From the NCBI GenBank assembly GCA_029261275.1, contig JAJDBR010000012.1, positions 1-34,106 of the forward strand: DNA of 34,106 nucleotides. The letters run 5' to 3'. Positions within the stretch are counted from its first letter, which is position 1. The number at the start of each line of letters is the position of its first letter. The notes below the pieces were generated by a model. The model ran no database searches, had not been told where the DNA came from, and saw only the letters and a program-made list of their open reading frames with translations. Source of the stretch: Nitrospirales bacterium. Its GTDB lineage: Bacteria > Nitrospirota > Nitrospiria > Nitrospirales > UBA8639. Shown one piece after another: positions 1 to 34,106 of the stretch. The position numbers were made by a program, and so were the translations under genes.

Positions 1-66
1 GATACCACTGTCCCCTTGTTTCAAGATCGCAATAATTTGTGTTTCGCTGAATCGAGACGTTTTCAT
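1..66 (-). CDS. IS3-family transposase orfA, N-terminal fragment (runs off the window)
   Basis: The first 22 codons, read on the minus strand from ATG at 66, give MKTSRFSETQIIAILKQGDS and two more residues. This is the characteristic opening of IS3-family orfA proteins, whose N-terminal helix-turn-helix (HTH_Tnp_1 type) binds the IS ends. A very good ribosome site (AGGAGG-type, within 70-80) precedes the start at normal spacing. Only the beginning is visible, so whether orfA/orfB and the usual -1 frameshift are intact cannot be judged. In the family, OrfA and the OrfAB fusion carry out copy-out/paste-in transposition. Confidence 0.85.
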   Translation of the reverse strand, partial: MKTSRFSETQIIAILKQGDSGI

Positions 67-136
67 GAGAACCTCCTGGGTCAATTGTGCCAGAAAGCTC
101 TACTTTTGGGCTGTCCATGTTTTGGGGAAGCTTACA
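1..136 (-). mobile_element. End of an IS3-family insertion sequence (partial)
   Basis: The minus strand from about position 136 leftward reads as the left end of an IS3-family element. It begins TGTAAGCTTCCCCAAAACAT, continues through a short leader with a strong ribosome site, and enters a transposase orfA. IS3 elements typically begin with TG followed by a C-rich terminal inverted repeat, which fits. The exact boundary is an estimate, placed where the interrupted rhodanese reading frame stops looking like its family. The other end and the target duplication lie outside the window. Confidence 0.75.
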
Positions 137-403
137 ACTCCACAGGGCGTAAAAGGGAAGATGCAGGGCTCCAGGCACATGGCCTGACTCATATTCACTC
201 TTCGAGCGAACGTCTACAATCACCGGTGCTGTTGCATGGTCCATAGCAGCCAGAAGGTGGTCTTGGGTCATGTGCATGTCTTCATTTCCTGCACACGAAA
301 TGAGAAAGAGTAAGAAAAGGAGCCCGAGCAAGAAGTGTTGTCTAGGGCAGCGGGACCAGTTACTACACGGTCTTGAATGAATGGGGCCATATATTGCCGC
401 CAT
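137..403 (-). pseudogene. Rhodanese-like lipoprotein gene, 3' part interrupted by the IS3 element
   Basis: Reading the minus strand from ATG at 403 (preceded by GGAGAAGGC) gives a basic N-terminus and a hydrophobic stretch LLGLLFLLFLISCAG. This ends in a lipobox-like cysteine, so the product would be a membrane-anchored lipoprotein. The mature part contains VIVDVRSKSEYESGHVPGAL and then HLPFYALWS. The DVR...EY..GH.PGA pattern is the first half of a rhodanese (sulfurtransferase) domain. The frame then runs straight into the IS end without a stop, so the active-site loop that should carry the catalytic cysteine is replaced by IS-derived residues. It lies downstream of the peroxidase gene on the same strand and may once have been co-transcribed with it. 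The rest of the gene may resume beyond the IS, outside the window. Confidence 0.75.
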
Positions 404-586
404 GCCTTCTCCAATGGCGATGAATTAGACAGCACAAGGTGTAAAGCCAGAATACCGTTTTCTCTCTCCCTTTTCTATATGATTTTCAATTGGTGTGCTG
501 AACTCAAAAAAAATGTGGCACACCTGAATTTGCCATTTCCAGGTATGCCGCGTGAGTGACTTCTTAGTGTATTTCTAGGCTTGAGG

Positions 587-2248
587 TTAGCGGTGGACCT
601 TGTGTGGGTAAAGAAAAACGTTTTTTTGCATTTCCTTCCCAATGCCGGTGTTGCGCTTAATAATTTTGGCCAATGTGGTCCTTTCAAGTTGTTTGACCTG
701 ATAATGTGGAAAGAGGTTGCGGTAAAAAAATCGGTCGCCGTCTCTCAATCGTTCAAATTGATTCACAAGAATAGTATGGAATAATTCTCCAACCAATGAG
801 GCACGACGATGATCCTCGGCTAACCCTCCAATCCAGGGATCAACCTTTTCGACCGTTCCGTAGGCTGTCTCGATGCGATCCCTGAGCTTACGGTTCCTAG
901 TAATGTCGGCAAATGCCACGGCTGGTGAGAGACCGTAGGCTACCCGGACATCATTATAACTTGGTAAACCATGATCCCGTCCTCGCTGTAAATTGAGGCA
1001 GGCCAAGTCAAATCCTCCAGATCCAGGAGGACCAAAAAGAAAATTCCTGACGTCATCAATGATGTATGGATCGACTTCTTGTGCTCGGTTTCGGGCCAGT
1101 CCACGGAGGATGGGACCGATCCCGCGTTCGTTCGTGATCCGCCATGGTGCAAAAAAGGCCTCGCGCAGTGCTAGGTGGCCTTCAGAGATCGGCTTACCAT
1201 TTTTTTTGACACGAAGTAATTTCGGGGAAAGCATGCTATGGCCGAATCGATAGGCCGCTGTACTAAATTCGTTGGCAATGCCTGGATTTACGTTGGAATC
1301 GTATCCGGTATAGGGCTTGAGCGCATCTGGGCCAAGCAGTATGGGAAGAAATTCCTTATAGGTGATGACTTGGATCATAGCTCCGACCTTGCGTCGTGCA
1401 CGTTCGTAGATTTGATCTCCGGATAGGGCAGGAAAGCGATGGCGAATTTTTCTGGCCAGGCGATTATGTTCCCGCACAAAGAGTGTGTGCAGGGAAGTGA
1501 GTCCGACCTGTTCGTTGGCGCGAATGTCTCCCGCCAAAAACAGAGTGTCAGCAGGGCCGCCGGCGTTGGGTAGACCTTGGGTATTGAATGGTAAGAGATT
1601 GCCTGGGCTGGTCTTGAGGCGACCGGTTCCGTCATTGGTTCGCAGGGCTACGGCTCGCACAGGGTCCGAGCCATAGACTCCTGAAGCGTCGATAAAGGCG
1701 GTGATTTGATTGATTTGTTGACGAGGGTTATTGGGAGCTAAGCCCGTGGCATGATCATACAAAGAACGGCTCAGGGGCATTTCTTGGGTTCCCGTAGACC
1801 GTGGGTCAAAAAATGGATCTCCGGTGGGGATCTGAATGGGAAAAGATTCTTCCGGGCTTACCCCCCCAGTGAGGTCGATATCATGATCTAGAAATTGTCC
1901 CCACTGCCAGACCATGTCGGACGCATGTTTGCGGTTGTAGATCAGCTTCTTCTGAGTCACGACCGTATTAGAGATTTCACGGACATTTGGTCGGTCGGCT
2001 CCAGATGGTTGTGCCATGCCGTCTTGGTAATCTGGAGTTGCGGTGCGAAGCAATTGGCTATTGGTGCTCCCCCAAGTGGGGTTAGCTCTATTATTGTTGT
2101 TTCCATCAAGAGATCGAATTTCCAATGCCGAAGTCTCAGTTACTAGAATCCCAGAAGCGACAAGAAACAGGCTCATTGCCAAAATGGATGGAATAGGAAA
2201 TGAAATAACCTTCTTGCGTTGAAGTCTGTGCATTAATTTGTTGTCCAT
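587..2248 (-). CDS. Secreted animal-type heme peroxidase (peroxidase-cyclooxygenase superfamily)
   Basis: A 553-residue protein with an N-terminal signal sequence: a basic start, a hydrophobic stretch at about residues 15-38, and likely cleavage after TSA at about 41. The mature part is an animal heme peroxidase domain (PF03098 type). The distal motif WGQFLDHD supplies Q118, D121 and H122. The catalytic arginine is probably R243 in DIRANE, followed by LTSLHTLFVREHNRLA. The proximal heme ligand is probably H337 in YRFGHSML. By family, it reduces H2O2 while oxidising halides or organic donors, here in the periplasm or outside the cell. The length fits a single-domain bacterial member with no obvious fused module. 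The ribosome site AAGGCAGG precedes ATG at 2248. The physiological donor cannot be read from sequence. Confidence 0.92.
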   Translation of the reverse strand: MDNKLMHRLQRKKVISFPIPSILAMSLFLVASGILVTETSALEIRSLDGNNNNRANPTWGSTNSQLLRTATPDYQDGMAQPSGADRPNVREISNTVVTQKKLIYNRKHASDMVWQWGQFLDHDIDLTGGVSPEESFPIQIPTGDPFFDPRSTGTQEMPLSRSLYDHATGLAPNNPRQQINQITAFIDASGVYGSDPVRAVALRTNDGTGRLKTSPGNLLPFNTQGLPNAGGPADTLFLAGDIRANEQVGLTSLHTLFVREHNRLARKIRHRFPALSGDQIYERARRKVGAMIQVITYKEFLPILLGPDALKPYTGYDSNVNPGIANEFSTAAYRFGHSMLSPKLLRVKKNGKPISEGHLALREAFFAPWRITNERGIGPILRGLARNRAQEVDPYIIDDVRNFLFGPPGSGGFDLACLNLQRGRDHGLPSYNDVRVAYGLSPAVAFADITRNRKLRDRIETAYGTVEKVDPWIGGLAEDHRRASLVGELFHTILVNQFERLRDGDRFFYRNLFPHYQVKQLERTTLAKIIKRNTGIGKEMQKNVFLYPHKVHR

Positions 2249-2447
2249 GGTCCTGCCTTCTTTTATAGGGGGTATGATGACGGTCCGAACCTCTTGGGTT
2301 TAGACTAGACAGATAGGTCGAGGTAATCCTATCCATCTTTAGAGGTAAAGGTGGCAACGCGGGCTGGTTGAGTCTTTTGAGGAGATGCTAGGATTCTATG
2401 TATTAATTCATGTTTTATTTCATTATTTTTTTGGAGCTTGAAAAATT
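2249..2447. promoter_or_regulatory. Divergent intergenic region between peroxidase and TPR genes
   Basis: About 200 bases separate the two divergently transcribed genes, so promoters for both should lie here. A short inverted repeat, GATAGG / CCTATC, is visible around 2309-2336. The segment just before the TPR gene is AT-rich. No promoter motif is clear enough to place. Confidence 0.3.
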
Positions 2448-2765
2448 ATGGATATTGAAGTATTTCGGCAAATGGTGGCGAAAAAACCTGATGGGTTTTT
2501 GGGGCGCTATGGTCTAGGCGATAAGATTCTTCAAACAGGGGAGAATTTTGAAGAAGCGGTGGAGCATTTACGTGTAGCTGTTGAACTTGATCCTGTCCAT
2601 GTGGCTTCGCATTTTGCTTTGGGCCGTGCGCTGGCTGGGGCGAAGCGGAATGACGAAGCGAAAGTTGTACTGAATGCTGGCATTGATGCAGCCTTGTCAG
2701 GTCGATCTAATGGAGGTGGCGATCTGGTTCCCGAAATGCGTGCCTTGATTCAGACGTTAGGGTAG
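2448..2765 (+). CDS. Small TPR-repeat protein
   Basis: A 105-residue soluble protein with no signal peptide. Residues about 16-80 form roughly two tetratricopeptide repeats: the pattern GRYGLGDKILQTGENFEEAV, then HLRVAVELDPVHVASHFALG followed by RALAGAKRNDEA. The consensus glycine/alanine positions and the DP turn between helices are visible. TPR proteins act as protein-interaction scaffolds, and no catalytic domain is present. GGAG lies 11 bases upstream of the ATG, a slightly long spacing. It stands alone, between a divergent peroxidase and a decayed gene. Nothing in the sequence identifies its partner. Confidence 0.8.
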   Translation: MDIEVFRQMVAKKPDGFLGRYGLGDKILQTGENFEEAVEHLRVAVELDPVHVASHFALGRALAGAKRNDEAKVVLNAGIDAALSGRSNGGGDLVPEMRALIQTLG

Positions 2766-2801
2766 GAGGTCTTTAGAAGTTATGGACCTGGAAGGGTTCT
2801 T

Positions 2802-3300
2802 ATGATAACACGGCTGATCTATAGCGAAGCCGACTTCGATCAGTTGTCCTGGCATGAGAACCATCTCTTATGGCGTTCATATTTCTATAGGAAATATTGC
2901 ACAAGGTGATTGGCGCCGTGATCTGATTTTCGACATCGATTACATTGTGGCGTGGGCTTGTGAAACCGATGGGGGTTTTCAATTTCGGGTTGGTCCTGCG
3001 ACGTGAACGTTTCATCACGTAACTGATTGACACCTGGGAATTGATTGGAGGGCGAGTGGATTTCAGACAGCCTTTCACGAAGTTCCGGTGGGACACATCA
3101 CGTGGAGTCAGATCGAGAATGAGAAGGTTTGCTTGGATCGCGAGTATTATCCCTGGAAGATAGAGACGAATTTTCCCAAGGAAAGCACAATCATCTTCGG
3201 TGCCTCAGGGTTTATGCAAGTCCTTCGTGCCAAACCTGTCTTGATTGACGAACAGAAATTATCGCCTTCTCAACGGTTCCCCCTTTTCCCACCCGGCTCC
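2802..3300 (+). pseudogene. Decayed conserved hypothetical gene (one frameshift, two TGA stops)
   Basis: ATG at 2802, with GGAAGGG upstream, opens a frame reading MITRLIYSEADFDQLSWHEN. This frame stops after about 35 codons. From about 2872 the frame one base over continues sensibly: GVHISIGNIAQGDWRRDLIF, DIDYIVAWAC, FQFRVGPAT. It is then interrupted by TGA at about 3004, continues as TFHHVTD, meets a second TGA at about 3028, and resumes as HLGIDWRASGFQTAFHEVPV and so on to about 3275. The pieces join into one coherent protein of about 160-170 residues. The most economical reading is therefore an inactivated gene with a one-base insertion near 2866-2872 and two nonsense changes. The 3' end is uncertain because the frame runs on into the convergent gene. 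The function of the intact family is unknown to me. Confidence 0.6.
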
Positions 3301-3429
3301 TTATACCGTCATTTAAACGCTTACAGGTACTTCCTATCAAGGTTGTCATGTCTGCGGAGCGGGCATCCAGAAAAATTGTTGAAAATTTTGGATTCCTTTT
3401 TTCGGGGAAATGCCTTTATTCCAAGTAGA

Positions 3430-4371
3430 TCAGGAATGATGCCAGAGTGTAAGGACGGCGGGTTGCGTCCGTGGGCGGAGGGGTGCGTCGTGCACATATT
3501 GACCTCGACAGACGAGCCCGACGGATTCGGCAATGTTTCGGGCGACGATGGCTTCGGTGGGGCTGTGATTGATCATGACAAACGTCCCGCCCAAAACCAG
3601 GTTGTTGGCGATTTGTGCAAAAAGCGCAGCTGGATCAAATAAGCTCAAGGGCAGGCGCCAAGCCAAGAGGGGTTTAGGCGTGACAAAGGGAAACCAGGCC
3701 GTGATGATTTCTGCGGATTTGTGGTACTGGCGGTAATCCGCAACGGCATAATGTGTGTTTGGCAGATCCTGAATATGGCCATGCGCGTAATCGATACGGC
3801 TTCGTCCGTTACAATACAACCGATGTCCGTCTACCTCCGTTCCAACTAGGTGCGATGGGCGAAAAAAAGTCTGCAGGGCCGAGGCATACGCGAAGTTGGC
3901 ACTACCCACATCACAAATATCCCGCTTTTCTGCAATATTCCAATTTAGCGAATGACGGGCGCGGTCAAGTAAATCCAAATATCCATAGTTGATTAGGCTC
4001 GTCTCTGGTGGATATCGCAATTCAAATTGTGCGTCATAGATGGCTGTGAGTTCTTCAATGCGAACGTTTTGTGTGGGTGTGAGCTTAAGCCGAGTACCAA
4101 GAGGATGGTCACGATAGGTGCCACGTGACCATCGCAAAGCCCGAGAGGCTTCGTACCAGAATCGGTGATAGCCGGATCGTAAACGATCAGTAAGCGTAAT
4201 TCGGGGTTTTGTCGTCTCTTGAATATTGCGCAGGGTAGGCGTTCTTCGGCTAGGTCTTCCGTGCATGATTTGTTGGAATTGGTTATTCATGGTTGGCGTG
4301 CTTCTGTTCTTGTCGGTTCCCCTAAGTTCCGGCTTAATGGTTTTAGTAGACACTTTAGTGTCTGAAGACAA
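3430..4371 (-). CDS. Methyltransferase-like protein (class I SAM fold, tentative)
   Basis: A 313-residue soluble protein. The first 60 or so residues are polar and low-complexity. Residues about 150-290 resemble a class I SAM-dependent methyltransferase: ICDVGSANFAYASALQTFFR looks like motif I (hydrophobic strand, then a glycine loop), followed by LVGTEVDGHRLY (acidic residue after strand 2), then an aromatic-rich ITAWFPFVTPKPLL segment and LGGTFVMINHSP near strands 5-6. The motif I glycines are sparse (DVGSANF rather than D.G.G.G), so cofactor binding is not assured. The longest frame starts at TTG (4371) behind GGAAGGG. ATG codons 28 and 36 are alternatives that would remove part of the low-complexity N-terminus. 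It converges on the decayed gene, and its substrate is unknown. Confidence 0.5.
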   Translation of the reverse strand: MSSDTKVSTKTIKPELRGTDKNRSTPTMNNQFQQIMHGRPSRRTPTLRNIQETTKPRITLTDRLRSGYHRFWYEASRALRWSRGTYRDHPLGTRLKLTPTQNVRIEELTAIYDAQFELRYPPETSLINYGYLDLLDRARHSLNWNIAEKRDICDVGSANFAYASALQTFFRPSHLVGTEVDGHRLYCNGRSRIDYAHGHIQDLPNTHYAVADYRQYHKSAEIITAWFPFVTPKPLLAWRLPLSLFDPAALFAQIANNLVLGGTFVMINHSPTEAIVARNIAESVGLVCRGQYVHDAPLRPRTQPAVLTLWHHS

Positions 4372-4397
4372 TTTTCTGATCCCTTCCCCAAATCGAA

Positions 4398-4437
4398 TGT
4401 TTCACGTTTAGGGGAGCCTGCCCGTTTTCGTGAAACT
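4398..4437. promoter_or_regulatory. Split parS-like inverted repeat
   Basis: TGTTTCACG (4398-4406) and CGTGAAACT (4429-4437) form an inverted repeat with a 22-base spacer. Each arm is nearly one half of the ParB site TGTTTCAC-GTGAAACA, but the halves are separated rather than abutted. They sit in the divergent region between the methyltransferase-like gene and the GAF kinase. Probably coincidence or an unrelated regulator site. Confidence 0.2.
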
Positions 4438-4512
4438 TGAGGCCAGGATGATTTATTTAAAGATAAACGACCAATGCCCCGATGACATATCGAATAGGAC
4501 CATTTCTGCTCT

Positions 4513-4539
4513 CATTGAAATATCTTTAAAATTTCAATG
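4513..4539. promoter_or_regulatory. Perfect 9-bp inverted repeat upstream of the GAF kinase (candidate operator)
   Basis: CATTGAAAT (4513-4521), a 9-base spacer, and ATTTCAATG (4531-4539) form a perfect dyad about 50 bases before the kinase start. The arms are AT-rich and no T-run follows, so a protein-binding site is more likely than a terminator. No regulator can be named. Confidence 0.4.
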
Positions 4540-4591
4540 GAGTATGCACAGGTCTCTTGTTTGGGTTTCACCATGCACAAAATGATTTGAT

Positions 4592-5803
4592 ATGCAAATC
4601 GCTCCCATCCCGGAAAATGAGCAAACCCGTATTCAAGCGCTTCTTCAATACGAGGTTTTGGATACGGAGGCTGAAGCGGTCTATGAGGATTTTGTAAAGC
4701 TCGCCTCTTCTATCTGCCAAACGCCAATTGCGCTCATCAGTTTGGTGGATCCCACTCGGCAATGGTTTAAGGCCCAAGTCGGGTGTCCGGCCTCGGAGAC
4801 CTCTCGCGATGTGGCGTTTTGTGCGCATGCTATTCATCAATCTGACGTGTTTGTAGTGTCGGATACGTATGCCGATCCGCGTTTTACGGATAATCCCCTG
4901 GTGACCGGCGATCCCTATATTCGGTTTTATGCTGGCGCACCCCTGATCACCCCAGAGGGATTGGCCATCGGGACATTATGTGTGATTGATCGTGAGCCAC
5001 GAACCTTATCTCCTGAGCAAATCTCTGCATTGAAAATATTGGCTCGACAGGTGGTGTCTCAGTTGGAATTAAGTCGTCTCACCAAGGAATTGCAACAGGC
5101 TCTGGAAAGTAAGAATAAGCTTTTTCACATATTATCTCATGATCTACGCTCACCTTTTAATGGAATCCTAGCATTTTCCAAAACCTTAGCTGACGAATCT
5201 GAGACCTTAACTCGAGATGAAATCCAAGACTTTTCCCAAACGGTTCTGACCTCTGCAGAACAATTTATGCAACTTATTGATAACCTTTTGCAAGGCACTC
5301 GGTTTGAATTGGGAATGTTAGAATTTCAACCAATCAATATGGCCATTGATACTATCGTCGTAAATGTCCTAACTCTCTTGAAAAGTAATGCCACTCAAAA
5401 GAATGTTGATTGCATCTATGAATCAAATCCGGCAACGGAGGTATGCGTTGATTCAACGATGCTTCATTCAATAATGCAAAACCTGATTGGGAATGCCATT
5501 AAATTTACTACTGAAGGCGGACGTGTATCTGTTCAGGCTATTGATCGAGGTTCCAAGATTCAGGTGTCGGTTACCGATACAGGGGTTGGCGTATCTTCCG
5601 AAAAGGTTGCTACCCTTTTTGAGTTGAGGGCTGGTCGAACAACGGATGGCACTGCTGGCGAAAAAGGCACGGGGTTAGGATTGCTGCTGTGTAAAGACCT
5701 TGTTGAGAAACATGGGGGTCAGTTATGGGTCGACTCGGTTGTCGGCCAAGGCACGTCCTTTCATTTCACGCTGCCAAAGGCTCAGTCAACAGTGTCAGTT
5801 TGA
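4592..5803 (+). CDS. Soluble GAF-domain sensor histidine kinase
   Basis: A 403-residue cytoplasmic kinase without membrane segments. A GAF domain fills roughly residues 20-160, with typical motifs including PIALISLVD, the FCAHAI segment and GTLCVIDREPR. This sub-family is widespread among orphan kinases. A short coiled linker leads to the HisKA dimerisation helix with the phospho-acceptor H183 in ILSHDLRSPFNGIL. The HATPase_c domain has an N box (MQNLIGNAIKFT), G1 (DTGVGV) and G2 (GEKGTGLGLLLC). All catalytic boxes look intact. No response regulator is adjacent, so it is an orphan here. Its ligand is not evident from the GAF sequence. The start lacks a clear ribosome site, although the reading frame itself is convincing. 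Confidence 0.92.
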   Translation: MQIAPIPENEQTRIQALLQYEVLDTEAEAVYEDFVKLASSICQTPIALISLVDPTRQWFKAQVGCPASETSRDVAFCAHAIHQSDVFVVSDTYADPRFTDNPLVTGDPYIRFYAGAPLITPEGLAIGTLCVIDREPRTLSPEQISALKILARQVVSQLELSRLTKELQQALESKNKLFHILSHDLRSPFNGILAFSKTLADESETLTRDEIQDFSQTVLTSAEQFMQLIDNLLQGTRFELGMLEFQPINMAIDTIVVNVLTLLKSNATQKNVDCIYESNPATEVCVDSTMLHSIMQNLIGNAIKFTTEGGRVSVQAIDRGSKIQVSVTDTGVGVSSEKVATLFELRAGRTTDGTAGEKGTGLGLLLCKDLVEKHGGQLWVDSVVGQGTSFHFTLPKAQSTVSV

Positions 5804-5918
5804 TGGCGAATAAGCCTTTTCCTGTCTGTGTGATCCAACTCTTCATACTTCCATTCCTGGGGCCATGATTATTGTTGATGTGAGGCAGGGATTCCGGGTT
5901 TTTTGGTCGTAATGAATG

Positions 5919-6494
5919 TTATTCCAAAGGAATTAATATCTCCAATCCGCCCATAATGTCATTGAGTTTGAAGTCGCGTTTGGGGCTTTGCTCATGGGCG
6001 TTATGACAAGTCACGCAAGCGCGGCTTACTGCACGGTCAGGGAAAATGGCTTGATAATATCGCTTTTTCTCCAATTCGATTTCCTTCTCCGCTACTTCTC
6101 CGTAGTTAATGACTTGTTCTAGAGCATGCCGATCCTTTTCAGATTCTGGTGCGTTTTCCTGATTAATGGGCCACATGCTGATCAACCGGTATCGAAACGG
6201 TTTGCCGCGTACCTGCAATCCCCGTGAGGATTCTTTAAAGAACTGGGCGGGGAGTGGCAAGGTGCGGTCTGTTCGCCAATTTTCCGTCGCGTTCACAATC
6301 AACATGGCTTCCATTCGTTCCACCACATGTTGTGTATAGAAGGTGCGGTCGGCTTGGAGGACGGCGTGGAGGTAGTCGGCAACCACGCGAATGGGAAGAC
6401 CCGTGGTCGGGGCCATCTTAAAGCCAATTCCCCAGCCCAACAGAAGGCCAACAAGACCTGCACTCAGGGTGATAAGGAAGGTTTTCCCGCTCAT
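5919..6494 (-). CDS. Membrane-anchored mono-heme c-type protein, Tll0287-like (DUF3365)
   Basis: A 191-residue protein with one N-terminal transmembrane helix (about residues 6-27) that would hold the rest on the periplasmic side. The body matches the Tll0287/DUF3365 heme-sensor fold. A helical segment with AVLQADRTFYTQHVVERMEA is followed by YRLISMWPINQENAPES and a C-terminal CxxCH motif (C160, C163, H164 in ACVTCHNAH) for covalent heme attachment. Known family members bind a single c-type heme and are proposed redox or gas sensors. Here it is a stand-alone protein rather than an N-terminal part of a kinase. It is divergently transcribed from the CHASE3 kinase/regulator pair about 250 bases away, which makes a sensing partnership conceivable but unproven. 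Confidence 0.85.
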   Translation of the reverse strand: MSGKTFLITLSAGLVGLLLGWGIGFKMAPTTGLPIRVVADYLHAVLQADRTFYTQHVVERMEAMLIVNATENWRTDRTLPLPAQFFKESSRGLQVRGKPFRYRLISMWPINQENAPESEKDRHALEQVINYGEVAEKEIELEKKRYYQAIFPDRAVSRACVTCHNAHEQSPKRDFKLNDIMGGLEILIPLE

Positions 6495-6551
6495 CTCTCC
6501 TCTTTTTAGAAGACTAGAAGGACTGCGATCTTCAGGTGCCTACCAACGTAG

Positions 6552-6734
6552 TTGAAGCCATCCATTCAGTGCATACTAGCAATACTGCTTCCCTATCTAC
6601 TACTGCTTGTGGGTGGAAATGCTGCAAGCAATCTTGGGTCGAGGACCATGGACAGGTGGCAAAAGAATTTCGTAGTCTCCCATTGGTGCGTTTCTCGTTC
6701 CAAAAGGAATCGAATGACAGTCGTGTTCCGGTAG
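6552..6734 (+). CDS. Possible small secreted peptide upstream of the kinase (uncertain)
   Basis: A 60-codon frame opens at TTG (6552) directly after an in-frame TAG. It encodes a convincing signal-peptide-like start (KPSIQCILAILLPYLLLLVG, then GNAAS) followed by a basic, unremarkable tail. It ends at 6734, ten bases before the upstream kinase start codon, so it could be translationally coupled to it. Against it are a rare start codon, no good ribosome site, and a competing overlapping frame (6536-6868). It may also be the remnant of a frameshifted gene. I do not recognise it. Confidence 0.22.
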   Translation: MKPSIQCILAILLPYLLLLVGGNAASNLGSRTMDRWQKNFVVSHWCVSRSKRNRMTVVFR

Positions 6735-6743
6735 AAGAACTTC

Positions 6744-8678
6744 TTGGCCCCTATGAAATTGACATCCCTTTTTTTGAATCTTCCCCTCGCGAAGAAACTG
6801 CTCTTGGTTTCGGCAGTTCCCATGCTGGCCGTGTTAGTTTTAAGTTTATTGACCTATCGAAGCGTTGAAACGTTTTCTTTGGATGAAGATCATCTGAACG
6901 AGGTGTATCACATCCAAAGTGCCTCGGCGGAATTCATGCGATTGGTGGTAGATCTTGAGACCGGGTTTCGAGGATATGTGTTAACTCAGCAGCCACAATT
7001 TCTACAACCCTATCAAGCGGCGAAACAACGGGTACTGGCGTTGGGCAATTCTCTTCGACAAATGGTGGATAATGATCCAGCACAACGGATGTTGGTCCAA
7101 TCCGTCCAGAATAATATCCATCTGCTAATGTCAGATAAAGATCGTCTCATTGAACGAGTAAAATTGGGACACCCTGAAGAGGCCCAGGAATATGTTGAAG
7201 CAGAAAAAGGACGATTATTAATGCTGGCCATTCGTGAGGAAATGGCGCGTTTTGATCGGCAGGAAGTTGAGCAGTTACAGCAGGCGTTGGCCAGCAGTTC
7301 GGAAGATCGCTCCGTTCTCATGGGAGTCATCGTCGGTGGCGGGGCCCTGGCCTTGATTCTCATGTTGCTTCCGCTGCAACTGATTGCGCGTTCCATTACG
7401 GGGCCTTTGACCACGTTGGTTAAAACGGTTGAAAAATTTTCTGGAGGGACCATGCCGAAAGTGCCTGTCCTGGACCGGCAAGACGAAATAGGAAATTTGA
7501 CCAGAGTCATGAATACGGTGGGCGCTCAGATTCAACAGCATATTCAGCAGATTGAACAATCTGGACAGGAGCTGCGGAGTCTGAACCAAGAGATCACGTC
7601 TTCGGAAGCCAAATACCGTGGCATTGTGGATCACGCCCCCATTGGTATTTTTACGATGGCCCAGAGTCAGGTCATCTTTAGTAATCGCCAAAATTGGGTG
7701 TTAGCTGGGCGGGATCCGGATGAGGCCTTAGATCCTGAACGGATGTGGGAGGCTATTCACCCTGATGATCGGGAAGATGTTCGTCAGGCCTTTCAGGATG
7801 CGCGAACTCAACATGAGGCGTTTGAGCGCGTGTTCCGGTTTCTGCATCAAGATGGAGTGATAAAACGGGTATTAAGTCGTGCGGTTCCCATCAATGATAA
7901 CTCAGGTCAGACCATGGCGTATCAAGGGTTTAATGTTGATATTACTGCGCTGGAACTCATGCGAGCGCAATTGAGTCGGTCTGAACGGTTGGCTACATTG
8001 GGGCAAGTTGCTGCAGGGATCGCGCATGAAATTCGGAATCCCTTAGTGGGGATAGGGTCCACAGCGTCCTTGCTGTTTGAGGAATTCGCAGAAGGGGATT
8101 CCCGTCGAGATGATTTAACAACTATTTTGAAGGAAACGCGGCGTTTGGATCGCATTGTGAATCAAATCGTCGATTATGCGCGCCCGCGAGATTTTCTCCC
8201 GGTCACGTTTCAGCTCGAGGAATTGTTAGAGGAATCCCAGCGAGTTTTGTCCGATCCATTAAGACAGAAAGGTATTCAGGTACACCATCATTGGCAAAAG
8301 CATCTGAATGTTCTTCATGCGGATCGGGATCAACTGAAGCAGGTCCTGTTAAATATTCTTCAGAATGCCATTGAAGCCATGCCCGCCAATGGCGCGTTAC
8401 ATCTGTCGATTGCGGAAGAACTCTACGAGCACCATCAAGGCCTTCGACTGAAAGTTGAAGATACGGGAAAAGGGATTGATGCCAAGGTCCTTTCTCGCAT
8501 TTTCGAGCCATTTTTTACGACGGGAAAATATCGTGGAACAGGGCTTGGATTGGCCATTTGTCGAAATATTATCGAGGCCCATGGCGGAGAGATTCACGCG
8601 GAAAGCCAGCAACAAATTGGGACCACGATATCGCTATGGCTCCCCTCAGTCTGCCAACCACAACATTCGATGGCCTAA
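6744..8678 (+). CDS. Membrane sensor histidine kinase (CHASE3-HAMP-PAS-HisKA-HATPase)
   Basis: A 644-residue kinase. TM1 lies near residues 19-38. A periplasmic CHASE3-like four-helix domain (about 40-185) includes LVVDLETGFRGYVLTQQPQF. TM2 (LMGVIVGGGALALILMLLPL) follows at about 192-213, then HAMP, a coiled segment and a PAS domain (about 290-400, KYRGIVDHAPIGIFTM). The HisKA box carries H428 in GIAHEIRNPLVGIGS, a form typical of NtrB-like kinases. The ATPase has the N box (LLNILQNAIEAMP), G1 (EDTGKGID), the F box (FEPFFTT) and G2 (GTGLGLAIC). The first start is TTG at 6744 with AGAAG upstream; ATG at 6753 is the alternative. Only 3 bases separate it from the regulator gene behind it, so the two form a cognate pair. 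The periplasmic signal is unknown. Confidence 0.95.
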   Translation: MAPMKLTSLFLNLPLAKKLLLVSAVPMLAVLVLSLLTYRSVETFSLDEDHLNEVYHIQSASAEFMRLVVDLETGFRGYVLTQQPQFLQPYQAAKQRVLALGNSLRQMVDNDPAQRMLVQSVQNNIHLLMSDKDRLIERVKLGHPEEAQEYVEAEKGRLLMLAIREEMARFDRQEVEQLQQALASSSEDRSVLMGVIVGGGALALILMLLPLQLIARSITGPLTTLVKTVEKFSGGTMPKVPVLDRQDEIGNLTRVMNTVGAQIQQHIQQIEQSGQELRSLNQEITSSEAKYRGIVDHAPIGIFTMAQSQVIFSNRQNWVLAGRDPDEALDPERMWEAIHPDDREDVRQAFQDARTQHEAFERVFRFLHQDGVIKRVLSRAVPINDNSGQTMAYQGFNVDITALELMRAQLSRSERLATLGQVAAGIAHEIRNPLVGIGSTASLLFEEFAEGDSRRDDLTTILKETRRLDRIVNQIVDYARPRDFLPVTFQLEELLEESQRVLSDPLRQKGIQVHHHWQKHLNVLHADRDQLKQVLLNILQNAIEAMPANGALHLSIAEELYEHHQGLRLKVEDTGKGIDAKVLSRIFEPFFTTGKYRGTGLGLAICRNIIEAHGGEIHAESQQQIGTTISLWLPSVCQPQHSMA

Positions 8679-8681
8679 GTC

Positions 8682-10070
8682 ATGCGCGCGACGATATTTG
8701 TGACGGATGATGATGAAGTGGTTCGCCAGGCCATTAGCCGACGATTAGCGAAGCGTCAACACGAAATTCGCAGTTTTGATTCGGGCGAAGCGTTGCTCGT
8801 CGCCTTGGATTCTGATGTGCCTGATATTATCTTCTTGGACTTAAAAATGTCTGGTATGAGTGGGCTTGAAACTCTCAAGCATGTCCGATCTAAAACCCAA
8901 CAAGCCCTCGTCATTTTACTTACCGCCTATGGCACTGTGGAAGATGCAGTCGAGGCCATGCGACTGGGTGCCTATGATTTTCTCATCAAAAGCGTTGATT
9001 TGTCGGGTGTCGAACCTGTTATCGATCGAGCGTTGGAATACTTGACCTTACGCCGTCGGATCGATTTTGAAACACAAGATCGTCCGGGCCGTTATGCCTT
9101 ACAGAGCTTGGTTTCCAACAGTCCCAGCATGAGAGAGCTGGTTGGGCAGATTCAAGAGATGACCAAAAATCATAAGACCACGGTATTGTTGTTTGGAGAA
9201 ACCGGAACTGGAAAAGAGTTTGTTGCTCGGGTGCTGCATCATAATGGGCCTCGGGCTCAGGGGCCATTTGTAGGCGTGAATTGTACGGCCATTCCTCAAG
9301 AATTATTTGAAAGCGAGCTGTTTGGCTATGAGCGCGGCGCATTTACTGGAGCCAATCAACGGAAACCGGGGCTTTGTGAACAGGCGGAAGGCGGGACACT
9401 CTTTCTGGATGAGATTGGCGATCTCAACCCCACAATGCAAGCGAAACTTCTTCGGGTGCTTCAGGAACGGTCATTTAAACGCTTGGGAGGGCGTCAAGAT
9501 ATAGATGTTGATTTCCGGTTGATTGCTGCCACCAATCGCGATCTCCGAAAAGAGGTGGCGCAAGGGACATTCCGTGAGGATCTCTTTTTCCGGTTACATG
9601 TCGTATCACTAGATCTTCCACCTTTACGGAATCGAATTGAAGATATCCTTCCGCTGAGTGTGCAAACCCTGCTTCATCACAGTAAGGACTTGGGGAAAGA
9701 TGTGAAGGAGATTGATTCCGAAGCCCAGCAGTTATTGGAACGCTATCCCTATCCGGGGAATATCCGGGAATTACAAAATATTATTGAACGGGCGGTGATC
9801 TTTTGCCGGGGACAGAGTTTAACGAGTGGGGATCTCCCGCGTGAAGTTCAAGAAGTGGTACATTCAGCGGTGAATGTCGTGACGCAGGGGGATCAACCGA
9901 TGGTGCGTATTGAAATGAAGCTGGGAGAGCATTCGTTGGGGGACATTGAAAATACCCTGATTGAGGAAGTGATGCGTGTCTCTGATTTCAATAAAAGTCT
10001 CGCTGCCAAACATTTGGGGATTACTCGATTTGCCCTCGACCGACGACTCAAAAAACAATCTGATGTCTGA
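8682..10070 (+). CDS. Sigma-54-dependent NtrC-family response regulator
   Basis: A 462-residue regulator with three domains. The receiver (about 1-120) has the acidic pocket TDDDE, the phospho-acceptor D53 in IIFLDLKMSGMSG and a conserved threonine in LLTAYGT. The usual lysine is present in LIKSVD. The AAA+ domain (about 140-380) has Walker A GETGTGKE (172-179), GAFTGA (219-224, the sigma-54 contact loop), Walker B GGTLFLDEIGDL and an arginine-finger region. A Fis-type helix-turn-helix ends the protein (VMRVSDFNKSLAAKHLGITR). It should activate sigma-54 promoters after phosphorylation by the upstream kinase. ATG at 8682 follows the kinase stop by three bases. Its targets cannot be identified, and I saw no convincing -24/-12 element in the window. 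Confidence 0.96.
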   Translation: MRATIFVTDDDEVVRQAISRRLAKRQHEIRSFDSGEALLVALDSDVPDIIFLDLKMSGMSGLETLKHVRSKTQQALVILLTAYGTVEDAVEAMRLGAYDFLIKSVDLSGVEPVIDRALEYLTLRRRIDFETQDRPGRYALQSLVSNSPSMRELVGQIQEMTKNHKTTVLLFGETGTGKEFVARVLHHNGPRAQGPFVGVNCTAIPQELFESELFGYERGAFTGANQRKPGLCEQAEGGTLFLDEIGDLNPTMQAKLLRVLQERSFKRLGGRQDIDVDFRLIAATNRDLRKEVAQGTFREDLFFRLHVVSLDLPPLRNRIEDILPLSVQTLLHHSKDLGKDVKEIDSEAQQLLERYPYPGNIRELQNIIERAVIFCRGQSLTSGDLPREVQEVVHSAVNVVTQGDQPMVRIEMKLGEHSLGDIENTLIEEVMRVSDFNKSLAAKHLGITRFALDRRLKKQSDV

Positions 10071-10101
10071 GCCTTCGAAGTCGATGGCATTCCATCCCAT
10101 T

Positions 10102-10197
10102 CTAGCGGGAAGATTTTTTGCGACTTTTTAGCAACACGATTACTCCAATGACACCAATGGCAATCGCTAGAAATCCGAGTAATTCTAAGCCTCCCAT
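10102..10197 (-). CDS. 31-residue single-helix membrane peptide
   Basis: A short frame on the minus strand from ATG 10197 to TAG. The start is preceded by GGAG at eight bases, a good ribosome site. The peptide begins MGGLELLGFLAIAIGVIGVI, continues VLL, and ends in a strongly basic tail KSRKKSSR. That pattern predicts one transmembrane helix with the C-terminus in the cytoplasm. It lies 41 bases downstream of the DCC-family gene on the same strand, probably in one transcript. The combination of ribosome site, membrane topology and operon position argues for a real gene. I do not know its function. Confidence 0.6.
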   Translation of the reverse strand: MGGLELLGFLAIAIGVIGVIVLLKSRKKSSR

Positions 10198-10238
10198 ATT
10201 CTTGTCTCCGTAGTGGTGAATCTTCGCCAAGCTAGATA

Positions 10239-10760
10239 TTAAACGTGTGCCACTTCTTCTTGGGTATCCCCAGGTGAGTGAAGGGGTAAGGCGATCCTAT
10301 CCAATGAAATATTATAGAGAAAACGATCTTGGTATTCTTGTGGAGGACGATAGCAAGTTGTGAGGGTTCCTCTGAGTTGATACCGATAGTGAGTCATGAG
10401 GTCATAGACCCAGTCTCGGAGGGGTTTCGGAATCAGAATGAAGACATACAGCATACGCCAGAGACCGCCAAGGTGATGTATAAGGTGTAAGGCTGCAGTA
10501 GATTTAGTCAAGTATCCATCGGGGTTGATCACCACAAATGTTGAAAACGCCTTCTGCGGCAGTTCATATTTGGTGAGCACTTGTTGTCCTAGAGGATACT
10601 GAAGTGGCGCGAATCGAAACCGTTTGTTCGTATCGTGTTGGATGAGAAAACGGACCCATCCCGTGCACCATCCGCAGATCCCATCAAACAGAATCAGCCA
10701 CTGGGGTTGAGGTAATTGTTCTGAGGGTTGTTTTTTCCTCATAAGACGTCTTTCAGCCAA
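10239..10760 (-). CDS. DCC-family thiol-disulfide oxidoreductase-like protein (DUF393)
   Basis: A 173-residue protein with the family signature near the N-terminus: LILFDGICGWCTGWVRFL contains the D26-x2-C29-x2-C32 arrangement that names the DCC family. The following RFRFAPLQYPLGQQVL and the ALHLIHHLGGLW segment are also typical. DCC proteins have a predicted thioredoxin-like redox fold, but their substrates are mostly unknown. A moderately hydrophobic helix near 95-115 (GGLWRMLYVFILIPKPL) may associate with the membrane. The longest frame starts at TTG 10760; ATG seven codons in (10742) is a plausible alternative, and neither has a strong ribosome site. It is divergent from priA and followed by the 31-residue membrane peptide. 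Confidence 0.85.
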   Translation of the reverse strand: MAERRLMRKKQPSEQLPQPQWLILFDGICGWCTGWVRFLIQHDTNKRFRFAPLQYPLGQQVLTKYELPQKAFSTFVVINPDGYLTKSTAALHLIHHLGGLWRMLYVFILIPKPLRDWVYDLMTHYRYQLRGTLTTCYRPPQEYQDRFLYNISLDRIALPLHSPGDTQEEVAHV

Positions 10761-10899
10761 CTCTCAGGGGTCAACATAGCTTGGCACTAGAATGAGCTAT
10801 CTGTCTAGTATTTGAAGGCGGATAGGGAATAGGGAGAAATATTGTGAGGTGTGGCTACAACTGCTAAAATCATTTTCTTCATGAACATCCCGACTTCCC

Positions 10900-13233
10900 A
10901 TGCTTGCTGATGTTGTTCTGCCCAGTCGGCGGTTTCAAGTTTTTACCTATAACATTCCACATCAATTACAGGCCCAGGTCTTTGTTGGGAGCCCTGTTTT
11001 TATTCCCCTAGGTTCATCCGTCATTTCTGGCGTAATTGTTAGGATTTTAGAAGAGTCTGTCCTGCCTTCTGTTCGATCGCTCAATACCAACATTTCATTT
11101 CGTGACATATTATCAGTGGACACGACCTCTGAACATTCGTCGCTGGATCAGAGATTACTCACCTTGGTTGAGCATATTGCAGATTATTACCTAGCCCCGC
11201 TGTCAGCTTGTTTGCGACTCATTGTGCCGCCTCGTGTGTTCAACGTGACCAAACGTTTTCATCTCACCCCAGCTGGTCGTGAGGCGTTGGCTGGTTCGGT
11301 TTTGCCGCAGGAATCGCTGTCTGTGTTGCAGAAGGTGTCACAGGCATCAAATGGGGTACACCGATCATCATTGATTAGGACATTGCCTAAGGCGGCGACT
11401 CAGGTGATGAGTCTCAAAAAACGAGGGTGGATCGAGGAGCGATCAACTTTGCTGGTTAAGTTTTCCGCCAACGCGCAGAAAGGCAAACACCTTCAGACTT
11501 TCTCATCGTTTCCATCCTCATCCTGCGCGATTGGTGATCTTTTCGAGCAGGGTGCCGAGAAATCCCCATTAAGGCCCACAAGCCAACCAGCTCTTTCGGG
11601 AAAATTAAAGATCCTTGCAGATGAGTTAGTGAACGAAAGTCATTCTGGATCGTTTCAGAAACATATTGTGATCGGGCTTGAACATGAACGACATCAGGTT
11701 TTCCAACAAGTCGCATCAAGCCTGTTTCAACGTCGGAAACGGGTGCTGCTTCTAGTTCCCGAGGTCCACCAAGTTGAAGCGATTGTGAAGCAACTACGAA
11801 ACCTATTGAGTGAATCGGTAGAGGCCTATCACGGGAAATTATCGACGCCAATTCGAGCCGAACGTTGGGAAGAGATTCGGCAAGGGCGGGTCCAACTTGT
11901 GGTCGGGACCCGATCGGCCTTGTTTCTTCCTCTTCCGGATCTTGGGTTAATTTGGGTAGATCATGAAGAAGATGCGTCTTATAAGGATGAACGTTTTCCC
12001 TATTATCATGCGTGCGAAGTGGCAAGAATGCGTGGAGCCATTGAGCAGGCTTTGGTGGTGTATGCATCATCTTGCCCATCTCTGGAAACCTATTCCAAAT
12101 TTCGTGAGGAGAGTCAGGAGGATTTTCAGCTTCCCCATCTCAAGAATCTTGACGTACATCTGATTGATATGCGGGATTATGTCTCTGGGACGCTTCTCGC
12201 GCCGCCTTTGTTTGAACGACTGACACAGGTTCTCAATGATGGGCATCAAGCGATTCTGATCCTCAATCGAAAAGGATTTTCTCCGTCCCTCATCTGTCGA
12301 GATTGTGGTCAGGCGCCAAATTGTGAGACGTGTGGTGTCTCGTTACGGCTCTTTCAACGGCCTTCTCGTTTGCTGTGTTCCTATTGCGCAAAATGCCATC
12401 GAACCCCGGAAACGTGTCCTTCCTGTATGGGTACGGTATTTCGATTTTCTGGCGCTGGGACGCAACGACTGGAGGACGAACTTACCAAGGTTTTCCCGTC
12501 TCACAGCCTCTTTCGGTTTGATCGGGATCAGGTGAAAACGGTGGAAGAAGGGGAGAATGTATTCCGCCGATTTCGTCGTGGAGACCTTCGCATTCTCATT
12601 GGAACAGAATTCTTATTGCATCAACCTGATCCTCCATCAGCAAAATTAGTGGCCTTTCCTCAAGCCGATTTGGGTTTGCATCTTCCTGATTTTCGTTCGG
12701 CCGAACGTACATTTCTACTTTTTTCCAAAGCGATGAAATTAGCCCAAGCCAAGTTACCTGATGATGCCTCGTCCGGCGAAGTATTTTTTCAAACGCGTAT
12801 GCCTGCTCATCATGTATTTCAGGCTATGAAGCACCGAGATGCACATCTGTTTTATCAACAGGAATGTGACCTGCGTGAAGCCTTAGCGTATCCACCGGCA
12901 GCGCATCTCCTGTTATTAGTCGTCACTGGGGCACAGGCCATTCGCGTACAACGTGTGGTCGATTTCCTTGAGCAACAGTTGAAAAAATCAGAAGGGCATG
13001 GGGATTGGCCTAAAGGAGGTCACGGAATGTTGGAGTTGCCCATGGTGTTAGGGCCGTTAAGTTCACGGAAGCTGGGACGTCTCAAAAAGAACCGAACCAT
13101 CTTTCTCCTCAAAACGTTTCATTTGGAAGAGACTCAACGACGTCTTAGAAAGATTCAACAAGCGTATGACCAACAGTTTGGAAGAGAGGCAGTGGTGTAT
13201 GAAGTGCATGTCGATCCATTAAACATTCAATAG
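10900..13233 (+). CDS. priA: PriA-like replication restart protein lacking helicase motifs I and VI
   Basis: A 777-residue PriA homologue. The N-terminal 3'-DNA-end-binding domain is evident (residues 1-110, ADVVLPSRRFQVFTYNIP). The helicase region keeps the overall PriA order, but key ATPase motifs are lost. Where GxTGSGKT is expected it reads GLEHERHQ (259-266). The DEEH box is DHEE (354-357). The QVAGRAGR motif VI is replaced by KAMKLAQAK (610-618). The zinc-binding segment survives (CRDC, CETC, CSYC, CPSC), as do GTQRLEDEL and LGLHLPDFRSAERTF and the C-terminal domain. PriA normally loads DnaB at stalled forks. This version probably cannot hydrolyse ATP and may act only as a fork-binding loader, as inferred for actinobacterial PriA. 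The frame is uninterrupted, so this is not simple gene decay. Confidence 0.9.
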   Translation: MLADVVLPSRRFQVFTYNIPHQLQAQVFVGSPVFIPLGSSVISGVIVRILEESVLPSVRSLNTNISFRDILSVDTTSEHSSLDQRLLTLVEHIADYYLAPLSACLRLIVPPRVFNVTKRFHLTPAGREALAGSVLPQESLSVLQKVSQASNGVHRSSLIRTLPKAATQVMSLKKRGWIEERSTLLVKFSANAQKGKHLQTFSSFPSSSCAIGDLFEQGAEKSPLRPTSQPALSGKLKILADELVNESHSGSFQKHIVIGLEHERHQVFQQVASSLFQRRKRVLLLVPEVHQVEAIVKQLRNLLSESVEAYHGKLSTPIRAERWEEIRQGRVQLVVGTRSALFLPLPDLGLIWVDHEEDASYKDERFPYYHACEVARMRGAIEQALVVYASSCPSLETYSKFREESQEDFQLPHLKNLDVHLIDMRDYVSGTLLAPPLFERLTQVLNDGHQAILILNRKGFSPSLICRDCGQAPNCETCGVSLRLFQRPSRLLCSYCAKCHRTPETCPSCMGTVFRFSGAGTQRLEDELTKVFPSHSLFRFDRDQVKTVEEGENVFRRFRRGDLRILIGTEFLLHQPDPPSAKLVAFPQADLGLHLPDFRSAERTFLLFSKAMKLAQAKLPDDASSGEVFFQTRMPAHHVFQAMKHRDAHLFYQQECDLREALAYPPAAHLLLLVVTGAQAIRVQRVVDFLEQQLKKSEGHGDWPKGGHGMLELPMVLGPLSSRKLGRLKKNRTIFLLKTFHLEETQRRLRKIQQAYDQQFGREAVVYEVHVDPLNIQ

Positions 13234-13251
13234 GATCTTACTCAGGAAGGT

Positions 13252-13689
13252 TTATTTCTTTTTCTTTTTTGATTTTTTCTTGGGAGGCGAAGATGAGGCT
13301 GGTACAGGAAAAGGATGGTGGATGATGGGTCCCTGTATGCGTTTGTAAATCCCGTAGGCGAAGGTCATCCAAAACACGCCAGAGAAGAGACCAAGGATCA
13401 CCGCAGGAAAAATATTTTCCATTTCCTCCATTGTTGGCTCCCGGCCTAGTTTTTGGAGGTCTGTCACTTGCATCATGGCCCAGGCCATGCTTTCGACTCC
13501 TAATAATAAGGTGCAAATTGCCCAAATATATCCGATGGATGGGCATTTCCAGGCTAGCAAAATTGCTAGGCCAATGCCCATGGCGATTCCAATTGGTATG
13601 GGTAATGCACCAATTAACAGCCAGAGCCCCACCGTCACCGCTAAGCTGCCTAAAACAGCATTCACTTGAAGCCACAGATTGTTATTCAT
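13252..13689 (-). CDS. Small multi-pass membrane protein with lysine-rich tail
   Basis: A 145-residue protein with about four hydrophobic helices: roughly 8-28, 30-46 (IPIGIAMGIGLAILLAW), 50-70 (IGYIWAICTLLLGVESMAWA) and 93-113 (FPAVILGLFSGVFWMTFAYG). It ends in a basic tail, KKKSKKKKK, which would sit in the cytoplasm. AGGAG lies about 11 bases before ATG 13689. An equally long overlapping frame (13238-13675) lacks these features and is a shadow. The gene lies downstream of the beta-helix gene on the same strand and converges with priA. I do not recognise a family with known function. Confidence 0.75.
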   Translation of the reverse strand: MNNNLWLQVNAVLGSLAVTVGLWLLIGALPIPIGIAMGIGLAILLAWKCPSIGYIWAICTLLLGVESMAWAMMQVTDLQKLGREPTMEEMENIFPAVILGLFSGVFWMTFAYGIYKRIQGPIIHHPFPVPASSSPPKKKSKKKKK

Positions 13690-13775
13690 TTAGAAAAGCT
13701 CTCCTAAGATTTCGGAAAGGCATGAACTTTATCACAGGGCTCCTTTCTCCAGCACCTCATGCATTGGAAAGAGGA

Positions 13776-14579
13776 CTATCGGCCAATATCGCTTAGGGGT
13801 TTGTCGGTGATGATGAAGTTCCCACGAGGGTTGTTGGTGAAAGTATTGGATTGTGATAGCTCTTCTACTTGTGGGGAGGGTTTAGAATCTGGAGTAAGCA
13901 CGGCCCCCCAATGGGCATTCTGCTCGAAGGTATTGTCGAGAATGAGGGCTTGCGCCTGAGAAAAAAGAAGAAGCCCACTCAACATATTATCTCGACTGAT
14001 GTTGTTGATGACATCTGGGCGCGTGCCCTCGTCGCGGGCTGCTATCCCAAAGTGATGATTGCCAAAGCAATCATTCTCTCGCAGATAGGGCTGAGCTCCG
14101 GCAAACGAAAAAATTCCCGACTCCCTGTTATAACAAATTTCATTGCCTACAAAGGTTGGGCGACAGTCCGGTCCGTAGATCACCACCCCCGACAACAGGC
14201 CCTCTGTGACGCGGCATTGCGAAATCGTACAGGTCGAATCCAAAATATTCATGGCTGAATGTTGGTCACTGCCGACATAACGAAATGTGATGCCGCTAAT
14301 TTGCCCGCCAGAGACTCGTTGTAGATAGCAAGGTCCACTCCGTCGACTGAAAATCGTGACCTGATGACGACCGGCTCCGATGAGAGAGATAGGCCGTTCT
14401 GTGATGACCAGGCGATCTTCATACGTCCCAGGTCGGATAAAAATTTGATCGATCGGTTCTGCCTGGTTTAAGGCCTCGCTGGGCAGGGCAAAACAGTTGG
14501 ATTGAAGAGGGTCGACTATTAATGTTTTACCTCCAAGTGGATTGGGAGGGGGGTCGGTGAAATAGGGTAGTGTGCTCAG
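13776..14579 (-). CDS. Right-handed beta-helix repeat protein, apparently starting at CTG
   Basis: From ATG 14252 the frame gives 158 residues of beta-helix repeats (GVVIYGPDCRPTFVGNEICY, GIFSFAGAQPYLREN, GIAARDEGTRPDVINN, GLLLFSQAQALILDNTFEQN), the NosD/pectate-lyase-like solenoid. The same frame continues upstream with obviously homologous sequence (IFIRPGTYEDRLVITERPIS, then LIGAGRHQVTIF), so the true protein is longer. No ATG, GTG or TTG exists in frame before the upstream TGA (about 14682). A strong ribosome site, AAAGGAG, stands eight bases before an in-frame CTG at 14579, giving 267 residues. No signal peptide is visible. Either CTG initiates translation or the normal start has been lost. 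Such folds often bind or modify polysaccharide. No catalytic residues are evident. Confidence 0.65.
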   Translation of the reverse strand: MSTLPYFTDPPPNPLGGKTLIVDPLQSNCFALPSEALNQAEPIDQIFIRPGTYEDRLVITERPISLIGAGRHQVTIFSRRSGPCYLQRVSGGQISGITFRYVGSDQHSAMNILDSTCTISQCRVTEGLLSGVVIYGPDCRPTFVGNEICYNRESGIFSFAGAQPYLRENDCFGNHHFGIAARDEGTRPDVINNISRDNMLSGLLLFSQAQALILDNTFEQNAHWGAVLTPDSKPSPQVEELSQSNTFTNNPRGNFIITDKPLSDIGR

Positions 14580-14987
14580 AAAACTTTCTCCTTTGGATGG
14601 TTGATTTTTTTTGTCTATACGGAAAGATGAGGTTTGTGTTGTATCACATTTGTCGTGATATCGACATCGTTGATAATAATCATGTCATTTCCGTACTTGT
14701 AGTTGTAGACATACAGGCAGGTGAAGGAGTTGACATTCAGTCATCTAATTCGAAGTGAGGAAGATAAATCCGTTTTTAGATAAGGAAAATTGGGATGTTT
14801 GAGAATAAATTTTAAGATGAATGCCCTTGGCATTGTCCTTGCTGTCCTTTCATTGACATCGATCTTTGATGCGCATGGCACCGGCCGTCTTGTTCAACTA
14901 TTCTGCCTGTTGAAAAAGGAATTCCTTTTTCAAACAAGTGTGTTCAATTATCCTTCCCCAATTCCCCCAAGAAAGCGGAACTATCCT
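14580..14987. other. Divergent intergenic region between beta-helix and di-heme genes
   Basis: About 400 bases. It holds a perfect 24-bp palindrome (14910-14933) and short open frames without support. The di-heme frame is open upstream to 14790, but the ATG at 14988 gives a normal signal peptide and the palindrome lies inside the upstream extension, so I treat that extension as non-coding. No confident -35/-10 pair was found. Confidence 0.5.
14910..14933. promoter_or_regulatory. Perfect 24-bp palindrome upstream of the di-heme oxidoreductase
   Basis: The half TTGAAAAAGGAA is followed immediately by its exact reverse complement with no spacer, 55 bases before the proposed ATG at 14988. With no T-run after it and a position between divergent genes, it looks like a binding site for a dimeric regulator. 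The regulator is unknown. Confidence 0.55.
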
Positions 14988-16589
14988 ATGTATACTATTT
15001 TAAAAGTCCGTCTTCGTTTCAGAATGTTGGTAGGGCTGTCTTCTCTAATGGGGGTTTTGGTTGGGAGTACAGTAGTGTTTTCTCAGGAAACTGACATTAC
15101 CCAAGCCCCTAATACTGAAAATGCGGGTATCCAAAAATCTCTTGCTGAGCAGATTGGTCCTGGGCGAGGTGACATTGAAACCAGAGGTTCCTCGCAGTAT
15201 CTCATTGCACGCGATCCTTTCCGCTCAATCCGTCGTGGCCGGAATCTTTTTCAACGAAAATTTACATTTGAACAGGGACTTGGTCCACGTACTGGTGATG
15301 GTGTAGGAGATATTGCAGCTGAAGGGTCCATCGGTGCAGGCTTAGTAGATAGTTGTGCCGGTTGCCATGGCCGTCCGCGTGGTGCGGCGGGATTTGGGGG
15401 AGTTGTGTTTACCAGACCGGATAGCCGAGACGCTCCGCATTTGTTTGGATTAGGTCTGGTCGAAATGTTAGCTGATGAAATTACTCATGACCTGCGCCGA
15501 ATTCGCGCCGAAGCCACAGCCAAGGCTCAATCCTCTGGTTCTGTCGTTGCTCGGGAATTAGTTAGTAAGGGGATTCGTTATGGGCGAATCAGGGTGAATC
15601 CAGATGGGTCAGTGGATCCTTCTAATATCCAAGGTATTAATCCTGATTTACGTGTTCGTCCATTTTTTCATGAAGGTGGAACCATTTCCATCAGAGAATT
15701 TGTTGTTGGGGCCCTGAATGCGGAAATGGGCTTAGAAGCGTTTGATCCTGATCTTGTACAGGCTTCCACCGGAGGAAAAGTTGTGACCCCAGCTGGCATG
15801 GTATTGGATGGTTCACTTGATGCCATTGAATCGCCACCTGCTATTAGTGAAAGTGATGATCCGGACTTAGATGGGACTGCCAATGAAATTCCAGTAAGCG
15901 TCGTTGATCATCTTGAATTTTATTTGCTGAATTATTTTAAACCGGCAACCGGACGGCAAACGCGAAATTCTCAAAAAGGTAGAAAATTGTTTGAGAATAT
16001 TCGTTGTACAGGTTGTCATATTCCTTCGTTGGTGATTGCCAAAGATCGTCGAGTTGCGGATGTGGAAACGGTGTACGATGCGCGACGAGGAATTTTTAAT
16101 CGGTTGTTTGCAACGGCCATTCCCCTCCTCCAAGAAATGCCAGGATCCGGGAATCCCTCGGTCAAGCAACCCAAAAGTCAGTCTTTTGTCGTAAAGAATT
16201 TTTATGCCGACTTCAAGCGCCATAATCTGGGATCAAACTTTTGGGAGCGCAATTTCGATGGCACCCTCACCAAGGAATTTATGACCGAACCGTTGTGGGG
16301 AGTTGGGACGACTGCGCCATATGGGCATGATGGACGAAGTATCAACTTATGGTCCGTGATCATGCGTCATGGGGGTGAAGCTCAGGAAGCGCGTGATCGA
16401 TTTGCTCGGCTTTCGAACGGAAAGCAAAGCCAAATTCTAGATTTCTTAGAATCACTTGCGTTGTTTCCTCCTGATGACACGGCATCCAATCTAAACCCAG
16501 GAGATCCTCGCGAGCTTAATTTTCCGCAAAAGGGACATGGCAATATTGCTTTGCCGACACTCTTTAATGATCCGACCGATTTGGAATAG
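14988..16589 (+). CDS. Periplasmic di-heme c-type oxidoreductase (DHOR / DUF1111)
   Basis: From ATG 14988 a 533-residue protein with a signal peptide (basic start, hydrophobic MLVGLSSLMGVLVGSTVVFS, cleavage near residue 33). It has two heme c motifs: CAGCH (C123, C126, H127) and CTGCH (C340, C343, H344), in the arrangement of DUF1111 di-heme oxidoreductases (PF06537), which are remote relatives of bacterial di-heme peroxidases. Typical blocks include GRNLFQRKFTFEQGLGPR, RGAAGFGG near the first heme, and LWGVGTTAPYGHDGRSINLW towards the C-terminus. The electron donor and substrate are unknown for most of the family. The open frame extends upstream to 14790, adding 66 residues with a second hydrophobic stretch. 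I prefer the internal start because it gives a normal signal peptide and leaves the 24-bp palindrome outside the gene. Confidence 0.9.
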   Translation: MYTILKVRLRFRMLVGLSSLMGVLVGSTVVFSQETDITQAPNTENAGIQKSLAEQIGPGRGDIETRGSSQYLIARDPFRSIRRGRNLFQRKFTFEQGLGPRTGDGVGDIAAEGSIGAGLVDSCAGCHGRPRGAAGFGGVVFTRPDSRDAPHLFGLGLVEMLADEITHDLRRIRAEATAKAQSSGSVVARELVSKGIRYGRIRVNPDGSVDPSNIQGINPDLRVRPFFHEGGTISIREFVVGALNAEMGLEAFDPDLVQASTGGKVVTPAGMVLDGSLDAIESPPAISESDDPDLDGTANEIPVSVVDHLEFYLLNYFKPATGRQTRNSQKGRKLFENIRCTGCHIPSLVIAKDRRVADVETVYDARRGIFNRLFATAIPLLQEMPGSGNPSVKQPKSQSFVVKNFYADFKRHNLGSNFWERNFDGTLTKEFMTEPLWGVGTTAPYGHDGRSINLWSVIMRHGGEAQEARDRFARLSNGKQSQILDFLESLALFPPDDTASNLNPGDPRELNFPQKGHGNIALPTLFNDPTDLE

Positions 16590-16658
16590 AAATAGTTCAA
16601 GCCCGACCTTGGGAGAATGGGCCGTTCTGGCTGAGTTTTGGAAGAATTGCGATAAGTC

Positions 16659-18164
16659 CTAGAGGTTAGGAAGCCATTTGATTAGCCGTCCTAGTAATTT
16701 CAGGGATGGGTGCTCACGCCAGCAGCCACATTTCCAAATCAGGCGTTGAGATGTTCTCTTGGCCCAACCCAGGTTCTCGGAAGTACACGAGTTGTCGAGC
16801 TTACATTGAAATTGGTAATTCTGTAGAGCTTCCACTCCTTGGCAGTCATTGATTTTGCTTAAAGCCCACCCATAGTTGAGCAAGTACCAAGAATTTTGTG
16901 GTTTCAACAGGACGGCCTTTTTGAGATAAGGTAAAGCTCTGGTAGGATCATTGAAATCTTCAAGATAGAGGTTGCCTAAGTTTCCTACAACTATATGGTC
17001 ATGTGAACCAAAGGTGAGGGCTTGCCTTAGAGTTCGTTCCGCTTCCTCCAAGCGGTGTTGTCGCTTGAGTCTCCAGGCATAGCGGCGAAGGTTTCCTGGC
17101 TCCAAAGAATCCAATGCTATGGCTCGAGCTTGTTCGGCCAAGGCTTCATTTGGGCGATCCAGGGATTCTAATGCACGGGCTCGATAATCATACACCTCAG
17201 CAACCTGTGGTCGTTCTTTGAGGGCTGCTGTAAGTACTTTCAACGCCTCATTGTCCTGGTCAAGGAAATACAAGTTCTGTCCTAGGCGTAACGTATAATA
17301 GTAATACCGTCCGTGGCTCAGTGTCGCTTCATAGTACGGAATAGCTTTTTCCCTTTTGTCATTTCGTCTATACATTTCTGCCCGTACGAAATCCGGAAAA
17401 CCTAAAAGGGGTTTAAGGGTAGCATTGTTTTTCAAGCGCGGAATGGTCTCGTTCTTTAGAAATGTTTGAATTGCTTCAATACTGTTCTCGATGGACAAGC
17501 CACTCCACCATGGTGTGAGACTCCAAAGGTGTTTCCAGCGGACAACAAAGGATCTTGGGTCAGCATCAAGACCTGTTTGGGTATATTGGTTCACGCCCTT
17601 CTTATCGCCGAGACTCATAGCGATGCTCATTAAAAAGGCATGTGGTATACCTGATTGAGGTTTCTGACGAGTGGCCATGAGAAGATCTTGCCACGCTAAC
17701 GAAAAATACGGTTTCATTTCTCGGAAACGTTCATTTGGTGTTTCTGCTGCATACTCACCCCCACGAGTTTTCCATCCTATATTCCAGTAATACATACCTC
17801 GGGCAAGTTGGGCTGTCCCTGATCTGCTAGGCTGTTGAACCCATTCATTTAGTTTTTCTTCAAGATCGGCGGCGGAATTCGCAAAAGCAAAGTAGGTGGC
17901 TTCGACGTGTTCTTCTGGAATTTTCTTTGACTGATACAGGCGTTCTTGGTGGATCAGAATCTGTTCTAACTGTTGGTAGTGACCTTGGCGTAAGTGATCA
18001 AGGAGTTCAAGGCGATCAAGAAACTCGGCCTTTACCACATCCGGAGAAAAGAAGAAGATCAACAAGCCAAGCCACAGGCTGAGTATTTTGATCGCTGGTG
18101 AGTTCCTGGGCATATTGAACAAAAGAAAATTGTGAAGCAGGTTATGCGGCATTGTGGGCCCCAA
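16659..18164 (-). CDS. Exported TPR protein with DUF4034-like N-terminal region
   Basis: A 501-residue protein. A hydrophobic segment (ILSLWLGLLIFFFSPDVVKA) ends in a signal-peptidase-like site, so the product is probably periplasmic. ATG codon 18 (18113) would give the most normal signal peptide; earlier TTG (18164) and ATG (18152) starts are also open. Residues about 110-230 (ARGMYYWNIGWKTRGGEYA ... LTPWWSGLS) resemble DUF4034, a TPR-like module. Residues about 270-450 contain several canonical TPRs (YRRNDKREKAIPYYEATL, LYFLDQDNEALKVLTAAL, ALESLDRPNEALAEQARAIA). The C-terminus has five cysteines in the last 60 residues or so, perhaps disulfide-bonded. It converges with the di-heme gene. A scaffold role is likely; the partner is unknown. 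Confidence 0.75.
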   Translation of the reverse strand: MGPTMPHNLLHNFLLFNMPRNSPAIKILSLWLGLLIFFFSPDVVKAEFLDRLELLDHLRQGHYQQLEQILIHQERLYQSKKIPEEHVEATYFAFANSAADLEEKLNEWVQQPSRSGTAQLARGMYYWNIGWKTRGGEYAAETPNERFREMKPYFSLAWQDLLMATRQKPQSGIPHAFLMSIAMSLGDKKGVNQYTQTGLDADPRSFVVRWKHLWSLTPWWSGLSIENSIEAIQTFLKNETIPRLKNNATLKPLLGFPDFVRAEMYRRNDKREKAIPYYEATLSHGRYYYYTLRLGQNLYFLDQDNEALKVLTAALKERPQVAEVYDYRARALESLDRPNEALAEQARAIALDSLEPGNLRRYAWRLKRQHRLEEAERTLRQALTFGSHDHIVVGNLGNLYLEDFNDPTRALPYLKKAVLLKPQNSWYLLNYGWALSKINDCQGVEALQNYQFQCKLDNSCTSENLGWAKRTSQRLIWKCGCWREHPSLKLLGRLIKWLPNL

Positions 18165-18410
18165 ATTCGTGGATGGGTGTATGCCGCTTTTTCGGTAGAA
18201 GGACCTAGTTGATGAAGCAGAAAAATTTGCTGAGATGCCCTATGGGACCTTTCTCAAAAATAGGAAGCACGGAAAACTCGTTGTGTTACGGGAGGGAAGC
18301 GAAAGATGTTGCTGGATTCTTGAGGTTAGGACGAGATAATGACCAGAGTGGAGATTTTCAGAATGGTCCTGAATGAGGCAATCTAGCTGTAAGGAGACGA
18401 TGCAGAGTCG

Positions 18411-19076
18411 TTAGTTATTTTCGATGGATTGCCGGGTGGCGAAGACTTCGCCTGGGTGGATTAACAGCAGGCAATTCCCGTCAACGGGGTCTTTGTGGAA
18501 TAAAGCAAATGTGAGGCAGAGTTGTGGTGTCGGTTCCGGAGAAAAATCTAGGAGAACGGGGACATCAACCAGGGGGGTGGCTTCCTTTAGGCTGGCCAGG
18601 CGTAGTCGAACGGCCACTAAGGTATCGCGTAGGCGTGAGTGAATGAGTTCCTCTGTGAAATCGGGAGAAGACGTAATATATTGCTCCCAAAGTGGGCTGG
18701 TCATGCCGACGCAAAAGTCCAAACCAATGCTTTGGGCCAGTGGTGTCACATCTTTCACTATCCCCGATTCCACTGCTTCTCGTCTGGATCGAAGGGTCAG
18801 CGACTCTAATTCTGCTGGAATTTCTGGCGTCTGCGCCAAATCCGAGGCTAATACATCTTCCGTATTCTCCGAGGTGGGGGTTTCTGGTCCCTCAAGGAGA
18901 GCCGGTTGTGGATCGGTAGGAATCTGAAGCTTAGAGGAGTCCTTCTCAAGGGCTTTGATGATTCCCTCATATACCGATTTTGCTGAATCGGTCCAATTCT
19001 CATCTTGGGGTAATCCTCGAAAGGCAGCTTCAGAGGCTTTCTTTTCGTCATGGGTAAGAGGGCGTGTAGGTGTCAT
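18411..19076 (-). CDS. Conserved-looking protein of unknown function
   Basis: A 221-residue soluble, acidic protein that I do not recognise. Three parts can be seen. The first is an N-terminal helical segment (LTHDEKKASEAAFRGLPQDE, then WTDSAKSVYEGIIKAL). The second is a proline/glutamate/threonine-rich linker (about 55-95). The third is a compact C-terminal domain (about 105-221) with SIGLDFCVGMTSPLWEQYI, a helical SRLRDTLVAVRLRLASL segment and alternating hydrophobic strands (VPVLLDFSP, QLCLTFALFHKD, CLLLIHPGEVFA). No signal peptide or membrane helix is present. The domain layout, rather than low complexity throughout, supports a real gene. It stands alone on the minus strand, about 250 bases upstream of the TPR gene start, a gap in which I saw no gene. 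Confidence 0.6.
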   Translation of the reverse strand: MTPTRPLTHDEKKASEAAFRGLPQDENWTDSAKSVYEGIIKALEKDSSKLQIPTDPQPALLEGPETPTSENTEDVLASDLAQTPEIPAELESLTLRSRREAVESGIVKDVTPLAQSIGLDFCVGMTSPLWEQYITSSPDFTEELIHSRLRDTLVAVRLRLASLKEATPLVDVPVLLDFSPEPTPQLCLTFALFHKDPVDGNCLLLIHPGEVFATRQSIENN

Positions 19077-19371
19077 ACGTAATAAGATAAGGCAATCCAG
19101 GGAAAAGTCAAGGATCCATCACTTTTCACCACCTAAGTAACCTGCCTGATTAATAATTATCATTCAATTTGTGCGAATTCGCGCAGTTGATGAAGAGCGA
19201 AATCGCTCTCGTTGACGAAACTCCAATGAGACCAATATACAATTTATATCGTTTATCCATAAAATATCCAATACTTCAATAGGTTATAGAATGAGGGTTT
19301 ATGAGGCATGTTAGGGAATATTATTTGCAAATCTATTACAAATAAGGCATTTATTTTTAAAGGAGAAAACA
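19077..19371. promoter_or_regulatory. AT-rich divergent region with palindromes upstream of the 23-residue peptide gene
   Basis: About 295 bases between the unknown minus-strand gene and the peptide gene. It contains the palindrome GCGAATTCGC (19173-19182) and the dyad AGAGCGA-aa-TCGCTCT (19194-19209). TAATAATTATCATT (about 19151-19164) is loosely similar to a Fur box. The segment from 19230 to 19360 is strikingly AT-rich for this genome, as expected of a strong promoter, but no single -10 can be chosen. Confidence 0.4.
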
Positions 19372-19443
19372 ATGGATCCCCTTTTTGATTTGGCAATGAT
19401 TGCAATCGTGGCCATCATGGTTGCCTTTAATATCTTCGGATAA
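19372..19443 (+). CDS. 23-residue single-helix membrane peptide with a strong ribosome site
   Basis: ATG at 19372 is preceded by AAAGGAG at a spacing of six bases, the best-looking translation signal in the window. It opens a 23-codon frame closed by TAA. The peptide starts MDPLFDLAMIAIVAIMV and ends in AFNIFG. After two acidic residues it is wholly hydrophobic, so it is predicted to be a single transmembrane helix. Such peptides often are small subunits or regulators of larger membrane complexes (CydX and PetN are familiar examples of the type, with no sequence match claimed). It lies about 540 bases upstream of the SulP/DabA/Mrp locus on the same strand. Its function is unknown. Confidence 0.6.
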   Translation: MDPLFDLAMIAIVAIMVAFNIFG

Positions 19444-19548
19444 TCCATTTCTTCACTTTTCTTTTGTTAGAAGAGAGCGAAGTCTTGGCCACTCCTCCTT
19501 CCCGTTCTTTCTTACCCTGTTTTTCGATGCTGTCCTCCCCCCTGGTAA

Positions 19549-19567
19549 AGATATATCAAGTATATCT
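19549..19567. promoter_or_regulatory. Short inverted repeat in the region upstream of SulP
   Basis: AGATATA, a five-base spacer and TATATCT form a perfect dyad; CTACGTAG (19566-19573) overlaps its end. It lies in an AT-rich stretch between the 23-residue peptide gene and the SulP gene. Candidate regulator site only. The rest of 19444-19718 holds nothing I can name. Confidence 0.25.
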
Positions 19568-19718
19568 ACGTAGTTATTAATTCATAAATACAAGATTTTT
19601 AAGGGATTTTTAGAGAATTATCTTGAGGTCACCCCTCCGCTCCTGGTATATCGTCTTCGACGATTCTATTTGGAAGAGCGTAAGGTCAACAGTCCGTTAC
19701 TGAGGGCTTTCACGAGCT

Positions 19719-19919
19719 TCACTTCTCCTTAAAATAGTTAGGGCTAATTTGTAGGGTGGCCGACTCTGAATACATGAAGGGTCTACTACAGTATAAGCCG
19801 GTTTGTGGTTCTGTAGTTGATTGCGGACAGACACCATAACCGGCTTTGTTGTATCCACTGTTGAGGGAAGCGCGCCTTTTGATGTTGTGCACGTGAATCT
19901 GGACATGTTGATTCGCCAT
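19719..19919 (-). CDS. Possible small protein divergent from SulP (reading frame ambiguous)
   Basis: ATG at 19919 on the minus strand is preceded by GGAAGGAAAA, a good ribosome site, and opens a 66-codon frame (MANQHVQIHVHNIKRRASLN ...). A second overlapping frame (19906-19697, 69 codons, MSRFTCTTSKGALPSTVD ...) looks equally protein-like but has no ribosome site. Neither matches anything I know. The segment also contains the inverted repeat AAGCCGGTT (19795-19803) / AACCGGCTT (19838-19846), so it could instead be a structured RNA. Treat as tentative. Confidence 0.3.
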   Translation of the reverse strand: MANQHVQIHVHNIKRRASLNSGYNKAGYGVCPQSTTEPQTGLYCSRPFMYSESATLQISPNYFKEK

Positions 19920-19981
19920 TTTTCCTTCCTTGTTGTTGCGTTAATCGCATTATCTCCTTTGTTATTTCCCGGAGTATTGAT

Positions 19982-21607
19982 ATGACGGAAGTTCCACGAG
20001 GGAATATTGCCAATCTTTCCAAAAACTGGCGAGAAGACATGCTTTCCGGTTTTCTCGTGTTTCTGATTGCTCTTCCACTTTGCTTAGGTATTTCACTCGC
20101 CTGTGGTTATCCCGCTATTTCCGGCATCTTTACCGCGATCATTGGGGGGATGTTAGCAACCTTTTTTAGTAATTCTGAATTGACCATCAAAGGCCCGGCT
20201 GCCGGACTGATCGTCATCGCGATTGGGTGTGTGACGGAGTTTGGGTTTACTGGTGGACAAGATCCTGAAGCCGATCTGCAAGCCTATCGTTTAGCTTTAG
20301 GTGTAGGTGTGGTAGCAGGCGGAATTCAAATTTTGTTTGGAGTTTTTCGAGCTGGAATTCTAGGAGAATTTTTCCCAAGTTCGGCGGTACATGGGCTGTT
20401 GGCGGCCATCGGCATCATCATCATGGCCAAACAATTTCCCATTGCTATGGGAGTGAGTCCTGAGGGCACACCGCTGGAGTTGATCGCCAAAATACCTCAG
20501 TTCGTGATGGAGATGAATCCTCTTGTTGGACTCATTGGGATCATCAGCCTCATCATCCTGTTTGGCTATCTCTTGATCAAGAATCCAAAACTCAAAGTCA
20601 TTCCTGCCCCCATGATGGTCCTGCTCGTCACGGTTCCCCTTGCGATGTATTTCAATTTTAGTCAAGAGCACACCTATTCATTTCGTGGCCAAGAATATTC
20701 GTTGGGGAAACACTTTCTGGTTGCCGTTCCAGAGAATATGTTTAGTGCCATTACGTTCCCTGATTTTTCTGGATTGATGACAGCGGTTGGTTGGAAGTAT
20801 GTGGTCATGTTCGCCCTTATAGGAAGTATCGAATCCTTATTGAGTGCTAAGGCCATCGACGGCATTGATCCCTGGAAGCGAAAAACAAATCATGATCAAG
20901 ATATGTTAGCAGTGGGAGCGGGGAATACTCTTGCAGCATTTGTTGGTGGTTTGCCGATGATATCAGAAATCGTGCGCAGTAAGGCCAATATCGACAACGG
21001 GGCGCGGACAAGATTCGCCAACGCGTTTCATGGGATGTTTTTGTTACTGTTTGTGGCGTTGGTGCCGGGACTGATCAATCAGATTCCTCTTGCGGCGTTG
21101 GGAGCGATGCTGGTCTTTACAGGATTTCGTCTGGCCTCTCCTCAAGAATTTATTCACATGTACCATGTGGGTCGTGAGCAATTTCTTATCTTTGTTTCAA
21201 CGGTTTTTGGTGTGTTGGCCACGGATCTCTTGATGGGCATCGCCATTGGGATCTGTGTCAATTTTGTTATCCATCTTAAAAATGGTGCTCCGGCAAAGAC
21301 ATTATTTAAGCCACAGGTTAGTGTTGAGCGAGGAGCAAAAACAGGCGTGACGGTGAAGGTCAAAGATTCCGCGATTTTTAGCACGTGGATTGGGTTAAAA
21401 CAGGCATTGGATAGTCTTTCAGAAGAAACACATGTAGTCCTCGACTTATCAGACACCGTCCTGGTCGATCATACAACGATGTCGAAACTTCACGAATTGG
21501 AAAAAGAGTATGAAGAGAGGGGAGCGATCCTGGAAATCACAGGACTCGATCACCATTTACCCTTGTCGCATCATCCTGATGGAGAGAGGAGAAAAGTCAA
21601 GATATGA
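19982..21607 (+). CDS. SulP-family anion transporter with STAS domain, probable bicarbonate transporter
   Basis: A 541-residue inner-membrane protein with about 12-14 hydrophobic segments and a C-terminal STAS domain (about 460-530, THVVLDLSDTVLVDHTTMSK). Typical SulP features are SGFLVFLIALPLCLGISLAC near the N-terminus, the IKGPAAGLIV segment, GSIESLLSAKAIDGIDPWKR, and VGGLPMISEIVRSKANIDNG, which is the equivalent of the family's SLSRTAVN-like region. SulP members carry sulfate, bicarbonate or other anions. This branch is often found next to carbonic anhydrase or carbon-uptake genes. The neighbouring DabA and MpsC genes here make bicarbonate the best guess, with Na+ coupling possible as in BicA. 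The ribosome site CGGAG lies nine bases before ATG 19982. It ends 32 bases before the convergent DUF2294 gene. Confidence 0.9.
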   Translation: MTEVPRGNIANLSKNWREDMLSGFLVFLIALPLCLGISLACGYPAISGIFTAIIGGMLATFFSNSELTIKGPAAGLIVIAIGCVTEFGFTGGQDPEADLQAYRLALGVGVVAGGIQILFGVFRAGILGEFFPSSAVHGLLAAIGIIIMAKQFPIAMGVSPEGTPLELIAKIPQFVMEMNPLVGLIGIISLIILFGYLLIKNPKLKVIPAPMMVLLVTVPLAMYFNFSQEHTYSFRGQEYSLGKHFLVAVPENMFSAITFPDFSGLMTAVGWKYVVMFALIGSIESLLSAKAIDGIDPWKRKTNHDQDMLAVGAGNTLAAFVGGLPMISEIVRSKANIDNGARTRFANAFHGMFLLLFVALVPGLINQIPLAALGAMLVFTGFRLASPQEFIHMYHVGREQFLIFVSTVFGVLATDLLMGIAIGICVNFVIHLKNGAPAKTLFKPQVSVERGAKTGVTVKVKDSAIFSTWIGLKQALDSLSEETHVVLDLSDTVLVDHTTMSKLHELEKEYEERGAILEITGLDHHLPLSHHPDGERRKVKI

Positions 21608-21639
21608 TTGAATGGGCGAGAATCAACAATTCGACAAAC

Positions 21640-22011
21640 TTAGCGGAAATGTTCTTCCAAATCTTCCTCCAACGAAAACACAATGACTCGTTCTCCGATT
21701 TTGGTGTCAATATCCGTAAACAATCCGGAAACCGTGAAGCCAGCAATCTCGCTTACTTGGGAGCAGAGTTTCTCGCGCCCTTGTGAAATGAGGTTCTGAC
21801 GCATGGCTTTCACCATTTCAATGCCCTCAACGCTTTTAGCTAACTGGCGTTCGGCTTGGGTGAGTACTCCTTTGAGTCTCACCACAAGCAGGTCACACAA
21901 GATAAAGGCTTTGACATCTTCAGGGCCACGCCCCATAAATTCCTGCTCAAATTTGATGATCGCATTTCGTATTGCTGCTTCGACTTCTCCTTTCGTCCGT
22001 CCATTATTCAT
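21640..22011 (-). CDS. DUF2294 / MpsC-family protein
   Basis: A 123-residue soluble protein with the DUF2294 pattern (PF10057, called MpsC family): GEVEAAIRNAIIKFEQEFMG, RGPEDVKAFILCDLLVVRLK, GVLTQAERQLAKSVEGIEMV, and a C-terminal region ending in KIGERVIVFSLEEDLE. In Staphylococcus, MpsC accompanies MpsA (a NuoL-like subunit) and MpsB (a DUF2309 protein) in the membrane-potential/carbon-uptake system, although its biochemical role is not established. Its location directly beside a DUF2309 gene here fits that association. Unlike those operons, it is on the strand opposite to dabA, with a shared divergent region of about 100 bases, so it must be transcribed separately. Confidence 0.8.
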   Translation of the reverse strand: MNNGRTKGEVEAAIRNAIIKFEQEFMGRGPEDVKAFILCDLLVVRLKGVLTQAERQLAKSVEGIEMVKAMRQNLISQGREKLCSQVSEIAGFTVSGLFTDIDTKIGERVIVFSLEEDLEEHFR

Positions 22012-22109
22012 GTGTACTACAAGAATTCAGCAGGTATATTCGTGGGGTTGAATTCGATAGCGTGAGGATTATATAGAGCTTTGGAGTTTGGAACAATTCC
22101 TCAGATATC
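22012..22109. promoter_or_regulatory. Divergent promoter region between mpsC-like gene and dabA
   Basis: Ninety-eight bases separate the two starts, so promoters for both genes probably overlap here. The stretch GATTATATAGAGC (about 22067-22079) could supply a -10 for dabA. The dabA start lacks a close ribosome site: GGAG lies more than 20 bases upstream of ATG 22110. No operator was recognised. Confidence 0.3.
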
Positions 22110-25100
22110 ATGATGAAAATGTTTACTGAATCGATTCTCCCAACGACACCAATACTCTCGGTTGAGGAGAGAAACCATGTGCGGCAAGTGGTCCAGGCGG
22201 CCAGTGAGCTGATTGCCCCGTTTTGGCCAATGCGAACCATGGTCGCTCAAAACCCCATTCATGGCCTGGAATATTTGCCGTTTGATGAGGCAGTTCAACA
22301 AGGGAAAGATCTTCTTGGGGGAAATGGGTATCTGCCGAATGATGAGTATAGGCAATTGTATCGAGATGGAAGGATATCCACGCAAAATATTCAACGGGCG
22401 TTTGCTCGTATGGGCCCTCGTGCAGATTCAACAGATTCTATTCAGATCGGGAATCTTCTGTTATTTGCCCGTGATATATGGCAATGGCATCTAGTTGTTG
22501 GGTTCGAGGAGTTAGAGCCTGTTCTTTTGCAATGGGAACTGAGTGGGGGTGGAGCGACTCAACAGTTTCGTTCAGACCTATCAAGTGAATCAAAACATCG
22601 AATTATTCAACGGACGATTCAGGAATGTGAGAAGTGCAGAGATTGTCCGGAAGAGGCCTACCTGACAAATCTGTGGAAGGCCACATTATCCGTACTGGGC
22701 TTAGATGATTCTGCCCGTGACGAGAATGCTTCTGACGAGCATGACCAAATACGACCCTTGCCTGTAGAAAGAGAAAAACCCCATGTGAATATTGATTTGC
22801 CAGCTCACCGAACGGTCAGTGATTGGGTCGAACGTTTGAGTGGCGATTCCTTGGTCGAGCAAATCAATAATCAAATGATTAAATGGATTGCAGCCTTTGT
22901 TGACGAGGGGTTAGCCGGGTGGGAAATGCCACTTAGGAACAAAGGCTTTTTTCGGGCCTGGAAGGACTTGTCGCAATGGGATCAATCGGGCCATTTCTTA
23001 GGAATTCATCAGTTCCATCAAAAAGTTCAGAATTTGCCTGATGACCCTGAAGACTGCATTGCCGGGTGTTTGCATCGCCTCCGTATTCCCCAGTCACAGT
23101 GGAAAGCCTATCTTTCAAGAGAGCTGTCCCAATTGCCAGGGTGGACGAGGTACATTCGCTGGCTGGGAGAACATCCCCTCTATCATGCGCAACGGAAACA
23201 TCCGATTGATACCGGACAATATCTAGCCGTTTGGTTGTTTTATGAAGTAGAGCTGACTCAGGTTATCTGTCAACGAGAATGGAGCATTGATGGAACCGTT
23301 GAGGCACTGAAATTATACTGGGATGAGCGTCCGGGGGAATATGATGAGCGAATGGGAAAAAGTGGTCATGCCGTTGATGCCAAAACGCAGGCGATGTGTC
23401 GGGACGCCTGGCGCCTGTTTCATCTTGCACAATGTTTAGAGGTCTCGCCTATAGAAATGCATGACCTCTCAGCAGGAGATGCTCAGAAATTATTGAATTG
23501 GTTGAATGCCTTTCCGTTTGATCTTCATGGCCCGGTGTGGCTTGAGGCCTATGAAGATAATTTTCGAGAAGCCCTTCTGCAAAAACTCGCTGTACATCGT
23601 GGTGTAGCCAAGAGCGTAGACATTTGTGCCAGAGCGCAGCTGGTGTTTTGTATTGATGTGCGATCGGAGTCTTTCCGCCGCCACATCGAAAAGCAGGGCT
23701 CATATGATACGTTCGGTTTTGCGGGGTTCTTTGGCATTCCAATGAGTCATCAAGCATTTGATAGCGAGGAACGATCTGATTTATGCCCGGTACTCCTTTC
23801 TCCAAAACATGCTGTGACTGAGGTTCCTCGAATGGGGGAGGAACAGTCGTTGGAGAAATACTCCGCAGGATCACGATGGAGTCAACTCGGGCACCATTTG
23901 TTCCATGATCTGAAGCGCAACCCTGTTGGGTCCCTCATGGTGATTGATGTGCTTGGGTTATTCTTTAGCCTAGGACTCCTAGGAAAAACGTTAATCCTTA
24001 AACCCTACTATGCCATAACTTCTTGGATTGATAGGTGGTTTGCCAGCCCGGTTTCTACTCAGATAGCTGTGTCTTCCCCATCTGACCCCATGAATGTTCG
24101 TGGGGATGATGTTCCCGCAGACGGGATTCCCCAAGAGATGGGCCAAGGATTCTCTGTTTCCGAGAAGGCGACCTTTATTGAAAATGGCCTACGTGCGATG
24201 GGACTCACGAATCACTTTGGCCGACTGATTGTGCTCTGTGGTCATGGGGGTGAGACTGACAACAATCCCTATTATGGGGCGTTGGATTGCGGAGCATGTG
24301 GAGGGAATCCTGGAGATGCCAATGCCCGCGTTTTTGCCGCTTTGGCAAATCATCAAGACGTTCGTCGTATCTTGAAAGAAAATGGATTAAACATTCCCAA
24401 CGATACGTGGTTTCTGCCTGCCAAACATAACACGACGACTGATCGAGTCACATTTTATGATGGAGAAGACCTTCCTAACAGTCACGCGGAAGATTTGCAG
24501 CAGTTGATGAATGATTTGGAAAAGGCAGGAGCCCAGCAAGCGTTGGAACGATGTCGTCGTATTCCACGGGCGCCAACTGCGATCTCTCCGGAAAAAGCGT
24601 TTGCCCATGTGGAAGAACGGAGTATGGATTGGGCCAGTTCTCGTCCGGAATGGGGACTGGCGGGAAATGCCGCATTTTTAATCGGGAGACGAAGTCTCAC
24701 AAAAGGGCTTGATTTAGGGGGGCGGGTGTTCTTGCATTCATATGATCCCATAGCCGACCCTGAAGGTGGCATCCTCGAAAAAATCATGACGGCTCCGTTG
24801 ATCGTTGGAGAATGGATTAACACCGGGTATTACTTTTCTGGCGCGGATCCCTGGCATTATGGAAGTGGCAGCAAAGTCATTCACAATGTAGTGGGTGGTG
24901 TAGGGGTCATGCTCGGAAGCCAAAGTGATTTGCAAATGGGGTTTCCCTTGCAAACGGTCAATAATGGGGATATTCATTTTCATGAACCTATGCGGCTGTT
25001 GGCTATTATTGAGGCGAAGAGGATGGTGATCTCATCTATTATTCAAAAGCATGAGATTCTTCAACAACTGTTTCATAATGGGTGGCTAAATTTGGTGGCC

Positions 25101-25172
25101 TTAGATCCCACGACTTTTGAATATCATCGGTATGAACTTGATGCGACATGGGTATCAGCAAGCCCAGTATAG
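22110..25172 (+). CDS. dabA: DabA (DUF2309), beta-carbonic-anhydrase-like subunit of an inorganic-carbon pump
   Basis: A 1020-residue DUF2309 protein. The N-terminal region has the family block APFWPMRTMVAQNPIHGLEY. The zinc site seen in characterised DabA is conserved: C514 and D516 in VFCIDVRSESFRR, H712 in LCGHGGETDNNPYYGALDCG, and C727 fifteen residues later, the same H-to-C spacing as in Halothiobacillus DabA. Other family signatures are FGFAGFFGIPM and FLPAKHNTTTD. DabA is a cytoplasmic-face protein that, with the NuoL-like DabB, hydrates CO2 in a direction driven by the cation gradient and so accumulates bicarbonate. One moderately hydrophobic stretch (VGSLMVIDVLGLFFSLGLLG) may contact the membrane. 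It is longer than many homologues. No DabB gene is adjacent; the nearest NuoL-like gene lies 4 kb downstream in the Mrp cluster. Confidence 0.95.
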   Translation: MMKMFTESILPTTPILSVEERNHVRQVVQAASELIAPFWPMRTMVAQNPIHGLEYLPFDEAVQQGKDLLGGNGYLPNDEYRQLYRDGRISTQNIQRAFARMGPRADSTDSIQIGNLLLFARDIWQWHLVVGFEELEPVLLQWELSGGGATQQFRSDLSSESKHRIIQRTIQECEKCRDCPEEAYLTNLWKATLSVLGLDDSARDENASDEHDQIRPLPVEREKPHVNIDLPAHRTVSDWVERLSGDSLVEQINNQMIKWIAAFVDEGLAGWEMPLRNKGFFRAWKDLSQWDQSGHFLGIHQFHQKVQNLPDDPEDCIAGCLHRLRIPQSQWKAYLSRELSQLPGWTRYIRWLGEHPLYHAQRKHPIDTGQYLAVWLFYEVELTQVICQREWSIDGTVEALKLYWDERPGEYDERMGKSGHAVDAKTQAMCRDAWRLFHLAQCLEVSPIEMHDLSAGDAQKLLNWLNAFPFDLHGPVWLEAYEDNFREALLQKLAVHRGVAKSVDICARAQLVFCIDVRSESFRRHIEKQGSYDTFGFAGFFGIPMSHQAFDSEERSDLCPVLLSPKHAVTEVPRMGEEQSLEKYSAGSRWSQLGHHLFHDLKRNPVGSLMVIDVLGLFFSLGLLGKTLILKPYYAITSWIDRWFASPVSTQIAVSSPSDPMNVRGDDVPADGIPQEMGQGFSVSEKATFIENGLRAMGLTNHFGRLIVLCGHGGETDNNPYYGALDCGACGGNPGDANARVFAALANHQDVRRILKENGLNIPNDTWFLPAKHNTTTDRVTFYDGEDLPNSHAEDLQQLMNDLEKAGAQQALERCRRIPRAPTAISPEKAFAHVEERSMDWASSRPEWGLAGNAAFLIGRRSLTKGLDLGGRVFLHSYDPIADPEGGILEKIMTAPLIVGEWINTGYYFSGADPWHYGSGSKVIHNVVGGVGVMLGSQSDLQMGFPLQTVNNGDIHFHEPMRLLAIIEAKRMVISSIIQKHEILQQLFHNGWLNLVALDPTTFEYHRYELDATWVSASPV

Positions 25173-25371
25173 TCAGAGGAATGCTCAATTTTTCTGCTTC
25201 AAGGTTTTGTTGTGGAAGGGTAGTTCCACTGGTATAACATTAATCCCAGGTCGTTAAGGGTAGATGTTGCGGGTGAACACGAAGGAATTCTGAGGGATTA
25301 CTAACTAGTTTGTTGAGATCTATGGTCCATAGAATAACTGGCTCGGATTTTTTTGAGACCAATAGCAGAAC
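25173..25371. other. Untranslated stretch between dabA and the terminator-like hairpin
   Basis: Two hundred bases with no supported gene. The near-palindrome CTATGGTCCATAG (25320-25332) is the only clear symmetry. Together with the following hairpin this makes a gap of about 310 bases between dabA and mrpE. Confidence 0.4.
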
Positions 25372-25428
25372 AATCCAATCAGACGCTGTTCGAATGAATG
25401 ATTCGAAGTATCCGGTTGGATTTTTTTT
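25372..25428 (+). terminator. Strong extended hairpin followed by a T8 run (Rho-independent terminator)
   Basis: AATCCAATC (25372-25380) pairs with GGTTGGATT (25414-25422), nine pairs including one G-U. Inside it TTCGAAT (25389-25395) pairs perfectly with ATTCGAA (25401-25407) around a five-base loop. Eight T residues follow directly on the plus strand. It would end dabA transcripts about 58 bases before mrpE, or act as an attenuator between dabA and the Mrp cluster. Confidence 0.65.
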
Positions 25429-25486
25429 GAAACAAAGATGTATCTGATACTCCTAACACCAGTCATGTTTTCCATTTAGTAACGCC

Positions 25487-25981
25487 ATGAGACCTGTATC
25501 TTCACAATTCCTTATCCTGAAGACGGCAGCGTTATTTGGAATGTGGATCATGCTGTCGGCCCAATTTAATCCTTTTCACCTGGGGTTAGGTCTTCTTCTC
25601 TCGTTTCTTGTTGCATGGATTAATTCTGGGCATTCCCCGTTTGTTCCTCGATTTCAGCTGTGGGGAAGAATTTTTTTATATATTCCTTGGCTGTTTTTAA
25701 GAATTGTGCAAAGCAGCCTGCATCTCACTAGACTCATTCTTGATCCGCGCCTCCCCATTCATCCCCGACTCATCCGTTATGAATCAAAATTACAAGAACC
25801 TCCTGCAGTTGTTCTTCTTGGAAATTCCATCACGTTAACGCCTGGCACGATTACCGCTGAAGTGAATGGCCAGGTGCTTTTGGTGCATGCGATGGATGAG
25901 GTGTCGGGTGAAGATGTTACGAGTGGACGACTGGAAGCAAAAATTGCCCAGGTCTTTGGTGAAAGAGACTCAGGAGCATGA
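25487..25981 (+). CDS. mrpE: Mrp-type cation antiporter subunit E
   Basis: A 164-residue MnhE/MrpE-family protein. Two to three N-terminal helices (LKTAALFGMWIMLSAQFNPF, HLGLGLLLSFLVAWI, IFLYIPWLFLRIVQSSLHLT) are followed by the conserved cytoplasmic part: LLGNSITLTPGTITAEVNGQ and VLLVHAMDE. The NSITLTPGT block is diagnostic. MrpE is needed for assembly and activity of the hetero-oligomeric Mrp Na+(K+)/H+ antiporter. It is the first gene of a nine-gene cluster and overlaps mrpF by four bases (ATGA). No obvious ribosome site precedes the ATG. Confidence 0.92.
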   Translation: MRPVSSQFLILKTAALFGMWIMLSAQFNPFHLGLGLLLSFLVAWINSGHSPFVPRFQLWGRIFLYIPWLFLRIVQSSLHLTRLILDPRLPIHPRLIRYESKLQEPPAVVLLGNSITLTPGTITAEVNGQVLLVHAMDEVSGEDVTSGRLEAKIAQVFGERDSGA

Positions 25982-26244
25982 CGACATTTTTCTTGTTTGT
26001 CTCATTGGTGCTCGCCGCATTGATTGGCGCCTATTTATTTCGTGTGCTTAAAGGGCCGACTATCTTTGATCGGGTATTGGGACTCAATGGGATTTCCACC
26101 AAAGCGATCATCTTGTTGATCGTGATTGGGATTGTGTTTGAACGAGTCGAGATGTTCATCGATATTTCCACCGGCTATGCTCTCTTAAATCTTGTTGGGG
26201 CTTTGGCCGTAGCTAAATACTTGGAACAAAAAGGCCTGCCGTAA
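25978..26244 (+). CDS. mrpF: Mrp-type cation antiporter subunit F
   Basis: An 88-residue MrpF/MnhF-family protein with three hydrophobic helices. The signature RVLKGPTIFDRVLGLNGIST is the family's RxxxGPTxxDRxxxxN block, followed by KAIILLIVIGIVFERVEMFI and DISTGYALLNLVGALAVAKY. The FIDIS aspartate is the family's typical acidic membrane residue. MrpF sits between the E and G subunits in the membrane domain of the antiporter. Its ATG overlaps the end of mrpE, and it ends one base before the mrpG start, so translation is probably coupled. Confidence 0.93.
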   Translation: MTTFFLFVSLVLAALIGAYLFRVLKGPTIFDRVLGLNGISTKAIILLIVIGIVFERVEMFIDISTGYALLNLVGALAVAKYLEQKGLP

Positions 26245-26245
26245 C

Positions 26246-26545
26246 ATGGACATACTGGCTGTCATTTTCATTATCGCTGGATTATTTTTTCTGATTGTGG
26301 CAGCCATCGGCGTCATCCGACTACCCGATGTCTTTACACGATCGCATGCTGTCTCATTGACAGATTCGTTAGGTGCTTTTCTCTTGTTAATTGGGATTGC
26401 GATGTATGAGGGACTGAGTATGAATGTCTTGAAGATTTTAGCTGTTTTATCGTTGCTGTATCTTCAAAATCCAGTGATTTCTCATGCCACCTTAAGGGCC
26501 GCGGTACGAGCCGGCTTGAAACCCTGGAAAGAAAAGGCTTCATGA
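26246..26545 (+). CDS. mrpG: Mrp-type cation antiporter subunit G
   Basis: A 99-residue MrpG/MnhG-family protein with three transmembrane helices. The conserved block IGVIRLPDVFTRSHAVSLTD corresponds to the family's G..R.PD...R.HA....TLG motif. The last helix region is followed by QNPVISHATLRAAVRAGLKP, the usual P.(S/A)HA.. motif near the C-terminus. It starts one base after the mrpF stop and overlaps the next gene by four bases. In the Mrp complex, MrpG packs against E and F and is required for cation transport. Confidence 0.93.
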   Translation: MDILAVIFIIAGLFFLIVAAIGVIRLPDVFTRSHAVSLTDSLGAFLLLIGIAMYEGLSMNVLKILAVLSLLYLQNPVISHATLRAAVRAGLKPWKEKAS

Positions 26546-27072
26546 GCTTCGTCTTCGAAATCTCACTCTTGCTTCTACTGTTGGTGACGGCGGCAGGGGC
26601 CATACTCGTGAAAGATTTGATGAGCGCGATATTGCTCTTGGGCTGTTATAGCTTTTTTCTTTCGGTTGTCTGGGCTTGGATGGGAGCCGTAGATGTGGCG
26701 TTTGTCGAGGCAGTCGTTGGGGCCGGGTTGGCCACGGTTCTGTTTTTACTTACTCTCTTTGGTACGCAACCGAAAGATGTGAGGCTTCGTCGACCTCCCC
26801 CTCCAATTGCTGCTCTTATTGGGCTTCCGCTTTTAGGTGTCTTGATGCTGTATGCGGCGAAGGATCTCCCGGCGTTTGGAGATCCGGCTTCGCCACCCAG
26901 TGTCCGTATTTCTCCGTCTTATCTCCAACAGAGCTATCAAGATACGCGAACGCCGAATGTGGTCACGTCTGTTCTTATGGATTATCGTTCACTGGATACG
27001 ATGGTTGAAACGGTCGTGATCTTTACCGCAGGGATAGCCTGCGCCTTTATATTGAGGAGAAAGACCTTATGA
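26542..27072 (+). CDS. MbhD/MbhE-like fused subunit (equivalent of the MrpA C-terminal domains)
   Basis: A 176-residue membrane protein combining two small domains normally found at the C-terminus of MrpA or as separate MbhD and MbhE proteins. Residues 1-80 form a DUF4040 (MbhD-like) unit: AAGAILVKDLMSAILLLGCY followed by AFVEAVVGAGLATVLFLLTL. Residues about 90-176 form an MbhE-like unit ending in YRSLDTMVETVVIFTAGIAC. Because the NuoL-like gene downstream is separate, this protein supplies the missing MrpA tail in trans. It overlaps its neighbours on both sides by four bases. The gene order E-F-G-(D/E)-B-C-D resembles membrane-bound hydrogenase/Mrp-type modules more than the classical A-to-G Mrp operon. 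Confidence 0.85.
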   Translation: MSFVFEISLLLLLLVTAAGAILVKDLMSAILLLGCYSFFLSVVWAWMGAVDVAFVEAVVGAGLATVLFLLTLFGTQPKDVRLRRPPPPIAALIGLPLLGVLMLYAAKDLPAFGDPASPPSVRISPSYLQQSYQDTRTPNVVTSVLMDYRSLDTMVETVVIFTAGIACAFILRRKTL

Positions 27073-27521
27073 TTCAACCCCATGACAGTATCATAGTGCA
27101 ATCGTTGGGTCGGTTTCTCATTCCTGTGATTCAAATTTTTGGATTATACGTCTTGTTTTTTGGTCAATATGGGCCTGGCGGAGGTTTTGTAGGCGGGGTG
27201 ATTCTCGGGACCAGTATGCTGCTCGCGGTTTTGATTTTTGGCCATGATGCTTCCCGCAGTCAGTTAGCCAAGAAGGTCCTACATGGAGATGGAGTCGGCA
27301 TGCTGATCTATGCGGGTGTAGGAGGGTTATGTTTGATTGGAGGCGGAGAGTTTCTCAACTATGCCAATTTGGAAATTCCTGGTCTTGAGATTTCTGCACG
27401 GCGTTCCTTGGGCATTGTTCTGACACAAATCGGTGTGGCCGTGGACGTGGCGGTGACAGCCATCTCCATTGTGTTCAGTTTATCAGCCCAAGAGATTATC
27501 GAGGATTCATTGAATGGTTGA
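27069..27521 (+). CDS. mrpB: Mrp-type cation antiporter subunit B (MnhB domain)
   Basis: A 150-residue MnhB-domain protein with four helices. The diagnostic GQYGPGGGFVGGVILGTSML corresponds to the family's G...PGGGF.GG motif, and a preceding FGLYVLFFGQ helix is also typical. The second half contains GGEFLNYANLEIPGLEISAR and a last helix GVAVDVAVTAISIVFSLSAQ. MrpB is part of the core membrane domain. Its ATG overlaps the end of the previous gene (ATGA), and its end overlaps mrpC by eight bases, so it is translated as part of the same unit. Confidence 0.93.
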   Translation: MIQPHDSIIVQSLGRFLIPVIQIFGLYVLFFGQYGPGGGFVGGVILGTSMLLAVLIFGHDASRSQLAKKVLHGDGVGMLIYAGVGGLCLIGGGEFLNYANLEIPGLEISARRSLGIVLTQIGVAVDVAVTAISIVFSLSAQEIIEDSLNG

Positions 27522-27891
27522 GGTCTTTGCCGCGATCTTTGAACGCCCCAATTTTTTGACCTTTGTCGTTATTTTTTTGTGGGGGTTTTATATCATGGTC
27601 ACCAGATACAATCTCGTGAAAAAACTGGTGGGTATGTATCTGGTTCAAACGAGTGTGATTTTTTTCCTGGTATCGATTAGCGCGAAAAAAGGTGCGACGG
27701 TTCCCATCTTGCTTTCGCCCACAGCTTCTGTTCAGGCCATTGATTATGTCAATCCCTTACCGCATGTGATGACGTTAACCGCCATTGTTGTTGGTGTGGC
27801 CACTCTGGGTGTCGCTCTTGCCTTATGCTCTGCCATTTACCGGACGTATGGCAGTCTTGATGAAGAAGAGATTTTGAAGAAGTTAGAATGA
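27514..27891 (+). CDS. mrpC: Mrp-type cation antiporter subunit C (NuoK-like)
   Basis: A 125-residue NuoK/MrpC-family protein with three transmembrane helices. Helix 1 (FVVIFLWGFYIMVTRYNLVK) is followed by the KKLVGMYLVQTSVIFFLVSI helix. The NPLPHVMTLTAIVVGVATLG block is diagnostic: the P.P.A(L/M).LTAIVI motif precedes helix 3. MrpC corresponds to NuoK of complex I and lies next to MrpD. The glutamates typical of NuoK are not obvious, as in most MrpC. It overlaps mrpB by eight bases and mrpD by four. Confidence 0.92.
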   Translation: MVEVFAAIFERPNFLTFVVIFLWGFYIMVTRYNLVKKLVGMYLVQTSVIFFLVSISAKKGATVPILLSPTASVQAIDYVNPLPHVMTLTAIVVGVATLGVALALCSAIYRTYGSLDEEEILKKLE

Positions 27892-29357
27892 GCCGACATT
27901 TACCAGCCCTTCTTTTCCTTGTTCCATTGTTTGCCGCGATTTCGATGCCTATCGTCTGTTTGCGGCATAGGGCATGGAGTCGTTCCATTGCCTTAAGCGT
28001 GCTTTGTAGCATGGTGGTGTTCTCCATCATGAATCTCGTCAATATCTTTCAACATGGCGAGATCCACTATGCGTTTAGTGGCTGGCCTCCGCCGCTAGGG
28101 ATTGAATGGGTGGCGGATGGATTAGCCAGTGTGGTGTTAGTGGCATTGAGCCTTTTAGGTTTGGTGACATTGATTTTTGCAGGGCCAACATCGCCAAAAG
28201 ATTTAGGGGGACGTATTGTTCATTATTACACCCTCATCTTGCTGTTGATTTCGGCGCTTACCGGCATTGTATTCGCTGGCGACCTGTTTAACCTGTTTGT
28301 CTTTCTGGAAGTCGCGGCGTTAGCCAGTTATGCCCTTGTCGGCGTGGCTGGCGGAAAAGCCCTTATGGCTGCCTTTCGTTATCTTATCTTGGGAACGTTA
28401 GGTGCTTCTCTCTATTTATTAGGGGTGAGTTACTTCTATGCCGAGACCGGAACGTTGAATATGGCAGATATGGCGGAGCAACTTCCGCATTTATTGACCT
28501 CCAAGGCGGTTCTAGGAGGTCTTCTTTTCATGTTCATAGGATTGGGAATTAAGATGGCTTTGGTGCCATTTCATGCGTGGCTTCCTGATGCCTATACCCA
28601 TGCTCCAGATTCTGTTACTCCAATTTTAGCGGCACTGGTAACCAAGGTGGCTCTCTTAGGATGGGTGCGAATTATGTTTTGGGTGCTTGGGATAAAAGTT
28701 GCGGTGGATGACACCCCCGTCCTGTTACTCGTGGGACTACTGGGCTCACTGGCAGCAGTTATTGGCGCTGTTCTCGCCTTGACACAACAGGATTTAAAAA
28801 GAATGTTTGCCTATGGCGGTATTTCGCATATCGGCATCATTCTTATTGGGGTGAGTCAAGGCAACCAAACGGGGTTTGTAGGAGGGGTGTTCTACTTATT
28901 AAATGATGCTGTGATGCAGGCGTCCTTATTTTTTATCGCTGGGGTGGCAATCAGCCTCTATGGAGTATACACCATAGAGGATGTGGGACGAATAGCAAAG
29001 CAATCTCCTTTGTTAACGTCGGCCCTTGTCATAGCAGCCATGGGGATGATTGGGCTTCCACCAACGGGTGGGTTTTTTGGGAAATGGTATATCATTCTCG
29101 GTGCGCTTGAAGCCAACAATTATGTCGCTGTGGGAGCCGTGTTGCTTTCGACCATGCTGACTCTGGCTTATTTTGTCAGAATTTTTGAACGGGTCTTTCG
29201 TCATGCCCCAACGTTGTCAGATGCGAGACCTATTGAAATCCCTATCCAGATAAAATTGAGTGTAGGGTTCACATCTATGGCGATCATAGTCTTAGGGTTA
29301 TTGAGCGATCCCATTGTGGGATTGTTGATTGACCATACGTTACCGCCAGGTCTTTGA
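27888..29357 (+). CDS. mrpD: Mrp-type cation antiporter subunit D (NuoN/M-like)
   Basis: A 489-residue antiporter-like subunit (Proton_antipo_M family) with about 14 helices. The channel motifs are present: the acidic helix NLFVFLEVAALASYALVGVA (E on TM5), ALVPFHAWLPDAYTHAPDSV followed by TPILAALVTKVALLGWVR (the TM7-8 lysine), and QQDLKRMFAYGGISHIGIIL. These lysine and glutamate residues form the half-channels of complex-I-type proton pumps. The 'WLPDAYTHAP' version is typical of MrpD rather than NuoM. Overlap with mrpC and the following gene is four bases each. Together with the NuoL- and NuoM-like genes it gives the cluster three antiporter-like subunits. Confidence 0.93.
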   Translation: MSRHLPALLFLVPLFAAISMPIVCLRHRAWSRSIALSVLCSMVVFSIMNLVNIFQHGEIHYAFSGWPPPLGIEWVADGLASVVLVALSLLGLVTLIFAGPTSPKDLGGRIVHYYTLILLLISALTGIVFAGDLFNLFVFLEVAALASYALVGVAGGKALMAAFRYLILGTLGASLYLLGVSYFYAETGTLNMADMAEQLPHLLTSKAVLGGLLFMFIGLGIKMALVPFHAWLPDAYTHAPDSVTPILAALVTKVALLGWVRIMFWVLGIKVAVDDTPVLLLVGLLGSLAAVIGAVLALTQQDLKRMFAYGGISHIGIILIGVSQGNQTGFVGGVFYLLNDAVMQASLFFIAGVAISLYGVYTIEDVGRIAKQSPLLTSALVIAAMGMIGLPPTGGFFGKWYIILGALEANNYVAVGAVLLSTMLTLAYFVRIFERVFRHAPTLSDARPIEIPIQIKLSVGFTSMAIIVLGLLSDPIVGLLIDHTLPPGL

Positions 29358-31453
29358 AGGTGATGATGTCCATATTTGTCTTGATTCCTCTGTGCCCTCT
29401 CATCGCAGCAGTCGTCTTGTCCTTGGGGGGACGGCGATGGGGAGATCAGGGGCACCGAATCGGAATTCCTGCTATGGGCCTTTCATTCGCCCTTTCCCTT
29501 TACGCATTCTTTGAAGTGGTAACAAGCGGACCGATCTCGATCTCACTCTACCGATTGATGCAAGCTGGCTCTCTCGTTGTTGACCTCAATTTATACATAG
29601 ATCAGCTTACGGTCCTTCTCCTGATTTTGGTGACCGGGGTGAGTAGCGTCGTGCATGTCTTTTCCTCGCGATACATGATTGGGGACCCTCGTTACAATCG
29701 GTTCTTTGCGGTCATCGCGTTGTTTACCTTTTCGATGTTGATGTTGGTCATGAGCGGGAATCTGCTGATGCTCTATGTCTTTTGGGAGGTGATGGGGCTG
29801 TGTTCATACCTGTTGATTTCTCATTGGGCCCAACGCAAACCGGCGATCCAAGCCGCCACCAAAGCATTCATTGTCAATGCGATTGCGGATGTGGGATTGG
29901 GATTTGGAATTATCTTGACCTTTGCGACATTTGGCACCCTCGATATTCAGACGATTTTGGCTCAAGCTGAAGGCCTACAGGATCACACCATCAATCTATT
30001 TTGGTGGCTTGGTATGGAATACCATATCCACCCGATCACGATCATCCCGTTCTTTTTGTTTGTGGGCGCGATGGGGAAATCTGCGCAATTGCCCTTTCAT
30101 GTATGGCTCCCGTTTGCGATGGAAGCCCCTACTCCTGTTTCTGCACTCATTCACGCCGCGACAATGGTAAATGCAGGCCCATTCTTATTAGTTCGCATGA
30201 GTCCATTACTCATGTTATCGCCGGAGGCGATGACATTTATCGCGATCGTCGGAGGGGCAACTGCCTTGTTTGCGGCAATGGTATCAATGGTCCAATCTGA
30301 TATCAAAAAAAATCTGGCGTATTCCACGATCAGTCAGATTGGGTTCATGATCATGTTATGTGGAATAGGAGCCTTTGTTGCAGCTATCTTCCACTTACTG
30401 GCCCATGGGTTTCTGAAGGCCTTTTTATTCTTGTCCACCGGAAATGCATTACAAGCGGTACACACCAATCATCACGCAGCAAATCCTCACTCTAGCCATT
30501 CGAATCCAAAAACATCATTGTATGTGGGGGCTTTGGTGTTAGCCTGCTTGCCTCCCTTTGTTATATTTTCTGGGCCCTACGAAGGTGTATGGGTCGCCAA
30601 TGGATTTGGGTCAGCCAGGATAGTTTTTTGGCTCATAGGCTTGGCTACGGTCTTCTTTACGGCAATCTATCTTTTTCGTGGAATCATGCTTCTCTTTCAG
30701 CATGGGCCAACAATTCCCAATGTTGAAAAAGGCGGTACTGTCACGATCAAGCCTCAGTTATTTTCTCCCAAGCATGTTTTCCCACTGATTCTGGTCGGCG
30801 GGGTGATGGCCTATCTGCTCATGGTCATCTGGACATGGTTGGTTGAATTTCTCGCTCCTGCTTTGCCTGTATCCTCATTATTGGGCGCAGAGGTGACAGT
30901 AACGACTGCCAGTTCATGGTGGATGTTGTTGCCAGTTGGAGTGGCAATTGGCGGATGGATGTATGCCATGGCTGGACAGAGGCCCAGGGCTCAGGTGCAC
31001 TCTGAAGAGGCTGACTGGAAGAGGGCTTTATATGTGCTTTTTCTTCATAAGGGGTATTTTGACGAATGGTACGAAGTCTATTTTGTCCAACCGACACTTC
31101 GCTTTGCCAATTGGTTGTGGCGGATTGTGGATATTCGTGGATTCGATCGGGTCGTTCACTCGGTCGCTTCTTCTTCTCTTCTGTTGGCAAGTTGGTTATG
31201 GCGAGTGATCGATATTAAAGGTATCGATCGAATGGTCGTAGGTCTGGGAGGATCCAGTGTGGGACTTGGACGTTGGTTGTGGCGTGTGGTCGATGTTCGC
31301 TGGTTGAGCTATAACGTGAGGCAAATTTTAAAGGGTGCAGATGTGGCAGGCCAGATCCTCCAAGAGACGGAAACTCGTACCATTCAACATCATCTGCTCG
31401 TCATGGTGTTTTGGCTGGTGTCGGCTATTTGCCTCTTGTATTTCTTGGTGTAA
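29354..31453 (+). CDS. NuoL/MrpA-N/DabB-like antiporter subunit with repeat-bearing C-terminus
   Basis: A 699-residue NuoL-type protein. An N-terminal Proton_antipo_N region (DLNLYIDQLTVLLLILVTGV) is followed by the Proton_antipo_M core: MLYVFWEVMGLCSYLLISHW (TM5 glutamate), QLPFHVWLPFAMEAPTPVSA, LIHAATMVNAGPFLLVRMSP and QSDIKKNLAYSTISQIGFMI. 'WLPFAM' replaces the usual 'WLPDAM'. A histidine-rich loop (VHTNHHAANPHSSHSN) lies near 375-390. The C-terminus has the NuoL-type segment HKGYFDEWYEVYFVQP and then an unusual 27-residue repeat (WLWRIVDIRGFDR, WLWRVIDIKGIDR, WLWRVVDVRW) before a last helix. It could stand in for MrpA's N-terminal domain or be the DabB partner of the upstream DabA. It overlaps mrpD by four bases. 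Confidence 0.9.
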   Translation: MKVMMSIFVLIPLCPLIAAVVLSLGGRRWGDQGHRIGIPAMGLSFALSLYAFFEVVTSGPISISLYRLMQAGSLVVDLNLYIDQLTVLLLILVTGVSSVVHVFSSRYMIGDPRYNRFFAVIALFTFSMLMLVMSGNLLMLYVFWEVMGLCSYLLISHWAQRKPAIQAATKAFIVNAIADVGLGFGIILTFATFGTLDIQTILAQAEGLQDHTINLFWWLGMEYHIHPITIIPFFLFVGAMGKSAQLPFHVWLPFAMEAPTPVSALIHAATMVNAGPFLLVRMSPLLMLSPEAMTFIAIVGGATALFAAMVSMVQSDIKKNLAYSTISQIGFMIMLCGIGAFVAAIFHLLAHGFLKAFLFLSTGNALQAVHTNHHAANPHSSHSNPKTSLYVGALVLACLPPFVIFSGPYEGVWVANGFGSARIVFWLIGLATVFFTAIYLFRGIMLLFQHGPTIPNVEKGGTVTIKPQLFSPKHVFPLILVGGVMAYLLMVIWTWLVEFLAPALPVSSLLGAEVTVTTASSWWMLLPVGVAIGGWMYAMAGQRPRAQVHSEEADWKRALYVLFLHKGYFDEWYEVYFVQPTLRFANWLWRIVDIRGFDRVVHSVASSSLLLASWLWRVIDIKGIDRMVVGLGGSSVGLGRWLWRVVDVRWLSYNVRQILKGADVAGQILQETETRTIQHHLLVMVFWLVSAICLLYFLV
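31109..31309 (+). repeat. 27-residue (81-base) tandem repeat within the NuoL-like gene
   Basis: Units begin at 31109, 31190 and 31271, with exact 81-base periodicity. Each encodes xWLWR(I/V)(V/I)D(I/V)(R/K); the first two also share G(F/I)DR and a serine/glycine-rich half. The third unit is truncated after about 13 codons. The DNA copies have diverged at many third positions, so the duplication is old and retained at the protein level. Confidence 0.75.
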
Positions 31454-31534
31454 TTCTATGCAGGTTAGCCCTGCACAGCTCGTATGATGCCGTAAGGGCA
31501 GTGATTGAAATCGATCAACCTTTGTGAGGTATGT
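31454..31534 (+). other. Intercistronic hairpin between NuoL- and NuoM-like genes
   Basis: TGCAGG (31459-31464) and CCTGCA (31470-31475) form a hairpin with a five-base loop. GCCCT (31468-31472) can alternatively pair with AGGGC further on (31495-31499). This is the only real gap (81 bases) in the cluster. The structure might adjust the relative amounts of the two proteins; there is no T-run, so it is not a terminator. Confidence 0.3.
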
Positions 31535-33040
31535 ATGACCATATTTACCGAACATATGATTAGTTGGATGGTAGTGATTCCTTTTTTGGGTATTGCCCTG
31601 CTTGCATTTGCCCGTGATGAAGAATGGATGCGCCGTATAGCTTTTGCCTGCACCCTTGTAGAGTTTGGGGTCTCACTCATTCTTTGGCAGCGGTTTGAGC
31701 TTGGTAAACAGGGTATGCAGTTCGTGGAACGGATGGAATGGATGCCGACGTTCAATATTCAGTATGCGGTGGGAGTGGACGGGATCAGCATTCTTATGGT
31801 TTTACTCACAGCCCTTCTGTGCCCTTTGTGCGTCCTATGTTCCTGGCGAGCAATCACTACACGTGTTCGCGCATTTTTGTCGCTCATCTTATTAGTTGAA
31901 GGGGCCATGATTGTGGTGTTTACCGCGTTGGACCTCTTTCTCTTTTTTATGTTGTGGGAACTCACCATGATTCCCATGTATTTCATGATTATTCTCTGGG
32001 GAGGACCGAACCGCATTGCTGCAGGAATCAAGTTCGTCTTGTACAGCCTGACAGGCAGCCTTTTGTTGTTGGTGGGAATATTGGGACTGTATTTGGAAGG
32101 AGGTCACACATACGATCTGCTAGTCTTGAGCGAGCAAACGTATTCTTCCAACACCCAATTTTGGCTGTTCCTCGCACTCTTTTTGGCCTTTGCTATTAAA
32201 ATGCCCATGGTTCCCTTTCACACCTGGTTGCCCGATGCGCATTCCGAGGCCCCAACAGCAGGAAGTGTGATATTGGCCGGGGTGTTATTGAAAATGGGTG
32301 GCTATGGATTTTTGCGATTTTGCTTGCCAATGTTTCCAGAAGCATCTGCCAAATTTGCGCCATTCATTTTATGGTTGTCAGTCTTTGCCATTGTCTATGG
32401 AGGGTATTTAGCGTTGGCGCAAACAGATCTCAAGAAACTGGTGGCTTACTCATCGGTATCCCATATGGGATTTGTCACACTTGGAGTGTTTGCGTTCAAT
32501 AGCCAGGGAATACAAGGAGCCATTTTGCAAATGTTTAATCATGGGCTGACTACAGGGGCGCTGTTTCTGGCGGTTGGACAGTTGTATGACCGTACACACA
32601 GTCGGGCCATTGGAGACTATGGTGGGTTACATAAAACCATGCCAAGGTTTGTCGCATTATTTTTCCTGTTCTCCGTTGCGGCGTTTGGGTTACCAGGTAC
32701 CTGCAATTTCATCGGGGAATTTTTGGTTTTGGTAGGAATATCAGACACGAGTTTCGCGATGGTTTTACTTTCCATGGTTGGGATCGTGTTGGCGGCAGCC
32801 TATATGCTTTGGATGTTGCAACGAGTCGCTTTGGGGGAATCGACGACGAAGGCGGCTGCTGTTCTTTCTGACCTTTCAAATCGTGAATTGGCGACCGTGG
32901 TTCCTCTTGCGATTATGGTGCTGTGGATCGGAGTCTATCCCGGACCGTTGATGGAAATGATGGATGCCAGTGTGACCCATCTCGTGCAACAGATGGCGGC
33001 TTCTCAGTCTAGCATTCCTGCTCTTGCACTAATTCGCTAA
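31535..33040 (+). CDS. NuoM-like antiporter subunit
   Basis: A 501-residue NuoM/ND4-type protein with about 14 helices. Characteristic NuoM blocks are VGVDGISILMVLLTALLCPL near residue 80, FFMLWELTMIPMYFMIILWG (TM5 glutamate), MVPFHTWLPDAHSEAPTAGS followed by VILAGVLLKMGGYGFLR (the TM7-8 lysine), and QTDLKKLVAYSSVSHMGFVT. The 'AHSEAPTAGSV' form is specific to NuoM. ATG at 31535 has GAGG upstream and is preferred to an in-frame TTG at 31505. Complex I proper uses NuoL, M and N, but no peripheral-arm or NuoA/H/J genes are here, so it most likely extends the Mrp-like module as an additional cation channel. Confidence 0.93.
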   Translation: MTIFTEHMISWMVVIPFLGIALLAFARDEEWMRRIAFACTLVEFGVSLILWQRFELGKQGMQFVERMEWMPTFNIQYAVGVDGISILMVLLTALLCPLCVLCSWRAITTRVRAFLSLILLVEGAMIVVFTALDLFLFFMLWELTMIPMYFMIILWGGPNRIAAGIKFVLYSLTGSLLLLVGILGLYLEGGHTYDLLVLSEQTYSSNTQFWLFLALFLAFAIKMPMVPFHTWLPDAHSEAPTAGSVILAGVLLKMGGYGFLRFCLPMFPEASAKFAPFILWLSVFAIVYGGYLALAQTDLKKLVAYSSVSHMGFVTLGVFAFNSQGIQGAILQMFNHGLTTGALFLAVGQLYDRTHSRAIGDYGGLHKTMPRFVALFFLFSVAAFGLPGTCNFIGEFLVLVGISDTSFAMVLLSMVGIVLAAAYMLWMLQRVALGESTTKAAAVLSDLSNRELATVVPLAIMVLWIGVYPGPLMEMMDASVTHLVQQMAASQSSIPALALIR

Positions 33041-33452
33041 ATCATATGTGCTCTTTTCGTATGGCAATTTTTGACTGTACAAGATTTCCTGAAATATCTT
33101 GTACTCGGACGCATGAGAATGGGCTGATCCTCTTTTAAGTCAGTATTCCGGTTTTCTCCTTCCCACGCTAATATCGAAAACGGATAGACAATGTTTACTA
33201 TTCTAGGGAGATCTTTGATGTTGGTGTGCAATTCTGTCTTTTTACCCTTGTTCTCTCAAGAAAAAGCCGAAGAGAACCGAAAAGTCGCAATGAGATCGTG
33301 CTGAAAAAAAATTGATTGAAGAATGTGTGGAGGCGTAAGGATCGTCGCAAGCGAAGCCAGAAATTAAAACGGACATTCATAGAGTGGAAGTTACCTATAT
33401 ACGAGCTGGAATTTTCCGCTCAGTTTATGAGATCAGGCGAAGGAGTAAACTT
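33041..33452. other. Intergenic region between the antiporter cluster and the lipoprotein gene
   Basis: About 410 bases with no supported gene. It contains the promoter/operator-like element at 33071-33104 and a weaker dyad GTTCTCT (33250-33256) / AGAGAAC (33271-33277). The stretch around 33230-33330 is purine-rich on the plus strand. The length leaves room for a long 5' leader or a small RNA, but nothing identifiable was seen. Confidence 0.4.
33071..33104 (+). promoter_or_regulatory. Candidate sigma-70 promoter overlapped by a 9-bp dyad
   Basis: TTGACT (33071-33076) and TATCTT (33095-33100) are spaced 18 bases, a plausible -35/-10 pair. The spacer and -10 are covered by the perfect dyad GTACAAGAT (33077-33085) / ATCTTGTAC (33096-33104). 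That layout is classic for a repressor operator. The next gene on this strand starts 350 bases downstream, so an uncharacterised transcript or long leader would be implied. Confidence 0.4.
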
Positions 33453-34106
33453 ATGCATACGATAAAACTCATTCTTGTCATGCTGATGTGTACGATGGTG
33501 TTAGGCTGTCTTAGTCAACAGACTCATGACCGGGCCATTGAAGAGTTGGAAATGACGAGTCAACAGTCTGCGCAGGAAGTGGAGCAACTTCAAAAGGTTG
33601 TTCAAGAGCGAGAAGCCGCTGTCGCACAATTGCAGGAAGAACAACAGCTGTTTGAGGAGACATTGCGAACCAAAGATTCAACCGTGGTTCAACTACAAGA
33701 AGCGAATCAAGAACTCGAAGCTGGAATTGAAGTTCAAGAGCAATTGAAAGAGCAAAATATAGAAAGGTTTAAGCAAGAGTTACAAGATTTATATTCCCAA
33801 GTGAGGGGTCTGGGGGGTATGTCTGGATCCAAGCCTACGAATTTTTCTCTGGACATGAATAATGGCGAGATTGATTTCGATGATATTGCAAAAGCGTTTC
33901 GAGATGTGCGTGCAACGTTGGCGTCACAAATGGGTGATTTTTCACAATTGCGAGAACAAAATGGCCAATTAGAAGAAGAACTGCAAAAGTTAGAAGCACG
34001 TCTACGGAATGTGGAGAGGCTCAAGAAAGAATTAGAGCAAGTGCGAGCAGACCGTGAAGCACAAGAAGCGAAGCTCGCGAAAGTTCGACATGAAGTGCAA
34101 ACGGTT
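33453..34106 (+). CDS. Coiled-coil lipoprotein (partial, runs off the window)
   Basis: The first 218 codons of a protein starting at ATG 33453, with AAGGAG eight bases upstream. The N-terminus is a lipoprotein signal (MHTIKLILVMLMCTMVLGC) whose VLGC lipobox puts the acylated cysteine at residue 19. The rest is almost entirely predicted coiled coil, rich in Q, E, K and L, with clear heptads from about 30-115 and again from about 155 on. These are separated by a short non-coiled segment (GGMSGSKPTNFSLDMNNGEI) that suggests a hinge. Such proteins often act as periplasmic spacers or envelope tethers. The C-terminal domain, which would name it, lies beyond the window. Confidence 0.85.
   Translation, partial: MHTIKLILVMLMCTMVLGCLSQQTHDRAIEELEMTSQQSAQEVEQLQKVVQEREAAVAQLQEEQQLFEETLRTKDSTVVQLQEANQELEAGIEVQEQLKEQNIERFKQELQDLYSQVRGLGGMSGSKPTNFSLDMNNGEIDFDDIAKAFRDVRATLASQMGDFSQLREQNGQLEEELQKLEARLRNVERLKKELEQVRADREAQEAKLAKVRHEVQTV

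Follow-up and report, generated by a model that had tools for sequence, protein, structure and literature searches.

The PriA protein encoded in the window, the term used here for the whole analysed stretch of 34,106 nucleotides from a Nitrospirales bacterium (contig JAJDBR010000012.1), is very probably an ATPase-dead pseudohelicase that descends from an active helicase, is the cell's sole PriA, and is selected as a fork-recognition and recruitment factor in replication restart. All ATP-contacting motifs are lost, the gene is single-copy and under purifying selection, the DNA-binding and zinc domains are kept, DciA is present, and the loss is fixed across the order, with at least one further independent loss. 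We infer fork binding, a partnership with DnaB and DciA, and the absence of ATPase activity.

Motifs and domains of the Nitrospirales PriA

The priA gene begins with ATG and its frame is unbroken. The product scores 363 bits against the PriA family model TIGR00595 (cut-off 230), as a full-length PriA does, while the NF004066 model aligns over residues 10-776 with a score under its strict cut-off. The N-terminal 3′ DNA-binding domain (3′BD) is recognized by PF17764 (E = 5e-14, 52 bits against a cut-off of 22.7), and E. coli and Klebsiella PriA chains match the product at E of about 1e-63. Walker A, Walker B, and the motif VI arginines, which mark an active PriA superfamily 2 (SF2) helicase, are missing; the combination of degenerate helicase motifs with conserved DNA-binding domains is that of a PriA pseudohelicase. 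The features of the gene are as follows.

10900..13233, forward strand: whole priA gene, predicted pseudohelicase of 777 aa (family model, PDB-chain matches, and predicted fold)
10909..11229, forward strand: 3′ DNA-binding domain, residues 4-110, kept (PF17764; identity unchanged at matched RpoB distance)
11605..11607, forward strand: position of the Q-motif glutamine (E. coli Q203), here Leu236 (glutamine in 99% of intact PriAs vs 1% of the window group)
11674..11697, forward strand: former motif I/Walker A, GLEHERHQ, residues 259-266, one residue shorter than intact (alignment; two-residue loop in the model)
11905..11919, forward strand: motif Ib, GTRSA, residues 336-340, kept (G, R, S, and A columns 86-98% retained in the window group)
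11959..11970, forward strand: former motif II/Walker B, DHEE, residues 354-357, with His at the catalytic Glu position (E321 column 99% intact vs 10% window group)
12064..12081, forward strand: former motif III, ASSCPS, residues 389-394, intact GSATP having become ASSCP (T358 column 99% intact vs 0%)
12295..12426, forward strand: cysteine-rich zinc region (CRR), residues 466-509, eight Cys kept (99-100% in intact and lost groups)
12601..12630, forward strand: former motif V, GTEFLLHQPD (intact GTQMxxKGHD), residues 568-577 (K544 column 99% intact vs 0%)
12688..12708, forward strand: DFRSAER, residues 597-603, in lobe 2 right before motif VI, kept (D, F, R, and E columns 91-99% retained)
12727..12753, forward strand: former motif VI (arginine finger), KAMKLAQAK, residues 610-618 (all five conserved QVAGRAGR columns lost)
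12835..13230, forward strand: C-terminal domain (CTD), residues 646-777, kept (invariant F651, E655, R659, P665, P666, G718, P719)

The original prediction had read GLEHERHQ, DHEE, and KAMKLAQAK in an open frame of 777 codons, all of which are correct. Its list of lost motifs (I, II, and VI) holds for those three and is incomplete, as the Q-motif glutamine and motifs III and V are also gone. These losses are concentrated in the motor. In 78 intact PriAs, 124 columns reach a conservation of at least 85%, and a column is counted as lost when less than 20% retained in the window group, which comprises 108 sequences, some being the same genome fetched twice. Twenty-eight of the 124 are lost: 22 of 36 in the ATP/helicase motifs vs 6 of 88 elsewhere (Fisher p = 4e-10), with the 22 falling in the Q motif and motifs I, Ia, II, III, V, and VI. 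The eight zinc cysteines, most of GTRSA, DFRSAER, the 3′BD tyrosines, and the CTD prolines are 86-100% retained, in line with the earlier claim that the 3′-end-binding, zinc, and C-terminal regions stay conserved. The zinc region in lobe 2, with its eight cysteines, is that of a PriA; the CRR histidines at E. coli positions 455 and 464 are lost in the Nitrospirales group. At two loci of family f4 (L047 and L049) motif II is an intact DEEH while motifs I and VI are lost, a state that is an intermediate stage of erosion.

The AlphaFold model of the protein has a mean pLDDT of 82.7 and a pTM of 0.83, with pLDDT above 90 around the former Walker A. Only two residues connect strand 253-258, the first of lobe 1, to helix 261-277, too few for a P-loop, and the protein is predicted to lack one. 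The best PDB matches of the model are 6dgd, 8fak, 4nl4, and 6dcr, with Foldseek TM scores of 0.66-0.68 by query and E values down to 1.6e-45.

A gene on the reverse strand (13252-13689), tail-to-tail with priA, encodes a predicted membrane protein of 145 aa with no Pfam match; by tblastn on the flanks retrieved, it lies beside priA in 56 of 68 loci of families f1-f3, and no such neighbour of priA turned up in the remainder of the class or phylum. On the forward strand at 22110-25172 and 25487-33040, a DabA-type inorganic carbon transporter gene is followed by genes for Mrp-like antiporter subunits, and a SulP transporter gene lies upstream (19982-21607). An animal-type haem peroxidase (PF03098, 546 bits) is encoded at 587-2248 on the reverse strand, in a bacterium.

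Domain-wise divergence and selection

The comparison that discriminates best among the explanations is made domain by domain. At matched RpoB distance, lobe 1 has an identity of 0.58 among intact PriAs and 0.34 in the window group, and lobe 2 drops from 0.55 to 0.38, so that the extra conservation of the former motor lobes is gone. The 3′BD is unchanged (0.35 vs 0.34); the CRR declines from 0.49 to only 0.42 and the CTD from 0.37 to 0.29. A second losing branch repeats the drop in the lobes, with identities of 0.38 and 0.31. Such a pattern is what a motor freed from constraint inside an otherwise kept protein is expected to leave, not a decaying gene. The divergence of the CTD may indicate that part of the protein-interaction surface of PriA has changed. 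Omega of close PriA pairs is 0.12-0.38 and, pooled by region, 0.16-0.39, with lobe 2 lowest; the intact lineages yielded one usable pair, so these values are not compared between intact and lost proteins.

One copy of priA and no second one was found in the window's genome, which is 90% complete, a count that comes from a search of assembled genomes. The original prediction had named a second, intact priA, with this copy under relaxed selection, as the evidence that would speak against it; no second priA was found in that genome and omega is well below 1. Its central claim of an ATPase-dead PriA kept for other functions is well supported by the single priA, the purifying selection, the relaxation in the motor lobes, and the retention of the CRR and 3′BD, to the extent that sequences can speak to activity. 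A sequencing frame error as the cause of the motif loss is ruled out, as the frame is unbroken and 19 congeners agree.

Two other explanations of the eroded motor are set against this reading. One is that PriA is turning dispensable in the order, with a frame still open since the loss is recent; in its favour, the median PriA/RpoB divergence ratio is 5.35 in losing lineages vs 2.54 in intact ones, about twice as fast. Within the genus (8682-13233, loci L186-L195) priA also outpaces its neighbours, with PriA at 42%, an NtrC-like regulator at 78%, and small neighbours at 63-69% in L195, and seven genomes of the order have no PriA match above helicase background, which fits a dispensable gene unless it reflects an assembly gap. 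Such decay is nonetheless very unlikely, given the open frame in every full-length copy read from four families, an omega well below 1 in every region, the 90-99% retention of the eight cysteines and of dozens of DNA-binding and CTD columns, and the synteny kept around priA. It is equally improbable that nucleotide is bound or hydrolysed at a non-canonical site by a residual or remodelled ATPase. Against it, the single substitution K230R abolishes E. coli PriA activity (PMC4504706), the model contains no P-loop, and several losses coincide: the Lys and Thr of Walker A, the Q motif, the Lys of motif V, and every arginine of motif VI. The acidic residues of motif II are partly kept (DHEE or QEED, with DEEH intact in f4), making very weak or non-canonical nucleotide binding conceivable, and GTRSA and the lobe architecture persist.

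Distribution and number of motor losses

PriA was read from 19 further genomes of the genus, the remaining members of the order (67 genomes in total across families f1-f4), eleven other families of the class, and eighteen families of the phylum. Named relatives were recovered with an alignment-based contig scan, a single-protein query having returned none. Walker A is present in none of the 67 genomes read from the four families of the order, which rules out a pseudogene or an accident of one genome. It is also missing in the sister family f8 (6 sequences), in single genomes of f6 and f10, and in a second branch of the phylum comprising nine families. It is kept in class families f5, f7, f9, and f11-f15 (15 sequences), in phylum families f16-f18, f20-f24, and f26 (14 sequences), and in 49 PriAs that the named-genome search retrieved, almost all of which belong to other phyla. 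Among named records, the closest are Nitrospirales metagenome-assembled genomes (MAGs), and the eroded set takes in Nitrospira, including a MAG labelled Nitrospira lenta. Judged by these motifs, motor loss has become fixed in the whole order and in some sister families, and it has arisen again in other parts of the phylum. The earlier proposal of an independent loss in this lineage is thus confirmed as to the loss by alignment with other Nitrospirota and corrected as to its extent, which is order-wide and recurrent in the phylum.

No PriA above general helicase background was found in seven genomes of the same order (G020, G040, G053, G099, G153, G186, and G202) or in two of the same class (G074 and G080). 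Some of these assemblies are 90-99% complete (G099 is 2.0 Mb and 99% complete), and they represent either assembly gaps or real priA losses. Genome G075 has a second priA-like gene with one in-frame TGA (G075:C53:7368-8894, reverse strand), its other copy being on a different contig; the second gene may be contamination.

On an RpoB tree of 41 rows, with G221 left out, the intact/lost label needs four changes, three of them forced by well-supported branches. Forcing every loser into a single clade is rejected (AU p = 8e-6), so at least two independent motor losses in the phylum are secure. Three or four are plausible: a clade of the order with f8 and f6 is not rejected (p = 0.18), nor, strictly, is one that adds f10 (p = 0.07). 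A single ancestral loss, or a single pseudohelicase priA spread by horizontal transfer, would do without convergence and would account for the quick PriA tree (63 rows), in which all lost sequences are joined with an SH-aLRT of 88, graded as weak support. This scenario is nevertheless quite unlikely in view of the RpoB rejection and of the careful PriA tree (32 rows), which separates the two main losing clades on starred branches and places intact f26 as sister to the second. Many rows of the PriA trees have odd composition and long branches, and the joining of losers in the 63-row tree is probably a long-branch effect. In the 32-row analysis, class families f1-f15 as one PriA clade are not rejected (p = 0.22). 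The count of losses is taken from RpoB and the careful PriA tree.

Restart partners, known systems, and a proposed role

DciA is present in 43 of 43 genomes tested, whether PriA is intact or eroded. It may permit motor loss; because it also occurs in intact-motor lineages, DciA alone does not explain the loss. The original prediction had proposed a search for a second PriA, PriB/DnaT, or a DnaD-type loader; in the genomes sampled, no DnaD/DnaB_2-type protein, no PriC, and no PriB above cut-off was found. Matches to PriB_gamma were rejected as PriB, all being below cut-off and SSB-like. The DnaC/IstB matches in the same genomes comprise one IS21-helper-like protein and weak AAA+ matches, with no chromosomal DnaC found beyond the IS21 helper.

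Actinobacterial PriA (NCBIfam PRK14873) is also described as lacking helicase motifs, and the original prediction took it as precedent. A search of the open literature found no account of an actinobacterial PriA without motifs, and the window PriA falls outside that group, scoring 58-149 bits with the PRK14873 models vs 363-424 with the general models PRK05580 and TIGR00595. A better precedent is Deinococcus-Thermus: D. radiodurans PriA, an orthologue whose Walker A and B are degenerate, neither hydrolyses ATP nor unwinds DNA and still binds single-stranded DNA (ssDNA), forks, and DnaB (PMC4504706; Lopper 2015). It is non-catalytic by biochemistry, whereas the window PriA is predicted to be so. 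Its Walker A differs by Lys to Arg in a still recognisable motif (PMC4504706); in the window PriA a shortened P-loop can no longer be recognised, and the Q motif has disappeared too, as have motifs III, V, and VI. DciA is found in Deinobacterium and Thermus control genomes, as in the window's lineage. The Nitrospirales loss, in a different phylum, is presumably independent of that in Deinococcus.

E. coli and Klebsiella PriA (6dgd, 4nl4, 8fak) share domain order, fold, the eight-Cys CRR, GTRSA, and DFRSAER with the window PriA. They are, however, active 3′-5′ helicases that work with PriB, DnaT, and DnaC, of which PriB above cut-off and a chromosomal DnaC were not found here. E. coli PriA wraps lagging-strand ssDNA in a pore formed by the CRR, lobe 2, and CTD. 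The ATPase-dead E. coli variants K230R and K230A support restart reactions, K230A supporting DnaB loading in vitro; unlike the natural Nitrospirales lineage, they are laboratory mutants. ATPase/helicase activity has been stated to be unnecessary for E. coli PriA-PriB restart in vivo (PMC10175261). The suggestion that PriA's own helicase is not needed therefore stands as an extension to this lineage and adds no new principle.

In the proposed mechanism, the 3′BD, winged helix, CRR, lobe 2, and CTD would bind an abandoned fork or D-loop whose lagging arm is already single-stranded. The pseudohelicase would keep hold of the ssDNA of the lagging strand and bring in DnaB, probably with a DciA-type loader, and opening of any lagging-strand duplex would fall to a different enzyme or to fork processing. 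A broader proposal, that PriA motor loss is recurrent and can be fixed order-wide (Nitrospirales, including Nitrospira) where DciA-based restart uses already single-stranded forks, is put forward tentatively, with the chances slightly against it.

The Nitrospirales PriA appears to join the known PriA pseudohelicases as an unusually widespread and convergent case. If the broader proposal is true, the role of PriA conserved across bacteria would be to recognise forks and recruit DnaB, and the helicase would be an option, lost at least two times in one phylum. A single documented exception (Deinococcus-Thermus) would become a repeated evolutionary outcome in an ecologically important order that includes Nitrospira. 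Near families with intact and eroded motors would provide a natural comparison for the purpose of the helicase, and the surface kept order-wide (3′BD, CRR, DFRSAER, and CTD) would show which part of PriA is really needed for restart with DciA as the loader.
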